Shown: one piece after another, positions 1-64,000 of the stretch
Layout of the letters: each line of letters starts with the position of its first letter
Numbering within the stretch: the first letter of the stretch is position 1
Source: Streptomyces sp. NBC_01116
Lineage (GTDB): Bacteria; Actinomycetota; Actinomycetes; Streptomycetales; Streptomycetaceae
DNA: 64,000 bases
Assembly (NCBI RefSeq): GCF_041435495.1
Contig: NZ_CP108644.1
Location: 8,417,501-8,481,500, forward strand
Direction: 5' to 3'
The notes under the pieces: model-generated
What the model was told of the DNA's origin: nothing
What the model saw: the letters and a program-made list of their open reading frames with translations, nothing else
Database searches by the model: none
Position numbers and translations under genes: made by a program

Positions 1-72
1 CTGTTCGACGCCGGTCCGGCCGTGGAGTTCGGCGTCCGCTGGATCGAGGAGCACCTGAACCGGGACGCCTGA
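1..72 (+). CDS. C-terminal end of a truncated upstream gene
   Basis: Frame 1 is open from the window edge to a TGA at 70-72 and encodes 23 residues ending in WIEEHLNRDA. Codon use is strongly G/C-ending, as in a real Streptomyces gene. The visible tail is too short to assign a family. It converges on the polysaccharide lyase gene, with an inverted repeat between them. Seen directly: frame and stop. Function: not recognisable. Confidence 0.6.
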   Translation: MFDAGPAVEFGVRWIEEHLNRDA

Positions 73-119
73 CGCCCTCCCCCGAACGCCGTGCCCGGCG
101 GGCAGCGTGCGGCTGTTCT

Positions 120-148
120 GAACCGCCACGCGATCCGCCGGGCGGTTC
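120..148. terminator. Inverted repeat between convergent genes
   Basis: GAACCGCC at 120-127 pairs with GGCGGTTC at 141-148 around a 13-base loop. It sits exactly between the convergent stop codons at 72 and 151, so it could terminate both transcripts. There is no U-run, as is common in Streptomyces. Confidence 0.5.
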
Positions 149-150
149 GT

Positions 151-2580
151 TCAGGACAGCCGTACCTTGATCGTCTGGGTCGCCCCGCGCGTCCCGGAGA
201 GGTCGCCGAAGACGAGGCGCAGCGACGGCCCCGCGGTCGCCGACGACACCGTCGCCGGCTTCGACACGACCGAGGCGACGGCCCGGTTCCACGTGAGGGT
301 CAGGCTCGTCCGCATCCGCATGGGGTCGCTCACGCACACCGTCGCCGTCCCGTCGGCGTGCTCGGTGACCATCACGGAGCACGGGGCGTCCGCCGCCAGC
401 GGCCCGACGCTCCCGCCGAACCAGAAGTTGACAGCGGTCAGCCCGAGCGAGTCCACCGCCACCCCCTGTTGATCGTCCGTGTTGGCGAGCACCCTCAGCC
501 AGCCGTAGTCCGCCGCTCGTGCCGCCGTGCGCTGTTCGGACGCGCCGGGCAGGAGCTGGTACGCGTACGCGGCGTCGGACGGGTCCTTGCCGTGGTCGAA
601 CCAGAGGGTGAGGTACTTCCGGGAGAGCGGGTCCGTGGAGCCCGCCTTGTTGATGTCGCGCCAGCGGCCCGTACGGTCCTCCCGCAGCGCCTTCACGGTG
701 GCCCCGCCCGGGAACACGTAACCGCCGTGCCCGCCGAGATGCGCCCAGGACGTGCCGGTCAGCGTCGCCGACCAGGGGACCGTGCGGGGTTTCACCGAGC
801 CGTCGACGGTGAAGGGGGCGTTGCCCGTCGGCCCGAGGTTGCGGTTGTCGACGGTGGTCTCCACGGCCGCGCCGTCGCGGCTGTGGATGCCCGCGCCCAG
901 GCACACGACGGTGTCGTCGAGGAAGAACCAGGACTTCTTCGCCATCAGCGTGCTGGACAGTCCCTTGAGGTACTGCCCCACGGTGGCTCGCTTCTTGTCG
1001 GTGACGCCGCCGACCCAGTTCACATCGGGGAGCGACGTGCCCCAGTCGCCGCCCGCCCCGTCGGCCAGCACCTTGCGCGAGGCCGTGGTGCCGGGCAGCC
1101 GGTACGGGTCGACGGTGGGCCAGAAGGCGTCGCTGTACTGGCCGTTGGCGAAGCTGTCGCCCCACCAGTAGAGCATCCCCGATCCGGTGTGCCAGCCGCG
1201 CAGATTCTCGCCGTTGCCGGTCTCGTAGTAGGTGATCCGCCGGTCGGCCATGCTCAGCGACGCCGCCCAACCCGGACGGCGGTGCGTGGCCCGCGCCATG
1301 TCGGGGAAGAGCCGGTGGCCCTCCGGCTCGGGGACCGGAGTGAGCGAGGTGTCGTCCAGGACGTCCTTGATCCGGGCCAGCGCGGTGAGCCCGAGCGAGG
1401 GGTTGCTCAGCGGCGGGCTGTAGTGGTCGCGCTGCGCCCATCCCTTGACGAGCCCCCGCCACCGGTTGTTCTCGGCGTCCGACGCGCCCCGGCCCAGCAG
1501 GACGACGGAGGCGAGGATCGGGTGTCCGCGCCGGTGGTCGTCGACCGCGCCGCGGCTGATGGCGCGCCCCGCGACGGAGTCCATGACGAGGCCGTTGAAC
1601 AGGAACGGGGCCCAGGCGTTCTCCACCGCGTCGAACACCACCTGCCGCTGGGGGTCGGTGACCTCCCAGTCGGTCCCCTTCAGCAGCGCGAACAGCAGAC
1701 CGAGTCCGCCGAGCATCACCGATCCGTAACTGCCGGTGTACGGCACGGTGGTGTGCTGGATGAACGAGCCGTCGGCGTACAGGCCGTCGCCCCTCGTCAC
1801 CAGCGGGAAGACGGGGGAGAGGGCGTCCCGGGCCAGCGCGATCTTCGCCGCGCTCCCTCCGACGACCCCGCGCAGGGCCAGGACCCGGCAGAGGTCGACG
1901 CGGTTCGCCCCGGTGCTGGTCCCGGTGTACGAGGCGACGGCGGAGTCCGGTACGAAATGGTCGACGGCGGCGCAGTAGCGCGTGAGCCGCTCCGGGGCGA
2001 TGACGTCGTACATCAGTACGCATACGTCCAGCAGGGCCTGTGGTGCGCCGATCTGCCAGCTGTACCAGTTTCCGTACCGGGCCTGGCCGTCGTGGTAGAC
2101 CTGGGTGCTGAGGTGCTCCAGGCCGGTGAGCACCGCGTCGCGCAGCCCGGTGCTCCCGGTGAGGCCGGTGCCCTGCTGGCGGTAGGCCTGGGCCAGGGTG
2201 TTCAGGCGGATGAAGCTGTCGGCCATCCGTCCCGAGAAGACGTACGACTCGGCGTCCGTGTCCGGGTCCGGATCCGCGAACACCGCGTCGGGCCAGAGCG
2301 AGCCCTCCGCCGGCGCCATGGTCTCCAGCAGGTGCGAGGCGCTCGCGCCGAGGTCGGCCAGCCGGCTCTTGAAGGGTTCGGCGGTCGGGCTGAAGCCCTC
2401 GCCGAGGATCAGCGCGCTCCAGGCGGCGCGGAGCGCGGGGTACGGATCGTCCTCGGGGGCGGAGGGGGAGACGGAGGGGGCGGCAGTGGCGGGCGCGGCG
2501 AGCGTCAGCGCTCCGCCGCTCGCGGCGGTGAGCGCCGCGGAGGTGGCCAGGAACGTACGGCGGGACCAGGCAGAAGTCAT
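151..2580 (-). CDS. Polysaccharide lyase family 8 (hyaluronate/chondroitin/xanthan lyase type), secreted
   Basis: An 809-residue enzyme that should cleave uronate-containing polysaccharides by beta-elimination outside the cell. The N-terminus has a Tat signal (S-R-R-T-F-L, twin arginine at 7-8) with a probable cleavage site near residue 34. The PL8 helical-domain motif NWYSWQIGAP is at 171-180. The catalytic triad of the family is recognisable as Asn226 (in TGANRVD), His276 and Tyr285; the 50- and 9-residue spacings equal those of the Asn/His/Tyr set in pneumococcal hyaluronate lyase. The beta-sandwich part follows from about 400. A GGAG lies 7 bases before the ATG. The gene is divergent from the regulator at 2983, and their shared control region holds two copies of a GATCG-N3-CGATC element. 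Substrate (hyaluronan, chondroitin or xanthan) cannot be fixed from sequence; the SIS/aldolase genes nearby favour an amino-sugar polymer. Confidence 0.9.
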   Translation of the reverse strand: MTSAWSRRTFLATSAALTAASGGALTLAAPATAAPSVSPSAPEDDPYPALRAAWSALILGEGFSPTAEPFKSRLADLGASASHLLETMAPAEGSLWPDAVFADPDPDTDAESYVFSGRMADSFIRLNTLAQAYRQQGTGLTGSTGLRDAVLTGLEHLSTQVYHDGQARYGNWYSWQIGAPQALLDVCVLMYDVIAPERLTRYCAAVDHFVPDSAVASYTGTSTGANRVDLCRVLALRGVVGGSAAKIALARDALSPVFPLVTRGDGLYADGSFIQHTTVPYTGSYGSVMLGGLGLLFALLKGTDWEVTDPQRQVVFDAVENAWAPFLFNGLVMDSVAGRAISRGAVDDHRRGHPILASVVLLGRGASDAENNRWRGLVKGWAQRDHYSPPLSNPSLGLTALARIKDVLDDTSLTPVPEPEGHRLFPDMARATHRRPGWAASLSMADRRITYYETGNGENLRGWHTGSGMLYWWGDSFANGQYSDAFWPTVDPYRLPGTTASRKVLADGAGGDWGTSLPDVNWVGGVTDKKRATVGQYLKGLSSTLMAKKSWFFLDDTVVCLGAGIHSRDGAAVETTVDNRNLGPTGNAPFTVDGSVKPRTVPWSATLTGTSWAHLGGHGGYVFPGGATVKALREDRTGRWRDINKAGSTDPLSRKYLTLWFDHGKDPSDAAYAYQLLPGASEQRTAARAADYGWLRVLANTDDQQGVAVDSLGLTAVNFWFGGSVGPLAADAPCSVMVTEHADGTATVCVSDPMRMRTSLTLTWNRAVASVVSKPATVSSATAGPSLRLVFGDLSGTRGATQTIKVRLS

Positions 2581-2723
2581 GAGGGAGCTCCGGGTCGGTG
2601 ACGTGTCTCCGCCGGGAACCCGGCGCGCGGGGCGCTGAACTGTTCCCGGGATCCGACTGTTCTGAGCGGGCGGGCACTTTCTAGCAGCCGCCAGACGACT
2701 CGCTCAATGATTTTGGCCGAATT

Positions 2724-2736
2724 GATCGTATCGATC
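2724..2736. promoter_or_regulatory. Operator-like repeat GATCG-TAT-CGATC
   Basis: A perfect 5-bp inverted repeat with a 3-base centre. The same architecture recurs at 2812-2824 and 4231-4243, in front of the lyase/regulator pair and the ABC operon. It is probably the binding site of the regulator at 2983. The repeat is seen directly; the binding partner is inferred. Confidence 0.5.
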
Positions 2737-2811
2737 GTTTCTCGGGGTGTGTATTGGCTGTCCGGGCGTGAACCGGCGTGCGCCCGTCGCATCGGGGCAA
2801 AACTGCGCACG

Positions 2812-2824
2812 GATCGTTTCGAGC
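2812..2824. promoter_or_regulatory. Operator-like repeat GATCG-TTT-CGAGC
   Basis: Second copy of the GATCG-N3-CGATC element, with one mismatch in the right arm. It is closer to the regulator than the copy at 2724 and could mediate autoregulation. Confidence 0.42.
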
Positions 2825-2982
2825 GCATGTGATCGATATGGTTGAGGCGTGTCGGACGCGTCCCGGGAGGCAGCCGTGCGGGAACAGGAGTCCGGGCGAT
2901 TGCCGTCGCCCGGGCGACGGCCCACCGTCCGCCGGAACACCGTCAGACCAGAGCCCAGCCGTCTCCGAGTCCAGGGGGATCC

Positions 2983-4119
2983 ATGCGACTGCACGTCGAC
3001 CAGCGCCACGAGCGGGTGCTCGAGCTCGTCCGCGAGCGCGGCAGTCTGCGCGTCGCCGAACTCGCCGAGGAGCTCGGCATGTCCGCCGTCACCCTGCGCC
3101 GGGACGTCGAGGCGCTGGCCGCCCAGGGCCTCGTGGAGCGGCTGCACGGTGCGGTGGTGTGGCCCACCGGGCAGTCCCGGCCGGCTCCGGCCGCCGCGCC
3201 CCCCGCCGAAGGACTGGTGGTGGGCATGGTGGTGCCGACCACCGAGTACTACTACGCGGACGTCGTGCGCGGCGCCCGGCAGACCGTCGAGGCCGCGGGC
3301 GCCCGGCTGACGATCGGGCTCTCCCGCTACCTCCCCGACGAGGACGCCGCCCAGGCCCGCCGGCTGCTGTCCACCGGTGCCGACGGACTCCTGCTGACGC
3401 CGAGCTGGGAGCGCGGCTGCCCGGAGCGGGGTGAGGGGCTGTGGACGGTGGAGCAGGAGGTCCCGGTCGTCCTGGTGGAGCGCTCGGCGCCCCTCGGCCA
3501 TCCGGCGGCGGGCCTGGACCGGGTGCGCTCGGACCACGCGCACGGCGCCGCCGAGGCGGTGGCGCACCTGGCCGGGCTGGGGCACCGGGCGATCGCGCTC
3601 GCCGTGCAGGACAGCCCGACCGCTCCCCGGCTCCGGGTCGGATACCGGGCCGCCGTGGAGGCCCTGGGGCTGACCCCGGTGTCGGCCGCGCCGCTGGACG
3701 ACGCCTCGTCGCGTTCGGAGGCGAAGCGGTTCGAGCGGACCCTGGAGTACCTGTGCGAGGCCGTGGCGAGCGGCAACGTGACCGCCGCGATCGTGCACAG
3801 CGACGCGGACGCGATCGTCCTCATCCCGCGGCTCCAGGCGCGGGGTGTGCGGGTGCCGGAGGACCTCGCGGTGATCGCCTACGACGACGAGGTCGCCGGA
3901 CTCGCCGACCTGCCGCTCACCGCCGTGGCCCCGGACAAGCACGCCGTGGGAGCCGCCGCCGCCCGGCTCCTGTTGGACCGCCTCGGCGTGGCGGCGCCGG
4001 GCGCGAAGGACGCGAGGGCGGGGGAGGCGGCCCGGGGCCCGGGGGCCCGCCGGCACCTGGACATCCTGCCCACCCTGCGGATCCGGGTCTCCTGCGGGGC
4101 GGTCGCAGCCGCCCCCTGA
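2983..4119 (+). CDS. Transcriptional regulator: DeoR-type HTH with LacI-type sensor domain
   Basis: A 378-residue DNA-binding regulator. Residues 1-60 form a DeoR-like winged helix (RHERVLELVRERGSLRVAEL followed by GMSAVTLRRDVEAL). From about 75 there is a periplasmic-binding-protein-like LacI/GalR sensor domain (GLVVGMVVPTTEYYYADVVR, later VIAYDDEVAGLADLPLTAVA). The start at 2983 is preferred because AGGGGGA lies 5 bases upstream and the protein then begins directly at the HTH. It is divergent from the polysaccharide lyase and followed by the ABC operon, so it likely controls this locus in response to a sugar or sugar phosphate. The mix of DeoR head and LacI body is known in actinobacteria. 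Ligand unknown. Confidence 0.85.
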   Translation: MRLHVDQRHERVLELVRERGSLRVAELAEELGMSAVTLRRDVEALAAQGLVERLHGAVVWPTGQSRPAPAAAPPAEGLVVGMVVPTTEYYYADVVRGARQTVEAAGARLTIGLSRYLPDEDAAQARRLLSTGADGLLLTPSWERGCPERGEGLWTVEQEVPVVLVERSAPLGHPAAGLDRVRSDHAHGAAEAVAHLAGLGHRAIALAVQDSPTAPRLRVGYRAAVEALGLTPVSAAPLDDASSRSEAKRFERTLEYLCEAVASGNVTAAIVHSDADAIVLIPRLQARGVRVPEDLAVIAYDDEVAGLADLPLTAVAPDKHAVGAAAARLLLDRLGVAAPGAKDARAGEAARGPGARRHLDILPTLRIRVSCGAVAAAP

Positions 4120-4230
4120 CGGAGGAAGTGCCGCGCCAGGAGCCGTGTCCGGGGTCAACAGGCCCTGCGGGTACGGCTCTTCGCGTGTCCGGACGGCGAC
4201 GGTTCGGCGCCGGGACTCCAATTCGGAGAT

Positions 4231-4243
4231 GATCGATTCGATT
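4231..4243. promoter_or_regulatory. Operator-like repeat GATCG-ATT-CGATT
   Basis: Third copy of the GATCG-N3-CGATC element, one mismatch in the right arm, lying 18 bases upstream of the -35-like hexamer of the ABC transporter operon. It links this operon to the lyase/regulator control region. Confidence 0.48.
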
Positions 4244-4260
4244 GATTTGGTCATTTGCTC

Positions 4261-4290
4261 TTGACGGCGATCACTTCCGCGCAAAATGAT
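4261..4290 (+). promoter_or_regulatory. Putative promoter of the ABC sugar operon
   Basis: TTGACG at 4261-4266 and AATGAT at 4285-4290, spaced 18 bases, about 50 bases before the start of the binding-protein gene. The spacer contains CTTCCGCGCAAAAT, which resembles the GC-palindrome in the agaS-like promoter at 10625-10654. Assignment rests on sequence resemblance only. Confidence 0.4.
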
Positions 4291-4342
4291 GTGTGCCGTT
4301 CACCTCATCTCCCGCAGTTCGAGGTCCCGTAGGAGCCGGCCC

Positions 4343-5650
4343 ATGCCCCGTAACGCCCGCACGTCCCGCCTCGCCCTCGCGGCGTCCGCCGCCTCACTCG
4401 CCCTGCTCGCCACCGCCTGCGGCGGCGGATCGGCCTCGGATGCCTCGGGTCCCGGCGACGGCAAGCCCGTCACCCTCACCTTCTGGTCGTCCGCCCTGGG
4501 CGCCAAGGAGACGGCCGACGCGTTCAACAAGTCGCAGACCGGCATCAAGGTCACGTTCTCCCTGGTGCCCGCGGGGCCCGAGGGCGTCACCAAGCTGTCC
4601 AACGCGGTCAAGGGCGGCAACGCCCCCGACGTGGCCACCATGGACTACTCCGCCCTGCCCGAGTACGCCAGCGAGGGCAACCTGGTGGACCTCACGCCCA
4701 GTTCAGGAGAGCTGGTGAAGAAGGAGTTCCCCGAGGCGGTCCAGTCCCTGGTCAACCTCGGCGGCTCCACCTGGGCGGTGCCGTTCGACGTCACGCCCAT
4801 CCAGCTCTTCTACCGCAAGGACCTGTTCACGAAGCACGGCGTCGAGGTGCCGACGACCTGGGCCGAGTACCGCACGGCCGCCGAGAAGATCCACCGGGCC
4901 GACCCCGACGTCACCATCACCAACTTCGGCGGCGGCGACCCCGCCCTGCTCTCCGGCCTCGCCTGGCAGGCCGGCGCCCAGTGGTACGGCACCAGCGGCG
5001 ACGCCTGGAAGGTGAACATCGACGACCCGGCCTCCCGCAAGGTCGCCGCCTACTGGGACGACCTCCTTGGCGACGGCCTCGCCTCCCGGACCCCGCTCTG
5101 GGGCGAGGGCGAGGCCAAGGAGCGCTCCACCGGCAAGGTCGCCACCGTCATCGGCGCCGCCTGGAGCGCTGGGACCTTCCCCGTCAGCTACCCCGACAGC
5201 AAGGGCAAGTGGGGCATAGCGCCCCTGCCCACCTGGGACGGCGAGCCGAGCACCGGCATGTACGGCGGGACCTCCTACATCGTGCCCAAGGGCAGCGAAC
5301 ACACCGAGGCGGCCGCCGAGTTCATCAAGTGGGTCACCACCGACCCCGCGGCCATGACCGCCCGCCTCAGCTCGCTCCAGGCCCCCAGCAGCGCCCTGCC
5401 CGCCAACGAGGGCATGCGCGCCGCGGCGGCGAAGGAGTTCGACACCTCCTACTTCGCCGGCCAGGACGTCTACGCCGTGGCCGGCGAGGCCGCCGACACC
5501 ATCGTGCCCGGCTGGACCTGGGGCCCGGTGCAGCAGCAGGTCGTCTCGGCGCAGATGGCCGCGGGCAGCGACCACACGAAGATGCTCGGCTCCGGTCAGG
5601 CGAAGGGCGAGAGGGCGATCACCGACCGCGGCCTGAAGCTCGACAAGTAG
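4343..5650 (+). CDS. ABC transporter sugar-binding lipoprotein
   Basis: A 435-residue extracellular solute-binding protein (family 1 type). The signal peptide ends in the lipobox LLATAC, so Cys26 should be lipidated and the protein anchored outside the membrane. The body has the usual cluster-B sugar-binding pattern (VTLTFWSSALGAKETADAFN near the N-terminus; GMYGGTSYIVPKGSEHTEAA later). AGGAG lies 7 bases before ATG 4343; an in-frame ATG at 4286 lacks a ribosome site and would spoil the signal peptide. First gene of a four-gene operon with two permeases and a dehydrogenase. No ATPase gene is present, so a shared MsiK-like ATPase is likely, as for most Streptomyces sugar importers. Substrate is probably an oligosaccharide released by the neighbouring lyase (inference). 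Confidence 0.9.
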   Translation: MPRNARTSRLALAASAASLALLATACGGGSASDASGPGDGKPVTLTFWSSALGAKETADAFNKSQTGIKVTFSLVPAGPEGVTKLSNAVKGGNAPDVATMDYSALPEYASEGNLVDLTPSSGELVKKEFPEAVQSLVNLGGSTWAVPFDVTPIQLFYRKDLFTKHGVEVPTTWAEYRTAAEKIHRADPDVTITNFGGGDPALLSGLAWQAGAQWYGTSGDAWKVNIDDPASRKVAAYWDDLLGDGLASRTPLWGEGEAKERSTGKVATVIGAAWSAGTFPVSYPDSKGKWGIAPLPTWDGEPSTGMYGGTSYIVPKGSEHTEAAAEFIKWVTTDPAAMTARLSSLQAPSSALPANEGMRAAAAKEFDTSYFAGQDVYAVAGEAADTIVPGWTWGPVQQQVVSAQMAAGSDHTKMLGSGQAKGERAITDRGLKLDK

Positions 5651-5729
5651 CCGCACGGCTGCCCGGGACACCGTGCCGGGCAGCCCGCGCCCCCTCCCCG
5701 CCCACCCCATCCAGCCGAAGGAGCATCAG

Positions 5730-6731
5730 GTGGCAGCCCCACTCGCCCGGCCGGCCAAGACCTCGGCGCCCCAGGCCGCGCCGCCGCCCGCAGGTCCCGC
5801 CGGTCCGGCCGTCTCCGCCCGACCGGAAAGGCCGGGCGGCCCCGGCACCCGACGCGGACAGCGCCGGGCGGTCGCCCTGTTCACGGTCCCGTTCTTCGCC
5901 CTGTTCACCGCCGTCACGGTCCTGCCGATGATCTACGCGGCCTGGATGAGCCTCTACCGCGAGGAATCCTCCGGTCTGGGATTCGGCGGCACCGAGCGGG
6001 TCTTCGCCGGACTCGGCAACTTCACCGAAGCCCTGGGCAACGAGGCGTTCCTGCGCTCGTTCGGGAACATCGCGTTCTACTGCGCGCTCTACATCCCCGC
6101 GATGGTCGGCGGAGCGCTCGTCCTGGCCCTGCTCGTCGACTCGACCATGGCCCGGGCCCGGCGCTTCTTCCAGATCGCCTACTTCCTGCCGCACGCGGTA
6201 CCCGGCCTGATCGCCTCGCTGATCTGGCTCTACCTCTACACGCCGGGTCTCAGCCCCATCACCGACGCCCTCGACGCGCTCGGCGCCCAGTGGAACTTCT
6301 TCGGCCAGGACGAGGCGATCTTCTCGGTCGTCAACATCTCCGCCTGGCAGTGGACCGGCTACAACATGATCATCTTTTACGCGGGTCTCCAGGCCGTTCC
6401 CCGCGAGGTCCTGGAAGCGGCGACCGTCGACGGCGCCGGAGCCCTGCGCACCGCCCTCCAGGTCAAGATCCCCATGATCCGGCCCACGGTCGTCCTGACC
6501 CTGCTGTTCACCTGCGTCGGCGCCATCCAGCTCTTCGACGCCCCCAAGCTCGTACAACTGCGCGCCAACACCATGGGCGAGGACTGGTCGCCGACCATGT
6601 TCATCTACACCGCGGCCTTCAAGGGCCACGACTACGGCCTGGCCGCCGCGAGCTCCCTCCTGCTCGCCCTCGTCGCCGGACTGCTGTCCTTCGTCGTCAC
6701 CAAGCTCGGCAACCGGTGGAAGGCCTCATGA
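5730..6731 (+). CDS. ABC sugar transporter permease, MalF/UgpA type
   Basis: A 333-residue inner-membrane permease. After a Pro/Ala-rich cytoplasmic N-terminus (about 50 residues) come about six membrane helices (first: VALFTVPFFALFTAVTVLPM). The cytoplasmic EAA loop that docks the ATPase reads EAATVDGAGALRTALQVKIP. The GTG at 5730 is chosen because GGAG lies 6 bases before it; an ATG at 5673 in the same frame would start inside the spacer after the binding-protein gene. The last four bases overlap the next permease (ATGA). Confidence 0.9.
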   Translation: MAAPLARPAKTSAPQAAPPPAGPAGPAVSARPERPGGPGTRRGQRRAVALFTVPFFALFTAVTVLPMIYAAWMSLYREESSGLGFGGTERVFAGLGNFTEALGNEAFLRSFGNIAFYCALYIPAMVGGALVLALLVDSTMARARRFFQIAYFLPHAVPGLIASLIWLYLYTPGLSPITDALDALGAQWNFFGQDEAIFSVVNISAWQWTGYNMIIFYAGLQAVPREVLEAATVDGAGALRTALQVKIPMIRPTVVLTLLFTCVGAIQLFDAPKLVQLRANTMGEDWSPTMFIYTAAFKGHDYGLAAASSLLLALVAGLLSFVVTKLGNRWKAS

Positions 6732-7657
6732 GCACCCAGACAGCCACCCCCGACGCACCGCCCGCGCCGACGCCGCCCCGCCGCGCCGGACGCCGTTCCG
6801 CCCCGCCGCCCGACCGCCGGGGCCGGGGAATCACCTCCCGCGTCATGGTCAACGGCGTCCTCGCCGTCGTCGCCGTCTACACCCTGATGCCGCTGACCTG
6901 GCTCCTGATCGCCTCCACCAAGAGCTACCGGGACCTGTTCGCCACCAACCCGTTCAGCCTCGGCGACTTCCAGTTCCTGGCCAATCTCGACGCCCTCCTC
7001 GCCTACGACGACGGGGTTTTCGTCCGCTGGCTGCTCAACAGCCTCCTGTACACCGTCGTCGCCTCCGGGCTCTCCACCCTCATCTCGGTCGCTTGCGGCT
7101 ACGCCTTCGACACATACGCCTTCCGCGGCCGGGAGAAGTGGTTCGGGGTCGTCCTCGTCGGCGTCCTCATCCCCTCGACCGTCGTCCAGCTCCCGCTCTA
7201 CCTGATGGCCTCCGAACTGGGCCTCGTCAACACCTACTGGGCCGTCCTGATCCCGAGCCTGGTGAACCCGTTCGGCGTCTACCTGGCCCGCGTCTTCTCC
7301 GAGGGGTACGTACCGGGCGAGGTCCTGGAAGCGGCCCGGATGGACGGGGCGGGGGAAGTGCGGACCTTCGTCAAGGTCGCCCTGCCGATGATGGCGCCCG
7401 GCTTCGTGACCATCTTCCTGTTCTCTTTCACCGCGAGCTGGAACAACTTCTACGGCGCGCTCATGATGCTCAACGACGACCGGCTCTACCCGGTCAACCT
7501 GGGCCTCTACATGTGGAACCAGAACGTCTACCAGCAGCCCGAGCTCTACCCGCTGGTCATCATCGGCTCGCTCGTCGCCGTCGTCCCCCTGATCGTCGCC
7601 TTCCTCTGCCTCCAGCGCTTCTGGCGCTCGGGCCTCACCGCAGGAGCCGTCAAGTGA
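6728..7657 (+). CDS. ABC sugar transporter permease, MalG/UgpE type
   Basis: A 309-residue partner permease. It has a short cytoplasmic head rich in Pro/Arg, about six membrane helices, and the EAA loop EAARMDGAGEVRTFVKVALP. The ATG overlaps the previous stop (ATGA), which indicates translational coupling, and its own stop overlaps the GTG of the dehydrogenase gene. Together with the binding protein it forms a carbohydrate importer that lacks an ATPase gene in this operon. Confidence 0.9.
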   Translation: MSTQTATPDAPPAPTPPRRAGRRSAPPPDRRGRGITSRVMVNGVLAVVAVYTLMPLTWLLIASTKSYRDLFATNPFSLGDFQFLANLDALLAYDDGVFVRWLLNSLLYTVVASGLSTLISVACGYAFDTYAFRGREKWFGVVLVGVLIPSTVVQLPLYLMASELGLVNTYWAVLIPSLVNPFGVYLARVFSEGYVPGEVLEAARMDGAGEVRTFVKVALPMMAPGFVTIFLFSFTASWNNFYGALMMLNDDRLYPVNLGLYMWNQNVYQQPELYPLVIIGSLVAVVPLIVAFLCLQRFWRSGLTAGAVK

Positions 7658-8691
7658 GCCACTCCGCCGCGCCCCAGCGGACCCGCCCCCGCACCGTCCT
7701 GGCGATGAGCGGCGAGACCCGGACGGCGATCCTGGCCCCGGAAGCCCTGGACCGGCTCGCCCGCGTCGCCGACCTCGTCCCCGGCCTCCTCGTCACCGAC
7801 TTCGGCGACGACGACCCCGCCCAGCGCACCGGGCTCCGCGAGGCCGAGGTCCTGTTCACCGGCTGGGGCTGCCCGCCGCTCGGCCCGGCGGCACTGGGCG
7901 CCATGCCCCGGCTGCGCGCGGTCGTCCACGCCGCCGGCTCCGTCAAGCACCACATCACCCAGGACGTCTGGGACCGGGGCATCGCCGTCAGCACCGCCGC
8001 GACGGCCAACGCCCTCCCGGTCGCGGAGTACACGGTCGCGGCGATCCTCTTCGCCAACAAGCAGATCCTGGAGAGCGCCCGCGTCTACCGCGAGACCCGC
8101 TCCCGGGTGAACGCCCTGAGGCGGTTCCCCGCCGTCGGCAACTACCGCCGCACCGTGGGCATCGTCGGAGCCTCCCGCATCGGACGTCGCGTCGTCGAAC
8201 TGCTGCGCCCCTACGATCTGCGCGTCCTGGTCCACGATCCGTACCTGGACGAGGACGGCGCCCGGGCCCTGGGCGTGGAGCGCGCAGACCTCGACGACCT
8301 GGCGGCACGGAGCGACGTCGTCAGCATCCACGCCCCGGAACTCCCCTCGACGCGGCATCTGTTCGACGCCGGGCGTCTGGCCCTCATGCGGGACGGGGCG
8401 ACCCTCGTCAACACCGCGCGCGGCTCCCTGGTGGACACCGACGCGCTCGTGAAGGAGCTGGTCTCGGGGCGTCTGAACGCCGTGCTCGACCACACGGAGC
8501 CGGAAGTCCTGCCCGCCGACTCACCTCTCTACGACCTGCGGAACGTGCTCCTGACCCCGCACATCGCCGGGTCGCAGGGCGGGGAACTCCACCGGCTCGC
8601 GGACGCCGCCGTCGACGAACTCGAACGCTACGCGCACGGCCTGCCGTTCGCCCACCCGGTGGACCCCCGCACCCTGCACCAGCAGGCCTGA
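7654..8691 (+). CDS. D-isomer-specific 2-hydroxyacid dehydrogenase
   Basis: A 345-residue NAD(P)-dependent oxidoreductase of the D-2-hydroxyacid dehydrogenase/phosphoglycerate dehydrogenase family. The dinucleotide-binding loop is GIVGASRIGRRVVELL; Arg in VNTARGSLVDTDAL, Glu in DHTEPEVLP and His in LLTPHIAGS fit the family's catalytic Arg-Glu-His set. The GTG overlaps the stop of the upstream permease (GTGA), so it belongs to the transporter operon and probably acts on a hydroxy- or keto-acid made during catabolism of the imported sugar. The exact substrate cannot be told. Confidence 0.87.
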   Translation: MSHSAAPQRTRPRTVLAMSGETRTAILAPEALDRLARVADLVPGLLVTDFGDDDPAQRTGLREAEVLFTGWGCPPLGPAALGAMPRLRAVVHAAGSVKHHITQDVWDRGIAVSTAATANALPVAEYTVAAILFANKQILESARVYRETRSRVNALRRFPAVGNYRRTVGIVGASRIGRRVVELLRPYDLRVLVHDPYLDEDGARALGVERADLDDLAARSDVVSIHAPELPSTRHLFDAGRLALMRDGATLVNTARGSLVDTDALVKELVSGRLNAVLDHTEPEVLPADSPLYDLRNVLLTPHIAGSQGGELHRLADAAVDELERYAHGLPFAHPVDPRTLHQQA

Positions 8692-8737
8692 CCCCTGCTC
8701 CGCCCGCACACCGGTCCCGCGCGCCGGTCCTGCCGAT

Positions 8738-8773
8738 ACGCCGGGGACGCCCTGTCCGGGACGTCCCCGGCGT
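8738..8773. terminator. Bidirectional terminator, 12-bp perfect stem
   Basis: ACGCCGGGGACG (8738-8749) pairs perfectly with CGTCCCCGGCGT (8762-8773) around a 12-base loop. It lies between the convergent stops of the dehydrogenase (8691) and the aldolase (8778). Confidence 0.8.
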
Positions 8774-8777
8774 ACCG

Positions 8778-9647
8778 TCACGCGGCGTGCATCCGCCCCG
8801 AGGGCAGCACCGCGATCATGCGGGCCACCGTGCGGGCCATCGCGTCCCGGCCGTCCGACAGATAGCGGCGCGGATCCACGCCCCGGTCGTCGCGGGCCAG
8901 CCGCTCCCGTATCGCCCCGGTCATCGCGATGTTCAGCGCGGTGCCGATGTTGACCTTCCGGATCCCGCCCGCCACGGCGCGCGCCAGCTCCTCGTCGGAG
9001 GCTCCGGACGAACCGTGCAGCACCAGCGGAACCGGTACGGCCTCACACAGCCTGCTCAGCAGACCGTGGTCGATGACGGCGTCCCGCGAGGTCATGGCGT
9101 GCGAGGTGCCGACCGCCACGGCCAGCGCGTCGACCCCGGTGGCCGCGACGAACGACCGCGCCTCGTCGGGATCCGTACGGGCCCCGGGCGCATGGGCGTC
9201 GAGCGCGGGCTCCCCGTTCTTCCCGCCGACCTGCCCCAGCTCGGCCTCCAGCCACAGGCCCCGCTCGTGCGCCCAGACGACGGCGGCACGGGTGGCCGCC
9301 AGGTTCTCCGTGTACGGCAGGCGGGCGGCGTCGAACATCGCCGAACTGAAACCGCAGTCCGCCGCCCGGTGCAGCAGTTCGGTCGACTGCACATGATCGA
9401 GGTGCAGGGAGACGGGTACGGCGGCCTGGTCGGCCACCTCCGCCGCGGCGCGCGCGAGCGGCCGCGGCCGGCCCCGGTGGTAGGCGACCGCGTTCTCGCT
9501 GATCTGCAGGATCACCGGCGATCCCGCCGCCTCCGCGCCCTCGGCGATGGCCTCCGCGTGTTCCAGGGTGATGACGTTGAACGCGGCGACCGCACGGTGC
9601 TGTGCGGCGGCCTCGGCGATCAGATCGCCGGTGGCTGCGATGGACAT
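8778..9647 (-). CDS. Class II sugar-bisphosphate aldolase (tagatose/fructose-bisphosphate type)
   Basis: A 289-residue zinc-dependent aldolase of the FbaA/KbaY/GatY family. The typical start AAFNVITLEHAEAIAEGAEA (21-40), the metal-site segment LHLDH (His82, Asp84, His85), VGTSHAM and LHGSSGASDEEL are visible. The ATG at 9647 has GGAG upstream and gives a protein of normal family length; longer readings run into the spacer. It is the second gene of an operon with the SIS-domain gene (50-base gap). The pairing of an AgaS-like SIS protein with a KbaY-like aldolase is the hallmark of GalNAc/galactosamine catabolism in other bacteria, but fructose-1,6-bisphosphate is an equally possible substrate. 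Confidence 0.87.
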   Translation of the reverse strand: MSIAATGDLIAEAAAQHRAVAAFNVITLEHAEAIAEGAEAAGSPVILQISENAVAYHRGRPRPLARAAAEVADQAAVPVSLHLDHVQSTELLHRAADCGFSSAMFDAARLPYTENLAATRAAVVWAHERGLWLEAELGQVGGKNGEPALDAHAPGARTDPDEARSFVAATGVDALAVAVGTSHAMTSRDAVIDHGLLSRLCEAVPVPLVLHGSSGASDEELARAVAGGIRKVNIGTALNIAMTGAIRERLARDDRGVDPRRYLSDGRDAMARTVARMIAVLPSGRMHAA

Positions 9648-9697
9648 GGCGACTCCGGGGTGAGGGACCGTCGGGCTGGGAGGGGCGGCCGGGGCCG

Positions 9698-10585
9698 TCA
9701 GACCGTGCTGCTGAGGATGACCGAGCGGGTGAGGTGGCGCGGCCGGTCCGGGTCGAGACCGCGGGCGTTCGCGATGGCCAGGGCCAGACGCTGCACCCGG
9801 ACCAGCTCCGCCAGTGGGTCGAGGCCGCCGGCCACCCAGCGGGCACCGGTCGCATGCACCTCGTCCATCAGCCCGGACGGGGCCTCGCCGAGCATCCAGG
9901 TCGCGGTGGAACGGGTGGAGATGCTGATCGGTCCGTGGCGGTACTCCATCGCCGGGTACGCCTCGGTCCAGGCGAGCGCGGCCTCGCGCATCTTCAGCGC
10001 GGCCTCGTTGGCGAGCCCCACGCTCCAGCCCTGCCCGAGGAAGGTGAACTGGCTGCACTCCACGAGGCCGACGGGCAGCGGCTCGGCGAGCGCGACCTGG
10101 GCGTCCTCGACGACCGCGTCGGTGTGCAGGCCCAGATGGGCGCGGAGCAGGGTCAGCGCCGAAGTGGCGAAGCGGGTCTGCACGACGGACTTCTCGTCGG
10201 CGAACTCGAGCACGATCGTGTCGTCGGCCATCGCCGCCATCGGGGTGTCGGGGTCGCCGATGACCACCGTGCGGCGGGTCGTGCCACCGATCTCCCCGAG
10301 GAGCCCGAGCACCTCCGTCGTGGTGCCGGAGCGGCTCAGCGCCACGACCCGGTCGTACGGGCGGCCGGTCGGGAACTCCGAAGCGGCGAAGGCGTCGGTC
10401 TCGCCCTGGCCGCTGCCCTCCCGGAGCGCCGCGTAGGCCTGGGCCATGAAGTACGACGTACCGCAGCCGACCACGGCGATGCGCTCGCCGGCCGCCGGAA
10501 GCCGGTGGGCGAGCCCGTCCGCCATGCCGGCGGCCACCTGCCAGCAGTCGGGCTGACTGGCCAGCTCCTGAGCCACGTGCGTCAT
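9698..10585 (-). CDS. SIS-domain sugar-phosphate isomerase/deaminase (AgaS/GlmS-like)
   Basis: A 295-residue protein with two SIS (phosphosugar-binding) domains. The first carries VVGCGTSYFMAQAYAAL and VALSRSGTTTEVL, the phosphate-binding loops of the GlmS isomerase half and of AgaS. It lacks the glutaminase domain of GlmS, so it would work as a deaminase/isomerase using free ammonia chemistry (inference). It is first in the operon with the aldolase and has its own good promoter at 10625-10654. It is shorter than E. coli AgaS (about 384 residues). The likely substrate is glucosamine- or galactosamine-6-phosphate coming from the polymer attacked by the PL8 lyase. Confidence 0.84.
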   Translation of the reverse strand: MTHVAQELASQPDCWQVAAGMADGLAHRLPAAGERIAVVGCGTSYFMAQAYAALREGSGQGETDAFAASEFPTGRPYDRVVALSRSGTTTEVLGLLGEIGGTTRRTVVIGDPDTPMAAMADDTIVLEFADEKSVVQTRFATSALTLLRAHLGLHTDAVVEDAQVALAEPLPVGLVECSQFTFLGQGWSVGLANEAALKMREAALAWTEAYPAMEYRHGPISISTRSTATWMLGEAPSGLMDEVHATGARWVAGGLDPLAELVRVQRLALAIANARGLDPDRPRHLTRSVILSSTV

Positions 10586-10624
10586 CTGTGCTCCCTGTTC
10601 CCGGCGATCGATGCTCGAAGCTGC

Positions 10625-10654
10625 ATATTAGGCGCGCATTTCGCGCAATATCAA
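10625..10654 (-). promoter_or_regulatory. Promoter with palindrome in spacer, for the SIS/aldolase operon
   Basis: On the minus strand the region reads TTGATA (10654-10649), an 18-base spacer, then TAATAT (10630-10625), a near-ideal vegetative promoter about 40 bases before the SIS start. The spacer holds the inverted repeat GCGCG-AAATG-CGCGC (10632-10646), an obvious place for a repressor. The remaining gene-free DNA up to 10850 shows nothing else recognisable. Confidence 0.6.
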
Positions 10655-10850
10655 GCAGCCGGTTGTCGGGTTCGCGCAGGCCGCCGGACGATCCCCGGCC
10701 CGATGGCGCATGGTGGCACGCACGTGTTCAGCGCCGTGCGCCGGGCCGGGAAGATCCGCCCCGCCCCACGGATCAACATCGGGGCCGGGCCAGCGGATCC
10801 GGCGCGCGGCGGCGTGATGGAAGACGGCCAGGTCCTCCGGTTCCCGAGGG

Positions 10851-13800
10851 TCATGAACTCCAGGGGCGTCGGGTGAACATGTCCGGGCCGATGGTGCGGG
10901 TGAGCAGATGCAGGGGCGCTGCGCGGACGCCGGTCGCCTCCGCCGCTTCCCAGTAGGCCAGTCCGGTGGCCGCGTCGACCGTGCCGTGGACGAGCGGTAC
11001 GTCGGCCCCCGAGGCCTGGAGCAGGGACTCCAGCCGGCAGGACGCGACGGTGTCCGGCACCATCGGCTGCGCGAGGTATCCGGCCACCGCGGCGGCCGGG
11101 AGGCCCTCGGCCACCCGCCGCTCCGCCGGGCCGGCGCTCAGCAGCCCGCCGCCCACGACCAGAACGTCCTTCGCCCGTTCCATCCGGCCGATGGCGCGGG
11201 ACGTGTCGAAGCAGTGCGGGAACGAGTCGTCGACCACCGTCGTACCCGGTGCCAGGCGGTCGATGTCCAGGAGTGCGCCGCCCCCGCTGACCGCCGCGAC
11301 GATCAGGCGGGCGTCGTACACGGCGTCGGGCAGCCCATGGTCGGACTCGGCCGACTCGACCACCTCCACGATCTCCACGAGGCCGCGTTCCAGCAGGTTC
11401 TCGGCCAGTTCCTTCAGCCGTGGCCCGCTGCCCGGCACGTCGCAGAGCAGCAGCCGGGCAGGCGGCCGTTGGGCCCTGGTGAGCAGCAACTCCAGCGAGG
11501 AGGAACCGATCGAGCCGAGCCCCACGAACGCGACGGTGAGAGCTTCCAGGTGCTGCCCGGTCGCGCCGAGAGCCGCGTGTACGGTGCTGACGACGGAAAC
11601 GACGGTCGCCGCGTGACCGGTGGTGACGACGGGCGCGGTGGTGACGACGGGCCCGTTATCCGCACTGCCGACGGCCCGCAGGACGTCGAAGCCGTAGCCC
11701 GTGAGCGAGGGGATCATGCCCGCCAGGGAAACGGCCCGCGCACCGAGGGACGAGGCGAGCTCCATTCCCCGCGTGGTGTGCCCGACCAGGGCGTCGCCGG
11801 GGGAGAGTTCGTCCGCGAACAGCGGGACGCACACGAAGCCCGAACCGCCCAGCGGCGTCGTCAGGGTCTCCAGCAGCCGTGGCCGCCCGTCCGGGAACAG
11901 CAGGTTCCGCACCTGCTCGCGCGGCAGCGCCTCCTCGGGCAGACCTGCCAGCCGGGCGAGGTCGGCCGGGGACGGCAGATACCCGATGAGCGCGGCGTCC
12001 AGCGGAGCGTCGAGGCCGGGGCCGTCCGGGTCGCCGAGGCGATCGGGGCCGGGCCGGGGTGCGGCCACCGCGTGCGCCAGCGTGACGCGCATCGAGTCCG
12101 TGAAGGCCGTCAGCCCCTCCTCGGTGAACGCGGTCGCCGCCGCGCGGACGGTGATTCGCAGCCGCCCGCCGTCCGGAACGGCCGCCAGGAACACGTCCGT
12201 ACCGGCCGGTGGCGGGGTGTACACACTGTCGCCGCTCTCCCGGGTGACCGCCAGTGTCCTGCCGCTCTCCGGACCCAGGGCGGAGAAGTCCAGATAGGTG
12301 AAGAAGAACTGCGAGGCCATGGGCAGGCCGTTGGACAGCGCCGGCACGGCCCCCTCGTACGCCCGCGCCTCGGCGGCCTCGGCGGCGACGCGCCGCAGAT
12401 CGTCCTCGAAACCCGCGCTGTCGGACCGCCTCGACGCCGGACCCGCCGGCCGCAGGGGAACGGCCGTGGCGAAGGGACCGAACACCCGGTGTGCGTCGGG
12501 CAGGGAACGGTCCCGGCCGCTCACCGCGAGACCGAGTACCAGATCCGGCCGTCCCGTGGCGGACACGAGGGCCCGGTAGTAGGCGGTGAGCACCGGGGCG
12601 TGGAGGGTGCACCCGGTGCGCGCCGCGAGCTCGCGGAGCGCCGCCACCTGGTCGGCGTCGACCGTGAACCCGCAGGTGCGGAAGAGCGGGCCGGCGTGGC
12701 TGCCCGGAGGGGAGCCGGTGGTGGTCGTCCCGGCGGCGAGCACGGGCGGCCGGTAGGGCGCCCTCAGCCGCGCCCACCGGTCCGCACCGGTCGGGGCGGT
12801 GGGCGTGTCCGTGCGCTCCGCGAGCCGGAGGGCGTGGTCGCGGAAGGAACTGCGCAGGGGGGCCGGGGCCGGTTCCTCGCCGCTGGACAGGGCGTCGTAC
12901 ACGGCCGTCAGCTCCCGTACCAGGAGGGCGGCGCTGTAGCCGTCGCCGATGATGTGGTGGGCGTGTGCCACCAGGACGTGTTCGTCGGGTGCGACGGTGA
13001 GCACCCGCAGGCGCAACAGGGGCCACGCCCAGGGTTCGAAACGGCGGGCCCGTTCGGCGGTGATCCGCTCCTCCACCTGCTCCGGGTCGGTGAGGGTCTC
13101 GAAGTCGACCGGCAGGCGCAGCGAGGACGGAAGCTCCTGCTGGACGGGCGGGCGCGCCCCGGCGGGGAAGACGGTACGGAGCATCGGGTGGCGCCCGACG
13201 AGCGTGTCCACCGCGCCCTGGAAGCGGGCGGTGTCGAGGCGGCCGTGCAGACGCAACCGCGTGAGCCAGGAAGAGGTCGCGCCCGGTGCGATGGCTTCGG
13301 CGAGGAGGAAGCCCCGCTGGGTGGGAGTGAGCGGGAAGGGCGGGGGAGCGGCGGCCGGATCGAGCGTCCCGGTGCGGCCACCGACCGCGTCGCCTTCCCG
13401 GGGCGACGCGTCCGCTGCGGCGTCAAGGGCGTCAGAGGCGTCCACAGCCTTCGGAGCGTCCACGCCGACACCCGTGGCATCCGTGGCATCCGTGGGGTCC
13501 GTGGCGTCCGTGGGGTCCGCGGCGGTGACCTCTGCCGCGTCCACCGCGGAAGCGAGGGCCGCGAGTGTGCGGTTGCGGTAGATGACGGTCGGCCGGGGGA
13601 GCGGACCTCCCTGCTTCTCCAGCCGGGCGAACACTTCCAGCACGAGAAGGGAGTCGCCGCCCAGGACGAAGAAGTCGTCCTCGCGGGACACGCCGTCGGC
13701 CTGGAGCAGGGTGGACCAGATGGCGGCCAGCCGTACTTCGGTGGGAGTGCGGGGCGGTGTACGGACGTCGCCCGCGCGCACGCCGCTGCCGGTGTCCGTG

Positions 13801-16800
13801 TGCGTCCCGTGCGGTTCGGTCGCTTCCTGGAGTGCGGGGAGCCCACGTCGGTCGATCTTGCCCGTGCTGGTGAGCGGCATCCTGTCGACACGGGTGATCC
13901 GGGACGGAAGCATGTACGCGGGCAGAGACTCCGCGAGATGGAGCCGGAGCGCCACGGCATCCGCTCCGGAGGACGCGGGCCCCGGTGTCACGAAGGCGGT
14001 GAGGCGTCCGTTCTCGGCGAGGACGACGGCGTGGGTGACGTCCGGGTGGGTCTGGAGCACCGCCTCGATCTCGCCCGGCTCGACACGGTTGCCCCGGATC
14101 TTCACCTGGTCGTCCAGCCGCCCGAGGAATTCCAGTACGCCGTCCTCGGAACACCGCACCCGGTCGCCGCTGCGGTACCACCGGCGACCACGCCGCACCG
14201 TGAACGCGGCCTCGGTGAGGGCCGGTTCGCCGAGGTAGCCCGCGGTGAGGCCGACTCCGGAGATGAGGAGCTCACCGGGCTCGCCGGGCCGCGCGGGCTC
14301 TCCGTCGGGGCCGACGACCTCCACCTCCGTGCCCGAGACGGGACGGCCGATGGGAAGCCGCCGCACCTGGTCGCCGGGCCGGGCCCGGATGATGTGGCAG
14401 CTCGTGTTGATGGTGGCCTCGGTCGGGCCGTACAGGTTGGCGATGTGCTGGCCGTCGCCGAAGAGGTCGAACCAGCGGCGTACATGGGCGGGTGACAGGG
14501 CCTCGCCGCCGACATGGATCCACCGGAGCGCGGTCAGGTCCGGCACCGGCGCGCCGTTGCGTACGCGTTCCTCGGAAGCGCCGAGGAGCTGTTCCCAGAG
14601 CGTGGGGACGGAGCTCCAGACGGTGATCCCGCTGCGTACGACGTGGGTCAGCAGCCGGTCGGGATCGCGCAGCAGGTCCCAGGCCACGGTGACCACGGTG
14701 GCGCCGACGAGCAGCGGGGCGAGGAGCTGGCGGACGGAGGCGTCGAAGCAGGGCGACGCGGTCTGGGCGAGCCGGTCGCGCTCGGTGTATCCGAAGGTGT
14801 CGATCGCCCAGTCGAGGTAGTTCTCCATCGACCGATGGGTGATGGGCACGGCCTTGGGGCGGCCGGTGGATCCGGAAGTGAAGATCACGTAGGCGATGTC
14901 GTCGGCGACGACCGGGCCGTCGGGTGCGGGCAGTCCGTCCGGCGACGGAACGGAAACGGCGACCCGGTCCGGGCCTCCGGCAGGCTCGGAACCCGCGCCC
15001 CTGGAAGGCGGCGCCGAAGCGTCGACGAACACCAGGGCGACGTCGCCGAGCGCTTCCCCCACGGCACGGGTGGCGTTGTGGCAGAGCACCGTACGGGCGC
15101 CCGAGCGCGTGAGCTGGTCCGTCAGCCGTGCGGTCGGGTGGCCGGCGTCCAGCGGGACCCAGCCCGCCCCGGCGCGCAGGACCGCGACGACCGACACGAC
15201 GGTATCGGCGCCGGGTTCGGTGAGAAGCCCGACGAGGCTTCCCGGGGTGACGCCGCGGGCCAGGAGAGTGGTCGCGAGGACGTGGGAGGCACGGTCGAGT
15301 TCGGCGTACGTCAGGGTGGTGGAGCCGCTGTCGACGGCGACCGCGCCCGGAGTGGCCCGGAACCGCTCGACGAGCCGACGCACGATCGTGGCGGAGGCGG
15401 AGGCGGGTGCGGGGGCGGAACCGTCGTTGGTGCCGGTGCCGGTGCCGGTGCCGTGGACTGGCAGGGGCTCCGTGACGGCCGGGGCGTCGGGCCGAGGCTC
15501 GACGAGTGCGGCCAACTCGTCGTGGAAGTCCCGGTCCAGGCGTGCCACCGTCGCCGGGTCGAAGAGCCGGACGGGGAAGTTCCACGAGAAGCGCAGCACC
15601 GCCTCGTCCTGCCAGCACAGCAGGCTCAGACGGGTCGCGGCGGTGGCGGTGCCGGCCGCGGTCGGCCGCACGCTCACCGGGCAACGCCCGTCGAGAGCGG
15701 CGGGGAAGCGCGAGAAGCTGAAGCCGGCCGGGCTCACGGTCCGGGGGCCGGACCCGGACGGCTCCGACGGCAGCAGCCGGGCCAGGTCCAGGCCGGTGAG
15801 GCTCGCGTGTCGCTCGCTCTCCAGCCAGATCCCCGCCAGCCGCCCGGCGAGCGCCTCCACCGACTCGTCCGGGTCCGTCCGGCAGAGCAGCGGAAGGGTG
15901 TCGGCGAGCGGCCCCACGAGCCGGTCCAGGCCCGCCAGGCGATCGTCCCGCCGGGCGCGGGCGACGTTCACCGCGATCGCCCGCTGCCCGCTCCACCGGG
16001 CCAGACAGCGTACGTGCACGGCGAGCAGCAGATGGAAGAGGCTCACCCCGTGAGCGGCGGCCCGCCTCGTCAACGCGGCGGTCAGCACCGGGTCGAGGGC
16101 ACTCTGACGCGTGGTCATCGGCGCCGCGGGCAGGGCGGAGGGATCACCGTCGTACGGCAGTCGCAGCGGTTCGCCCAGGGATTCCAGCCGCCCCGACCAG
16201 TACCGCCGGTCGGCGGCGAGGGCCCTCACCCCGTCCACGGAGGACCGCTCGTCGGAGGTGGCCGCAGCGTACCGGGCGAAGTCGGTGCCGAGCGCGGGCG
16301 GCGTCGGTGTCTGCCCGTCGGCGAGGGCGGTGTACAGCGACCAGAGTTCCCCGGCGAGGACGTTGAGGCTGTATCCGTCACCGGCCGCGTGGTGGATGAC
16401 CAGGACCAGATGGGACAACTCCGGGTTCTCCCGGGCGAGGAGCGCGCGCACGGGAGGCTCGGCGGAGAGGTCGAACGGCCGGTTGCACAGGGCCTTTTCG
16501 AGCTCCTCGATGCGGCCGCTCAGTTCGCGGACCTCGTACCAGTCGGACAGCGCGGCGGGCGGCGCGACGTACTGCGCCGGCGTCGCCGAGCCGATCCCGT
16601 CCCGCATCCCGTCGTCGGTGCTTCCGGTTCCGGTGCTTCCCGCGCTTTCGATGCGGATCCGGAGCATGCTGTGCCGGTCGGCGAGCGCGGTGAGCGCCCG
16701 GCCCAGGAGCCGGCTGTCCAGGGGGCCCCGGACGGTCTGGCGGACGTAGCCGTGGGCCGGGATGTCCGGGTGGAGCCGACTGCTGGTGTGCAGGGCGAGT

Positions 16801-19800
16801 TGGACGGGGGTGAGCGGGAAGGCGACCCCGTCCGGCGCGGGAGTCGCGGCGGGCGGGAGGGCGCGGGTGGAGTCGGCCGACGGTGCGGGGGAGGGTGTGG
16901 AGTCGAGGTGCGCGGCCAGTTCGGCGATCGTCCGGTACTCGAAGAAGAGCGTGGCGGGCAGCGGCCTGCCCAGCTCCCTTTCGAGCTGCCTGACGAGGTC
17001 GACGGCGGCGAGCGAGTCCAGGCCGAGGGCGAGGAACGGTTCGTCGTCGAGGACCCCGGCGGCAGGCAGACGCAGCGCCGAGGCCAGCAGCCGCCGAAGC
17101 AGCGGCGCGGTGCCGGTACGGGGTCCGGCGCCCGCGCCCGTACTGCTGTCCACCATCGTGCCGATGTGGGGGGCCCGGCCCGAGGGCGCCGGTTCCGTGC
17201 GGGATTCCGTTCCGGGTTCCGTTCCCGTGGATTCCGTCGGCGGGATCGCGCCCGCCGTGCCCGCGGGTCCCGGGGGCGGTGTGAGGTCGGCGATCAGCAG
17301 CTGCGCCGCGTCGATGCCGCACGCCGTACGGAGCGCCGCCAGCGCGGGACCGAGGGCAACGGACCGTCCCCCGGGGCTCCGCACGGTGGCGGAGGCGCCT
17401 CCCGCCCCGGTTCCGAGGGCCGCCGCCATGCCCGTCCCGGTGAGGGCCGCGAGGTTCACCGACTGCCAGGGCTTGCCGGCGTGCCGTTCCGACGCGGCGA
17501 ACGCGTCGAGGAAGGCGTTGGCCGCGGCATAGTCGCCCAGGGCTCCCGCCAGGCCGGGCAGCGCGGCGCTGACGGAGGAGAACGCGACACGGACCGCCGG
17601 GTCGAGCCCGTGCCGGCGCAGGGCCAGCGAGAGCAGCAGACTGCCCCGGGTCTTGGCGGCCAGCGCTTCCGCCGTCTCCTCCGCGCGCCTGTTGCGGAGG
17701 GTCCCTGGCCGCACTGCCCCCGCGGCGTGGAAGAGGCCGTCGAGGCGGGGCAGTCCGGCGAGCAGTGCGTCGACGTCCTGCTCCACCGAGACGTCGGCCA
17801 CGCGGTAGTGGACGGTGGCGCCCAGCGAGCGGAGTTCCTCCGCCAGTCCTGCGGGAGGACGGGGGGAGCGCCCGGCGAGTACGAGGGTGGGGCTGCCCCG
17901 GCCGGCGAGGTCCCGGGCGAGCGCGGCGCCGACTCCGCCACCGCCCCCGGTGATGAGGAAGGTGCCGTCGGCCGGCAGCGGTGACCGCGTCGCCCAATCC
18001 GGTGCTGTCGAGCCGCTCGTCAGCGGTGCGAAACGGCGGGTGAGCCTCCGCCCCGCGCGCCAGGCCACGGTGGCGACCGTGCCCGGCGTGCCGGCGCCCG
18101 ATTTCAGTTCGGTCAGTTCGGCCAGCACGGAGGTGAGGCGCTGGGCCGGGGTGTCCAGTGAGCAGAGGTCGAGGGCGGTGGCAGCGGCGCCCGGAGTCTC
18201 CTGCGGCAGCGCCAGCAGGAGCCCGCCGAGCACGGCGTGGGCCGGCCGGGGCCTCTCCCGCACGGCCCCCGTGGCGTGGACGTCCTCGGTCAACACCAGC
18301 AGCCGGTCCGCGCGTGCCTCGTCGAACCGTGCGAGGGCCTCGCCGAAGGCGGCCAGCGAGGCGTCCTGGGCCCGGCCGAGCGCGTCGGCGGTGTCCTGGA
18401 CGGGAGCGGGACCGGCCACCAGGACCACGGCATCCGGCGGCCCGTCGCCCGCTTCGTACATCCGGACACCCTCGGCGGAGAGCTGCGAGGCCAGCCGGTC
18501 GACGTACGCGGAGTCGGGCCCTGTCAGCAGCACCGAACGCACGGTCGCCGCTGCCGCTGCCGCTGCCGCTGTCGTTGCGGGCAGGGCGGCGTCCTCCCAC
18601 AGGACCTGGTGCAGCAGAGGGCTCGCGGGGGGATCGGCCCAGTAGCGGCTGCGCTGGAAGGGATACGTGGGCAGAGGAATCCGCTGGTGCTCCGCGTCGA
18701 GCGCGGTGCGGTCCAGCGGCACGCCGTGCGACCACAGGCGGCCGATGGTTCCGAGCAGGGCCCCGCGCCCGCCGTGCCCGTCGTCGGGGAGCCGCTCCGC
18801 GTCCGTGCGGCCGTCGGAACGTCCCGGAAGGGCGCACACCACGATCGTTGCGTCGCTGGACAAGCTGGATGTACTGGACGTACCGGACCCGGCGGAGGTG
18901 GTGGGCGTACTGGACGTTCCAGCTCCGCCGACGCGTTCCACCGCTATGCCGGCCGCGTACGCCTCCGTCGTCGCGCGGGCCGCACCCGACAGGGTCGCGC
19001 CGTGGCCGATCTCCACGAACGTGTCGTACCCCTCCCGGGCCAGCCGCTCCACGGCCGCCCCGAACCGCACCGGACGCTCGGCGTGGTCACGCAGGTACTC
19101 CGGGCCGAGGACCGGCTGCCACTCGGCGGTGACGGTGCTCAGGAGGGGAACGGACGGCACCTGCGGGTCCAACGCACGGGCCGCGTCGGCGAGCCGGTCG
19201 GCGACCGGCCGCATCAGCGGTGAATGGAAGGCCCGGGAGACCCGCAGCCGACGCGTGGGGAAGCCCAGCCCTTCGAGGTCGGCGGCGGCGCGCTCCACCG
19301 CACGGACGCCCCCGGAGAGGACCTGGAGCCCCGGACCGTTGTACGCGGCCACGGCGAGCGCCCCGTCGGACTCCACCACCGCCGCGGCGACGGCCTCCTC
19401 ACCCCCGCGCACGGCGATCATGGCTCCAGGCTCGGTGAACGCGCCCATGAGACGGCCGCGTTCGGCTGCGAACCGCACCGCCTCCCCGAGAGTGAGCACC
19501 CCGCTGACACACGCGGCGGTGATCTCCCCGACGCTGTGCCCGGCCACCGCGTCCGGCTCCACGCCCCAGGTGCGCAACTGACGGGCGAGAGCCACCCCGG
19601 AGGCGACGAGGAGCGGCTGCGCCACCTCGGTCGCGGCCTGCGCGGCGGGGTCCGCTTCCAGGTCCAGCGCCCAGTCCAGCAGGGGCCGCCCGTACACCGG
19701 ACCGAGCAGCGCGGACGCCTCGTCGAGCGTGTCCCGGAACACCCGGGCCGTCCGGTACAGCGCCAGGTCCTGGGCGGGGAACTGCGAACCCTGCCCGGGG

Positions 19801-22800
19801 AACAGGAAGACCACGCGCGGCCGGGAGCGGACGAGGCTCCCGACCTGCCCGCCCGCCACTCCCGTTCCCGCGGCGGCGATGGCGGAGAGCCGGTCCCGCA
19901 GGTCACCGTCGGCGATGACGGCGAGCCGGTGGGGCCCATCGTCCCGGGACGTGCTCGCGGTTCGGCAGACGTCGCCCTCGCGCAGAAGCGGACGGCTTTC
20001 CAGGTGCGCGGCGAGCCGGGCCACGGAGTCCCGCAGCGCGCCCGCGCTGCGCGCCGACAGCGTCAGCAGGTGAGGCCCTTCGGCCGCGACTTCACCCGCG
20101 ACACCCGTCGACCGGGCAGCTGGGACGGCAGGGACAGCCGAGGCGGCAGGGACTGCCGAGACAACCGGGGACGCCGGGGGCGGGGCCTGTTCGAGGACGG
20201 CATGGGCGTTGGTGCCGCCGAAGCCGAACGCGTTGATCCCCGCGACGAGGGGCTCGGCGGACGTCCAGTGCCGTGCCTCGGCCACCACGGTGAAACCTGC
20301 GGCGGCGAGGCCAGGAGAGGCTGGGGAGTGGTGCAGCGACGGCGGGAGCCTGCGGTGGCCCAGCGCCAGCACGACCTTCACCAGCGCGGGCAGTGCCGCG
20401 GCGTTCAGCAGATGCCCGATGTTGGTCTTCACCGAACCGAGCAACCGCGGTTCGCCGTCGGGTAGTCCGGGAAAGGCGTGGGCCAGCGAACGCAGCTCGA
20501 TCGGGTCCCCCACGGCCGTGCCGGTCCCGTGGGCCTCCACATAGCTCACCGAGGCGGGATCGACGCCCGCCGCCTCGTACGCCCGGGTGATGACCTCCCG
20601 CTGCCGCAACGGGTTGGGCGCCATGAGGCTCATCGACCGGCCGTCGTTGTTGACGGCCGTGCCCCGGACCACCGCGAGCACCGGATCGCCATTCAGGTGG
20701 GCGGCGTCGAGGCGCGTCAGGACGATGGCCGCGCCGCCCTCGCCGGGCACGAAGCCGTCGGCGTCGGAGCTGAAGGCGCGGCTGCGCCCGGTGGGGGAGA
20801 GGGCCCCCGCTTCTTCCAGCAGCCGGTGCGGGGCCGAGGTCAGGTGGAGGTTGACCCCGCCGATGACGGCGAGGTCGCACTCGCCGTCCAGGAGGCTGCG
20901 CCGGGCCAGGTGCAGAGCCACCAGGCCCGACGAGCAGGCCGTGTCCACCGCGAGCGCGGGACCGTCGAGGTCGAGACTCTGCGAGACCCGGGCGGCGACG
21001 AGGGCCGGCAGGTTTCCGGTGAGCACCCCGGGCAGCGGGGAGCCGTAGCCCGAGGCCCGCTCCAGGACTTCCCGATAGCCGCTGTCCCCGACCGCCGCGA
21101 ACACACCGATCCTGCGACCGCGTCGGCGGGGCCCCGCGTATCCGGCACGTTCGAGGGCCTCGTGCGCGAGTTCCAGGAAGAGCCGGGCCTGCGGGTCGAG
21201 TGCGCGTGCCTCGTCCTCGCCGATGCCGAAGTAGCCGGGGTCGAAAGCGGCCGGATCCTCCAGGAGCGCAGCCCATCGCTTCCGGGGAACTGCCGGAGTC
21301 ATCGGTGTTGCCGGAGCCGCCGGAGCCGAACCCGGTCGGGCATTCGGAAGGTCCTGGCCGTCGTCCCATCGTCCACGTGGTACGGGGGCGACGGCGTCGT
21401 GCCCGTCGACGAGCAGCTCCCAGAAGTCCTCGGGGCTGTCGGCGCCGGGGAACCGGCAGGCCATCCCGATGACGGCCGCGGCGGTGGCGGCACCCTGGGG
21501 CCCGGTCGCGCCCACCGCGGCCGTTCCTCCGGTCCGCCGAGGGCCGCTCTCCAAGGTTTCCGCATCGGAGGCTCCCGTACCTGGCGTCACTGGACCGGGC
21601 ACCACCGTCAGAAGGTGACCGGCCAGCGCGGCCACCGTGCCGTGGTCGCGGATGACCGCCGGCGGCAGTGTCACACCGAAGGCGTCCTCCAGCGCCACCA
21701 GCACCTCCATGGCCTTGAGCGACGTCCCTCCGAGGCTCCCGAACGGCTCGTGCGCCCCGATCGACCCGGCGGGCCGCCCCAGGACCCGTGCCCACGCATC
21801 CCGCACGATCTCGACGGTCTCCGCCCCGCCCCGGGGCGCCGTCGTGGGAGGTTCCGCCGCAGGCCGTGCGGATTCCGCCGGACCGGTCACGGCAGACGCG
21901 CTGCCACCTCCGTCACCCGCGGCGCCCTTCCCCGCCTCCGGCTCACCGGCCCGCCGCTCACCCGACCCGAACGCGCCCTCCTCGAAACGCTCCCGCAGCC
22001 GCCGACGTTGCAGCTTGCCGCTCGTCGTACGCGGAAACGCGCCCGGCGGCACGGCCAGCACCCGCACATCGTCGTGGAGCAGGGCCTCGCGCACCCGGGC
22101 CGCGACGCGTTCGAGTACGTCCGCAGCCTCGCTCGCGGGCCGTGCCCAGGGGACGAACACCACGACGCGCTCAGCACCGGTGACCGGGTCGGTCGACCCG
22201 ACCACCGCCGGGGTGCCGGGAGGGAGTCCGGGCGTCGCGGCCGCGACCTCCTCCATGTCCGTGGCGTGGAAGGTGCGGCCGTTGAGGAACAGCACGTCCT
22301 TGTGCCGGCCCGTGACGCACAGTCGGCCGTCGCGCAGGAACCCGAGATCACCGGTGCGGAGCCATCCCCCGGCGAACACCTCCGCGCTGACGTCGGGAAG
22401 ACGGTGGTAACCACGGGCCAGTTGGGGGCCGCTGACCATGATGTGCCCGGTCCGCCGGTCTCCGAGGACGGTGCCCGCGTCGTCGACGATGCGCACGGCG
22501 CAGCCGGCCACCGGCCGCCCGACGTCCATCAACTCGACGGCCCCATCGCCCGGTTCGGCGTCCACCGCCACGCCGCGGCTCAACGACGCCCGGTCCAGGA
22601 CCAGGGGCTCGGCCACCTCCCCCGGCGGCGGGAAGGTCACCGCCAGCGTCGCCTCCGCCAGGCCGTAGACCGGCTGGGCCGCCGCTGGGTCCAGCCCCGA
22701 AGGCCGGGTCTTGTCGGCGAAGGCACGCCACACCGCGGGCGCGATCGGCTCCGCCCCGACCAGGACCAGCCGCACGGCAGAGAGGTCCAGCCGGGCCAGG

Positions 22801-23588
22801 ACCTCGTCGGGAACACGGCGTACGGCCAGTGCCAGGGCGAAGTTGGCGGCGGACAGCACCGTGGCCCGGTGCCGGGCCGCCACCTCGAACCACAGGCGGG
22901 GCCTCTTGGCGAACGACAGCGGACCGATCTTGACCTGCCGGGCCCGGGCGGCCAGCGGAGCGAGATGGGTGCCGATCAGCCCCATGTCGTGGAAGTACGG
23001 CATCCAGCTGACCACCACGTCGTCGGGGCCCAGCGCCGAAGCGGCCCGTATCTGCTCCAGATTGGCCAGCACCGCGCCGTGCGTCACCTCCACCCCCTTG
23101 GGCGCACCGGTGCTCCCCGAGGAGAACTGCACGAACGCGACGTCGTCGGGCCCGGCGGTGACAGGCTCCCGCAGGACGGGTCCCTCCCGAAGGACATCGA
23201 GGGTCAGGGTGCGTACGGCGCCCGGGAGTTCACCGGTCAGCGACGCCGTCGAGGCGTCCACGACGACGGGCGGCCGCCCCAGGTGCTCCCAGACCGGCAG
23301 CACCCGACGGGCGTCCGGCGCCAGCGGGACCGGAACGAGACCGGCCGCCACCGCACCCCAGAACATCGGCTGGAAGTCCTCGCTGCGGTCGGCGAGCAAC
23401 GGGACACAGGTCCCGGGCGCGACTCCTGCCTCCCGGAAGCCTCCGGCCACGCGCAGGGAGTCGTCCAGGAGCTCGCGCAGGCCGACCGTCAACTCGCCGC
23501 CGTCGCCGCGGACATGCACGACGACCTGCCCGGGAGCCTCACGGACCGCGTCCAGCAGTACATCCAGCAATGTCATGTCGTGTTCCAC
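10851..23588 (-). CDS. Hybrid PKS-NRPS megasynthase FAAL-ACP-KS-AT-KR-ACP-C-A-PCP-C-AAR-like
   Basis: A 4,245-residue assembly line. Domains by motif: fatty acyl-AMP ligase 1-530 (SGSTGAPK 157-164); ACP1 about 595-665 (Ser623); KS about 705-1133 with Cys885, His1020, His1059; AT about 1255-1545 with Ser1352 in GHSVGE and AFHS (His1455), the malonyl-CoA signature; KR about 1650-2055 with TGGGGGVG and Tyr2020; ACP2 (Ser2192); C1 with HHAAGDG 2399-2405; A about 2730-3245 (SGSTGRPK, LYGPTEATIN); PCP (Ser3313); C2 with HHIIGDG 3544-3550; and a C-terminal domain from about 3865. That last part resembles cyanobacterial acyl-ACP reductase: IGYLPS start, GLGSIG nucleotide loop near 4022, and Cys4184 where AAR has its thioester cysteine. 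There is no DH, ER, thioesterase or carrier after C2. Expected product: a beta-hydroxyacyl amino acid released perhaps as aldehyde or alcohol. My reading of the A code (D-A-R-S-I-V-L-I-N) matches nothing I know. Start could also be ATG 23576, which has a GGA about 9 bases upstream. The gene stands alone, with no transporter or PPTase beside it. Confidence 0.92.
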   Translation of the reverse strand: MEHDMTLLDVLLDAVREAPGQVVVHVRGDGGELTVGLRELLDDSLRVAGGFREAGVAPGTCVPLLADRSEDFQPMFWGAVAAGLVPVPLAPDARRVLPVWEHLGRPPVVVDASTASLTGELPGAVRTLTLDVLREGPVLREPVTAGPDDVAFVQFSSGSTGAPKGVEVTHGAVLANLEQIRAASALGPDDVVVSWMPYFHDMGLIGTHLAPLAARARQVKIGPLSFAKRPRLWFEVAARHRATVLSAANFALALAVRRVPDEVLARLDLSAVRLVLVGAEPIAPAVWRAFADKTRPSGLDPAAAQPVYGLAEATLAVTFPPPGEVAEPLVLDRASLSRGVAVDAEPGDGAVELMDVGRPVAGCAVRIVDDAGTVLGDRRTGHIMVSGPQLARGYHRLPDVSAEVFAGGWLRTGDLGFLRDGRLCVTGRHKDVLFLNGRTFHATDMEEVAAATPGLPPGTPAVVGSTDPVTGAERVVVFVPWARPASEAADVLERVAARVREALLHDDVRVLAVPPGAFPRTTSGKLQRRRLRERFEEGAFGSGERRAGEPEAGKGAAGDGGGSASAVTGPAESARPAAEPPTTAPRGGAETVEIVRDAWARVLGRPAGSIGAHEPFGSLGGTSLKAMEVLVALEDAFGVTLPPAVIRDHGTVAALAGHLLTVVPGPVTPGTGASDAETLESGPRRTGGTAAVGATGPQGAATAAAVIGMACRFPGADSPEDFWELLVDGHDAVAPVPRGRWDDGQDLPNARPGSAPAAPATPMTPAVPRKRWAALLEDPAAFDPGYFGIGEDEARALDPQARLFLELAHEALERAGYAGPRRRGRRIGVFAAVGDSGYREVLERASGYGSPLPGVLTGNLPALVAARVSQSLDLDGPALAVDTACSSGLVALHLARRSLLDGECDLAVIGGVNLHLTSAPHRLLEEAGALSPTGRSRAFSSDADGFVPGEGGAAIVLTRLDAAHLNGDPVLAVVRGTAVNNDGRSMSLMAPNPLRQREVITRAYEAAGVDPASVSYVEAHGTGTAVGDPIELRSLAHAFPGLPDGEPRLLGSVKTNIGHLLNAAALPALVKVVLALGHRRLPPSLHHSPASPGLAAAGFTVVAEARHWTSAEPLVAGINAFGFGGTNAHAVLEQAPPPASPVVSAVPAASAVPAVPAARSTGVAGEVAAEGPHLLTLSARSAGALRDSVARLAAHLESRPLLREGDVCRTASTSRDDGPHRLAVIADGDLRDRLSAIAAAGTGVAGGQVGSLVRSRPRVVFLFPGQGSQFPAQDLALYRTARVFRDTLDEASALLGPVYGRPLLDWALDLEADPAAQAATEVAQPLLVASGVALARQLRTWGVEPDAVAGHSVGEITAACVSGVLTLGEAVRFAAERGRLMGAFTEPGAMIAVRGGEEAVAAAVVESDGALAVAAYNGPGLQVLSGGVRAVERAAADLEGLGFPTRRLRVSRAFHSPLMRPVADRLADAARALDPQVPSVPLLSTVTAEWQPVLGPEYLRDHAERPVRFGAAVERLAREGYDTFVEIGHGATLSGAARATTEAYAAGIAVERVGGAGTSSTPTTSAGSGTSSTSSLSSDATIVVCALPGRSDGRTDAERLPDDGHGGRGALLGTIGRLWSHGVPLDRTALDAEHQRIPLPTYPFQRSRYWADPPASPLLHQVLWEDAALPATTAAAAAAAATVRSVLLTGPDSAYVDRLASQLSAEGVRMYEAGDGPPDAVVLVAGPAPVQDTADALGRAQDASLAAFGEALARFDEARADRLLVLTEDVHATGAVRERPRPAHAVLGGLLLALPQETPGAAATALDLCSLDTPAQRLTSVLAELTELKSGAGTPGTVATVAWRAGRRLTRRFAPLTSGSTAPDWATRSPLPADGTFLITGGGGGVGAALARDLAGRGSPTLVLAGRSPRPPAGLAEELRSLGATVHYRVADVSVEQDVDALLAGLPRLDGLFHAAGAVRPGTLRNRRAEETAEALAAKTRGSLLLSLALRRHGLDPAVRVAFSSVSAALPGLAGALGDYAAANAFLDAFAASERHAGKPWQSVNLAALTGTGMAAALGTGAGGASATVRSPGGRSVALGPALAALRTACGIDAAQLLIADLTPPPGPAGTAGAIPPTESTGTEPGTESRTEPAPSGRAPHIGTMVDSSTGAGAGPRTGTAPLLRRLLASALRLPAAGVLDDEPFLALGLDSLAAVDLVRQLERELGRPLPATLFFEYRTIAELAAHLDSTPSPAPSADSTRALPPAATPAPDGVAFPLTPVQLALHTSSRLHPDIPAHGYVRQTVRGPLDSRLLGRALTALADRHSMLRIRIESAGSTGTGSTDDGMRDGIGSATPAQYVAPPAALSDWYEVRELSGRIEELEKALCNRPFDLSAEPPVRALLARENPELSHLVLVIHHAAGDGYSLNVLAGELWSLYTALADGQTPTPPALGTDFARYAAATSDERSSVDGVRALAADRRYWSGRLESLGEPLRLPYDGDPSALPAAPMTTRQSALDPVLTAALTRRAAAHGVSLFHLLLAVHVRCLARWSGQRAIAVNVARARRDDRLAGLDRLVGPLADTLPLLCRTDPDESVEALAGRLAGIWLESERHASLTGLDLARLLPSEPSGSGPRTVSPAGFSFSRFPAALDGRCPVSVRPTAAGTATAATRLSLLCWQDEAVLRFSWNFPVRLFDPATVARLDRDFHDELAALVEPRPDAPAVTEPLPVHGTGTGTGTNDGSAPAPASASATIVRRLVERFRATPGAVAVDSGSTTLTYAELDRASHVLATTLLARGVTPGSLVGLLTEPGADTVVSVVAVLRAGAGWVPLDAGHPTARLTDQLTRSGARTVLCHNATRAVGEALGDVALVFVDASAPPSRGAGSEPAGGPDRVAVSVPSPDGLPAPDGPVVADDIAYVIFTSGSTGRPKAVPITHRSMENYLDWAIDTFGYTERDRLAQTASPCFDASVRQLLAPLLVGATVVTVAWDLLRDPDRLLTHVVRSGITVWSSVPTLWEQLLGASEERVRNGAPVPDLTALRWIHVGGEALSPAHVRRWFDLFGDGQHIANLYGPTEATINTSCHIIRARPGDQVRRLPIGRPVSGTEVEVVGPDGEPARPGEPGELLISGVGLTAGYLGEPALTEAAFTVRRGRRWYRSGDRVRCSEDGVLEFLGRLDDQVKIRGNRVEPGEIEAVLQTHPDVTHAVVLAENGRLTAFVTPGPASSGADAVALRLHLAESLPAYMLPSRITRVDRMPLTSTGKIDRRGLPALQEATEPHGTHTDTGSGVRAGDVRTPPRTPTEVRLAAIWSTLLQADGVSREDDFFVLGGDSLLVLEVFARLEKQGGPLPRPTVIYRNRTLAALASAVDAAEVTAADPTDATDPTDATDATGVGVDAPKAVDASDALDAAADASPREGDAVGGRTGTLDPAAAPPPFPLTPTQRGFLLAEAIAPGATSSWLTRLRLHGRLDTARFQGAVDTLVGRHPMLRTVFPAGARPPVQQELPSSLRLPVDFETLTDPEQVEERITAERARRFEPWAWPLLRLRVLTVAPDEHVLVAHAHHIIGDGYSAALLVRELTAVYDALSSGEEPAPAPLRSSFRDHALRLAERTDTPTAPTGADRWARLRAPYRPPVLAAGTTTTGSPPGSHAGPLFRTCGFTVDADQVAALRELAARTGCTLHAPVLTAYYRALVSATGRPDLVLGLAVSGRDRSLPDAHRVFGPFATAVPLRPAGPASRRSDSAGFEDDLRRVAAEAAEARAYEGAVPALSNGLPMASQFFFTYLDFSALGPESGRTLAVTRESGDSVYTPPPAGTDVFLAAVPDGGRLRITVRAAATAFTEEGLTAFTDSMRVTLAHAVAAPRPGPDRLGDPDGPGLDAPLDAALIGYLPSPADLARLAGLPEEALPREQVRNLLFPDGRPRLLETLTTPLGGSGFVCVPLFADELSPGDALVGHTTRGMELASSLGARAVSLAGMIPSLTGYGFDVLRAVGSADNGPVVTTAPVVTTGHAATVVSVVSTVHAALGATGQHLEALTVAFVGLGSIGSSSLELLLTRAQRPPARLLLCDVPGSGPRLKELAENLLERGLVEIVEVVESAESDHGLPDAVYDARLIVAAVSGGGALLDIDRLAPGTTVVDDSFPHCFDTSRAIGRMERAKDVLVVGGGLLSAGPAERRVAEGLPAAAVAGYLAQPMVPDTVASCRLESLLQASGADVPLVHGTVDAATGLAYWEAAEATGVRAAPLHLLTRTIGPDMFTRRPWSS

Positions 23589-23617
23589 CGGTCCGTCGGT
23601 TCGTTCCTCGGAGAATG

Positions 23618-23623
23618 ATCTTA
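23618..23623 (-). promoter_or_regulatory. Possible -10 element of the megasynthase gene
   Basis: TAAGAT on the minus strand within an AT-rich patch (TTTTTAAGATCATT), 30 bases before the first start codon. No convincing -35 hexamer is visible, so an alternative sigma factor or an activator may be involved. Confidence 0.3.
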
Positions 23624-23720
23624 AAAACGCTCAGCTCGCGGGGAATCAGCCGTCGGGAGGAGAGCGCATGCACCCTGGGAGTGACCTGGTGGACGGGTTC
23701 GGGTCGGGACAGCCCTTAGC

Positions 23721-24266
23721 GTGTCCACCGTGAACGTGGGGACCGAGGAGACCCGGTTGATCGTCCTGCGCGGCAACAGCGCGTCGGGGAAGTCGAGTGT
23801 GGCGGCCGGTCTCCGCGACAGCTTCGGCCGGGGACTGGCCGTGGTCGGCCAGGACAACCTCCGCCGCACCGTGCTGCGCGAACGCGACCGGCCGGGGGCG
23901 GCCAACATCGGCCTGATCGACCTGACGGCGCGCTACGCCCTGGACGCCGGCTTCCATGTGGTGGTCGAGGGCATCCTCTACGCCGACCATTACGGTGACA
24001 TGCTCGCCCGGCTGCGCGCCGACCACCGCGGCCCGACCCACGGGTACTACCTGGACGTCCCGTTCGCCGAGACCGTGGCCCGGCACGCCACCAAGCCGAT
24101 CGCCGACGCGGTCGACGAGAACCAGCTGCGGGACTGGTACCGCCCCCGCGATGTGCTGCCCGACGGTGTCGAGACCGTGATCGGTCCCGACAGCGTCCTG
24201 GCCGGGACCGTCGACCGCATCATGCGTGACACCGGCCTGGACGGCCTGCCGCCGGTCGACCGCTGA
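23721..24266 (+). CDS. P-loop AAA-type kinase (zeta-toxin/phosphotransferase-like)
   Basis: A 181-residue nucleotide-binding protein. The Walker A loop GNSASGKS lies near residues 19-26, followed by an Asp-containing strand (VVGQDNLRR) and the segment FHVVVEGILY, the pattern of small-molecule kinases in the AAA_33/zeta/chloramphenicol-phosphotransferase group. The substrate cannot be told. No ribosome site precedes GTG 23721; GTG 23730 or a TTG at 23757 (preceded by GAGGAG) are alternatives. It is divergent from the megasynthase (133 bases) and converges on the monooxygenase gene. A role in self-resistance for the megasynthase product is possible but unsupported. Confidence 0.75.
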   Translation: MSTVNVGTEETRLIVLRGNSASGKSSVAAGLRDSFGRGLAVVGQDNLRRTVLRERDRPGAANIGLIDLTARYALDAGFHVVVEGILYADHYGDMLARLRADHRGPTHGYYLDVPFAETVARHATKPIADAVDENQLRDWYRPRDVLPDGVETVIGPDSVLAGTVDRIMRDTGLDGLPPVDR

Positions 24267-24306
24267 CACCCCGGGGCCTGCCCGGCCCGGCAGGAGGCAG
24301 CGCCCC

Positions 24307-24333
24307 GCCCGGCCGGTCGCGGTCCGGCCGGGC
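24307..24333. terminator. Bidirectional terminator between kinase and monooxygenase
   Basis: GCCCGGCCGG (24307-24316) pairs perfectly with CCGGCCGGGC (24324-24333) around a 7-base loop, between the convergent stops at 24266 and 24359. Confidence 0.65.
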
Positions 24334-24358
24334 AGGTCACACAGCTGCGCCCGCCCGG

Positions 24359-24691
24359 CTACGCGCCGGTCGGGGCGGCCTGCTGCACGACCTCGAAGGA
24401 CCACACCGTGGACCCGCTGGCCGCCGGCTGGGGGCGCTCGGCGCTCCCGGCGCCGCCGCCGCCCTGATGGGCCGCCTTCATCGGCCCCTCCATCCACGCC
24501 TGGAAGGAGGCCTCGTCACGCCAGCGCGTGTAGACGAGGTAGTCGTCCGTGCCCTCGACGGGCCGGAGCAGCTCGAACCACTCGAATCCGTCGGAGCCCT
24601 CCACGGCATGGGCCCGGGAAGCGAAGCGCTTCTCCAGCGTCTCGCGTTGTTCCTGGGGGACGGTCAGCACATTGATCTTGACTACGCTCAT
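24359..24691 (-). CDS. Antibiotic biosynthesis monooxygenase (ABM) domain protein
   Basis: A 110-residue single-domain protein with the dimeric ferredoxin-like ABM fold: INVLTVPQEQRETLEKRFAS at the N-terminus and the GFEWFELLRP and YLVYTRWRDEASFQAWM segments. Family members include quinone-forming monooxygenases and heme-degrading (IsdG/MhuD-like) enzymes as well as proteins of unknown role. The ATG overlaps the TGA of the histidine kinase gene (ATGA), so it is third in a regulator-kinase-ABM operon, an unusual partner for a two-component system. The C-terminal 25 residues are Gly/Ala/Gln-rich. Confidence 0.8.
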   Translation of the reverse strand: MSVVKINVLTVPQEQRETLEKRFASRAHAVEGSDGFEWFELLRPVEGTDDYLVYTRWRDEASFQAWMEGPMKAAHQGGGGAGSAERPQPAASGSTVWSFEVVQQAAPTGA

Positions 24692-25812
24692 GGCTCCATC
24701 CTGCCGTACGACGTCCGGACTCCGTCGGCGGGCGGGGCTGTCGCGGGAAGTTCCACCGTGATGCGGATCCCGCCCTCCGCGCGCGGGGCGAGAGTGAGCG
24801 TTCCGTCGTGTGCGCGGGTGATGGTCTGCACGATGGCCAGGCCGAGGCCGACGCCCGCGTGGTGGGTGCGCACCCGTTCGGCGCCGCGCCGGAACGGTTC
24901 GGTGAGCGTCGAGGCCAGCTGGGGGGTGACCTTCGCGCCGGTGTTCTCGACCGTGAGCACCGCGGTCCCCCGGTGGACGCCGGTGGTGACCCGGACAGTG
25001 CCGCGTTCGGGCAGGTTGTGGACGATCGCGTTGTGCACGAGGTTCGTCGTCAGCTGGAGCAGGAGCGCCGGAGATCCGATCGCGAGGGCGACCTCGGCGT
25101 CCGTCTCGACGGTGACGCCCTGCTCCTCCGCGAGGGGAAGGAGGGTCTCGGTGGCCTCTTCCGCCAGCAGTGACAGGTCGACGCGTTCCCGGGCGAAGGA
25201 ACGCCGGTCGGCGCGGCTGAGCACGAGCAGCGCCTCGGTGAGGTCGATCGCCCGGCCGTTGACGGTGTACAGGCGGTCGATGATCTCGTCGGTGTCGCGG
25301 TCCGGATCGGTGCGGGCCACCTCCAGAAGAGCCTTCGAGATCGCCAGCGGGGTCCGCAGTTCGTGGGAGGCGTTGGCCGCGAACCTCTCCTGCTCGGCGA
25401 CGTCTGCTTCGAGCCGGGCGAGCATCGTGTCGAACGCGTCGGCGAGCTCCCGGAACTCGTCCCTGCGGCCCGGCAGCCGGATCCGGTGGGCGAGCGACCC
25501 GCGCGTGGCCTCGCGGGTGGCCTCGGTGATCCGGGTCAGCGGGGCGAGCATACGGCCGGCGAGGACCCATCCTCCCAGGAGTCCGAAGACGAGAAGGACC
25601 GCCAGCACGGTGGCGGCCGCCGGGGCGAACGTGTACGCGAGGAGCTGGCGGTTGGGGTTCTCGTGGAGCATCCGCTTGTCCCAGTCGTCGGGAACGTACT
25701 CCAGGAGGAACACCCACACCGCCGTGAGCAGCAGGACGCCGGCGACCATGAGGAACCCGGCGTAGCTGAGGGTGAGCTTGAGGCGGACGCTCAACCCGGG
25801 CCGCCTAGCCAC
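24688..25812 (-). CDS. Two-component sensor histidine kinase
   Basis: A 374-residue membrane kinase. Two membrane helices (about 14-38 and 57-85) frame a very short outer loop of about 20 residues. A HAMP domain follows, then the H box NASHELRTPL with the phospho-acceptor His150, the N box (NLVHNAIVHN) and the G box GVGLGLAIVQ. The GTG at 25812 overlaps the end of the response regulator gene by eight bases. The tiny outer loop suggests that it senses something in the membrane rather than a large extracellular ligand. Its genes are divergent from vanY-like and vanJ-like genes, so a VanS-like envelope-stress role is plausible (inference from context). Confidence 0.87.
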   Translation of the reverse strand: MARRPGLSVRLKLTLSYAGFLMVAGVLLLTAVWVFLLEYVPDDWDKRMLHENPNRQLLAYTFAPAAATVLAVLLVFGLLGGWVLAGRMLAPLTRITEATREATRGSLAHRIRLPGRRDEFRELADAFDTMLARLEADVAEQERFAANASHELRTPLAISKALLEVARTDPDRDTDEIIDRLYTVNGRAIDLTEALLVLSRADRRSFARERVDLSLLAEEATETLLPLAEEQGVTVETDAEVALAIGSPALLLQLTTNLVHNAIVHNLPERGTVRVTTGVHRGTAVLTVENTGAKVTPQLASTLTEPFRRGAERVRTHHAGVGLGLAIVQTITRAHDGTLTLAPRAEGGIRITVELPATAPPADGVRTSYGRMEP

Positions 25813-26503
25813 GGTCCGCTCCCTCACCGGTACCGGTGCCGGACGCCGGGGCGATGCGGTAGCCGACGCCCGGCACGGTGGCGATGATCCACGGTTCGCC
25901 GAGGCGCTTGCGCAGGGCCGAGACGGTGATGCGTACGGCGTTGGTGAACGGGTCGGCGTTCTCGTCCCACGCGCGTTCCAGAAGCTCCTCGGCGCTGACG
26001 ACACCGCCGTCGGCGGCCACGAGGACATCGAGCACCGCGAACTGCTTTCTGGTCAGAGCGACGTAGCGGCCGTCCCGGTAGACCTCCCTGCGGAACGTGT
26101 CCAGCCGCAGCCCCGCGATCTCCCGCACGGGGGGCCTGCTGTGGGCGCGTCTGCGGTCGAGCGCTCTGAGCCTGAGCACAAGCTCCCGGAGGTCGAAGGG
26201 CTTCGTGAGGTAGTCGTCGGCGCCGAGCCCGAACCCGGAGGCCTTGTCGTCGAGGCGGTCGGCCGCCGTGAGCATGAGGATCGGCAGGCCACTGCCGGAG
26301 GCGACGATGTGTTCGGCGATCTCGTCGCCGGACGGCCCGGGGATGTCGCGGTCCAGGACGGCGATGTCGTAGGTGTTGACGCTCAGCATTTCCAGAGCGG
26401 TGTCCCCGTCGCCCGCGATGTCCGCGGCGATCGCTTCGAGACGCAGGCCGTCGCGGACGGCCTCCGCGAGATAGGGCTCGTCCTCGACGATCAGCACGCG
26501 CAT
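25805..26503 (-). CDS. OmpR/PhoB-family response regulator
   Basis: A 232-residue DNA-binding response regulator. The receiver has the acidic pair Glu8/Asp9, phospho-acceptor Asp51 and Lys101 (LTKPF); the C-terminal winged helix ends in the usual VPGVGYRI. It is the first gene of the operon with the kinase and the ABM protein. It is divergent from the vanY-like gene with only 86 bases between, so it likely controls both directions. Confidence 0.9.
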   Translation of the reverse strand: MRVLIVEDEPYLAEAVRDGLRLEAIAADIAGDGDTALEMLSVNTYDIAVLDRDIPGPSGDEIAEHIVASGSGLPILMLTAADRLDDKASGFGLGADDYLTKPFDLRELVLRLRALDRRRAHSRPPVREIAGLRLDTFRREVYRDGRYVALTRKQFAVLDVLVAADGGVVSAEELLERAWDENADPFTNAVRITVSALRKRLGEPWIIATVPGVGYRIAPASGTGTGEGADRG

Positions 26504-26589
26504 GGTTCGATGCTACGAGTCGCCACCTATCGTCGGCGTATCGAAAACCGCATACGGGTCGGCAACACCGCGCCGCCTTGACTGGCGGT

Positions 26590-27285
26590 ATGACTCGACC
26601 ACCTCCGTCAGCGCGAACCACACCCCGCCGGACGCGCGGGCCCCTCGTCGTCGGTGCGGTGTCCGTCGTGGCAGCGATCGCGACGGCCCTCGGCCACGCC
26701 CTGCTGAACCCCTCACCTGTCCCGTCGCCCTCGGCCTCGGTCTCCGCCTCGCCGCGCTTCCCGTCCGCCGATCCCTCCTCGGCGCCGGCACCTCTAAAGC
26801 CTCCGCTCCACCGTGAGCTCGGTGGAGCGCTGGGAGAGGCCGACGGGGCCGTCCCCGACGGCGTGACGGTGCTCGACGACGGGATCCCGGCCGTCGCCAA
26901 CCTCGACCCGGATCTGCTCCCGGCCCTCCGCCGGGCGGCACGGGAGGCGGCGCGGGACGGCGTCGAGTTCGTCGTCAACAGCGGCTGGCGATCACCGGAA
27001 TATCAGGATCAGCTGCTCCGCAAGGCGATCGCGCGGTACGGGTCCGAGGCCGAGGCCGCCCGCTGGGTGGCCACCGCGAAGACGTCGCCGCACGTGTCGG
27101 GGGACGCGGTCGACATCGGACCGGCGGACGCGACGGAGTGGCTGTCCGAGCACGGCGCGGGATACGGGCTGTGCCAGACCTACCGGAACGAACCCTGGCA
27201 CTACGAACTGCGCACGGAAGCGATCGACCGGGGTTGCCCGCGCATGTATGCCGACCCCACCCAGGACCCGAGGATGCGAAAGTGA
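26590..27285 (+). CDS. VanY-like D,D-carboxypeptidase (peptidase M15), membrane-anchored
   Basis: A 231-residue protein that should remove the terminal D-Ala from peptidoglycan stem peptides. One N-terminal membrane helix (about 17-38) is followed by a Ser/Pro linker. The zinc site of the M15B family is complete: His168 and Asp175 in SPHVSGDAVD, and His204 in EPWHYE. ATG 26590 is preferred; a TTG at 26578 is in frame, and neither has a strong ribosome site. It overlaps or abuts the vanJ-like gene (GTG at 27282 overlaps its stop). In glycopeptide resistance VanY trims pentapeptides that end in D-Ala, which fits the two-component genes next door. Confidence 0.87.
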   Translation: MTRPPPSARTTPRRTRGPLVVGAVSVVAAIATALGHALLNPSPVPSPSASVSASPRFPSADPSSAPAPLKPPLHRELGGALGEADGAVPDGVTVLDDGIPAVANLDPDLLPALRRAAREAARDGVEFVVNSGWRSPEYQDQLLRKAIARYGSEAEAARWVATAKTSPHVSGDAVDIGPADATEWLSEHGAGYGLCQTYRNEPWHYELRTEAIDRGCPRMYADPTQDPRMRK

Positions 27286-27308
27286 CCGGCAGCGAGCGAG
27301 GACGGACG

Positions 27309-28463
27309 ATGACGCCGGTGGACACGGCCGGGACCGTACAGAGCGACGTGCCTACGGCCGGGACCGCACAGGGTGACGGGCCTACGGCCGGGACCGCGCA
27401 GAGCGACGTGGACGCGGCCTGTTCCCGGCAGGGCGACGCCGGTCTCCGGGACGCGGACCCCGGGGGCACCGGCCCCCGGCACACCGGCACGAGGAAGGGC
27501 GTCTGGACGCGCGGCCGGGTGCTCGCGGCGGCGTCGCTGCTGCTGGGCCTGCTCATGCTGCTGCACGCGAGCATCCCGAACCGGATCGGGAACCTCGGCA
27601 GTCTGGTGGAGACCTTCCTCCCGTGGTCCGGCCTGTTCATCCCGGTGCTGCTGGCCGGGGCGCTGCTGCGCCGCTCCGTCCTCGCGGCCGTCGCGCTCCT
27701 GCTGCCGGCCGTCGTGTGGCTGAACCTCTTCGGCGGACTGCTCACCGACAAGTCCCACCCGGGCGGCGACCTCACCGTGGTCAGCCACAACGTCGGCGCC
27801 GACAACCCCGACGTGGTGGGCACCGCACGCGCCCTGGTCGCCTCCGGCGCGGACGTGCTCGCGCTCGAAGAGCTGGACCCGGGGGCCCGGGGGACGTACG
27901 AGAGGGAGCTGGCGACCACGTATCCGCACCACACGGTGCTGGGCACGGTCGGCGTGTGGAGCAGACTGCCGCTGTCGGACACCCGGCCGGTCGACGTCGA
28001 GATGGACGCGGGGCCGCTGGGGGACGCGAAGCCCGCCGACGTCAAGCTGGAGTACAACCGGGGACTGCGTACCACGGTGGCCACGGACCACGGGCCCCTG
28101 GCGGTGTACGTGGCGCACCTCGGATCCGTACGGGTGAATCCCAGGGCGGGCCTCTCGTCGGGGCAACGGGACGCCGGCGCGCGGTCGCTCGGCCAGGCCC
28201 TCGCCGCCGAGCAGAACGAGCGGGTGGTGCTGCTCGGCGATCTGAACGGCACCCTGGACGACCGCGCGTACGCGGGCATCACCTCGCGGATGCGATCGGC
28301 GCAGGAGGCGTCCGGCGACGGGTTCGGCTTCAGCTGGCCCGCCACCTCCCCGGTGGTGCGGATCGACCAGATCCTGGTCCGCGGCGTGGAGCCGGAGAGT
28401 TCGTGGGTGCTGCCCGCGACCGGCAGCGACCATCTCCCGGTGGCGGCCCGCGTCAGCTGGTGA
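27309..28463 (+). CDS. VanJ-like membrane protein with endonuclease/exonuclease/phosphatase domain
   Basis: A 384-residue protein: a repetitive cytoplasmic head (about 1-60), three membrane helices (about 70-145), then an EEP-superfamily domain outside the membrane (VVSHNVGADN, LALEELDP, LLGDLNGTLDD, GSDHLPVAARV). This arrangement matches Streptomyces VanJ, which has been linked to undecaprenyl-phosphate recycling and teicoplanin resistance. GAGGA precedes ATG 27309; an in-frame GTG at 27282 overlaps the vanY stop and would couple translation. It sits directly downstream of the vanY-like gene, so both likely act on lipid II metabolism. Confidence 0.83.
   Translation: MTPVDTAGTVQSDVPTAGTAQGDGPTAGTAQSDVDAACSRQGDAGLRDADPGGTGPRHTGTRKGVWTRGRVLAAASLLLGLLMLLHASIPNRIGNLGSLVETFLPWSGLFIPVLLAGALLRRSVLAAVALLLPAVVWLNLFGGLLTDKSHPGGDLTVVSHNVGADNPDVVGTARALVASGADVLALEELDPGARGTYERELATTYPHHTVLGTVGVWSRLPLSDTRPVDVEMDAGPLGDAKPADVKLEYNRGLRTTVATDHGPLAVYVAHLGSVRVNPRAGLSSGQRDAGARSLGQALAAEQNERVVLLGDLNGTLDDRAYAGITSRMRSAQEASGDGFGFSWPATSPVVRIDQILVRGVEPESSWVLPATGSDHLPVAARVSW
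27324..27410 (+). repeat. Three tandem 30-bp repeats inside the vanJ-like gene
   Basis: Units begin at 27324, 27354 and 27384 (ACGGCCGGGACCG...) and encode the decapeptide T-A-G-T-x-Q-S/G-D-x-P three times in the cytoplasmic head of the protein. The copies differ at a few third positions, so the protein repeat has been kept under selection or is recent. Confidence 0.75.
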
Positions 28464-28569
28464 CACCGCGGAGGGCTCCGGAGGCGCCGGGAATCCCCGA
28501 CGGCCTCGGGGCGGGCGCCCGGACCCTCCGCGTCCCGCTGCGGTTCACCCGCCGCCGGGGCGCGATCAA

Positions 28570-28690
28570 CGCACGCGCTAGGCTGCTTTCCGCCACGGGG
28601 GAAGTCCGGTCGAAATCCGGCGCTGACCCGCAACGGTAGACGGAGCCCCCGGGTTCCGTGAGCCCGATCACCCGCGGCGGAGAAGGCTCC
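28570..28690 (+). promoter_or_regulatory. Cobalamin (B12) riboswitch
   Basis: The leader contains the core blocks of the class: GGGGAAGTCCGGTCGAAATC, then CGCTGACCCGCAACGGTA, then GAGCCCGATCACCCGC, in correct order and spacing. It sits directly upstream of the btuCDF-like genes, which explains B12-dependent repression of B12 import. A second GACCTGCC at 28786-28793 could belong to the 3' end or to an expression platform, so the exact 3' border is uncertain. Confidence 0.9.
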
Positions 28691-28713
28691 TGACGATTCG
28701 CCGTGGACTGCGA

Positions 28714-29904
28714 ATGGGCGCTGCGCGGGGCGGCCGCCGTCCGGGGCCGCTCCTCATCGCGCGACGCACGGCCCGAGGCGAAAGCGACCTGCCTGTGGCC
28801 ACGTCCCTCGACCGCATACCCTCCAAGCCGTCGCGCCCCGCGCACCTCGGCACCGGACCGGCGCCACCCCGGCGCGTGCCCCTGCCGTTCCTCCTTGCCG
28901 GCCTGTGCGCGGCCCTGCCCCTCTCCCTCGTCTGCGGAGCGGCACTCGGGGCGTCGGGGCTCTCCTGGTCGGAGGTGACGCGCTATCTGTGGGCAGGGCT
29001 GGCCGGCGGAGCCATCGGCCCCGACGAGGTCCCGGGCTACACCATCGTCTGGGAACTGCGCCTGCCACGGGCCGTGCTGGCCGCCGTCGTCGGGGCCGGC
29101 CTGTCCGCCATCGGCGTCGCCGTCCAGGCCATGGTGCGCAACGCGCTGGCCGACCCGTTCGTGCTCGGCATCTCCTCGGGCGCGGCGGTCGGCGCCAACG
29201 CCGTGCTCATCTTCGGGACGTTGGGAGCGCTGGGCATCTGGGCCCTGTCCACGGCGGCGTTCCTCTCCGCACTCCTCGCCATGCTGCTCGTGTACGCGAT
29301 CGCCCGCACCGAACGCGGACTGACCCCGCTCCGGCTCGTCCTGACGGGCACCGCGATGTACTACGGCTTCTCCGCCGTGACCACGTTCATGGTGTTCGCG
29401 GCCGAGCGCGGGGAAGCGGCCCGCTCGGCGATGATGTGGCTGCTCGGCAGCCTGAGCGGGGCCAACTGGGCCGCCGTGCCGATCGCCGCCGGAGCGGTGC
29501 TCGCCGGCCTCGCGCATCTCTGCTGGTCGGCACGGCGCCTGAACGCCCTCGCCATGGGGGACGAGACCGCCGCCGCCCTCGGGGTCGATCCCGGGAGGCT
29601 GCGCAAGGAGCTCTTCCTCGTCTCCGCGGCCGTGACCGGGGCGGTGGTCGCGGTGAGCGGGGCGATCGGCTTCGTCGGCCTGATGGTCCCGCACGCCGCA
29701 CGGATGCTGGTCGGCGCGGACCACCGCCGGCTCCTGGCCGTCGCACCCCTGGCGGGAGCCGTCCTGCTGATCTGGGTGGACATCCTCTCGCGCGTGGTGC
29801 TGGCGCCGGCCGAGCTGCCGGTGGGCGTCCTCACCGCGGTCATCGGCGTTCCCTGCTTCCTCCTCCTCATGCGCCGGCGCGCCTACTCCTTCGGAGGCAT
29901 CTGA
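28714..29904 (+). CDS. btuC: Vitamin B12 ABC importer permease
   Basis: A FecCD-family membrane permease (396 residues from ATG 28714; 369 from GTG 28795). About nine or ten membrane helices begin near VPLPFLLAGLCAALPLSLVC; ADPFVLGISSGAAVGANAVL and GFVGLMVPHAARMLVG are the family signatures. Neither start has a good ribosome site, and the first 27 codons of the longer form may be leader RNA. The riboswitch immediately upstream indicates cobalamin rather than siderophore as substrate. Its stop overlaps the ATPase start (TGATG). Confidence 0.88.
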   Translation: MGAARGGRRPGPLLIARRTARGESDLPVATSLDRIPSKPSRPAHLGTGPAPPRRVPLPFLLAGLCAALPLSLVCGAALGASGLSWSEVTRYLWAGLAGGAIGPDEVPGYTIVWELRLPRAVLAAVVGAGLSAIGVAVQAMVRNALADPFVLGISSGAAVGANAVLIFGTLGALGIWALSTAAFLSALLAMLLVYAIARTERGLTPLRLVLTGTAMYYGFSAVTTFMVFAAERGEAARSAMMWLLGSLSGANWAAVPIAAGAVLAGLAHLCWSARRLNALAMGDETAAALGVDPGRLRKELFLVSAAVTGAVVAVSGAIGFVGLMVPHAARMLVGADHRRLLAVAPLAGAVLLIWVDILSRVVLAPAELPVGVLTAVIGVPCFLLLMRRRAYSFGGI

Positions 29905-30686
29905 TGCGGATCGACATCGACGCGCTCACCGTCGAGATCGCCGGTGCACGGCTGGTCAACCAGGTCACCCTGGGCGCGGCCGACGGCCAGCTCGTCGGCC
30001 TGGTCGGTCCCAACGGCAGCGGGAAGTCGACCCTGTTGCGCTGCGTCTACCGGGCCCTGCGCCCTTCGGCGGGCGCCGTCAGGATCGGTGGTGAGGACCT
30101 TCACGCCCTGAGCACCCGGGAAGGCGCCCGGCGGCTGGCCGCCCTTCCGCAGGACGCGGTCGCCGAATTCGACTTCACCGTCGCCGAGATCGTCGCCATG
30201 GGGCGGCTGCCGCACCAGGGGCCCGTCGCCCGGGCGTCCGACGAGGACCGCCGCCTCTGCGACGAGGCGCTGGCGGGGGTCGGCGCGGGACACCTTGCCG
30301 AACGCGGCTTCCTCACCCTCTCCGGCGGCGAGCGGCAGCGCGTCCTGATCGCGCGCGCCCTCGCCCAGCAGCCCCGGGTCCTGGTGCTCGACGAACCCAC
30401 CAACCACCTGGACATCGCGCACCAGTTGGAGGTCCTCGCCCTGGTCCGCGGCAGCGGCCTGACCGTCCTCACCGCCCTGCACGACCTGAATCTGGCGGCC
30501 CTGCACTGCGACCTGGTCCACGTCATCGACCGCGGCCGGATCGTCGCCTCCGGTTCCCCGCACGCGGTCCTGACCACCGAGCTGCTGGCCGACGTCTTCG
30601 GTGTACGGGCGCACCGCGTCGCACATCCGGAGACCGGCGCGCTCCAACTGCTCTTCGACCTTGCCTCTGCCCGTCCCACCTCCTGA
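29904..30686 (+). CDS. btuD: Vitamin B12 ABC importer ATPase
   Basis: A 260-residue ATP-binding protein: Walker A GPNGSGKST (about 38-46), signature LSGGERQR, Walker B VLVLDEPTNHLD and the switch His in TALHDLNLAAL. It overlaps the permease gene by one base (TGATG) and precedes the binding protein by 16 bases. FepC/BtuD subfamily; the riboswitch at the head of the operon sets the substrate as cobalamin. Confidence 0.9.
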   Translation: MRIDIDALTVEIAGARLVNQVTLGAADGQLVGLVGPNGSGKSTLLRCVYRALRPSAGAVRIGGEDLHALSTREGARRLAALPQDAVAEFDFTVAEIVAMGRLPHQGPVARASDEDRRLCDEALAGVGAGHLAERGFLTLSGGERQRVLIARALAQQPRVLVLDEPTNHLDIAHQLEVLALVRGSGLTVLTALHDLNLAALHCDLVHVIDRGRIVASGSPHAVLTTELLADVFGVRAHRVAHPETGALQLLFDLASARPTS

Positions 30687-30702
30687 AGGAGCCTCGACCA
30701 CC

Positions 30703-31725
30703 ATGCCCAACCCCCTGCGTCCCGCAGCTCTCGTGCTCGCGGCCGCCCTGGCACTCACCGGCTGCGGAGCGGACGTCACCCCACGGGCCGACGGGAAGGA
30801 CCGCACGTCCGAGGCCGACCGCCACTACCCGGTGACCGTCGAGAACTGCGGGGAGAGGAAGACGTACGACAAGGCCCCGCAGCGCGTCGTCACCAACGAC
30901 ACCGGCATCACCGAGATCATGTTCGCCCTCGGGCTGGAGGACCACATGGCCGGGTACGTGATGCCCGACGACAAGGGTGACCTGACGTCCGTCCCCTGGA
31001 AGGACGGCTACACGAAGACCAAGTGGCTCTCCAAGGAGCGGATCAACAAGGAGCTGGTCCTCGACGCGCGAGCCGACCTGGTCTTCGCCGGCTGGAACTA
31101 CGGATTCAACGAGGGGGAGGGCTTCACCCCCGCCGAACTGGAGCGCGTGGGCATCGACTCGTATCTGCTCAGCGAGTCGTGCCGCAACGGGCAGGGCAAG
31201 GCCCGCGGAGTCATGCCCCCGCTCGAAGCGCTCTACACCGACCTGCGGAACCTCGGAAAGATCTTCGACGTCGAGGACCGGGCGGACACCCTCATCACGT
31301 CGTTCCGCGAGGAGGTCGCCGACGCACGGGCGAAGGCGGCCGAGGGCGGTGACCGCCTCCGTGTCTTCCTGTACGACGACGGGAAGGACAAGCCGCTGAC
31401 CTCGGGCGCGTACGCCGGACCGCACGACATCATCACCAAGGCCGGCGGCGACCACGTCATGAAGGACCTGGAGGACAGCTGGACGACGGTGGGCTGGGAG
31501 ACCGTGGTCGACCGCGATCCCGAGGTCATCGTCATCAACGACTACGGCGACACCACGGCGGACGAGAAGCGGAAGTTCCTGAAGTCCTACAAGCCGCTCG
31601 CCGGCGTTTCCGCGATCGTGAACGACCGGATCGTCGTACTCGACTACGTGGACCTGGTCGAGAGCCCGCGCAATCCGGCGGCCATCAGCTCGCTGGCGGA
31701 GGACCTGAGGAAGTTCGCCCGGTAG
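30703..31725 (+). CDS. btuF: Vitamin B12 ABC importer binding lipoprotein
   Basis: A 340-residue class III solute-binding protein. The lipobox LALTGC makes Cys21 the lipid-modified residue. The body has the BtuF/FepB pattern (APQRVVTNDTGITEIMFALG; DHVMKDLEDSWTTVGWETVV). AAGGAG precedes ATG 30703; longer readings lack a signal peptide. It is the last gene of the riboswitch-controlled operon and is followed by a strong terminator. Confidence 0.88.
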   Translation: MPNPLRPAALVLAAALALTGCGADVTPRADGKDRTSEADRHYPVTVENCGERKTYDKAPQRVVTNDTGITEIMFALGLEDHMAGYVMPDDKGDLTSVPWKDGYTKTKWLSKERINKELVLDARADLVFAGWNYGFNEGEGFTPAELERVGIDSYLLSESCRNGQGKARGVMPPLEALYTDLRNLGKIFDVEDRADTLITSFREEVADARAKAAEGGDRLRVFLYDDGKDKPLTSGAYAGPHDIITKAGGDHVMKDLEDSWTTVGWETVVDRDPEVIVINDYGDTTADEKRKFLKSYKPLAGVSAIVNDRIVVLDYVDLVESPRNPAAISSLAEDLRKFAR

Positions 31726-31746
31726 GTGGGCCCGCCGGGTGCGGCG

Positions 31747-31790
31747 GGGCGGGGCCCGGCCCGGAGACCCTCCCGGGCCGGGCCCCGCCC
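31747..31790. terminator. Very strong bidirectional terminator, 18-bp perfect stem
   Basis: GGGCGGGGCCCGGCCCGG (31747-31764) pairs perfectly with its complement at 31773-31790 around an 8-base loop, between the convergent stops of btuF (31725) and the aldo/keto reductase (31798). Confidence 0.85.
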
Positions 31791-31797
31791 GGTCGGT

Positions 31798-32628
31798 TCA
31801 GCCGTTGAACGTGTCCGGGTCGGGCCCGGTGCGCTCGTCCCGGTTCAGGGCGGCGATCTCGCCGACGTCCCCTTCGGTGAGCTCGAAGTCGAAGAGTGCG
31901 AAGTTGTCCTGGATGCGCTTCAGCGTCACGGACTTGGGGAACACGATGTCCCCACGCTGCAGGTGCCAGCGCAGCACCACCTGTGCGGGGGTCCTGCCCA
32001 GCCGCTCGGCGATGCGCGTGACCGTCGGGTCCGCGAGCACCTTGCCCTGGGCGATGGGCGACCACGCCTCCGTGGCGATGCCGTGCTCCGCCCCGAAGGC
32101 GCGCAGGGCATCCTGCGTGAGGTACGGGTGCACCTCGATCTGGTTGACGGCGGGCACCACCGTGCTGTTGTCCAGCAGCCGCCGCAGGTGGTTCTCCTGG
32201 AAGTTGGAGACCCCGATGGCCTTGACGCGTCCGGACCGGTAGATCTCCTCCAGGGCCTTCCACGTCTCCACGAAGTCCCCCGAACCTCCTGGCAGGGGCC
32301 AGTGGATGAGGAAGAGGTCGAGGTAGTCGAGGTCCAGTTCCTCCATGGAGCGGTCGAACGCCCGGAGCGCCTCGTCGGGTGCGTGCGCCCCGTTGTTCAG
32401 CTTGCTCGTCACGAAGACGTCGGCGCGGTCGAGTCCCGATTCGCGGACCGCCTGGCCGACCTCCTTCTCGTTGCCGTACATCTGCGCCGTGTCGATGTGC
32501 CGGTAGCCGGTCTCCAGGGCGGCGAGCGTGGTCTCACAGGTCTCGTCCGGCGGGATCTGGAAGGTCCCGAAGCCGAGCTGGGGGATCGTCACACCATTGT
32601 TGAGCGTGATGGAGGGTACTGAGGGCAC
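31798..32628 (-). CDS. Aldo/keto reductase
   Basis: A 276-residue NADPH-dependent carbonyl reductase of the AKR5/2,5-diketo-D-gluconate reductase type. The catalytic tetrad is complete: Asp46, Tyr51, Lys76 and His109. GYRHIDTAQMYGNEKEVG and the cofactor-binding FPKSVTLKRIQDN are family signatures. The next gene on the same strand, an aldehyde dehydrogenase, ends upstream of it with a 67-base gap, so the two may be co-transcribed and handle aldehydes together. Natural substrate unknown. Confidence 0.92.
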   Translation of the reverse strand: MPSVPSITLNNGVTIPQLGFGTFQIPPDETCETTLAALETGYRHIDTAQMYGNEKEVGQAVRESGLDRADVFVTSKLNNGAHAPDEALRAFDRSMEELDLDYLDLFLIHWPLPGGSGDFVETWKALEEIYRSGRVKAIGVSNFQENHLRRLLDNSTVVPAVNQIEVHPYLTQDALRAFGAEHGIATEAWSPIAQGKVLADPTVTRIAERLGRTPAQVVLRWHLQRGDIVFPKSVTLKRIQDNFALFDFELTEGDVGEIAALNRDERTGPDPDTFNG

Positions 32629-32695
32629 GGTTGCTCCTTGCTGTGTCGACGCCTCGGAAGGCGGTGTGAGGGAGGTACGGGGACGGGGCCGCCGC

Positions 32696-34111
32696 TCAGC
32701 CGGCGATGCCGCGGAGTTCGGCGTCGGGCGGCAGCACCCGGACGAGCTTGCGGTTGACGAACTCCCGCATACCGAGCTGCGACAGTTCCCGGCCGTAGCC
32801 CGACCGCTTGATCCCGCCGAACGGCAGATCGGGCTGGGTCGAGGTCGGGTGGTTGACCCAGACCATGCCGGTCTCCACCCGCTCGGCCACCCGGCGGCCC
32901 CGCTCCACGTCCGCGCAGAAGACGGATCCGCCCAGGCCGTACTGGCTGTCGTTGGCGAGCGCTACGGCTTCGTCCTCGTCCTGGACCCGGTAGATCACCG
33001 CGGCCGGGCCGAACAGTTCTTCCGCGTACGCGCGCATGCCCGGCTTGACGCCGGTGAGGATCGTCGGCCGGACGAAGGCTCCGGGACGGTCGATCCGGTC
33101 GCCGCCGGTCAGCAGTTCGGCTCCCTGCTCCACCGTCTCGCGGATCTGCTCGACCAGGTCGGAGGCGGCCCGCTCGGACGAGAGCGGCCCCAGCGTGGTC
33201 GCCTCGTCGGCCGGGTCGCCGGGCTCCAGGGCCTCGAAGGCGCGTCGCATGCGCTCCACGAAGTCGTCGTAGACGTCCGCCAGCACGATGAACCGCTTCG
33301 ATGCCACGCAGCTCTGCCCGGTGTTGGCCATCCGGCCGGCCACCGCGGCGCCGACCGTACGCTCCAGCCCCTCACCGTCGAGGACGATGAAGACATCACT
33401 GCCGCCCAGCTCCAGCAGGCTGGGCTTCATGTTCCGCCCGGCCCGCTCCGCGACCTGCGCCCCCGCGCGTTCGCTACCGGTCAGCGACGCGCCCTTCACC
33501 GCCGGACTGTCGATGATGCGCGAGATCTCCTCGTGGCTCACGAACAGGTTGGTGTAGACGCCCTCGGGTGCGCCCGCGTCACGGAAGAGCGCCTCCAGGG
33601 CCAGGGCGGACTGCGGGCAGATCCCGGCGTGCTTGACCAGGACGGTGTTGCCCAGGACCAGGTTGGGTCCCGCGAAGCGCACCACCTGATAGAGCGGGAA
33701 GTTCCACGGCATGACGCCGAGCAGGACGCCGAGGGGCTCGCTGACGAGGTAGGCCTGTCCCTCCTCGACGTCGAGGGGTTCGCGGGCCGCGAAACCGGGC
33801 CCGTGCTCCGCGTAGTACGCCAGGATGGAGGCGGCGAGGTCCACTTCTCCCCGTGCCTCGGAGATGAGCTTTCCCATCTCCAGGGTGATGAGTTGCGCCA
33901 AGGTCTCCTTGCGCTCCCTCATCAGCCCGGCAACGCGGCCGACCAGCGCGGCGCGCTCCTCGACGGGCCGCTTCCGCCACGCGTCGAAGGCGCCGTCGGC
34001 GGTTTCCAGCACCGCGTCGACTTCCCGACCCTCGATGACCGGGAACTCCGCGAGCGTCTTCCCGGTGTACGGATTGACGGTGGCGAACGAACTCTTGCGC
34101 TGCTCTGACAT
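32696..34111 (-). CDS. NAD(P)-dependent aldehyde dehydrogenase (succinate-semialdehyde type)
   Basis: A 471-residue aldehyde dehydrogenase. Catalytic Cys268 lies in NTGQSCVAS and the general base Glu234 in [17 protein letters not shown] (134-142) and [19 protein letters not shown] near the C-terminus are typical of the GabD/YneI-like group that oxidises succinic or related semialdehydes. GGAG precedes the ATG. Same strand as the aldo/keto reductase downstream, so aldehyde detoxification or GABA-type catabolism is likely. Confidence 0.92.
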
Positions 34112-34296
34112 GGAATCTCCAGAACGACGGTTGTGGTGCAGAGGGCGGAACGGTGCGCTCCGCCTCTCTGCGGGTACCCGACTGGGCGGGCAGAAAACTG
34201 CCTATAAGCACCTATATCGGTAATGGCGCACTCACGCAGAGTCGCGGAATCGCAGGCTTGGGCTCTTCTGCCCCGCTCCTGCCCCGCTCCGAGGCG

Positions 34297-35181
34297 TTAC
34301 GGGAGGTCGACGGGCACGCCGAGCCGGTGGGCCACGGTGGTGAGGGCGTCACCCAGCGGGAGGCCGACACGGGTCAGGGCGTGCCGGTCGCCCCTGGTCG
34401 GATCCCGGTTGACGATCAGCACCGGCACTCCGGCCCGGTCGGCCTGGCGGACGAACCGGAGCCCGGACATCACCGTCAGCGAGGAGCCCAGGACCAGCAG
34501 GCTGCTCGCCTCGCGGACCAGTTCGCGGCAGCGCTCGACCCGCTGCGGGGGCACGGCCTCGCCGAAGAACACCACGTCCGGCTTGAGGACGCCGCCGCAG
34601 ACCGTGCACGGCACCACGTGGAAGTCCCCGACCTGTTCGTCGGTGAGGTCGGCGTCGCCGTCCGGGTTCATCGAGGCGGCCACCGGCGCGAACCCCTCGT
34701 TGGCCTCCTCCAGCCGGCGCGCCAGCTCGGGGCGCGGGCTGAAGGCGCCGCAGGACAGGCAGACGACCCGGTCCAGACGTCCATGCAGGTCGACGACGTC
34801 CGCGCTGCCGGCGGCCTGGTGCAGGCCGTCGACGTTCTGGGTGATCACACCCGAGAGCAGACCCCGCCGCCGGAACGCGGACACGGCCCGGTGCCCGGCA
34901 TTGGGACGGGCGCGGCCGAACGTACGCCAGCCGAGATGGCTGCGCGCCCAGTAGCGGCGACGGGCCCCGGCGTCGGCGGTGAAGTCCTGGTAGGTCATCG
35001 GCGTGTGACGGCTCAGGCTCCCGCCCTCGCCCCGGTAGTCGGGGATGCCCGACTCCGTGGAGATGCCCGCGCCGCTCAGGACCAGCACACCGCCACCGCG
35101 CAGCGCCTCGACGACCGGCGCCAGGTCCGTGGTGCACGGCGGCGGCTCCTCGGCGGAGGTCCAGCTCAGGGTGGGTCGCAT
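34297..35181 (-). CDS. NAD-dependent protein deacetylase, sirtuin (Sir2) family
   Basis: A 294-residue sirtuin that removes acyl groups from protein lysines using NAD. NAD loop GAGISTESGIPDYR (37-50), TQNVDGLH (114-121), catalytic His133 (DLHGRLD), and the four zinc cysteines 141, 144, 192, 195. The loop between the zinc pairs is long, as in class II-like bacterial sirtuins. Start: of two adjacent ATGs, 35181 has GAGG at proper distance while 35187 is too close. Transcribed alone. Confidence 0.9.
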   Translation of the reverse strand: MRPTLSWTSAEEPPPCTTDLAPVVEALRGGGVLVLSGAGISTESGIPDYRGEGGSLSRHTPMTYQDFTADAGARRRYWARSHLGWRTFGRARPNAGHRAVSAFRRRGLLSGVITQNVDGLHQAAGSADVVDLHGRLDRVVCLSCGAFSPRPELARRLEEANEGFAPVAASMNPDGDADLTDEQVGDFHVVPCTVCGGVLKPDVVFFGEAVPPQRVERCRELVREASSLLVLGSSLTVMSGLRFVRQADRAGVPVLIVNRDPTRGDRHALTRVGLPLGDALTTVAHRLGVPVDLP

Positions 35182-35470
35182 GCGCATGTCCTCAGGGTAC
35201 GGAACACGCCCCCGATGGCGACGTGGACGGGCGGCGGGGACGCCGGGGCGACCCGATGGGACGGCGGGCCCCGGGCCGAAGATCCCGGCAGGGTTCGTTT
35301 CCGGCCTCATTTCATGACAGGGGCATGATCAAGCTGCGACCGCGGCATAGGTTCTGCGGCCCCGGGAGGATCGGCGGCCGCCCCGTGCGCCCGTACGGTT
35401 CGCGGCCGCCGCCCTCCCACTCCCTCGGCTCCGCGCGGAGCCGAACCCCCCATGAGTGAAGGGACAGCAC

Positions 35471-36049
35471 ATGCTGGAATCCAGATGGCTCAAGGCAGTC
35501 GGTGTCGCCGCGGCGATCACCCTGGCCACGGCTACGGCGGCGCAGGCCGCCCCCGCGCCGGAACCGGTGGCGGAGGGCGCGTCGGCGGTGGTGACGCTCC
35601 GGTACGACGACAGCCGAGCGGGCGGCTGGGAGGCGCAGATCGCGGCCGGAGTCGCCTCGTGGAACTCCACCGTCGACAACGTCAGGCTGGTCGAGGCCGC
35701 GCCCGGCACGCGGGCCGAGATACAGATCGTGGCCACCAGCGGCTGGCCGCAGGCCACCCTCGGCCCGGTCCGGCCCGGCGGCCAGGTCAGGGTGGAGCTG
35801 GGCAGCCAGGCGGTCGCCCAGGGCCACGACAAGACCCGTATCGCCGCTCACGAGATCGGCCACAGCCTGGGGCTGCCGGACACCAAGCCCGGCCCCTGCT
35901 CCCAGCTGATGTCGGGATCCAGCGCCGGCATCAGCTGCAAGAACGCCGTACCGAACGCGGCCGAGCAGTCCCGCGTCGAGTCCGCCTACGCCGGCGGCCT
36001 CGCCCCGCGCGTGCCGGCTGACGGACGCGTCCTGGTGGACGCCCCGTAA
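35471..36049 (+). CDS. snpA: Snapalysin-type small neutral metalloprotease (peptidase M7)
   Basis: A 192-residue secreted zinc protease. Sec signal peptide to about residue 27 (TATAAQA), then the M7 zinc motif HEIGHSLGLPD with His127, Glu128, His131 and Asp137 as third ligand, a feature specific to this Streptomyces family. Two late cysteines (GPCSQ, ISCKN) form the usual disulphide. GAAGGGA lies 6 bases before ATG 35471. In many strains snpA is divergent from a LysR activator; here the upstream neighbour is the sirtuin gene instead. Confidence 0.92.
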   Translation: MLESRWLKAVGVAAAITLATATAAQAAPAPEPVAEGASAVVTLRYDDSRAGGWEAQIAAGVASWNSTVDNVRLVEAAPGTRAEIQIVATSGWPQATLGPVRPGGQVRVELGSQAVAQGHDKTRIAAHEIGHSLGLPDTKPGPCSQLMSGSSAGISCKNAVPNAAEQSRVESAYAGGLAPRVPADGRVLVDAP

Positions 36050-36070
36050 CCGGCTGTACGAGGGCGTACG

Positions 36071-36145
36071 GGGCGCCGGCCCCGACCTGATCCGGCGCCC
36101 GGTGACCTCCGTTCCCGGCCGGCCCGCTGCCGGAACCCGGGAACG
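36071..36145. terminator. Two inverted repeats between convergent genes
   Basis: GGGCGCCGG (36071-36079) pairs with CCGGCGCCC (36092-36100), and CGTTCCCGG (36110-36118) with CCGGGAACG (36137-36145). Both lie between the convergent stops of snapalysin (36049) and the SGNH hydrolase (36255) and probably form a double terminator. Confidence 0.6.
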
Positions 36146-36254
36146 GGGGGACCGGGTCCCCCGAGTGCGTGCCCGCCCGGACGGCGGCGTCCGACGGGGG
36201 ACGCGGACGGCTCACCGCCTCGCCGCGCCCCCGTGCCGTCGGCCGTGCCCGGCG

Positions 36255-37439
36255 TTACGGGGTGCGCGGTGTGAACGGACCGTCGTGGGCGAAGGCCAGG
36301 CGGGCGAAGCGTTCGGCGATGAGGCGGTGGGTGGCGGGGTCCGGGTGCAGGTCGTCGGGCAGCGGAAGTTCGGCGTGATCGCTCTCGCCGTAGAGGTCGA
36401 GGCCGTCGAGGTAGTGCAGATGAGGGTCGGTGGCGGCGCGTTCGGCGACGATCCGGGCCAGCTGGTCGCGGATGACGGTCAGGGTCAGCTTCCCGGCGGC
36501 GCTCTCCGCGGGATCGCCCATCGCCACGAACCGGAGCCGCCCCTCGCTCATCGCGCTGTAGTCCGGTGCGCAGGGGCCCGGAGTGGTCTCGTGGATGGGG
36601 CAGCAGATCGGCGAGACCACCAGCAGCGGTGCGGTGGGGTGACCTTCGCGGATGGTGTCCAGGAAGCCGTGGACCGCCGGGCCGAAAGCGCGCAGCCGCA
36701 TCAGGTCGGCGTTGACGAGGTTGATGCCGATCTTGACGCTGATCAGGTCGGCGGGGGTGTCGCGCATGGCGCGCGCGGTGAACGGGTCGAGCAGGGCGCT
36801 GCCGCTGAATCCCAGGTTGATCAGCTCGGCTTCGCCGAGGCGCGCGGCCAGGGCGGGCCAGGTGCCGGTCGGGACGGTGGCGTTGGATCCGTGGCTGATG
36901 GAACTGCCGTGGTGCAGCCAGACCGGCCGGCCGCTCGGCCGGGGACTCCGGAGCGGCGCGTCGGTGCGCAGGGCGACCAGGAGCGTGGTCTCGTCGTGGG
37001 GCAGCCAGATCTCGACGTCCTTCTCCTCGTCCGGCAGGCCGGTGAAGCGCAGCGTTTCCACGGGGCCGGGCCGGGTCCGCGAAGTCATCGAGGCCAGGTC
37101 GACGGTGAGCGTGTCACCGTCGCGGGCGCTGGCCCGCGCCGTGGGGCGGCCGTCCACGAGCAGCTCGTACACGCCGTCGGGGCGCGGCGGCGCCCCGGGA
37201 TAGACCCGCTTCGTGGCCACCACGTCCAGCTCGACGGCGGTGGCCCGGGTGCGGAACGCCAGCCGGACCCCGGAGGGCTGTGACGCGGCCATGGCCAGCT
37301 GGTCGTCGGGAATCTGCCGCCGAGCCCGCGCGGGCAGCCGGTGCGGCAGCATTCCGCGCTCGGTCCGCTCCAGGTCGAGCGCGCCCCGCAGGATGTCGGT
37401 GCTGATGGCGGTCGTCGTCCAGTCGTGCCGGGAGGGCAT
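36255..37439 (-). CDS. SGNH/GDSL hydrolase with N-terminal beta-sandwich
   Basis: A 394-residue esterase-like protein with no signal peptide. Residues about 1-165 form a beta-rich domain; the SGNH part begins with GSSISHGS (178-185; probable nucleophile Ser180), followed by the Gly block NLGFSGSALLDP, the Asn block KIGINLVNAD and the Asp/His block LPDDLHPDPATH. This matches carbohydrate-esterase-like GDSL enzymes. It lies 63 bases downstream of a TetR gene on the same strand, so it is likely the regulated partner. Confidence 0.87.
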   Translation of the reverse strand: MPSRHDWTTTAISTDILRGALDLERTERGMLPHRLPARARRQIPDDQLAMAASQPSGVRLAFRTRATAVELDVVATKRVYPGAPPRPDGVYELLVDGRPTARASARDGDTLTVDLASMTSRTRPGPVETLRFTGLPDEEKDVEIWLPHDETTLLVALRTDAPLRSPRPSGRPVWLHHGSSISHGSNATVPTGTWPALAARLGEAELINLGFSGSALLDPFTARAMRDTPADLISVKIGINLVNADLMRLRAFGPAVHGFLDTIREGHPTAPLLVVSPICCPIHETTPGPCAPDYSAMSEGRLRFVAMGDPAESAAGKLTLTVIRDQLARIVAERAATDPHLHYLDGLDLYGESDHAELPLPDDLHPDPATHRLIAERFARLAFAHDGPFTPRTP

Positions 37440-37502
37440 GTTCTCGGCCTCTTCGTTCGTCGAGGGGCGGGATGAGGGGGCGGGAAGGAGCGGGAGGAGG
37501 GA

Positions 37503-38075
37503 TCAGGAAGGGGCGGGCCAGCTGCGCAGCAGGGAGTCGAGCGCGCCGAGGATCTCCGTCCAGCTCTCCTGGGAGTCGGGCGAGCTGTGGTGGAAACCGC
37601 CGGCCGCCTCCAGCCCCACGTAGCCGCTGAAGACGCTGCCCAGAAGCCGCACCGCGTGCGTCTGCTGGAGCTCGGTCAGGTCGTAGCCGCGCAGGATCGC
37701 CCGCATCATCCGGGAGTGCCGGACGCCGGCGCTCGCGGCCACCGCGTCCGCGTCGAGCCGGAACCCGGCCGCGGCGAAGCGCCCCGGGTGCTGGAGGGCG
37801 TAGTCGCGGTAGGCGTCGGCGAAGGCGGTGAGCGCGTCCCGGCCCGCCCGTCCCGCGAGTGCCGCCGACGCCTGGTCGGCCAGCTCCTCCAGGGCCAGCA
37901 GGGCGATCTTCGTCTTGAGGTCGTGGGCGTTCTGCACGTGCGAGTACAGGCTCGCGGTCTTGATGCCCAGCTTCCGGGCGAGCTCCGACGGGGTCACCTG
38001 CTCGAAGCCGATCTCGTCCGCCAGCTCGGCCCCCGCCCGCACGACGCGCTCCGCGGTCAGTCCTCCTCGCGCCAT
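37503..38075 (-). CDS. TetR-family regulator
   Basis: A 190-residue repressor. The N-terminal HTH reads VTPSELARKLGIKTASLYSH and the C-terminal part resembles the WHG (TetR_C_33) ligand domain. A perfect 10-bp palindrome at 38121-38143 lies between it and the divergent FBP zinc-finger gene and is the likely operator, so it should repress itself, the SGNH hydrolase and the FBP gene. Confidence 0.9.
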   Translation of the reverse strand: MARGGLTAERVVRAGAELADEIGFEQVTPSELARKLGIKTASLYSHVQNAHDLKTKIALLALEELADQASAALAGRAGRDALTAFADAYRDYALQHPGRFAAAGFRLDADAVAASAGVRHSRMMRAILRGYDLTELQQTHAVRLLGSVFSGYVGLEAAGGFHHSSPDSQESWTEILGALDSLLRSWPAPS

Positions 38076-38120
38076 GTGACCCTCCGAACGCTCAGCTGTG
38101 ATTGCCTAAGCAAATATACG

Positions 38121-38143
38121 TTTGCCTAATGAGATTAGGCAAA
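38121..38143. promoter_or_regulatory. Operator of the TetR regulator
   Basis: TTTGCCTAAT (38121-38130) and ATTAGGCAAA (38134-38143) form a perfect inverted repeat with a 3-base centre. A half-site TTGCCTAAGCAA lies just upstream at 38102-38113. AT-rich compared with its surroundings and overlapping the probable promoters of both divergent genes. Confidence 0.75.
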
Positions 38144-38157
38144 TTAGCGTGAGTTTC

Positions 38158-38649
38158 ATGAAGCCTCTGACCGAGCAAGAGATCCGATCCGCCTTCGTCA
38201 ACTGCACCAAGGGCGAGGCCAAGCGCCTGTCCGTTCCCCGCGACCTCGCCGACCGGCCCTGGGGCGACCTGGACTTCCTGGGCTGGCGCGACCCTCAGGC
38301 CCCCGACCGGGCCTACCTGGTGCTCGCCTCGGGCGAGAGCCCCGTCGCCATCCAGCTGCGCTCCTCCGACGCCGGATCCTGGCAGACCCGCCGCAGCATG
38401 TGCTCGCTGTGCATGACCGTCCACACCGGAGGCGTCTCCCTGCTGGTCGCCCCCAAGTCGGGGAAGGCGGGCCAGCAGGGCAACTCGGTCGGCGCCTACA
38501 TGTGCAGCGACCTCGCCTGCTCGCTCTACGTACGCGGCAAGAAGGACGCGGGCGTCGGGTCACGGCTCCGCGAGTCCCTCACCCTGGAGCAGCAGATCGA
38601 GCGGACCGTGGCGAATCTCGTGGCGTTCATCGCCAAGGTGACGGTGTGA
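38158..38649 (+). CDS. FBP treble-clef zinc-finger protein (FusB/EF-G-binding-like)
   Basis: A 163-residue cytoplasmic protein of the FBP C-terminal zinc-finger family (PF16571 type), which includes FusB proteins that bind elongation factor G and rescue it from fusidic acid. Four cysteines in the family pattern, C82-x2-C85 and C116-x4-C121, should bind zinc. ATG 38158 gives the normal start; the GTG 36 bases earlier would begin inside the operator. Divergent from the TetR gene and under its palindrome, which hints at inducible ribosome protection (inference). Confidence 0.82.
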   Translation: MKPLTEQEIRSAFVNCTKGEAKRLSVPRDLADRPWGDLDFLGWRDPQAPDRAYLVLASGESPVAIQLRSSDAGSWQTRRSMCSLCMTVHTGGVSLLVAPKSGKAGQQGNSVGAYMCSDLACSLYVRGKKDAGVGSRLRESLTLEQQIERTVANLVAFIAKVTV

Positions 38650-38992
38650 TCCGGCGCGGCCCCTGACCATCGCCATGCGGTACGGGAAGCAGGGGTGTGC
38701 CTCCGTCGGTCGTCGGCGGTGTCGATCGACGGCAAGGTTCAGGACGCCGTGGTGATCGGTTCCGGCCGTGCAAGGGGCGGTGTACGCCCGGGTGCGGCTC
38801 CGCCGCACCCGCTGGACCTGAACGGATACGAAACCGTTCGACCGTGTGCGAAAGACACCGGCCAGATCTCGCGGTCCCGCGAAGTGGCCGGTCCGGGCGT
38901 CGACCCAATAGGTGCCTGGGGCATCCAATTGGGTGAGGTGCGGAGCGATCCGCTCCGCACCTATCACCGAGCACTGCGAGGCGACCGCTCCC
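38650..38992. other. Gene-free stretch upstream of the P450 gene
   Basis: 343 bases with no convincing gene. The only clear structure is the 12-bp inverted repeat at 38936-38962. Around 38820-38870 there is a locally AT-richer patch (GATACGAAACC, GTGCGAAAG) that could hold the promoter. Confidence 0.5.
38936..38962. promoter_or_regulatory. 12-bp perfect inverted repeat in the P450 leader
   Basis: AGGTGCGGAGCG (38936-38947) and CGCTCCGCACCT (38951-38962) with a 3-base centre, ending 30 bases before the P450 start. It could be an operator or an RNA hairpin in the 5' leader. No regulator gene is adjacent. Confidence 0.5.
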
Positions 38993-40243
38993 ATGACGGA
39001 ATCCACGACGGAACCGGCCCGCCAGGACCCCGCTCTCACCAGTCCTTCCACCGAACCGACCTCCGCGACCTCGTTCCCGCAGGACCGCGAGTGCCCCTAC
39101 CACCCGCCCAACGGGTACGGACCACTGCGCGCGGACCGGCCGCTGAGCCGGGTCACCCTCTTCGACGGGCGTCCGGTCTGGGCGGTCACCGGCCACGCCC
39201 TGGCCCGCCGGCTGCTGGCGGATCCGCGGCTGTCCACCGACCGCACCCACCCCGACTTCCCCGTTCCGGCCGAGCGGTTCGTGAACGTGCCGCGGCGGCG
39301 CGTGGCCCTTCTCGGCGTCGACGACCCCGAGCACAACTCCCAGCGCAGGATGCTCATTCCGAGCTTCTCCGTGAAGCGGATCGCCGCGCTGCGCCCCGGC
39401 ATCCAGGAGACGGTGGACCGCTTGCTGGACGCGATGGAGCGGCAGGGGCCGCCCTCCGAGCTGGTCGCCGACTTCGCGCTGCCGGTGCCGTCGATGGTGA
39501 TCTGCGCGCTCCTCGGTGTTCCGTACGCCGACCACGAGTTCTTCGAGGGCTGCTCGCGGCGGCTCCTGAGGGGCCCGGGTGCGGCCGACGTGGACAAGGC
39601 CCGGATCGAGCTGGAGGACTATCTGGGCGCCCTGATCGACCGCAAGCGGGCGGAGCCGGGGGAGGGGCTCCTGGACGAGCTGATCCACCGGGACCACCCG
39701 GGCGGACCCGTCGACCGGGACGACCTCGTCTCGTTCGCCGTGATCCTGCTCGTCGCGGGGCACGAGACGACGGCGAACATGATCTCGCTCGGTACGTTCA
39801 CGCTGCTGAGGCACCCCGGGAAACTGGCCGCGCTGCGGTCCGGAGAGGCGACGACGGCCGCGGTGGTCGAGGAGCTGCTGCGGTTCCTGTCCATCGCCGA
39901 CGGCCTGCAGCGGCTGGCGACCGAGGACATCGACGTGGACGGGACGACGATCCGCGAGGGCGAGGGCGTGCTCTTCTCGACCTCGCTCATCAACCGCGAC
40001 ACCGAGGTGTACGACCACCCGGAGACGCTCGACTGGGACCGGTCCACCCGCCACCATCTGGCCTTCGGCTTCGGTGTCCACCAGTGCCTGGGCCAGAACC
40101 TGGCCCGCACCGAGCTGGACATCGCCCTGCGCACGCTCTTCGAGCGGCTGCCGGCGCTCAGGCTCGCCGTGCCCGCGCACGAGATCCAGCACAAACCCGG
40201 GGACACGATCCAGGGTCTGCTGGAACTGCCCGTGGCCTGGTGA
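38993..40243 (+). CDS. Cytochrome P450 (CYP105-like)
   Basis: A 416-residue monooxygenase. The oxygen-activation motif AGHETT is at 255-260, the ExxR helix follows, and the heme loop FGFGVHQCLGQ contains ligand Cys365. Overall pattern fits the Streptomyces CYP105 group of broad-substrate enzymes. The stop overlaps the GTG of a 3Fe-4S ferredoxin gene, the normal redox partner. No other tailoring or biosynthetic genes adjoin, so a role in xenobiotic conversion is as likely as one in a pathway. Confidence 0.93.
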   Translation: MTESTTEPARQDPALTSPSTEPTSATSFPQDRECPYHPPNGYGPLRADRPLSRVTLFDGRPVWAVTGHALARRLLADPRLSTDRTHPDFPVPAERFVNVPRRRVALLGVDDPEHNSQRRMLIPSFSVKRIAALRPGIQETVDRLLDAMERQGPPSELVADFALPVPSMVICALLGVPYADHEFFEGCSRRLLRGPGAADVDKARIELEDYLGALIDRKRAEPGEGLLDELIHRDHPGGPVDRDDLVSFAVILLVAGHETTANMISLGTFTLLRHPGKLAALRSGEATTAAVVEELLRFLSIADGLQRLATEDIDVDGTTIREGEGVLFSTSLINRDTEVYDHPETLDWDRSTRHHLAFGFGVHQCLGQNLARTELDIALRTLFERLPALRLAVPAHEIQHKPGDTIQGLLELPVAW

Positions 40244-40446
40244 GCGGCATGGGCGTCCAGGTCGACAAGGAACGCTGCGTGGGGGCCGGCATGTGCGCGC
40301 TGACCGCGCCGGACGTGTTCACGCAGGACGACGACGGCTTCAGTGAGATGCTTCCCGGCCGCACGGTGGAGCCGGGGGACCACCCGCTGGTGCGGGAGGC
40401 CGTGCGGGCCTGCCCGGTCGGGGCGGTAACCCTGACCGACGACTGA
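40240..40446 (+). CDS. 3Fe-4S ferredoxin, P450 partner
   Basis: A 68-residue (GTG 40240) or 65-residue (ATG 40249) small ferredoxin. Cysteines are arranged C-x5-C (CVGAGMC) with a final CPVGAV, and the second position of the usual 4Fe set is missing, so a 3Fe-4S cluster is expected. GTG overlaps the P450 stop (GTGA), indicating coupled translation. It should pass electrons to the P450. Confidence 0.92.
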   Translation: MSGMGVQVDKERCVGAGMCALTAPDVFTQDDDGFSEMLPGRTVEPGDHPLVREAVRACPVGAVTLTDD

Positions 40447-40507
40447 CGGGTCCGACGGGCACTGACCGGAGGGGCAAGAGGTACGGGCCTGACGTGAAGG
40501 TCTGGCC

Positions 40508-40549
40508 GGGCCCCGGCGGGACGCGACGCGGTCGCGCCCGCCGGGGCCC
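40508..40549. terminator. Bidirectional terminator, 13-bp perfect stem
   Basis: GGGCCCCGGCGGG (40508-40520) pairs with CCCGCCGGGGCCC (40537-40549) around a 16-base loop, between the convergent stops of the ferredoxin (40446) and TerB (40578). Confidence 0.75.
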
Positions 40550-40577
40550 CGTCGCTACGGGAAACGCACCGGCCGGA

Positions 40578-41129
40578 TCAGAGGCCGAACTCCTGCGGGG
40601 ACACCCCGAGCGCCATGCACGCCTCTCGCAGAACCTGTGCCTCGGCCGGGGCGATGTACCCGTCCGCTCCGGCGATCACGAAACCGGTCTGGATGACCGC
40701 CTTGGCCTCCACCGGCTTCTTCGCGGCCTTCGCGATCTCCTGCATGGCCTCGGTCTTGCCCTGCTGGAAGTTGAACATCATCTGATCGACATGCTTGTTG
40801 AACCTCTGCCGCAACTGCTCGGGCGGGAAGTTCTGCAGGACGTCGTTCTGCAGGATCAGCGTCTCCACGTGGTGCCGCTCGGCGGGGTCGACGGACCCGT
40901 CGGCGGCCGCGACCAGAGCGCACATCGCCATACTGGCGTCCCGGTACGCCCCGCTCTTGAGCTCCGTCTTGAGGGAGCCGAGCTGCGACTTGAGCAGCCC
41001 CACCAACTTCTCCTTCGAGCCGCCCGCGGCTCCCGTACCCGGCTGCTGCTGCCCGGCGGGGCCCCTCGTGCCCTGCGACTGCTGCTGAAGCCCCTTGGCC
41101 TGGTCCTTGATGCGGTCCCACATAGCCAT
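40578..41129 (-). CDS. TerB-family (tellurite resistance-like) protein
   Basis: A 183-residue cytoplasmic protein with a Gln/Gly-rich linker (about 15-45) and a helical TerB domain that carries two acidic loops, AAADGSVDPAER and AGADGYIAPAEA, likely divalent-metal sites as in the family. AAGGTGG lies 6 bases before the ATG. TerB proteins act in Ter-type membrane-linked stress systems; here no other ter gene is nearby, so function is open. Confidence 0.85.
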   Translation of the reverse strand: MAMWDRIKDQAKGLQQQSQGTRGPAGQQQPGTGAAGGSKEKLVGLLKSQLGSLKTELKSGAYRDASMAMCALVAAADGSVDPAERHHVETLILQNDVLQNFPPEQLRQRFNKHVDQMMFNFQQGKTEAMQEIAKAAKKPVEAKAVIQTGFVIAGADGYIAPAEAQVLREACMALGVSPQEFGL

Positions 41130-41278
41130 GCGTGCCACCTTGTCGATCGGATCGATGGTCCGCGCGATGTGCGCGCGGCCTCTTGCAACCATTCTTCGTG
41201 GACCGCGCGTCGCCGGCCCTCGCCCGGTGACCGGTGAGCCTCCCGAAGCAGGCGGCTCCGGGAGGCTCGTCGAACCGA

Positions 41279-41935
41279 TCACACGCGGTCCTTCCGCCGA
41301 TCACCTCGGCGGGAACGCAGCCTGCGACCGACCGCCACGACCAGCGCCACGACCACCACTACCAGAACGACCTTCGAGAGCACCCCGACGTAACTCTCCA
41401 CGAGCTCCCACTGGTCACCCAGCAGATATCCGGCCATGACGAGGATGAAGTTCCATATGAAGCTGCCCAAGGCGGTGAGGAGTACGAAGGTCGGCAGAGG
41501 CATCCGCTCAACGCCGGCCGGGACACTGATCAGGCTGCGGAAGATCGGGATCATCCGGCCGAAGAAGATGGCCTTCATGCCGTGCTTGACGAACCATTCC
41601 TCGGTCTTCTTGAGGTCGGAGACCTTCACCAGGGGGAGTCGCTCCCACAGGGCGTACATGCGGTCCCGGCCGAAGAGAGCGCCGATCTGATACAGGGCGA
41701 CAGCCCCCACCACCGACCCCAGCGTCGTCCAGAACAGGGCGGAGAACAGGCTGATCACTCCCTGCCCCGCGGCGAAACCCGTCAGCGGCAGAATGATTTC
41801 GCTCGGCAACGGCGGAAAGAGATTCTCCAAGGCGATCGCCAGTCCGGCCCCGGGGCCGCCCATGGTTTCGACAAGGCTGGTCGCCCAGCCCGCGATGCCG
41901 CTCGCCGGCTCCGAGGCGAGAGGGAAATGCTGCAT
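41279..41935 (-). CDS. DedA-family membrane protein
   Basis: A 218-residue integral membrane protein with the DedA/SNARE-associated motifs ENLFPPLPSEIILPLTGFAA and FFGRMIPIFRSLISVPAG, and four to five membrane segments, the last followed by a basic tail. DedA proteins are transporters or scramblases for undecaprenyl phosphate and other lipids and support envelope homeostasis. GGAG lies 9 bases before ATG 41935. Monocistronic. Confidence 0.88.
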   Translation of the reverse strand: MQHFPLASEPASGIAGWATSLVETMGGPGAGLAIALENLFPPLPSEIILPLTGFAAGQGVISLFSALFWTTLGSVVGAVALYQIGALFGRDRMYALWERLPLVKVSDLKKTEEWFVKHGMKAIFFGRMIPIFRSLISVPAGVERMPLPTFVLLTALGSFIWNFILVMAGYLLGDQWELVESYVGVLSKVVLVVVVVALVVAVGRRLRSRRGDRRKDRV

Positions 41936-42273
41936 GTGCGTCTGCTCCAGGACTGAGTAGGAAGGCCGAGGCCGGAGTGCTGACCAACTCGGCGTCATAA
42001 CTTTTCGGGGCGGTGAATCCCCCAGGATTCGGGCGGATGCCGGGAGAGGAATCCGGGACCCATCACGAGGGAATCGCGGCGGAATGCCGCATGACGCGGG
42101 ACGTGAGAGCACGAGTCCGCGAGCGGGAGATCAAGGCCTGGGTGGCCATCGGAGGCCCTGCCCGCCGACCGGGGCGAGCGTGGTGCGACTCACCGGGTCG
42201 AGCGCCGAGCCACCGCGGGGCGTCAGGCTGTGCGGGGCCCGGAGGGCTGCCGCAGGGTGGTCGGAGGCTCCGC
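41936..42273. other. Gene-free stretch upstream of dedA
   Basis: 338 bases between dedA and the small membrane-protein gene. It probably contains the dedA promoter (minus strand, AT-richer patch near 41990-42015). Short open frames on both strands lack coding character. Nothing else is recognisable. Confidence 0.45.
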
Positions 42274-42630
42274 TCAGCAGCGAAGGATCTGGACACGGGC
42301 AGGGCTTCGCGATCCGGAGTGCGAAGAATGCTGCCGGGCGACATCCGTCGCGCAGTCGTGGAGATCCGGTGATGAGGAGGGAATGCCTGCCTGTACGGGA
42401 GGCGAGGCCGTCGAGCTTCCCGCTTTGTGGCGGTGCTGGAGTGTGACGTCACCGTCGACGCCCTCCAGCGGAGTGCTGGGCCCCGACCCGTCGAATACGG
42501 ACACGGACGGAGAATGAGCTGCCGTGCCGACGGTCTGCAGGGTCTGAGCGGAGGTGCCGAGAGCGAACGCGGAAATCATCAGGAGCACGGCGATACCGGC
42601 GCAGAAGGCCAGCATCTCCCTGCAGCGCAT
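42274..42630 (-). CDS. Small membrane or secreted protein, unrecognised
   Basis: A 118-residue product. One strong membrane helix or signal sequence (MLAFCAGIAVLLMISAFALG, about residues 6-25) is followed by a Ser/His-rich tail with two cysteines (DLHDCATDV and the C-terminal QILRC) and several His residues (LQHRHK, RQHSSHS). GGGAG lies 7 bases before the ATG at 42630; an open frame extends further upstream to 42705. I do not recognise a family; the His/Cys-rich tail would suit metal binding. Confidence 0.6.
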   Translation of the reverse strand: MRCREMLAFCAGIAVLLMISAFALGTSAQTLQTVGTAAHSPSVSVFDGSGPSTPLEGVDGDVTLQHRHKAGSSTASPPVQAGIPSSSPDLHDCATDVARQHSSHSGSRSPARVQILRC

Positions 42631-42882
42631 TCCTACGCTCCCTGTCCCGGTCGATTCGGCTCGTTGGGCGAAGTGCCGAAGCCGCTCGGCGAATTGCCGC
42701 CGCACGACTGCACTCTAACAGCCCGAACTGAAGCGAACCTGAAGCTCATTTCGCCGTACGGCTCACGCGCTGCGGCGACCGTACGCCCGCCGGCCCGGCC
42801 GGGCCGGCGGGTCGGCGGGTCGGCCCCAGAGGTCGGCGGGCGCACGCCGCCTCCGGCTTCCCGCCGAAGGGCCCTGGCGTGG

Positions 42883-43755
42883 TCAGGCCGTGCTGTGGAC
42901 GCGGCCCAGGAAATCGAGGATGAGCGCGGCGACCGTGTCACCGGCGCTTTCCAGCAGGAAGTGCCCGCCGTCGAGGAGGTGGATCTCGGCGTCCGGGACG
43001 TCATCGGCGAAGGCGCGGGCGCCGTCGGGGCCGAAGATCGGGTCGTTCCGGCCCCATACCGCGAGAACCGGCGGCCGGTGGGCGCGAAGGTAGGCGTGCA
43101 GTGCCGGGTACAGCGGCGAGTTGCTGGCGTAGTCACGGAACAGCGACAACTGGACCTCGTCGTTGCCGGGGCGGGAGACGAGGGCGAAGTCGTGGTGCCA
43201 GGTGTCGGGGCTGATGGTGCTCTCGTCCGGAGTGCCGGTGACGTACTGCCACTTGATGCCGTCCAGGGTCAGCGCGCCGCGCGCGTGCGCCTCGTTCTCG
43301 GGTGTCTGCTCGCTCTGGTAGCTCCGGATCGGCTTCCAGAAGCTCTCGACGAACCCCGCGTCGTAGCCGTTGCCGTTCTGCGTGATGATCGCCGTGATGG
43401 CCCCGGGGTCGGCCAGCGCGAGCCGCCAGCCGATCGGCGCCCCGTAGTCCTGGACGTAGATCGCGTAGCGACTCACCCCCAGTTGATAGAGGAGTCGCGC
43501 GGTCAGGTCCGCCAGCGCGTCGAAGGTGTAGGTGAACGCATCGACCGAGGGCGCGGCGGAGAGACCGAAACCCAGGTGGTCGGGCGCGATCACGTGGAAG
43601 CGCTCGGCCAGTGCGGGAATCAGGTCGCGGAACATGAACGAACTGGTCGGGAAGCCGTGCAGCAGCACGACGGCGGGTGCGTCGGCGTCGCCGGCCTCCC
43701 GGTAGAAGACGCGCTGTCCCTGGACGTCCGCGTAGCGGTGGTGGACCGAAGTCAT
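42883..43755 (-). CDS. Alpha/beta hydrolase, haloalkane-dehalogenase/epoxide-hydrolase type
   Basis: A 290-residue alpha/beta-fold hydrolase. Oxyanion loop HGFPTSS (33-39), nucleophile Asp103 in YVQDYGAP (Asp rather than Ser, as in haloalkane dehalogenases and epoxide hydrolases), acid in WGRNDPIFG and catalytic His in DGGHFLLE. No signal peptide. Stands alone, convergent with nothing close downstream. The substrate could be halide, epoxide or ester. Confidence 0.88.
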   Translation of the reverse strand: MTSVHHRYADVQGQRVFYREAGDADAPAVVLLHGFPTSSFMFRDLIPALAERFHVIAPDHLGFGLSAAPSVDAFTYTFDALADLTARLLYQLGVSRYAIYVQDYGAPIGWRLALADPGAITAIITQNGNGYDAGFVESFWKPIRSYQSEQTPENEAHARGALTLDGIKWQYVTGTPDESTISPDTWHHDFALVSRPGNDEVQLSLFRDYASNSPLYPALHAYLRAHRPPVLAVWGRNDPIFGPDGARAFADDVPDAEIHLLDGGHFLLESAGDTVAALILDFLGRVHSTA

Positions 43756-43926
43756 GGCTAACCCCTCTGGATCAATTTACTGGTTAGTGCCATCATGCCG
43801 CTCGAACCTAACCTGTCAAGTTGGATAATGGGGGTTAGGGGGGTAGGGGTATGTCGAAAAATCGCGGGATGGGAGGAACCCGTCCCTCCGCCAGGTGTGA
43901 TGGCTAGGGTCTGAGGAATGGAGACC

Positions 43927-44499
43927 ATGGGGAATCGACGGGCGAGACGTGTGACGGCGGCAGTGGTCGGAGCCGCTGCCGCGGTGCTGTTCGGAGTCGG
44001 CGGTGCGCTGGCCGTGGGTACGTCGGACGAAGGGCCGACAGGACCGGACCCGGTGCCCGCGGAGAGCGTGCCCGCAGAATCGAGCGGAGGTGGCGACGTC
44101 TCGGGCGGCTCCGACGGCGGCTCCGGAGGGTCGGACGGCGGGAGCGTGAGCGGCTCCGGAGGGTCGGAGGGCGGCTCCGGAGAGACCGGTGGTTGGACCG
44201 TGGGCGGTTCCGGAGGGTCGGACGGCAGTTCCGGAGAGACCGGTGGTTGGACCGTGGGCGGTTCCGGAGGGTCGGACGGCGGCGATTCCGGATCCACCGG
44301 GGGGCCCGAGCCCAGTGCCCACCCGAGCGGCCCGGATCCCACGGTCGGCCCCAGCCCTTCGCCGGCGGCTCCGGCCGATCTCGCGGAGGTCGCCCAGCGG
44401 ATCGAGGACCTGGAGAAGAAGGTCGACGAGCTGCCCACGAAGAAGGATCTGGCCGATGCGCTGCGCGCGTTCGCGGACTCCTTGGAGCCGCAGGACTGA
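43927..44499 (+). CDS. Secreted or membrane-anchored Ser/Gly-repeat protein with C-terminal coiled coil
   Basis: About 190 residues. An Ala/Val-rich signal or anchor helix (about 12-30) is followed by roughly 110 residues almost wholly of Gly, Ser, Asp, Glu, Thr, with two copies of an 18-residue unit containing ETGGWTVGG. A Pro/Ser stretch leads to a short charged helix (LAEVAQRIEDLEKKVDELPT) that should form a coiled coil. GAGGA lies 9 bases before ATG 43927; ATG 43918 has no proper spacing. No enzymatic domain; it may be a surface or cell-wall protein. Confidence 0.7.
   Translation: MGNRRARRVTAAVVGAAAAVLFGVGGALAVGTSDEGPTGPDPVPAESVPAESSGGGDVSGGSDGGSGGSDGGSVSGSGGSEGGSGETGGWTVGGSGGSDGSSGETGGWTVGGSGGSDGGDSGSTGGPEPSAHPSGPDPTVGPSPSPAAPADLAEVAQRIEDLEKKVDELPTKKDLADALRAFADSLEPQD
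44176..44283 (+). repeat. Two tandem 54-bp repeats in the Ser/Gly-rich gene
   Basis: Units begin at 44176 and 44230 with TCCGGAGAGACCGGTGGTTG and are nearly identical over the whole length, including synonymous positions, which points to recent duplication or ongoing homogenisation. Confidence 0.8.
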
Positions 44500-44515
44500 G
44501 GGCGGGCGGAAACGT

Positions 44516-44550
44516 GGCCCCGGTGCCGGCTCTCCGGTCCGGCCGGGGCC
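44516..44550. terminator. Inverted repeat between convergent genes
   Basis: GGCCCCGG (44516-44523) pairs with CCGGGGCC (44543-44550) downstream of the Ser/Gly-rich gene and before the convergent MOSC gene. Confidence 0.5.
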
Positions 44551-44643
44551 GCGTCCGATGCGGGAATCAGCTGCCGGGTAGGACCGGACGGCCTTGGCCG
44601 GGTGGCAGTCCCGCGTTCCCCGGCCGGGCCGGGGGTCGGGCGT

Positions 44644-45189
44644 CTAGACGCGTTCCAGTGCCCGGTGAGGGGGCGGCGGCGGTTCGACCGTGACGGTGTC
44701 GCCGGCGCGGACCGTCCCGCCGGCGCGGACCACGGCCATGACGCCCGACTTGAAGGTGAATTCGCCCGACACGGGGTCCAGGGCGAAGACCTCGCCCAGC
44801 AGCCCCTGGCGGAAGTCGTTGATCTTCGCGCACGGATTGCGCAGCCCGGTCACCTCCAGCACCGCTTCCTCGCCGAGGCGCAGCAGGGTTCCGGTGGGAA
44901 GGCCGAGCAGATCCACTCCCGCGGTGGTGACGTTCTCGCCGAGCTGGCCCGCCGACACGTCGAAGCCCTTGAGCGCGAGCTCCTCGAAGAGCTCCTCGTG
45001 CATCAGGTGGACCTGGCGCAGGTTGGGCAGGTCCGGTTCGTACGTCATGCGGAACTGGTGGCGAATCTTCGTGCCCGCGTGCACGTCCCCCTCCACGCCG
45101 AGTCCGGCGAGCAGGGTGATGAACGGGTGGGTGGGTTTGCTGAACCCGTACCGCTCGTTACGGCTCACCGCGGTGACCCGGCCGCCCAT
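44644..45189 (-). CDS. MOSC-domain protein
   Basis: A 181-residue protein of the molybdenum-cofactor sulfurase C-terminal (MOSC) superfamily, related to YiiM-type proteins. The conserved cysteine is in GLRNPCAKIN; GVEGDVHAG and QLGENVTTAGVDL are other family blocks. GGAGGG lies 5 bases before the ATG. Such proteins handle Moco-linked sulfur or reduce N-hydroxylated compounds. It is downstream of a TetR gene on the same strand (about 70 bases). Confidence 0.88.
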   Translation of the reverse strand: MGGRVTAVSRNERYGFSKPTHPFITLLAGLGVEGDVHAGTKIRHQFRMTYEPDLPNLRQVHLMHEELFEELALKGFDVSAGQLGENVTTAGVDLLGLPTGTLLRLGEEAVLEVTGLRNPCAKINDFRQGLLGEVFALDPVSGEFTFKSGVMAVVRAGGTVRAGDTVTVEPPPPPHRALERV

Positions 45190-45258
45190 GGTGCCCTCCG
45201 TGTGTCGTCGTCCGTCACCGCCCGATCGTACGGGGCCTGTCCGGGGCCCGGGCGCCGG

Positions 45259-45915
45259 TCAGTAGGGCAGGCCCTGCGAGGCGGCTCGCAGAGCGGCCAG
45301 CACGCAGGCCGTGATCTCCTCGCCCGAAGCCTCGGGATCGTCCGCGTACCGCTGGGCGAACTCCTCGGCCGCCGCGCGCAGCGCGCCGTTGAGCGTCGCC
45401 GCGTGCACCTTCGTTCCCAACGCTTCGGCGCTGCCGCCCGATCGCCGGGCCAGCAGTTCCGCGAGGACCGGCAGGGCGTCGTCGTGGGCCTGGAGCCAGA
45501 CCGCCCGGAGCGCGGGGTCGGTGGACGTCATCCGGATCAGGTCGAGGACGGCCGGCGCCGCCGGGGGCAGCGCGCCGCTTCGGCTGGACCGCGTCACGAA
45601 GTCCAGCAGTGTCATCCCGGGCGGCCACGCGGCCAGTTGGGCCACCGCCATCTCAAGCCCCGCCGAGAGCAGGGGGAGGACGCAGCTCTCCTTGGTGGGG
45701 AAGTGGCGCCACAGCGTGCGGGACGAGATGCCCACGGCCCGGGCGATCTGTTCGCCCGTGGTGCCGGTGACGCCCCGAGAGGTGAACAGGCGGACCGCCT
45801 CGCCGGCGATTTCGAGGCGGAGGGCGGCTCTGCGTCGCTGAGCGAGCGACGGCTTGGCGGCGGTCTCCCCGGCGATGAGTCCGCCTTCCGCGGACGGCAA
45901 GTCACGCACCCGCAC
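45259..45915 (-). CDS. TetR-family regulator
   Basis: A TetR repressor, about 218 residues from GTG 45915. The HTH reads TTGEQIARAVGISSRTLWRH. The frame stays open upstream to a GTG at 45996, but that start would lie in the palindrome at 45981-45995, so a downstream GTG (45915 or 45909) is more likely; the exact start is unsure. The palindrome lies between it and the divergent secreted lipase gene, which is therefore the likely target. Confidence 0.8.
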   Translation of the reverse strand: MRVRDLPSAEGGLIAGETAAKPSLAQRRRAALRLEIAGEAVRLFTSRGVTGTTGEQIARAVGISSRTLWRHFPTKESCVLPLLSAGLEMAVAQLAAWPPGMTLLDFVTRSSRSGALPPAAPAVLDLIRMTSTDPALRAVWLQAHDDALPVLAELLARRSGGSAEALGTKVHAATLNGALRAAAEEFAQRYADDPEASGEEITACVLAALRAASQGLPY

Positions 45916-45980
45916 CCCCGGCCTCGGTCCTGTCCCGGCAGCATAGCGACCCACGGAGGAAGTGGCGCATGCAGACGTCT

Positions 45981-45995
45981 TGTCACTGAGTGACA
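45981..45995. promoter_or_regulatory. Operator of the second TetR regulator
   Basis: TGTCACT-G-AGTGACA, a perfect 7-bp inverted repeat with one central base, in the divergent region between the TetR gene and the lipase gene. The sequence is typical of TetR operators in Streptomyces. Confidence 0.68.
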
Positions 45996-46233
45996 CTCAG
46001 ACCTACGCTGCCGAAGGTAACCAGCGAGTAACACGACTGATTCCCAGAGCACTTGGCGTGAACCACCGCATGCGGACGTGCGATCACCCCCGGTCCCACC
46101 CGTCCCGGCCACACCGGATCCCGGTCGACACTCCCACCGGCCGCGTCGGCCGCCCGCGCCACGTTCACGCCCGCGCGGTCCGTCTTCCCGGCCCACCCCG
46201 ACGAACATCCGTACGAGCAACGAGGAGCACACC

Positions 46234-47646
46234 GTGAGCCGCACGAGCACCCGTTCCCGTTCAGCCGCCACCCCCGACCCGGAAACCGCCCTCCCCACAG
46301 GGGCACGCCGCCGTCCCTCGGCCCGCCTGCGCCTCCTGGCCTGCACCGTGGCCGCCGGAACCGCCTGCGCCGGCCTGTCGGCCGTCCCGGCGTCCGCGGC
46401 AAAGGCACCTCCGGTCGTCTCCCGGGGCGTCACCATCCCGGAGTTCTACACGCCCCCAGCCGCACTGCCCGCCGACAACGGCGCGTTGATCCGCAGCGAG
46501 GCCCTTCCCCTCGGGCTGAACATCCCCGGCCTCGACGGCCGCCCGATGCCGGGAACCGCGACCCGCCTCATGTACAGGTCCACCGACTCGGCCGGGATGC
46601 CCGTCGCCGTGACCGGGGCCTACATCGAGCCCTCCGCGACCTGGAGGGGCTCCGGACCGCGCCCCCTGGTCGCGCTCGCCTCCGGCACCATGGGCCAGGG
46701 CGACCAGTGCGCCCCGTCCTTCGCCCTTCAGCACCCGCTGACCCTCAACGGCGACACCGTGTCCGTGGGCTACGAAGCCCTGGCCGTCTACCGGATCCTG
46801 GCCACCGGGGCGGCCGTCGTCGTCACCGACTACGTGGGCCTCGGCGCGACCGACCGCCTGCACACCTACGTCAACCGCGTCGACCAGGGACACGCTCTCC
46901 TGGACGCGGCCCGCGCCGCGCGTTCCGTGCCCGGCGCCTCGGTCACCGCGGTCTCCCGCACGGGCCTGTACGGCTACAGCCAGGGGGGTGGCGCCAGCGC
47001 GGCGGCAGCCGAACTCCAGCCCTCCTACGCCCCCGACGTCCGCCTCGCCGGAACCTACGCCGGCGCGCCCCCGGCCGACCTGACGTCGGTCATGAAGGGC
47101 ATCGACGGCAGTGCGCTCGCCGGTGCGCTGGCCTGGTCGATCAACGGCTTCGCCCAGGCCGACCCCGACCTCCGCGCGGTGGTCGAGGCGAACATCAGCA
47201 CCACCGGGAAGGCCGCCCTGGCGGACGCCTCCACCATGTGCGTCGGAGACGCGCTCCTCGGCCACGGCTTCACCAGGAGCAGTACATGGACCACCAGCGG
47301 AAAGACCATCGGGGAGATCATCGCCGCCGAGCCCCGGGCCAAGGCCGCCCTGGACAGGCAGCGCATCGGAGCGCTCAAACCGTCCGGCCCCGTGCGTCTG
47401 GCCACCGGGGTCCACGACGACATCGTCCCCCACTCCCAGGCGCGTCAACTGGCCGTCGACTGGTGCCGCAAGGGCGGCGACGTCACCTATGACGCCGTCG
47501 TACTGCCGAACCTCGGCGACAAGATCCTCACCAACCATCTCGTGCCACTCCTCACCGACCAGGGCGATGCGATCGGCTGGCTGACCGACCGCCTCTCCGG
47601 CAAACCGTCCACCTCCAACTGCTGGTCCATGCCGGTCCAGCCCTGA
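46234..47646 (+). CDS. Secreted lipase/esterase (LIP family)
   Basis: A 470-residue secreted hydrolase. An Arg-rich N-terminus and a long hydrophobic stretch end in PASAA near residue 56, a long but plausible export signal. The alpha/beta-fold triad can be read as Ser249 in GYSQGG, Asp395 or Asp396 in HDDIV, and His435 in TNHLV, matching the secretory lipase family known from fungi and actinobacteria. GAGGAG lies 7 bases before GTG 46234. Probably controlled by the divergent TetR. Confidence 0.85.
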   Translation: MSRTSTRSRSAATPDPETALPTGARRRPSARLRLLACTVAAGTACAGLSAVPASAAKAPPVVSRGVTIPEFYTPPAALPADNGALIRSEALPLGLNIPGLDGRPMPGTATRLMYRSTDSAGMPVAVTGAYIEPSATWRGSGPRPLVALASGTMGQGDQCAPSFALQHPLTLNGDTVSVGYEALAVYRILATGAAVVVTDYVGLGATDRLHTYVNRVDQGHALLDAARAARSVPGASVTAVSRTGLYGYSQGGGASAAAAELQPSYAPDVRLAGTYAGAPPADLTSVMKGIDGSALAGALAWSINGFAQADPDLRAVVEANISTTGKAALADASTMCVGDALLGHGFTRSSTWTTSGKTIGEIIAAEPRAKAALDRQRIGALKPSGPVRLATGVHDDIVPHSQARQLAVDWCRKGGDVTYDAVVLPNLGDKILTNHLVPLLTDQGDAIGWLTDRLSGKPSTSNCWSMPVQP

Positions 47647-47804
47647 CCCCGGGCTTCGCGCGCACCCGCCCGGTCCGCATCGATCGGCCCCGGGTGCGGC
47701 GAGCCTCGGCCGCGCGGACAGGCGCAGGTGGAGGATGGCCGGGGGCGGCCCCGGCCGGGACCGCCCCCCGACCGCACCGCCCCGTCGCGTGGAGAGGCCC
47801 GGCC

Positions 47805-47903
47805 ATGAAACCGCTCGACGACCAGCTGATCCCCCTGACCGACGGCCGAGGGCCGCGCCGGTACAGGGACGCCCGACACGACGCCGTACCGGTGACGGCG
47901 TGA
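47805..47903 (+). CDS. 32-residue ORF coupled to the methyltransferase gene
   Basis: ATG 47805 is preceded by GAGAGG at 8 bases and opens a 32-codon frame (MKPLDDQLIPLTDGRGPRRY...) whose TGA overlaps the GTG start of the methyltransferase (GTGA). Codon use is G/C-ending. It could be a leader peptide that couples translation, or a small protein. I recognise no family. Confidence 0.45.
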   Translation: MKPLDDQLIPLTDGRGPRRYRDARHDAVPVTA

Positions 47904-48727
47904 ACGCCCCTCCGCCCGGAAGCGCGCCGGGCGAAGGCCGTTACGGCGAGGACTGCTTCCGCCCCGACCGGGCGGGGGAGGAGGAGCGCATCGACTTCGG
48001 CGCCGTCGCCTACGACGACTTCACGATGGCCCGACTGCGCTCCCTCGGAGCCGGCCCGGGATGGCGCTGCCTCGACATCGGCGCCGGAACGGGCACGGTC
48101 TCCCGCCGGCTGCTGGAGGAGGCCGGGGTGGCGAGCGTGCTCGCCGTGGACCGCGACGTACGGTTCCTGAGCGCGCGCCCAGTGCCCGGCCTCCAGGTGC
48201 TCCAGGCCGACATCACCCGCCCCGGGTTCGCGCCCGGCGGCTTCCGGCTCGTTCACGCGCGGTTCGTGCTGATGCATCTGCCCGAGCGGGACCGCCTGAT
48301 CGGACACCTGGCCGAACTCCTCACGCCCGGCGGTGTCCTGGTGCTCAGCGACGCCGTCGACCTGACGAGCGACCGGACGCCGCCCACCCCGTACACCACG
48401 GCCATGCGGGCGATGTGGCAGGGGCTGCGTACCACCATCGGCACCGACGTCTCCTGGGTCCCGTCCTACCCGGACCTCCTGCGCGGGGCGGGGCTCGAAC
48501 AGGTGGCGGCGGAGATCCACGTGCCGCCGCTGGGGCCCGGCACCGCCATCAGCCGCTTCTGGGCCGACACCTGGCAGCGCAGCAGGGAGGCGATGCTCTC
48601 CACCGGCCTGGTCGACGACGCGGCCGTCGACGCGGCGGTGCGGTACCTGGAGAGCGACGCGTGCGCCGCGCTGTCGGCCGGCATGCTCACGGCCTGGGGG
48701 CGGAAGCCCGGGAGGCTCACGGGCTGA
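47900..48727 (+). CDS. Class I SAM-dependent methyltransferase
   Basis: A 275-residue methyltransferase. The SAM-binding loop CLDIGAGTGTVSRRLLEEAG, the acidic strand VLAVDRDVRFL, and the post-motif LTPGGVLVLSDAVD are clear. The GTG overlaps the stop of a 32-residue upstream ORF. The substrate is unknown; small-molecule O- or C-methylation is usual for this type. Confidence 0.86.
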   Translation: MNAPPPGSAPGEGRYGEDCFRPDRAGEEERIDFGAVAYDDFTMARLRSLGAGPGWRCLDIGAGTGTVSRRLLEEAGVASVLAVDRDVRFLSARPVPGLQVLQADITRPGFAPGGFRLVHARFVLMHLPERDRLIGHLAELLTPGGVLVLSDAVDLTSDRTPPTPYTTAMRAMWQGLRTTIGTDVSWVPSYPDLLRGAGLEQVAAEIHVPPLGPGTAISRFWADTWQRSREAMLSTGLVDDAAVDAAVRYLESDACAALSAGMLTAWGRKPGRLTG

Positions 48728-48854
48728 CCGGCACGGGCCACCGGCCGGAATGTATGCGTCGCGTAGCGCCCGAGCGCCCGAAAGGATGAATCGGCCGCCG
48801 AACCCGGCGTGCCCCGAGGGCGGAGGCCGCACTCTGCCGGGAGGGACGGCCGGT

Positions 48855-48877
48855 GCCGCACCCACCGTGGGTGCGGC
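48855..48877 (+). other. 10-bp hairpin just before the channel gene
   Basis: GCCGCACCCA (48855-48864) and TGGGTGCGGC (48868-48877) form a perfect stem with a 3-base loop, ending 21 bases before GTG 48899. It may be a terminator of the methyltransferase transcript or a structure in the channel mRNA leader. Confidence 0.5.
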
Positions 48878-48898
48878 GGCGGGCGAGGGGGAGTGGCA

Positions 48899-50866
48899 GT
48901 GGATTCAGCCAAGGGCCGGCCGCGAGTGCCGTTGCGCGACTGGGCACGCTACCGGTTCGACCGCACGCTGGCCCGTTCCACCGGCACCCTGATGGGCTGG
49001 CTGGTCATCACCTGCCTGGCCGTCGTCGTCCCGGTCAGCCTCCTGCTGGTCTGGACGGACCCCGGATCGCCCGCGTCCCTCTCGGAGCGGCTGATCGCGA
49101 CATGGCGAATCAGCGCCGAGACGCTGCGCCTGGGCGCGGCCACCGGTACGCCACTGCGCCTGCTGCTCTCCGCGGTGCTCGGGCTGGTCGCGCTGCTCTG
49201 CGTCTCGACCCTCGTCGGGGTGATCACGACCGGACTGGCCGAGCGGATGGCGGAGTTGAGCAGGGGACGGTCCACGGTCCTGGAGCAGGGACACGTCCTG
49301 GTGCTCGGCTGGTCGGACCAGGTGACCACCGTGGTGGGCGAACTGGTCGCCGCCCGGACCCCGCGGCGCCCGCGCGCCATCGTGCTGCTCGCCGACCGCG
49401 ACAAGGCCGAGATGGAGGGGGCACTGACCGCGCGGGTCGCCCCGGCCCCCCGCGCCCGGATCATCTGCCGCAGCGGTCCCGCCGGTGACCCGGACGTACT
49501 CGCACTCGTCAGCCCGAGGTCGGCGAGCACCGTGGTGGTGCTGCCGTCGGCGGAACCGACCGCCGACGCCGAGGTGCTGCGCATCCTGCTGGCCCTGCGG
49601 GCGGTCCTCGGCGAGGACACGGACGGGCCGCCGGTGCTCGCCGCGGTCCGGGACGACCGGTACCGGGCCCCGGCCCGGCTGGCCGCCGGCCCCCGCGGCA
49701 CGGTCCTGGAGACCGACACGGTCACGGCCCGGCTGATCGCGCAGTGCGTCGGCCGGGCCGGCCTCTCGCTCGTCCTGCGCGACCTTCTCGACTTCGCGGG
49801 CGACGAGTTCCATCTCGCCGACGCCACCGCTTTCCACCACGGCCCCTTCGGAGCGACCCTGCTCAGCCACCCGCACTCCTGCGTGGTGGGGCTGCTCACC
49901 CCCGAAGGCCGTACGCTGCTGAACCCGCCCGCCGACACCGTCGTCCCGCCGGGAAGCCGCCTGATCGTGCTCGCGCGCGATGACCACAGCACCCGCGTCG
50001 AGGACTGCCGGCACCTCGTCGACGTCTCGGCGATCGTCGCTGCACGACCCGAGCGGGCCGGTCCCTCCCGGCTGCTGCTGCTCGGCTGGAACCGCCGGGC
50101 CCCCCTGGTCCTGGACCAGTTGCGGAGCACGGCCCGCCCCGGCTCCGTCGTGGACGTGGTCGTCGACAGTGCCGTACCCGGACCGAGAGAGCCGGAGGGC
50201 GGGGGCGGAGAAGCGGTCGGGCCGGACGTGCGGTTCCGGTCGGCTCCCCTGTCGCGGCCCGAGAGCCTGCTCGGCCTCGACCTCGATCCGTACGACGCGG
50301 TGGTCGTCCTCGGCCCGGACCGTGGCGACGGCCCCGACCACCCGGACGACTGGACCCTGGTCGCGCTCCTGGCCGTGCGACTGCTGGAACAGCGGACCGG
50401 ACGCGAGACGCGTGTCGTCACCGAGCTCGTCGATGACCGGAACCGCCCCCTGGCGCCCGTGAACAGCGGTTCCGACGTCATCGTCAGCGGGCTGCTGATC
50501 GGTCTTCTCATGGCTCAGATCGCCCAGAACCGGCATCTGGCCCCCGTCTTCGAGGAGTTGTTCTCCGCGGAGGGCAACAACGTCTGTCTGCGGCCGGCCG
50601 GCGCCTACATCCGCCCAGGAGCCGAGGCCGCGTTCGCCGCCGTCGTCGCCGCCGCGCGGGACCGGGGCGAATGCGCGATCGGCTACCGCCGGCACGACGC
50701 CGCCCGCACCGGGCCCGGGGACCACGGCATCCGGCTCAACCCACCGAAGGGCGAGCGGCGCGTCTGGCACGCCGAGGACCAGGTGGTGGTCGTCGCCACG
50801 GCCCACCACCAGCTGCCCACGGTCGCCGCCGGACCGGGCGAATCCGCCGTCCCGGACTCTGCCTAG
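48899..50866 (+). CDS. CASTOR/POLLUX-like ion channel with RCK/TrkA-N domains
   Basis: A 655-residue membrane protein. Two N-terminal membrane helices (about 28-52 and 85-110) flank a short pore region, followed by a first RCK/NAD-binding domain (HVLVLGWSDQ), a second (SRLLLLGWNRRAP) and ligand-type segments. This matches bacterial relatives of the plant CASTOR/POLLUX channels. GGGGGAG lies 5 bases before the GTG. Its TAG stop is part of the left terminal repeat of the MITE-like element that follows. Confidence 0.84.
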   Translation: MDSAKGRPRVPLRDWARYRFDRTLARSTGTLMGWLVITCLAVVVPVSLLLVWTDPGSPASLSERLIATWRISAETLRLGAATGTPLRLLLSAVLGLVALLCVSTLVGVITTGLAERMAELSRGRSTVLEQGHVLVLGWSDQVTTVVGELVAARTPRRPRAIVLLADRDKAEMEGALTARVAPAPRARIICRSGPAGDPDVLALVSPRSASTVVVLPSAEPTADAEVLRILLALRAVLGEDTDGPPVLAAVRDDRYRAPARLAAGPRGTVLETDTVTARLIAQCVGRAGLSLVLRDLLDFAGDEFHLADATAFHHGPFGATLLSHPHSCVVGLLTPEGRTLLNPPADTVVPPGSRLIVLARDDHSTRVEDCRHLVDVSAIVAARPERAGPSRLLLLGWNRRAPLVLDQLRSTARPGSVVDVVVDSAVPGPREPEGGGGEAVGPDVRFRSAPLSRPESLLGLDLDPYDAVVVLGPDRGDGPDHPDDWTLVALLAVRLLEQRTGRETRVVTELVDDRNRPLAPVNSGSDVIVSGLLIGLLMAQIAQNRHLAPVFEELFSAEGNNVCLRPAGAYIRPGAEAAFAAVVAAARDRGECAIGYRRHDAARTGPGDHGIRLNPPKGERRVWHAEDQVVVVATAHHQLPTVAAGPGESAVPDSA

Positions 50867-51042
50867 GCCCTGTCGTCCAACTGCCGCCTGCCCCGCGGTG
50901 CCATGCACGTGCTCTCGCCGCACCGGGCACAGGCCCGAGTACGGTCCCGTACGAGGAGCAGCCCCCGGCACACCGGGAGCACGCACCTGACCTCGCAGGG
51001 CCGCCCTCCGGGCGACGACGGCAGTTCGACGACAGGACCTAG
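50863..51042. mobile_element. MITE-like element, 180 bp, 24-bp terminal inverted repeats
   Basis: The left end (50863-50886) begins CTAGGCCCTGTCGTCCAAC and the right end (51019-51042), read on the other strand, begins CTAGGTCCTGTCGTCGAAC; 22 of 24 positions agree. No transposase is encoded. CTAG at both tips could be a 4-bp target duplication, as made by some IS5-family elements. The stop codons of the channel gene (TAG 50864-50866) and of the phosphotransferase gene (complement of 51039-51041) both fall in the tips. Confidence 0.72.
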
Positions 51043-51857
51043 CCCCAGGTGAGCGGGTCCAGATGGAGGTAGAAGCGCAGGCGCTCCTGATCCGGGGCGA
51101 TGCCGTACCGCTCGGCGAAAGCCGCGTCCGCGACCCGTGCCCGCTCCTCGTCCACCCAGGTCTCGCGCGCATTGGCGAGCAGCAGCGCCAGGTCGGCGTG
51201 ACGGTCGGCCGCTCCGAGGCGGCCCAGGTCGATGAAGCCCGACACCTCCAGGCTCTCCGGATCGAGGATGATGTTGGGCAGACACAGATCTCCGTGGCAG
51301 ACGACCGTGTCGGCGGCCTCCTGATCCCGTCGCCGGGGAACCTCCCCGGTGAGGCGGGCCAGCAGCTCCGCTGGGGGCACGCGTCGCTGCTCCGTCGGGA
51401 GGAACTCGGAATACACGGCGTCCCGGGCCACGACGTCACGTGCGACGTCGACCACGGAGTCCAGCCCCCGGCGGAACGGACACGAGGCCACGGCCACCTC
51501 GTGCAGCCGGCGGACCGCGTCCGCGATGTGCCCCCAGGCAGCCCGAAGATCCTCGGCGCGCACCTGATCAGCGGGTACGCCGGTGACGGCACGGGTGACC
51601 AGGCAGGCGCCCGCGTCACCGGCGTACCAGTCGAGCACCCGGGGACCCGGTACACCCTGGCCGCTCAGCCAGACGATCCGGTCGCGTTCCGCCTCCAGAG
51701 CGGCCGAATCCGCGGTGGGCACGCACTTGGCGTACCGGGTGGCGTCCGCGGCGCGAAAGACGGAGGCACCCGATTCGCCCGCGGCGACGGGCAGCCAGTC
51801 ACCCTCCACGCCGAACAGCACAGGCGAGACCGCCCCCGGCCCGCAGTGATCACTCAT
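51039..51857 (-). CDS. aph(3''): Aminoglycoside 3''-phosphotransferase, APH(3'') type
   Basis: A 272-residue kinase expected to phosphorylate streptomycin at the 3'' hydroxyl. It follows the APH(3'') pattern closely: DWLPVAAGESGASVFR (20-35), the Brenner motif VVCHGDLCLPN with catalytic Asp190, metal-site Asp210 (GFIDLGRLGAADRHADLAL) and the C-terminal LDPLTWG that ends known APH(3'') enzymes. Full-length, all key residues present. The stop codon lies in the end of the MITE-like element. No other streptomycin genes are near, so it may be an orphan resistance gene or have another substrate. Confidence 0.88.
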   Translation of the reverse strand: MSDHCGPGAVSPVLFGVEGDWLPVAAGESGASVFRAADATRYAKCVPTADSAALEAERDRIVWLSGQGVPGPRVLDWYAGDAGACLVTRAVTGVPADQVRAEDLRAAWGHIADAVRRLHEVAVASCPFRRGLDSVVDVARDVVARDAVYSEFLPTEQRRVPPAELLARLTGEVPRRRDQEAADTVVCHGDLCLPNIILDPESLEVSGFIDLGRLGAADRHADLALLLANARETWVDEERARVADAAFAERYGIAPDQERLRFYLHLDPLTWG

Positions 51858-51973
51858 GACGGAGACTCTAGCCAGACCGGCGTACCGGCCCGGCCCGGAG
51901 CCACCCGAACCGGACTCCGTGCGACAGGCTCGTTTATGCTCCCGCTGGGGGCTGACCGGAAGGCAAGCTGAAC

Positions 51974-52600
51974 ATGACTGGGCAACGCGACCGTTGGGCG
52001 GAACTGACCGGTGGACAGGCTGGGGAGGAGTACGCCCAGCGGTTCGCACGGCTCGCCGAGTCGGGACACGACATCCACGGCGAGGCATCCTTCTGCGCCG
52101 CGCTGCTGAAACCGGCCGCCCGTGTGCTCGACGCGGGCTGCGGTACCGGCCGGATCGCGATCCGTCTCGCCGAACTGGGCCACCACTGCACGGGCGTGGA
52201 CGTCGACTCCTCGATGCTCGCCGTCGCCCGCCGCGAAGCACCCGCACAGGACTGGCTCCTCGGCGACCTGGCCCGGCTGGACGCCCTCGGCCTGGATCCC
52301 GACTTCGACCTGGTGCTCGCCGCCGGAAACGTCATCCCCCTGCTGGCCCCCGGCACCGGAGAGGCCGTCGTCCGACACCTGGCCGCCGCCCTGCGACCCG
52401 GCGGCCTGCTGGTCACCGGCATGGGACTGGACGCGGCACACCTGCCGCTCGACGAAGCGCCGGTGACCATCACCGAGTTCGACCAGTGGTGCTCCAGGGC
52501 CGGACTGACCCTCCGGCAGCGCTACGCGACCTGGAGCGGCGACCCTTACGACGACGACGGCGGCTACGCGGTCAGTGTGCACACCCGCCCCGCCGCGTGA
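51974..52600 (+). CDS. Class I SAM-dependent methyltransferase
   Basis: A 208-residue methyltransferase with SAM loop VLDAGCGTGRIAIRLAELGH, acidic strand CTGVDVDSSML and LRPGGLLVTG. GGAAGG lies about 10 bases before the ATG. Divergent from the phosphotransferase gene (116 bases). Small-molecule substrate unknown. Confidence 0.86.
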   Translation: MTGQRDRWAELTGGQAGEEYAQRFARLAESGHDIHGEASFCAALLKPAARVLDAGCGTGRIAIRLAELGHHCTGVDVDSSMLAVARREAPAQDWLLGDLARLDALGLDPDFDLVLAAGNVIPLLAPGTGEAVVRHLAAALRPGGLLVTGMGLDAAHLPLDEAPVTITEFDQWCSRAGLTLRQRYATWSGDPYDDDGGYAVSVHTRPAA

Positions 52601-52693
52601 ACCCGCGGTCTCTCCGGGAGTCCGCTCCCGCCACTCGCTCACCGAAAGCCCCCGTTCGCGATCCTTCCTGTACCAGGACCTGGAGATACCGGC

Positions 52694-53377
52694 ATGCCAC
52701 GCGTCGTCCTCGTCGAAGATGATCCGTCCGTACGCGACGGGGTCGAGATGGGCCTGCGCCGCCGCGGGCACGAGGTCCTCGCCACCGCGACCGGTGAGGC
52801 CGGCCTGGAGGCGCTGGAGGTGTTCCGCCCCGACCTCCTGCTGCTCGATCTGATGCTGCCCGTGATGGACGGCGTCGAGGTGTGCCGCCGCGTACGCGCG
52901 AACAGCCAGCTGCCGATCATCATGCTCACCGCGCGCGGCGATGACGTGGACATCGTCGTCGGCCTGGAGGCCGGTGCGGACGACTACGTCGTCAAGCCCG
53001 CCCGCACCGAGGTCATCGAGGCCCGCATCCGTGCCGTCCTGCGCCGCATCGAAGCCCCGGTCGGTGTGCGGCCCGCCGTCGAACACCACGGCGACCTGGA
53101 CATCGACCGTGCCGGTCACACCGTCGTGAAGTCGGGCGAGCCGGTCGCGCTCGCACCCTCCGAGCTGAAGCTGTTGCTGTTCCTGTCCGCGGCGCCGGGA
53201 AAGGTCTTCAGCCGGCAGCGCCTCCTGGAAGAGGTCTGGGACCACAGCTACCACAGCGATGTGCGCCTGGTGGACGCCTGCGTGCGCCGACTCCGCATCA
53301 AGATCGAGGACCTGTCCGACAGCCCTCGGTACATCCAGACCCAGCGGGGATTCGGCTACCGCTTCGGCCCGCTGTGA
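52694..53377 (+). CDS. OmpR/PhoB-family response regulator
   Basis: A 227-residue response regulator with Asp52 as phospho-acceptor and Lys101; the usual KPF after the lysine is KPARTEV here, an unusual swap in the output face. The winged helix ends IQTQRGFGYRF. It overlaps the kinase gene by four bases (GTGA). Resembles CseB-like regulators, but identity is not certain. Confidence 0.9.
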   Translation: MPRVVLVEDDPSVRDGVEMGLRRRGHEVLATATGEAGLEALEVFRPDLLLLDLMLPVMDGVEVCRRVRANSQLPIIMLTARGDDVDIVVGLEAGADDYVVKPARTEVIEARIRAVLRRIEAPVGVRPAVEHHGDLDIDRAGHTVVKSGEPVALAPSELKLLLFLSAAPGKVFSRQRLLEEVWDHSYHSDVRLVDACVRRLRIKIEDLSDSPRYIQTQRGFGYRFGPL

Positions 53378-54897
53378 AGATACCCGGGGCGGCCGCAGCC
53401 TTCGGGGTGCGCACCCGACTGGTTCTCGCGTTCCTCCTGGTGGCCGCGGTCAGCGCGGTCACGACGGCCGCGCTGACCTACCGGGAGGCGCGCAGCGCGG
53501 TCCTCGAACGCGCACAGGACACGGCCGTCGCCTCCTTCCGCGAGGAGGTCGAGCGGTTCGTCCCCGGCCTGCCCCTGGACCTGGAATCGGTCCGGTGGGA
53601 GCTGTACGACATCGCGGCCCGCTCCAAACCGCATCCGTGGATCGTGTTCGCCGAGTACGGCTCGGCACGTGTCTCCTCGGGCGACCGCCCCGTCTCCGGC
53701 GTGCTGACCGGGGAGCTGCGCCGTGCCGCGCGGACCGCGCCGCACGGCAGCTTCCAACGGGTCGTCAAGGACGGGCAGGCATATCTGACGGTCGGGATGC
53801 CGGTGATGACACGGGTCGTCGCTGGCGGCCGTGCGGTGCCCAGCGGCCTGGTCCTGTACGCGGTGATGCCCATGGCGAACGAGGAGGCCGACATCGACGC
53901 ACTGGTGACCGCCGCCCGCGACGGCGCGCTGCCCGGACTGGCCGTGGCCCTGGTGCCCGCCCTGTTCGCGGCGCGCAGCGTGCTGCGCCCCGTCCGCGAA
54001 CTGCGCAGTGCCGCGCACTCCATGGGCGGTGGGCGGCTCGACACGCGGATCACCGTACGCGGCAGGGACGAGATGGCCGACCTCGCCCGGACGTTCAACA
54101 GCTCGGCGGCCCGCCTCGAACACTCCGTACAGGAACTCCGGGACGCCGGGGCGCGGGCCCGGCGCTTCGCCTCGGACGTCTCGCACGAACTGCGCACCCC
54201 CCTCGCGGGGATGCTCGCCGTCACGGACGTGCTGGACGAGGACGCCGGGACGCTCGACCCGGACACCGCCCGGGCGGTGCGCCTGATCAGCGCCGAGACC
54301 GGCAAACTGGCCGTGCTGGTGGAGGACCTGATGGAGATGTCCCGCTTCGACGCCCGCGCGGCCGGACTCAACACCGACGAGGTGGACGCGGCGGAGGCCG
54401 TACGCAGAACATTGTCCGGCAGGCAGTGGCAGGACCGGGTCCGTGCGGAGCTGCCCGAGGGCATCCGCATCCGACTCGACCCGCGCCGCTTCGACGTCAT
54501 CGTGGCCAACCTCGTCGGCAACGCCCTGCACCACGGAGCCGAACCGGTCACCGTACGGCTGTCGGCCCGCGCGGGGGCCCTGGTCACCGAGGTGCACGAC
54601 AGCGGACCCGGGATCGCCCCCGACGCGCTGCCGAACATCTTCGACCGCTTCTACAAGGCGGATGCCGCACGGTCCCGCTCATCGGGCAGCGGCCTCGGCC
54701 TCGCGATCACCCTGGAGAACGTGCGACTCCACGGCGGCACGATCCGCGCTGCGAGCGCGCCCGGCGACGGCACGCTGTTCACGGTGGAACTGCCCTTCGA
54801 CGGACCCGCGTCGGGGAGCGGCGCGCCGGACGCTCCGGCGGCCCCACAGGGCGCGGGGCAGGGAACCGGCCCGGACCGCACGGAGGCCACCGCGTGA
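53374..54897 (+). CDS. Two-component sensor histidine kinase
   Basis: A 507-residue membrane kinase. First membrane helix about 14-34, an extracellular sensor domain of about 140 residues, second helix about 180-200 (PGLAVALVPALFAARSVL), HAMP, H box SDVSHELRTPLA with phospho-acceptor His271, N box VANLVGNALHHG and G box SGLGLAITLENV. The GTG overlaps the regulator stop and its stop overlaps the lipoprotein start, so all three are translationally coupled. Confidence 0.9.
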   Translation: MKIPGAAAAFGVRTRLVLAFLLVAAVSAVTTAALTYREARSAVLERAQDTAVASFREEVERFVPGLPLDLESVRWELYDIAARSKPHPWIVFAEYGSARVSSGDRPVSGVLTGELRRAARTAPHGSFQRVVKDGQAYLTVGMPVMTRVVAGGRAVPSGLVLYAVMPMANEEADIDALVTAARDGALPGLAVALVPALFAARSVLRPVRELRSAAHSMGGGRLDTRITVRGRDEMADLARTFNSSAARLEHSVQELRDAGARARRFASDVSHELRTPLAGMLAVTDVLDEDAGTLDPDTARAVRLISAETGKLAVLVEDLMEMSRFDARAAGLNTDEVDAAEAVRRTLSGRQWQDRVRAELPEGIRIRLDPRRFDVIVANLVGNALHHGAEPVTVRLSARAGALVTEVHDSGPGIAPDALPNIFDRFYKADAARSRSSGSGLGLAITLENVRLHGGTIRAASAPGDGTLFTVELPFDGPASGSGAPDAPAAPQGAGQGTGPDRTEATA

Positions 54898-55481
54898 GGC
54901 GGCGGGTGCCCCGCGGGGTCCGGCTCGCCACGCTGCTGCTGCTCGCCGGGGCGCCGCTCTCCGGCTGCGGTATTCAGGAGACGGGCGTGGTCGGGGCCGG
55001 GAGACCGCCGGTCGGCGACCTCCTGCCCCCGCGTGACTCACGGGTGTTGCTGTTCTTCTTCTCCCCCGACGACCAACTGCTTCCCGTGCCGCGGCACGTC
55101 CACGTCCCCTGGCAGGGCGGCTCCGGGACGTCGACCCCGGACAGCGGGGAGGCGAGCGAGGCCCTGTCGCCCCTGACGGCCGTCACCACGCTCCTCGACG
55201 GGCCGAACAAGGCCGAACGGCGGGCCGGGCTCCGCAACGCCCCCTCGCTGCCCCGCGAGGCGTCCGCCGCCGACCGGGTCGTGACCCGCGGCACCACCGT
55301 GGAGGTCAGGCTGAGCCTGCGGGTCAGGCGGCTGTCCGCCTCCGCCCGCGACCAGCTCGTCTGCACGGCAGCCTTTGCCGCGCACGCCCAGGGGGCCATG
55401 CCCGTCACCCTGGTCGGACAGGACGGCAGACTCGCCCCCGCCTACTGCTCCCTCCGCCCGGTCCCGGCTCCGGCACGCTGA
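54894..55481 (+). CDS. Lipoprotein, GerMN-like
   Basis: A 195-residue protein with lipobox APLSGC (Cys25). The mature part contains TTLLDGPNKAERRAGLRNAP and a beta-rich end with two cysteines (QLVCTA, AYCSL), a pattern seen in GerMN-domain lipoproteins that accompany envelope-stress two-component systems such as sigE-cseABC. GTG overlaps the kinase stop. Probably modulates the kinase at the outer face of the membrane (inference). Confidence 0.78.
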   Translation: MRRRVPRGVRLATLLLLAGAPLSGCGIQETGVVGAGRPPVGDLLPPRDSRVLLFFFSPDDQLLPVPRHVHVPWQGGSGTSTPDSGEASEALSPLTAVTTLLDGPNKAERRAGLRNAPSLPREASAADRVVTRGTTVEVRLSLRVRRLSASARDQLVCTAAFAAHAQGAMPVTLVGQDGRLAPAYCSLRPVPAPAR

Positions 55482-55539
55482 GCCCGCGCCGGGGGAGCGG
55501 AAACGGCCGGCGGTAGCGCCCGCCACGCCGACAGCAGGA

Positions 55540-55577
55540 CAGCGGCCCGCCGGAACTTCCGTTCCGACGGGCCGCTG
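55540..55577. terminator. Bidirectional terminator, 17-bp stem with TTCC loop
   Basis: CAGCGGCCCGCCGGAAC (55540-55556) pairs with GTTCCGACGGGCCGCTG (55561-55577), with one mismatch, around a 4-base loop. It sits between the convergent lipoprotein and subtilase genes. Confidence 0.8.
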
Positions 55578-55618
55578 CCCCTGGCATCACCCCGGGCGAT
55601 GTTCCGCCCGGCGGGGTC

Positions 55619-58600
55619 TCACCTGCCGAAGAAGGCGTTGTGGACCGTGACCGCCGACTCGTTGTCGCTCGTGTCGGTGACGACGGCACGCAACGAGATC
55701 GCCTTGCCCTTCGCCGGGGCGTTCACGGTGATCTTGCCCGCGGTGACCTTGGCGGGCAGCCACTTCTCGTTGTCGTACGACACGGTCACCCGCAGCGACT
55801 TGAGACCGACTCCTGCCGCCGCGCCCTGCACCACGACGGGGAACGTCTGCTTGGCGCCCGCCACCACGGTGGAGTCCAGTGCGAGCTGCGGCTGGAAACG
55901 GACCGTGGAGACCGGCAGCGTCGCAGGGGTCTCGGTGCGGGCCGAGGTGAAGGTCCACGAGGCGTCGATCCGGCTACCGGCGCGGTAGACCGCCGGGTTC
56001 CGGTCGATCGTGGTCGCCACCTTGTACGTGGCGGACTCCGGCGGCAGCGCGAAGAACCGCTCGTCGATGGCCGCGTCCTCCTTCGCGTACAGCACGCCGT
56101 CGCGGTGGATGGTGGTGGTCGCACCGGCGTACCTGGCGAATCCGGGATGGCCCGCCCCGTCACTGACCAGCGCCAGCGAACCGTAGAGGTTGTCGCCGTC
56201 GCGCACGAGCCCATCGCCGGGTTTGATCTGCGGCCCCATCACACCGGCGTGGTAGGTCTCGGTGTGCGTCGTGCCAGGCTCGAACCGCCGTGCCGTGTCC
56301 ATGGAGTAGGCCGCTTCGATATGCCGGCCGCCCGCCGGGTCCTTCTCACCCAGCACGCCCGCCGAGATGTTCCAGACGGCGTCGTCGTCCGTGGACAGGT
56401 AGACCTTCCGGGTCCCCGTCAGGGGGTGCACGGTGAAGGCCGGCTCGATGCCTCCGTGGGCCAGTTCGCCGTACGCCTGGACGATGCCGTCGACCCCGGG
56501 TGCGGACGACCCGATCCGCACCTTCACCAGGGCCATGTTCTTGGTCGTGTAGGTCTTGTTGTAGCCCGTGGCCAGTTTCGGGACCATGGTGCCGGTGAGT
56601 GCGTTGTACTCGGTGGCCCCCTGCTTCCAGTGCGCGGACCACTGCTGGTAGAGGGAGGAGTCGCCGGTCACCGGGGAGCCCTGGTACGCGGTGCGGACGT
56701 TGTCGAAGCTGGTGAAGTCGCTCCACAGCGTGACGTTCGTCTCGGGCGTGTTGAGGTGGTACATCATTCCCGCACGCGTCGGCGTGGCCGTCGCGTCCGG
56801 CACCGTGAACGACACCGGCCGGGTGGTCCGGGCGTCGAGCTCGACCGTGGTCGGGCCGGTCACCGAGAACCGGGGGTTGTTGATGAGGTCGGCCCCCTTC
56901 CCCGGGGCCGCGGGGTCGACCAGCATGTCGGCCGACAGGTTGTACGTGCCGCGCGGCAGCCGGACCGTCGTCGAACCGGACGAAAGATCCGGGAAGAACC
57001 GCAGGCCCGAGGCGATGCCGGTGTGCCCCTTCAGGTCGGCCTGCCAGCCGGTGCTCGGCGCGCCGTCGCGTCCGGTGGCCTTGAAGGTGACCTCGTACGT
57101 TTCCACCTCCCGGTCCACCGCGGCCGCGGTGCGCACGGTCTGGCCGCCCCCGGTGCCCACGACCGTGGCCGAGTAGGAGCCGTCGACCGTACCGCCGAGG
57201 CGGGTGTCGGCCGTCAGGTCCACGGCGGCGGTGCCGCCCGCCGGCACCGTGACCCGCTGCGCCCCGAGGGTGAAGAAGCCGGCCGGGGCGGGCTGTCCGT
57301 CCCCGCCGGTCGGCGCGGACAGCGACAGGTCCAGCGTCACGTCGGCGCTGCCGTCGTTGCGGTACGTCACCTTCTTGGTGACGGGGGTGTCGTCGGTGTG
57401 GGGCCAGGACTGGGTGCCCAGGTTCACGGAGACCGGCTCGGCGACGACCGTCTGGTCGATCGCCCTGTCGACGGTGAGCCGGCCCGCGCCCTGCTGGAAG
57501 ACCGAGTGGGAGCCGTCCTTGGCCGAGCCCGTCAGGGCGGCCTTGATCCGGGCGCCCGTCCAGGTGGGGTTCTTCTGCTTGAGGATCGCCGCGGCCCCCG
57601 CGACGTGCGGAGTCGCCATCGACGTGCCGTTCAGGCTCTGGTATCCGGGCGGGTTCTGCCCCGCCACGCCTGCCGCGGCGGCCGCCGTGATCGACACGCC
57701 CGGTGCGGTGATGTCGGGCTTGACGGCCTTGTCACCGATACGGGGACCGACGCTGGAGAAGTCGGCGATCCGGTCGTCGTCGCCGACGGCTCCGACGGTC
57801 AGGGCCGCGTCGGCGCTGCCCGGTGAGGCGACCGTGCCCCGGTCCGGCCCGTTGTTGCCCGCGGCTATCGCGAACAGCACGCCCTTCTCCGCGGAGACCT
57901 TGTTGACCTGGGCTTCCAGCGGGTCGATTCCGGGAGTGTCGAGGCCGCCCAGGCTCATGTTGATGATGTCGGCGCCCTGGGCGACGGCCCAGTCGACCCC
58001 CGCGATGATGCCGGAGTCGTCACCGACGCCCCGGTCGTCGAGCACCTTCGCGTTGATCAGCCGGGCGCCGGGGGCCACGCCCTTGAACCGGGCGTCCTTC
58101 GCTCCCGTGCCGGCCGCCGTGGAGGCCACGTGCGTGCCGTGGCCGTCACGGTCCTGGGCGTCCGGGGAGGCGCTGAAGTTGCGCTCCGCGGCCACCCGGC
58201 CCGCCAGGTCCGGATGGGTGGCGTCGATGCCCGTGTCCACGACGGCGATCTTCACACCGGTGCCGTCGAACGACCGGGCCCAGGCCGCCGGGGCGCCGAT
58301 CTGGCCGGTGCTGCGGTCGAGCGAGGCCTTGCGCACACCGTCGAGCCAGATCCGTGCGATGCCGGACGCGGTGGCCGCCGAACCGTCCTCCCGCTGACGC
58401 GTCAGGGCGTCCCACAGCGCGCCCTTGTCGTCGGTGGCCGCGGCACTGGTGACGGCATCGGCGTGGAGGGCCGACAGGGTCCGGCGGACGGTGGTGCCGT
58501 CCGCGGACCGCACCTCGGCGCGGGCGGCCCCGGCCGCCGCGCCCCGGTAACCGACGATCACCTTGAGCCCGGCCCGGTGGGCCTTGAGGCTCTCCGGTCT

Positions 58601-58963
58601 GGCCAGTGCGGTGATGTCGAACAGCCGCCGGTCCAGCCTGCCGTCGGCGATCAGCTGCCGGGCGTCACGCGGCACGACATGGGTGCGGCCGTCGTGGAGT
58701 TCGGTGAAGAACGGGATGTCCTCCCGGCCCTTGGCCCGCTCGATGCCACCGATCCGGCCCTTGGCGTCCACGAGGACCCGGTCGCCGGTGATCAGGGTGA
58801 CGGTGTCGACGGTCCGGTCGCCTGCCTCTAAGGCCTTGGCGGTGGTGGGGGACGCCGTGTCCGGGCCGGCGGTCTTCCCCGACGCCGGAGCGGTCATGCC
58901 CGCCGTCAGGGCGACCGAGGCCGCGGCGACGAGGGCGTACGCCCTCGTTGATCTTTTTCGCAA
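55619..58963 (-). CDS. Secreted subtilisin-like serine protease (S8), large
   Basis: A 1,114-residue exported protease. Signal peptide about 1-29 (VALTAGMTAPASG), propeptide to about 215, then the S8 core with Asp243 (VVDTGID), His275 (DGHGTHVA), the oxyanion Asn370 (AAGNNGPD) and Ser448 (NGTSMATPH). The C-terminal 600 residues are beta-rich repeats of unknown role. The start is a TTG at 58963, preceded by AGGGG at 6 bases; no ATG or GTG gives a proper signal peptide. Alone in its transcription unit; the C-terminus ends on the bidirectional terminator. Confidence 0.92.
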   Translation of the reverse strand: MRKRSTRAYALVAAASVALTAGMTAPASGKTAGPDTASPTTAKALEAGDRTVDTVTLITGDRVLVDAKGRIGGIERAKGREDIPFFTELHDGRTHVVPRDARQLIADGRLDRRLFDITALARPESLKAHRAGLKVIVGYRGAAAGAARAEVRSADGTTVRRTLSALHADAVTSAAATDDKGALWDALTRQREDGSAATASGIARIWLDGVRKASLDRSTGQIGAPAAWARSFDGTGVKIAVVDTGIDATHPDLAGRVAAERNFSASPDAQDRDGHGTHVASTAAGTGAKDARFKGVAPGARLINAKVLDDRGVGDDSGIIAGVDWAVAQGADIINMSLGGLDTPGIDPLEAQVNKVSAEKGVLFAIAAGNNGPDRGTVASPGSADAALTVGAVGDDDRIADFSSVGPRIGDKAVKPDITAPGVSITAAAAAGVAGQNPPGYQSLNGTSMATPHVAGAAAILKQKNPTWTGARIKAALTGSAKDGSHSVFQQGAGRLTVDRAIDQTVVAEPVSVNLGTQSWPHTDDTPVTKKVTYRNDGSADVTLDLSLSAPTGGDGQPAPAGFFTLGAQRVTVPAGGTAAVDLTADTRLGGTVDGSYSATVVGTGGGQTVRTAAAVDREVETYEVTFKATGRDGAPSTGWQADLKGHTGIASGLRFFPDLSSGSTTVRLPRGTYNLSADMLVDPAAPGKGADLINNPRFSVTGPTTVELDARTTRPVSFTVPDATATPTRAGMMYHLNTPETNVTLWSDFTSFDNVRTAYQGSPVTGDSSLYQQWSAHWKQGATEYNALTGTMVPKLATGYNKTYTTKNMALVKVRIGSSAPGVDGIVQAYGELAHGGIEPAFTVHPLTGTRKVYLSTDDDAVWNISAGVLGEKDPAGGRHIEAAYSMDTARRFEPGTTHTETYHAGVMGPQIKPGDGLVRDGDNLYGSLALVSDGAGHPGFARYAGATTTIHRDGVLYAKEDAAIDERFFALPPESATYKVATTIDRNPAVYRAGSRIDASWTFTSARTETPATLPVSTVRFQPQLALDSTVVAGAKQTFPVVVQGAAAGVGLKSLRVTVSYDNEKWLPAKVTAGKITVNAPAKGKAISLRAVVTDTSDNESAVTVHNAFFGR

Positions 58964-59145
58964 GATTGCCCCTGCTCAGGAGTGGTTCGGGCGGGCGAAG
59001 GCCCGGCCGCACGGGGCGCGTTCGGATATGCGTTCGGCCCCGGATTCCTGAAGTATGCCGAGGCCGTTCGGACCCACTCAATGATCGTTGTGTAACAGCG
59101 GAGCGCCCTGGTCCGCCTTGCTCGCGAGGGTGCCCGGCCCCGGGA

Positions 59146-59694
59146 TCAACCGGACCCCGTGCCCGGACTCCACCGGCCGAACCACTGCTCGGCGCCGTAC
59201 TCCTCGAACCGTGCGACCTCGGTGAACCCCAGCTTCCGCGCGAGGCGCATCGAAGGGGCGTTGGCGATCCGTGTGCAGAGCACCACCGGTTCGCCGGGCC
59301 GCGCGGCGGCGAACCAGCCGAGTGCGGCGGTGCATGCCTCGGCTGCGTATCCGGCCCCCCACGCCCGGGGCAGGAACATGTAGCCGAGCTCGGCGTGGTC
59401 GCCGTCGGGGCCGAGGCCGTCCGGACGCTCGGCGGTCCGGCGTTCGAGCGTGACCGTGCCGACCATCGCCCCGCCGAGCTCCACGACGAAGACACCTCGG
59501 CGCTGTCCCGGAACCTCCGGAACAGCCTGTTCCAGTTCATCGGGCGGACGGGGGCCGCCGAGGTAGGCGCCCACCTCCGGGGAAGCGAACAACTCGATGA
59601 AGGCCGCACGGTCCCGGGCCTCGGACCCACGGAGCACGAGCCGCGCCGTATCGATCGGGTCAGGTGGCCAGGCGACGCAGGCGAGTTCGGTCAT
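59146..59694 (-). CDS. GNAT-family N-acetyltransferase
   Basis: A 182-residue acetyltransferase of the RimJ/RimL-like GNAT group. DTARLVLRG, the acetyl-CoA strand AELGYMFLPRAWGAGYAAEA and VVLCTRIANAPSMRLARKLG are diagnostic. No ribosome site before ATG 59694 (a TTG at 59703 is in frame), so translation may be leaderless. Substrate unknown. Confidence 0.86.
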   Translation of the reverse strand: MTELACVAWPPDPIDTARLVLRGSEARDRAAFIELFASPEVGAYLGGPRPPDELEQAVPEVPGQRRGVFVVELGGAMVGTVTLERRTAERPDGLGPDGDHAELGYMFLPRAWGAGYAAEACTAALGWFAAARPGEPVVLCTRIANAPSMRLARKLGFTEVARFEEYGAEQWFGRWSPGTGSG

Positions 59695-59935
59695 GGCGGG
59701 CAAACTATCGCGCCTGCCCGGAGGGGCGGGCTGATCTGCCCTGGTGGTCCACCATGGCTCGGTGCGCGCTGTGTTGAGCGGACCCGTGACACCGGCCCAA
59801 CCGCTGCCGCGGCCTTCCCGCCCTGGCAGGCTCCTCCCGCGCCCGCTCCGCGAGCGGGCGCCGAGGTTGCGGCAATGTAGCCGCCGCCCGCGTCGGCGCG
59901 TCAGGTGGTCCGCGCGATGAGTCGGCGCGCGGACG

Positions 59936-60214
59936 TCAGTGGCCGCGGCGCATCCGGATCCGGATCGGGCCCCGGGCCTCGTCCGGTGCGACGGGGCGGC
60001 CTCCCTGGGTGATCTCGACCCGACCGGCTCCGACCAGCCGCCGGGCCGCCTGGCGGGCGGGCTCCATCAGAAAACGCCAGCCGTCGCCGTCACCCCGGTA
60101 CACGGCGCGCGCGGCGTCGGAGGGGCAGATGGTGGCGTTCGGGCCACGCCGCTCCAGCAGGTCGACGATCGCCTGTTCCAGGCGTCGGCCGGTCCGTCGT
60201 TCGTCCTCGGGCAC
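59936..60214 (-). CDS. DUF3253-type protein
   Basis: A 92-residue basic protein with the DUF3253 pattern: AIVDLLERRGPNATICPSDAARAV and RQAARRLVGAGRVEITQGGRPV. The family has a winged-helix look. Start uncertain: GTG 60214 gives the usual family length, while the frame stays open upstream to 60289. Confidence 0.72.
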   Translation of the reverse strand: MPEDERRTGRRLEQAIVDLLERRGPNATICPSDAARAVYRGDGDGWRFLMEPARQAARRLVGAGRVEITQGGRPVAPDEARGPIRIRMRRGH

Positions 60215-60602
60215 CTCTCCATGGTGGCACCCGCACGTCGGCGGCGCGCGGTGCCGGGGACCGCCTCGCCGGGTCCGGCAGGCGACCACGGTATGCAGCG
60301 GGTCGCGCGTTCACCTCGGTGTTCACGGGGACGATGGAACCCGTACCGTTTCTACGATCTTCGGTTCTACGATCGTTACGAGAGCGTGGTTCCAGCGGTG
60401 GCCCCTGGTCCTCGGCCCGGCGGCCGACAACGGCCCCTACGGTTACCTCACCCATCTCCAGCTGTCCCCCACTCCTCTCACCTGCGCTCCCGAACTGCCG
60501 CCCGCCGCTGACGAGAACGCGCTCGACGCGTGGATCAGCGCGCACATCGACTGGTGACCGTCCACCACGGGCGGGGTCACCACCGGCCGGTCATCACGGG
60601 TG
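60215..60602. other. Gene-poor stretch with direct repeats and a coding-like remnant
   Basis: 388 bases between the DUF3253 gene and the end of the sigma factor gene. A direct repeat TTCTACGATC occurs at about 60350-60359 and 60365-60374. From about 60385 to 60557 a plus-strand frame has good codon use but no start (listed separately). Confidence 0.45.
60385..60557 (+). pseudogene. Possible gene remnant, 3' end only
   Basis: A plus-strand frame ends in YGYLTHLQL...DAWISAHIDW and a TGA at 60555-60557. About 85% of third positions are G or C over 57 codons, and the residue mix looks protein-like, but upstream the frame loses coding character and has no plausible start. It may be the 3' end of a decayed gene. 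The family is not recognised. Confidence 0.3.
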
Positions 60603-61541
60603 TCACCACGCGTCGATGACCGGTACGTCGGTTTCGTGGTGCTGCCACGCCTCGTCGAGGCGCGCCAGCCGGTCCGTGGCGGCGATGCCGTACAGGGCCG
60701 CGACCTTGCCGTCGCTGACCTCGAACGCCACGGCGCCCACGACCCGTCCCCCGACCACGGCGACGACGGCCGGGGTGCCGTTGACCCGCGCGAGATGCAT
60801 CGCCGGCGGGCCGCCGGCCAGCCGCCGCTTCGCCGGAGTCGCCTTGAAACCCGCCCGTACGAAGGAGGCGACCCGCTCGCGCGACCTGTGCCGCAGCAGC
60901 CGCCTGGCCAGTCCGGCGCCGTCCGAGACCGCCGTCACGTCGTCGGTGAGCAGCGCCACCAGCCGATCGGTGCGCCCCGACGTGGCGGCGGCGAGGAACT
61001 CCTCGACGACCCGGCGCGCGGACGCGGGGTCGGCCGCGCCGCCGTGTCGGCGCTCGGCCGCGACCCGCGTCCGCGCCCGATGCGCGTGCTGCTGGCTCGC
61101 CGACTCGGTGATGTCGAGGATCGCGGCGATCTCGGCATGGCTGTACGCGAACGCCTCACGCAGGACGTAGACGGCCCGCTCGGCCGGCGACAGGCGCTCC
61201 AGGAGGGTCAGCACGGCCAGAGTCACCGATTCACGCTGCTCGAAGGTGGCGGCAGGACCGAGCATCGGGTCGCCGTCGAGAAGCGGTTCGGGCAGCCAGG
61301 CGCCGGCCGTTCGCTCGTGACGCGCCTGTGCCGAGCGGAGCCGGTCGAGGCAGAGGTTGGTGGCGACCTTGGTCAGCCAGGCCTCCGGTACCTCGATCCG
61401 CTCGCGGTCCGCGGCCTGCCAGCGCAGGAAGGTGTCCTGCACGGCGTCCTCGGCGTCGGCCGCCGAACCGAGCAGACGGTACGCGAGCGAGGCCAGCCTG
61501 TTCCGGCCGGCCTCGAACCGATCGACGGCAGCGCTGTCCAT
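60603..61541 (-). CDS. ECF sigma factor, ECF41/SigJ-like with SnoaL-type C-terminal domain
   Basis: A 312-residue sigma factor. Sigma-2 (RLASLAYRLLGSAADAEDAV, residues 15-34) and sigma-4 (RAVYVLREAFAYSHAEIAAI) are followed by a SnoaL-like domain that replaces an anti-sigma factor in ECF41. The family motif WLPEP is present (GAWLPEPLL). The regulatory DGGGK in the linker reads DGAGL here, a double change that may relax autoinhibition. It starts 10 bases after the FAD oxidoreductase, which fits the known genomic partner of ECF41. Confidence 0.88.
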   Translation of the reverse strand: MDSAAVDRFEAGRNRLASLAYRLLGSAADAEDAVQDTFLRWQAADRERIEVPEAWLTKVATNLCLDRLRSAQARHERTAGAWLPEPLLDGDPMLGPAATFEQRESVTLAVLTLLERLSPAERAVYVLREAFAYSHAEIAAILDITESASQQHAHRARTRVAAERRHGGAADPASARRVVEEFLAAATSGRTDRLVALLTDDVTAVSDGAGLARRLLRHRSRERVASFVRAGFKATPAKRRLAGGPPAMHLARVNGTPAVVAVVGGRVVGAVAFEVSDGKVAALYGIAATDRLARLDEAWQHHETDVPVIDAW

Positions 61542-61551
61542 GCGCAACAGC

Positions 61552-62742
61552 CTAGGCCGCGGCCCGCGTAGCGGTCCGGCCGGGCGCGGGGGCAAGCCGC
61601 TGCCTGCGCTTCGGCAGGCCGAAGGTCGGATGGGCGATGCCCCAATCGGCTCCCTTGAGCACACCCGACTTGAGCCGTGCGGCGGTTCGGCCGCCCAGGA
61701 ACCAGCTCTTCGACCGGACGTCCCCGTCCACCATCTGGAAGATGGCGTCCCGCCGTCCGAGGCTGATGTGGTTGCCGAAGTACTTCAGCCCGGTGGCCGG
61801 GGCCTCGCCGCCCGTCAGGCGCGCGATGATCGCGGCGGTCGCCCGCATGTTGGTGAGACCGGCCGATGCACAGGACATCGGCAGCGGCCGGCCGTTCTCG
61901 CCGATCGCGTACGCGCTGTCGCCCGCGGCGTAGACGTCCGGGTGGGAGACCGAACGCATGGAGCTGTCGACGACGATCCGGCCGGTCCCGGAGACCTCCA
62001 GGCCGGCGGCGGCCGCCATCGGGTGCACGGCGAACCCGGCCGACCACACGGTCACATCGGCCGGGACGGACCTGCCGTCGGCGGTGATCACCTGTGTCGG
62101 CCCGACGGCCGCGACAGCGGTGTGTTCGTGCACGGTGACGCCGAGTCGGTCGAAGGCGCCGCGCAGATGACGGCGCGCCTTCGGGGAGAGCCAGGCGCCC
62201 GGCTCGCCGCGGGCCGCGAGCGCGATCGAGAGCCCGGGACGCGACTCGGCGAGCTCGGTCGCGGTCTCGATGCCGGTCAGCCCCTCGCCGACGACCACGA
62301 CGGTGCCGCCCCCGCCCAGGCCGGCCAGGCGCTCGCGCAGGCGCAGCGCCGAGGACCGGCCGGCCACGTCGAAGGCGTACTCGGCCGCGCCGGGGACGTC
62401 ATGGTGGGCGACGGAGCTGCCGAGCGCGTAGAGAAGGGTGTCGTAGGCGACTTCACCGTCGCCGTCCTCGCCGGTCACGGCGACGGACCTGTGCTCGGGG
62501 TCGATGCCGGTGACCCGCGCCAGGCGCAGCCGCACCCCGGTGCCCGCGAACACGTCCGCGAGCTCGCGGGACGCGAGATCCTGGCCGCTCGCGAGCTGGT
62601 GGAGCCGCATCCGCTCGACGAAGTCGGGTGCGGCGTTGACGACGGTGATCTCGGTGTCGGCGGGGGAGAGCCGGCGGGCCAGGTTGCCGGCGGCGAAAGC
62701 CCCGGCGTAGCCGGCGCCGAGGACGACGATGCGGTGCTTCAT
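61552..62742 (-). CDS. FAD-dependent oxidoreductase, NDH-2-like (ECF41 partner)
   Basis: A 396-residue flavoprotein with FAD loop VVLGAGYAGAFAAG (6-19), a second nucleotide loop VVVVGEGLTGIE and the flavin motif SHPDVYAAGDSAYA. Related to type II NADH dehydrogenases and carotenoid-type oxidoreductases. AGGAG lies 7 bases before ATG 62742. The sigma factor gene follows at 10 bases, so the two form an operon; such redox enzymes are typical ECF41 targets. Confidence 0.9.
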   Translation of the reverse strand: MKHRIVVLGAGYAGAFAAGNLARRLSPADTEITVVNAAPDFVERMRLHQLASGQDLASRELADVFAGTGVRLRLARVTGIDPEHRSVAVTGEDGDGEVAYDTLLYALGSSVAHHDVPGAAEYAFDVAGRSSALRLRERLAGLGGGGTVVVVGEGLTGIETATELAESRPGLSIALAARGEPGAWLSPKARRHLRGAFDRLGVTVHEHTAVAAVGPTQVITADGRSVPADVTVWSAGFAVHPMAAAAGLEVSGTGRIVVDSSMRSVSHPDVYAAGDSAYAIGENGRPLPMSCASAGLTNMRATAAIIARLTGGEAPATGLKYFGNHISLGRRDAIFQMVDGDVRSKSWFLGGRTAARLKSGVLKGADWGIAHPTFGLPKRRQRLAPAPGRTATRAAA

Positions 62743-63266
62743 GTCATGGCTCCTGTCTCGTTCGCGTACCCCTTGAACGGGACCGCGCTCCGATTGCTGA
62801 CAGGGGCCCTGTGTGAGGCGGGTCACCCGGCGGCCCCATCCCTTCGCCGTCCGGCTCCGAATCACTGGTGAGGGGACCGGACTTCTTGCGAGGGAACAGG
62901 TGGGATCGATGACCCGGACACGAGCACTGCTCACCCCTGACCTTCCGCCCCGCTTCGAGACGCCGGACCTTCCGGGGGCACGGACCGGCGACGCCGTCCG
63001 GTCACCACCACGCCCCGCGCGGCACCGGGGAGAACCGCGCGAGGGGGCACCACCGGAACCTTCCGATCGGACCGCTGAGACGCGCTGAGTCCGGTAGCCA
63101 GCCGACCGAATTTTGTACGTTTTGCCCGTATGTAGTGGGTCGTAACCACAAAAAGGGATTTTTTGCCGTGCGCAGAGATTTGCCACGCCGCGAAGAGAAG
63201 GGCTATAAGAGGCATGTGGTTCAGGCGCCGCCGGGAATTCCGGGGAGGCCGCCATGGAGGTTTCCC
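62743..63266. other. Gene-free stretch upstream of the urease operon
   Basis: 524 bases. From about 63100 to 63240 it is notably AT-rich for this genome (TTTTGTACG, CACAAAAAGGGATTTTTTG), the probable urease promoter region; GTGG and CCAC flank GTCGTAA near 63128. GGAGG before ATG 63267 is the urease ribosome site. An open frame at 62813-63088 lacks coding character. No confident GlnR or Nur box seen. Confidence 0.5.
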
Positions 63267-63569
63267 ATGTTTCTTACTCCGTCCGACACGGAGAAATTGC
63301 TACTGAGTGTTGCCGGAATGATCGCCCGCGACCGGCGTGCCCGCGGCGTCCGCCTCAACTACCCGGAGACCGTCGCCCTGCTCGCGTGCTGGGCGATGGA
63401 GCGGGCCCGAGAGGGGGCCTCGGTCAGCGAGCTGATGACGGCGGGCAGGGCGGTGCTCACCCGCGCTGAAGTGCTGGAAGGCGTCCCCGAGATGCTGCAC
63501 GACGTCCAGGTCGAGGCGACCTTCCCGGACGGGCGCAAGCTCGTCACGATCACCTCTCCGATCCCGTGA
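63267..63569 (+). CDS. ureA: Urease subunit gamma
   Basis: A 100-residue protein, the exact usual length of urease gamma. [40 protein letters not shown] and the ending LVTITSPIP are diagnostic. GGAGG precedes the ATG. GTG of ureB overlaps the stop. The complex hydrolyses urea to ammonia and CO2 together with the beta and alpha subunits. Confidence 0.95.
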
Positions 63570-63994
63570 TCCCGGGCGAGATCCGGACCGGCTCCGGAGT
63601 GGTGCACATCAATGCCGAAAGCACGGTATTGCCTCTCACTGTGGTGAACGACGGAGACCGGCCCATTCAGGTCGGATCACATCTGCATTTCTCCGACGCG
63701 AATCCGGCACTTTCTTTCGACCGGGCCGCCGCTCGGGGTTATCGGCTCGATATTCCCTCGGGCACGTCGCTGCGCTTCGAACCGGGGGTCGGCGCCGACG
63801 TCAGCCTCGTGGAGCTCCGGGGCCGCCGCCGCGTTCCCGGCATCGTGCTGCCGGAGACCCGCACTCTCGAACCCGACCCCGCACCCACCCCCGAACCCGC
63901 ACCCACACCCGAACCCGCACCCACACCCGAACCCGCACCCACCCCCGAAGCCGAACCCGCCCTCACCCCCGCGCTTCGAACGGAGGACCTGTGA
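63566..63994 (+). CDS. ureB: Urease subunit beta with a repetitive C-terminal extension
   Basis: A 142-residue protein. Residues 1-100 are an ordinary urease beta subunit ([38 protein letters not shown]). From about residue 101 a tail of about 40 residues follows, mostly PAPTPE repeats ending in LRTEDL; the usual family length is 100-105. The GTG overlaps the ureA stop and GGAGG for ureC lies inside its end. Confidence 0.93.
63878..63955 (+). repeat. 18-bp tandem repeats encoding PAPTPE units in ureB
   Basis: About four copies of an 18-base unit (CCCGCACCCACACCCGAA with small changes) encode the repetitive tail of the urease beta subunit. Confidence 0.85.
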
Positions 63995-63995
63995 C

Positions 63996-64000
63996 ATGGC
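63996..64000 (+). CDS. ureC: Start of urease subunit alpha, cut by the window edge
   Basis: ATG at 63996, two bases after the ureB stop and preceded by GGAGG at 9 bases. Only the first codon and two bases are in the window; the call rests on position after ureA and ureB. Confidence 0.7.

Follow-up and report, generated by a model that had tools for sequence, protein, structure and literature searches.

The cyanobacterial assembly lines of carmabin A, the vatiamides, and hectoramide B yield products with primary carboxamide ends (PMC10949194). In case of the vatiamide and hectoramide lines, a terminal domain situated after the peptidyl carrier domain (PCP) is thought to amidate the chain and may have a relative in the carmabin A line; the mechanism of this terminal amidation is called unstudied in the same work (PMC10949194). 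By description, these "amidotransferase" domains of VatR (vatiamide) and HcaD (hectoramide B) are C-terminal NRPS release domains that act without a thioesterase (PMC10949194). The cyanobacterial carmabin NRPS also ends in a domain of this kind, for which solved structures exist (9e4s, 9e4u, 9e4x, 9e50, and 9e56). The PDB titles of 9e4x and 9e4s read "TAD from Carmabin Biosynthetic Pathway" and leave the acronym unexpanded; "terminal amidation" is our reading of PMC10949194, and the carmabin TAD itself presumably releases a carboxamide. The TAD entries contain NAD, NADH, and, in 9e56, a disulfide between Cys2238 and dephospho-CoA.

The acyl-ACP reductase (AAR) of Synechococcus elongatus (SeAAR, Orf1594; 6jzq, 6jzu, 6jzy, and 6jzz) is a free-standing, NADPH-specific enzyme with an established mechanism, in which Cys294 carries the acyl group for reduction by hydride; the phosphate of NADPH is bound by residues R189, R193, and R314 (PMC7089970). 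A further AAR-superfamily, reductase-like domain with an equivalent Cys is the N-terminal domain of PigE from the prodigiosin pathway (4ppm), which is fused to an aminotransferase and not to an NRPS. SDR-type R domains of NRPSs are likewise terminal and provide NAD(P)H-linked release. A Cys acyl-enzyme is not known from R domains.

Gene and domain order of the megasynthase

The window analysed here comprises 64,000 nucleotides of Streptomyces sp. NBC_01116 and contains a megasynthase gene on the minus strand (10851..23588), which encodes 4245 amino acids in a single uninterrupted frame of 4,245 codons. Pfam reported FAAL/AMP-binding, three PP-binding, KS, AT, KR, two Condensation, and a second AMP-binding match. 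Together with comparison to relatives, this gives the order FAAL-ACP-KS-AT-KR-ACP-C-A-PCP-C-X, with X standing for the terminal TAD-clade domain. Carrier serines, the KS triad, the GHSxG of the AT, the KR motifs, and both condensation HHxxxDG motifs were all found intact in a motif check.

All domains are given in minus-strand coordinates. The loading domain is of the FAAL (fatty-acyl-AMP-ligase) type (residues ~1-540, 21969..23588; AMP-binding in Pfam, PRK07768/PRK09192 in NCBIfam) and is followed by the first acyl carrier domain with GGTS (residues ~590-665, 21594..21821; PP-binding in three stretches and motif position). The PKS part consists of a ketosynthase with Cys-His-His present (residues 705-1086, 20331..21476; N- and C-terminal ketoacyl-synt matches), an acyltransferase with GHSVGE (residues 1260-1552, 18933..19811; Acyl_transf_1), a ketoreductase (residues 1875-2049, 17442..17966; KR and motifs), and the second acyl carrier domain with GLDSL (residues 2164-2228, 16905..17099; PP-binding). 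In the NRPS part, the condensation domain C1 carries HHAAGDG (15519..16826; Condensation in two stretches), the adenylation domain matches AMP-binding and AMP-binding_C (13857..15365), and the PCP carries GGDSL with Ser3313 (13539..13742; PP-binding). A flexible linker of ~65 residues directly follows the PCP. The second condensation domain, C2, has the motif HHIIGDG and lies between the PCP and the release domain (12057..13334; Condensation at residues 3419-3844), its nearest solved sequence being PvdL. The specificity pocket of the adenylation domain reads D-A-R-S-H-G-L-I-N-K, with the last K assumed, and is conserved within the megasynthase family; it resembles no code that could be assigned to a substrate.

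The terminal domain covers residues ~3857-4245 plus the stop codon (10851..12020). No thioesterase was matched by Pfam anywhere in the 4,245 amino acids, and the last ~400 amino acids match no Pfam family, NAD_binding_4 included (up to E 10). An NCBIfam thioester-reductase match at E<=1 and a GxTGFLG motif are both absent from the terminal domain, which sets it apart from SDR-type R domains. The absence of both common release types, as stated in the original prediction, is thus borne out by Pfam and NCBIfam.

Beside the megasynthase gene, at 24688-28463 of the window, a VanS-O/VanR-O-like two-component pair is encoded together with a VanY-like short protein and a VanJ-like protein, a gene set that resembles glycopeptide-response loci. 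A sugar-metabolism cluster is situated on the opposite side.

The terminal domain among TADs and acyl-ACP reductases

The carmabin TAD chains 9e4x and 9e4s are the nearest solved relatives of the terminal domain by sequence (E 4e-35). A profile of 36 homologous domains (A1) matched the carmabin TAD at E 1e-55 and reached more distant relatives, namely PigE at E 5e-8 and the SeAAR entries 6jzz, 6jzu, and 6jzq at E 5e-5. An AlphaFold model built from the 36 rows of A1 (pLDDT 85) aligned to the carmabin TAD with Z 44.6 and rmsd 2.2 over 360 residues at ~29% identity. All five TAD entries gave Z 44, the SeAAR entries Z 27 over 316-324 residues, and the other dehydrogenases in the structural list, acting on amino acids and hydroxyacids, Z about 14 or less. 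Due to this gradation in Z, the domain is assigned, as judged by sequence and model, to the TAD side of the AAR superfamily.

An AAR-like tail, as first proposed, agrees in its fold with these profile and model scores and takes up the last ~390 residues. The comparison with AAR by HMM and structure, proposed at the same time, did return an AAR-like domain, with the carmabin TAD as its best match. A shikimate or ornithine dehydrogenase-like domain, named as the outcome that would speak against an AAR, was not found; this identity is rejected at Z about 14 or less, in a structural list that covers only the families appearing in it. The structural alignment begins at model residue 28, which corresponds to SeAAR residue 1, and pairs ALIGYLPS with FGLIGHLTS, in agreement with the suggested correspondence of LIGYLPS to the AAR LIGHLTS; in the sequence alignment this stretch is offset by 3.

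A family alignment of the Streptomyces-type domains, the carmabin TAD (represented in part, by chain residues 64-378), SeAAR, PigE, and free-standing relatives separates two classes. Members of the AAR class have TTGN (with few variants), GATGxIG (PigE varies), no acidic residue and usually Arg after the second Rossmann strand, and DxxxP without insert; SeAAR itself reads TTGN and GATGDIG. Members of the TAD class have TTGH, GxGSxG, an Asp ending the second strand, and a DDSxP(H/Y)C insert. In a maximum-likelihood tree, the TAD and AAR sides are split with 100/100 support, and with 100/98 after removal of the motif columns. The tree has some long branches, and only this main split is reliable. 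SeAAR and PigE fall on the AAR side; the carmabin TAD pairs closest with a Pantoea protein and not with the Streptomyces set.

The curated AAR model TIGR04058 has no match in the terminal domain at E<=1 and none in the genome; free-standing AAR-like proteins match it below its cut-off. An identity as alkane-pathway AAR is rejected, given the missing TIGR04058 match and the lack of an aldehyde-deformylating oxygenase (ADO) in the genome. Of the AAR-type release domain postulated for this PKS-NRPS, the fusion of an AAR-superfamily domain to the assembly line holds, whereas an AAR proper is contradicted by the missing TIGR04058 match, the loss of R189 and R314, and the NAD-type Asp.

In our domain, the motifs of the TAD class lie at the following minus-strand positions. 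His3992 of TTGH (11613..11615), an Asn in AARs, is invariant in A1, and TTGH occurs in 79 of 80 homologous loci. The dinucleotide loop GLGSIG (11505..11522) is present as GxGSxG in 80 of 80. Asp4050 (11439..11441), positioned after the second Rossmann strand as expected of an NAD(H)-type pocket, is invariant in 36 of 36 sequences and adjoins the position of SeAAR Arg189. The DDSFPHC motif (11211..11231), found in 80 of 80 loci, is an insertion common to TADs and absent from AARs, and its Cys4126 is likewise invariant. This block had been read as an AAR-like "DxFPxxFDT"; it is actually DDSFPHCFDT, to which DDSGPHCF of the carmabin TAD is closer than DGGYPKNLG of SeAAR.

Cys4184 (11037..11039), the predicted acyl-accepting nucleophile, aligns with SeAAR Cys294, so that its original placement at the AAR thioester-cysteine position is upheld, and with Cys2238 of the carmabin TAD. 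It is invariant and lies within (A/S)SCxxESLL in all 80 loci. By residue numbering, the Cys4184-aligned residue is the only one of the seven cysteines in the visible, aligned part of the TAD chain that fits Cys2238. As C294 carries the acyl group in AAR and the numbering matches Cys2238 in the TAD, sequence comparison places Cys4184 at the acyl-carrying site of AAR and at the site where the TAD meets the pantetheine thiol. At Cys+3, the domain shares Glu with AAR and PigE, where the carmabin TAD has Ser.

R189 of AAR is replaced by Val, Leu, or Ala and R314 by Leu, Pro, or Thr in all 36 A1 sequences, and only R193 is retained. Due to the loss of these two arginines and the crystallisation of the TAD with NAD and NADH, use of NADPH by the terminal domain appears unlikely, and NADPH as the initially suggested cofactor agrees poorly with a pocket that has an invariant Asp and lacks two of the three phosphate-binding arginines.

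Taken as a whole, the domain resembles the carmabin TAD in fold, NRPS-terminal position, nucleophile-position Cys, the four class motifs, and a cofactor site corresponding to the NAD(H)-bound structures. It differs in sequence (the ~29% identity and Cys+3) and in its setting, an actinobacterial line that unites FAAL, PKS, and NRPS in one gene, with an extra C domain between PCP and TAD. With SeAAR it has the fold, the nucleophile, and the N-terminal LIGxL in common. Hence the domain represents a cyanobacterial type of release domain, already known and structurally solved, in an actinobacterial variant, rather than the new off-loading mode that the fusion was at first taken for.

Distribution of the family and free-standing relatives

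Matches were obtained in 48 of the 296 sampled Streptomyces genomes (roughly one in six). About 40 of the 48 are strong, most of them in frames of ~4,000-4,500 codons, the rest being partial or distant. In the family-level genome sample, matches were restricted to one genus; a contig search added Nonomuraea, Microtetraspora, and a Nocardioidaceae MAG. Across the family, the adenylation code and both C motifs are conserved along with the complete architecture, and the S. fungicidicus homologue has an equal domain complement, both C domains included. Except for five short frames, C2 retains an intact HHxxGDG in the 80 homologous loci (75 out of 80). The adenylation pocket begins with D-A-R in 68 of the 80, and L-(I/V)-N follows further on in nearly all. 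Due to the conservation of the C2 motif and the pocket in these sequences, a single scaffold is the probable product of the whole family.

A conserved partner gene downstream of the megasynthase was sought among the homologous loci and not found, neighbours being common only within subclades; the megasynthase looks like a single-gene system. In L056, L066, L070, and eight related loci, a gene for a luciferase-like flavin monooxygenase is situated just downstream and possibly encodes a tailoring enzyme restricted to that subclade. Two of the 80 loci, both from draft assemblies, contain an in-frame stop inside the terminal domain (L047:10001-11125 and L062:10001-11083), owing to either sequencing error or decay. 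In the literature searched, we found no product assigned to the megasynthase family, no description of carmabin-type release in Streptomyces, and nothing relevant on acyl-ACP reductases combined with NRPSs.

Relatives of the domain also occur outside megasynthases. A free-standing TAD-like protein, 44% identical to the carmabin TAD, is encoded on plasmid pCN101 of Pantoea stewartii (L101:11686-12975), between genes for a luciferase-like monooxygenase and FAAL-type NRPSs with a KS-AT-ACP gene, and apparently acts in trans in a lipopeptide cluster. A third TAD-class branch with DDSQPYCW (L103:9707-10903 and L125:8592-9911) is encoded in small Streptomyces clusters that also carry type II ketosynthase genes and a stand-alone ACP; in case of L125, its neighbours further include a KASIII-like gene and apparently one for a glutamine-dependent NAD synthase-like protein, as read from the starts of the sequences alone. 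The 611-aa Streptomyces protein of L124 (8677-10512) belongs to the TAD class by its C-terminal half, has no Pfam match in its N-terminal part, and is encoded near an AMP-ligase-like and an FAD-oxidase-like gene. Free-standing AAR-class proteins of small-genome actinobacteria of other families (L108-L121) are AAR-like enzymes outside the cyanobacteria; those scanned stay far under the cut-off in their matches to TIGR04058 and have stronger matches to PigE.

Release chemistry

The gene would encode a self-contained lipopeptide synthase, in which the FAAL domain loads a fatty acid, one KS-AT-KR extension, probably with malonyl, gives a 3-hydroxyacyl chain, and one amino acid is attached to this chain at the last carrier. 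The acyl group would then pass from the phosphopantetheine arm to Cys4184, forming a thioester beside bound NAD(H), and the chain would most likely leave as a C-terminal primary carboxamide, either after attack of ammonia on the acyl-enzyme or via a transient aldehyde or hemiaminal with recycling of NAD(H). The AAR and TAD structures argue for the covalent capture, and the products of the related cyanobacterial lines for the amide. The aldehyde or hemiaminal route is a conjecture that would account for NAD(H) binding. For the whole scheme, i.e., a lipopeptide synthase with TAD-clade Cys release, most likely as primary carboxamide, we see roughly an even chance. Counted against the amide are the moderate identity to the TAD, the Glu at Cys+3, and the C domain between PCP and TAD, unlike in the vatiamide and hectoramide lines with their domain directly after the PCP (PMC10949194); such placement is not established as defining. 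In the neighbourhoods of the homologous loci, no amidotransferase or glutaminase gene was found conserved downstream of the megasynthase. It is tempting to speculate that an active C domain and an NADH-linked, TAD-clade Cys domain act as a pair in a redox-assisted amidation so far undescribed for Streptomyces, an idea that we put forward tentatively.

Release in the manner of AAR, with a Cys4184 acyl-enzyme and a single hydride reduction by NADH to a lipopeptide aldehyde, or a cyclic imine after condensation, agrees with the fold and Cys of SeAAR and its established acyl-Cys and hydride mechanism (PMC7089970), the Glu shared with AAR and PigE, and the intact dinucleotide loop. Opposed to it are the fully supported placement with the TADs in the tree, the missing NADPH pocket, and the lack of a TIGR04058 match; the genome also lacks an aldehyde-deformylating oxygenase, though none is needed for an aldehyde end product. 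As the pathways known to carry such a domain end in carboxamides (PMC10949194), an aldehyde is possible but not favoured, and we hold this release mode to be doubtful. The likelihood of NADH-linked amide release is no lower than that of an aldehyde formed with NADPH. In a further scheme, which is rather unlikely, C2 would add an external amine or cyclise the chain, and the TAD-like domain would not perform the primary release but act as an oxidoreductase on the product, for example by hemiaminal oxidation or imine reduction. Such a scheme is supported by the C2 motif, whose retention in 75 of 80 loci would not be expected of a vestigial domain, by the linker, which lets the PCP reach both domains, and by the amino acid and hydroxyacid dehydrogenases ranking below AAR in structure, but the invariant Cys4184 at the acyl/pantetheine-arm site of AAR and TAD indicates thioester chemistry. 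The internal stops in a few copies (L047, L062) would suit a degenerate or structural remnant, with the chain released in trans by another enzyme; with all key residues kept in 36 diverse sequences, catalytic motifs intact in 79-80 of 80 loci, and no conserved trans-acting gene downstream, this is highly improbable.

New are the host group, which comprises Streptomyces and a few further actinobacteria, the union of FAAL, PKS, and NRPS in a single gene, and the pairing of C domain and TAD. Lipopeptides are probably released here by cysteine capture as terminal amides, perhaps as aldehydes. Provided that the Streptomyces domain is functional and akin to the carmabin TAD, the way in which assembly lines form C-terminal amides could be studied with one gene in easily handled actinobacteria, with AAR, which makes aldehydes from the equivalent Cys, as a ready-made comparison, and in a megasynthase family that is common in Streptomyces.

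Follow-up and report, generated by a model that had tools for sequence, protein, structure and literature searches.

Carmabin A carries an amide at its C-terminus (PMC6164609), and the carmabin synthetase ends in a terminal nonribosomal peptide synthetase (NRPS) domain, the TAD, an abbreviation that we read as terminal amidation domain. The structures of this domain (PDB 9e4s, 9e4u, 9e4x, 9e50, 9e56) contain NAD or NADH, and Cys2238 is found in a disulfide with dephospho-CoA. In the vatiamide and hectoramide assembly lines, the peptidyl carrier protein (PCP) of VatR and HcaD is followed by a domain that is believed to release the product via terminal amidation and that is possibly related to the carmabin domain, and the mechanism of terminal amidation had, according to the same report, not been studied (PMC10949194). 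Relatives in the same superfamily are the acyl-ACP reductases (AAR; TIGR04058, PDB 6jzq-6jzz) and the thioester-reductase part of PigE (NF053554, PDB 4ppm). With regard to the loading of the chain, the systems to compare are the lipopeptide synthetases of the polyketide synthase (PKS)-NRPS type that are primed by a fatty-acyl-AMP ligase (FAAL). The gene described here shares with them the FAAL-ACP loading, one PKS module and a C-A-PCP module, and differs from them in being a single gene without partner genes and in ending with a condensation domain and a TAD-like domain.

The window, a stretch of 64,000 nucleotides from Streptomyces sp. NBC_01116, contains on its minus strand an open reading frame of 4,245 aa that extends from a GTG start at 23588 to a stop at 10851 without any internal stop, and the GC content by codon position (0.77/0.57/0.89) has the pattern of a coding high-GC gene. 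The single gene that a first-pass annotation had placed at 10851-23588 is thus recovered with exactly these coordinates as one uninterrupted frame, and its domain order is borne out by the Pfam matches, which follow each other as AMP-binding, PP-binding, KS (N- and C-terminal parts), AT, KR, PP-binding, condensation, AMP-binding, PP-binding and condensation (two AMP-binding, three PP-binding and two condensation domains in total). Including a C-terminal Rossmann domain, the full string FAAL-ACP-KS-AT-KR-ACP-C-A-PCP-C-Rossmann lies in one frame, with the following features:

10851-23588, minus strand: whole assembly-line gene, 4,245 aa; a single open reading frame in homologous loci too
21909-23588, minus strand: FAAL, residues 1-560; AMP-binding, top matches are solved FAALs
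21594-21821, minus strand: ACP1, residues 590-665; phosphopantetheine Ser within LGGTSL
20331-21476, minus strand: KS, residues 705-1086; Cys of DTACSS, His of EAHGTGT and KTNIGHL; Cys invariant in 85 homologues
18933-19811, minus strand: AT, residues 1260-1552; GHSVGE and AFHS
17259-18671, minus strand: KR, residues ~1640-2110; GGGGGVG, with K, S, Y and N present
16884-17141, minus strand: ACP2, residues 2150-2235; LGLDSL
15489-16781, minus strand: first condensation domain (C1), residues 2270-2700; HHAAGDG
13824-15386, minus strand: A domain, residues 2735-3255; code DARSIVLINK
13539-13766, minus strand: PCP, residues 3275-3350; LGGDSL
12045-13346, minus strand: second condensation domain (C2), residues 3415-3848; HHIIGDG, no A-PCP downstream
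10854-12041, minus strand: C-terminal domain of the TAD/AAR superfamily, residues 3850-4245; assigned by profile, fold and motif matches
11505-11522, minus strand: GLGSIG dinucleotide motif; invariant in 85 copies
11430-11447, minus strand: LCDVPG, after GLGSIG; its Asp suggests NAD(H)
11208-11231, minus strand: DDSFPHCF motif; common to the carmabin TAD, absent from AAR-like proteins
11037-11039, minus strand: Cys4184 in ASCRLESLL; predicted catalytic Cys, kept in 85 of 85

The N-terminal ligase matches solved fatty-acyl-AMP ligases (3pbk at 6e-68, and also FadD23, FadD28 and FadD32), and these closest relatives of known structure identify it as a true FAAL. The GHSVGE and AFHS motifs of the AT are those of the malonyl type. 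Neither a DH nor an ER domain could be found in the frame, and given a KR with K, S, Y and N in place, a 3-hydroxyacyl chain is to be expected. With its FAAL-ACP start and its intact KS-AT-KR-ACP and C-A-PCP modules, the frame is, by sequence, a FAAL-primed type I PKS-NRPS hybrid. Across 85 aligned copies, the KS Cys, the AT Ser, the KR Tyr, the carrier serines, the HHxxxDG motifs of both C1 and C2 and the motifs of the C-terminal domain are invariant, and the A domain code reads DARS(I/V)VL(I/V)NK in 83 of the 84 copies in which it is readable, the single exception being DARSILLVNK. The earlier claims of intact active sites, of the code D-A-R-S-I-V-L-I-N, and of one malonyl extension with ketoreduction followed by one amino acid all agree with the complete domain set and the conserved residues. 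The same annotation had named an inactive A or KS domain, or a known cluster of the same architecture, as what would speak against it; the KS Cys is invariant and the A code constant, and we found no match to the product or the architecture in the open-licence literature. As the code is constant and the catalytic sites are invariant, the product of the assembly line is most probably of the same kind throughout the family, perhaps with a chain length that varies between copies. We know of no match to DARSIVLINK among known A domain codes; Arg239, which is kept together with Asp235, weakly suggests an amino acid with an acidic or otherwise anionic side chain.

The rarity that the first-pass annotation had implied turned out to be wrong. 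The terminal domain is present in 48 of 295 genomes of an even sample of the genus Streptomyces, and C2 in 63 of 392 Streptomyces genomes at a threshold of E<=3e-80, with the next condensation domains far weaker at about 1e-47, so that about 16% of the sampled Streptomyces genomes, or roughly one in six, carry the assembly-line gene. Nearly all copies consist of one open frame with a length of about 3,700 to 4,750 aa, and those below that length are mostly contig ends or broken genes; in the one genus sample that was tabulated, 38 of the 43 larger matches are long open frames. In a species collection, the gene was also found in Nonomuraea, Microtetraspora and one Nocardioidaceae bin, and one annotated copy resides on a megaplasmid of Streptomyces fungicidicus, while outside Streptomyces a phylum-wide sample yielded, apart from other Rossmann enzymes, only single AAR-like proteins of distant similarity. 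The gene is real, intact and widespread. That it could be a decaying relic without a product, as might be thought from the broken or fragmentary copies in several other genomes, is very improbable in view of the long open frames of the window copy and of these 38 matches, and of the invariant catalytic residues and A code.

The window, 20 other loci and one annotated record all bear out the statement that the gene has no adjoining biosynthetic partner. The neighbours change from clade to clade: when those of 21 loci were clustered, the best group reached 8 of the 21 genomes and none kept a fixed position beside the gene across clades, and when 69 near neighbours from 15 loci were tallied by Pfam family, none occurred more than four times. 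Close relatives of the window share neighbours, which reflects common chromosome order, and the genes that flank the S. fungicidicus megaplasmid copy have no evident link to the assembly line. With no conserved neighbour, the assembly line stands alone. A coupled gene at an ATGA overlap was considered and rejected, as the window has no more there than a frame of 67 codons, which the family does not share. Near the assembly line, the window also contains a likely metal-siderophore uptake pair, a FecCD permease (28714-29904) and a periplasmic binding protein (30601-31725); iron-uptake genes were rejected as part of a cluster because the FecCD and binding-protein families do not recur in the near-neighbour tally. 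At 154-7657, a locus that likely serves the uptake and breakdown of a sugar polymer comprises a gene for a family 8 polysaccharide lyase, a regulator of the LacI/DeoR type, two permeases and a solute-binding protein.

The last ~395 aa of the protein had no Pfam match. In a search with a profile made from 41 copies of this domain, the chains of the carmabin TAD come out best (6e-57), followed by PigE (6e-8) and cyanobacterial AAR (1e-4). The predicted structure of the domain (mean pLDDT 87.7) matches the fold of the carmabin TAD over its full length (Z 44.1, 370 residues, rmsd 2.6, 29% identity) and that of AAR at a Z of about 27 with 20% identity, and Foldseek agrees with this. TTGH, GxGSxG, an Asp after beta-2 and DDSxP are common to the family, the TAD and two stand-alone Streptomyces relatives, and the carmabin TAD shares them in the forms TTGH, GLGSxG, NAD-type Asp and DDSxPHCF, together with the Cys, whereas AAR-like proteins from other Actinomycetota have TTGN or TTGS, GATGSIG or variants with an extra residue that GxGSxG does not have, mostly Arg, and CDVAxP-type motifs. 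In a phylogenetic tree, the TAD-type set is split from the AAR-like proteins at 100/100, although long branches lead to the TAD and to several other entries. The NAD-type Asp and the Cys are kept in all 85 family members, and by counting residues in the alignment, Cys4184 would correspond to Cys2238 of the carmabin TAD. Cys4184 and a GxGxxG motif are also present in the alignment with the AAR-like relatives, as candidates for the catalytic Cys (C294) and the dinucleotide site of true AAR, and a CxxE motif is common to the family and these AAR-like proteins and missing from the carmabin TAD. The AAR profile TIGR04058 (cut-off 449.7 bits) matched neither the window domain nor, in a search of the whole host genome, any other protein, and the best of the 41 members reached E 7.8e-7. 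The PigE profile NF053554 matches 40 of the 41 members; PigE is a superfamily relative of weak similarity, and its aminotransferase is absent here. From profile, fold and motifs, the C-terminal domain is assigned to the TAD branch of the acyl-ACP-reductase superfamily, closer to the TAD than to true AAR. Because a condensation domain lies between the PCP and the terminal domain in the window and in the 85 aligned homologues, and the terminal domain does not directly follow the PCP as it does in HcaD, we class it as TAD-like and not as a TAD; compared with the carmabin line, moreover, its host is a single FAAL-PKS-NRPS gene.

Stand-alone relatives of the C-terminal domain occur in other settings. 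One TAD-like protein adjoins a KAS III gene (L180:2038-11875, G251:C4); nearby are a KS, a FAAL-like ligase, an ACP and also an enzyme that handles ammonia and NAD, a glutamine-dependent NAD+ synthetase. In the vicinity of another (L179:3030-11512, G065) there are two AMP-ligases, a PLP enzyme, an FAD oxidoreductase and a protein of the GCV_T type. On a plasmid of Pantoea stewartii (L195:4330-18822), the gene of a TAD-like "hypothetical protein" has a MupA/Atu3671 luciferase-like monooxygenase on one side and two NRPS genes on the other, and a KS gene lies upstream. Small-genome Actinomycetota encode stand-alone AAR-like proteins with GATGSIG and CDVARP/CDVAQP-type motifs (L155, L157, L159, L161, L167, L172), and the AAR-like proteins of L172 and L173 have an additional N-terminal part. 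Pieces of the assembly line itself are found as isolated FAAL or C-terminal remnants (L181, L182, L183, L184) and as a broken remnant with a large internal deletion (L111).

How does this domain release the chain? The first-pass annotation had predicted a 3-hydroxyacyl amino acid that ends as an aldehyde or alcohol; the 3-hydroxyacyl amino acid part is supported, and the ending is not secured, given the TAD-type hallmarks and the closer similarity to the carmabin TAD. By analogy, since the terminal domain is carmabin-like and carmabin has an amide end, a primary amide is at least as likely as an aldehyde or alcohol, and we modestly rank it above the aldehyde. Counting against the amide, no ammonia source is encoded beside the gene, the CxxE motif is absent from the carmabin TAD, and HcaD as described has no condensation domain between its PCP and its terminal domain. 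Moreover, the NAD or NADH in the TAD crystals makes a redox step possible. A real possibility is a reductive release as in cyanobacterial AAR or the N-terminal part of PigE, in which the acyl group would be transferred to Cys4184 and reduced by NADH to an N-acyl amino-aldehyde that may be further reduced or cyclised. The common superfamily and fold (AAR at Z 27), the matches of the PigE and AAR profiles to family members, the invariant dinucleotide motif and Cys, and the CxxE as in AAR-like proteins are in line with such a reduction, but true AAR is the more distant relative, the matches to the AcACP_reductase profile are far under its cut-off, and the family has the TAD motifs in place of the AAR-like TTGN, GATGSIG, CDVARP and the Arg that follows beta-2. 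True AAR also differs in having an NADP-type site where the family has an NAD-type one, and the fusion to an assembly line is found here, not in AAR.

The role of C2 was not accounted for in the earlier interpretation, as no A-PCP follows it. Its catalytic HH and GDG are intact in 85 of 85 homologues, and its position at the end of the line after the PCP fits a terminal (release) condensation domain, with a fold search that leaves the subtypes unseparated. The best sequence match of C2 is a C domain of PvdL, and its predicted fold (pLDDT 74.5) is best matched by the CT domain of HtmB2, with a small lead over ordinary C domains; the enacyloxin release domain is also in the list, and only a few orders of magnitude separate the elongation C domains of Txo2, DhbF and surfactin from the top scores. 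Possible roles of C2 are to commit the chain, to couple it to a soluble amine, or to turn it into a dimer or a ring via the 3-hydroxyl. That C2 is itself the off-loading catalyst, which would couple the PCP-bound chain to a soluble amine or, through the 3-hydroxyl, to a second chain, or would close a ring, with a TAD-like domain that acts afterwards or supplies a partner, is unlikely. The conserved HHxxxDG, the separate clade that C2 forms and the HtmB2 and enacyloxin folds would suit such a catalyst, but elongation C domains score almost as well, the NAD(H) domain that handles thioesters would be redundant behind such a C2, and genes for a trans-acting A domain, a PCP or amine formation are not conserved nearby (20 other loci; 69 near neighbours). 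Our guess is rather that C2 guides or commits the chain for release.

Taken together, we tentatively favour, at close to even balance, a self-contained hybrid PKS-NRPS for one small lipo-amino acid, with primary amide release most likely and an aldehyde second. In this pathway, the FAAL would adenylate a fatty acid and load it onto ACP1, KS-AT would extend the chain by one malonyl unit, and the KR would leave a 3-hydroxyacyl chain on ACP2, which C1 would couple to the amino acid that is selected by the A domain and fixed across the family. From the PCP, the 3-hydroxyacyl-aminoacyl thioester would then move past C2 and reach the C-terminal domain, in which the acyl group would be transferred to Cys4184 next to the bound NAD(H), and the product would, in analogy to carmabin, be released as a primary amide. 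That C2 and the TAD-like domain form a new release unit, in which C2 commits the thioester and an NAD(H)-dependent Cys domain converts it to the primary amide, is a further step that we consider rather unlikely. If it is true, a single gene in about one in six Streptomyces species would make a lipo-aminoacyl amide, perhaps a signal or a surface-active compound. As a single gene is easy to delete or express, the question of the product is directly testable, and the product would reveal how a TAD-like domain off-loads and what the preceding C domain does. A one-gene line that extends from Streptomyces into the Streptosporangiaceae and keeps its amino-acid code constant can be expected to make a small metabolite that is common.
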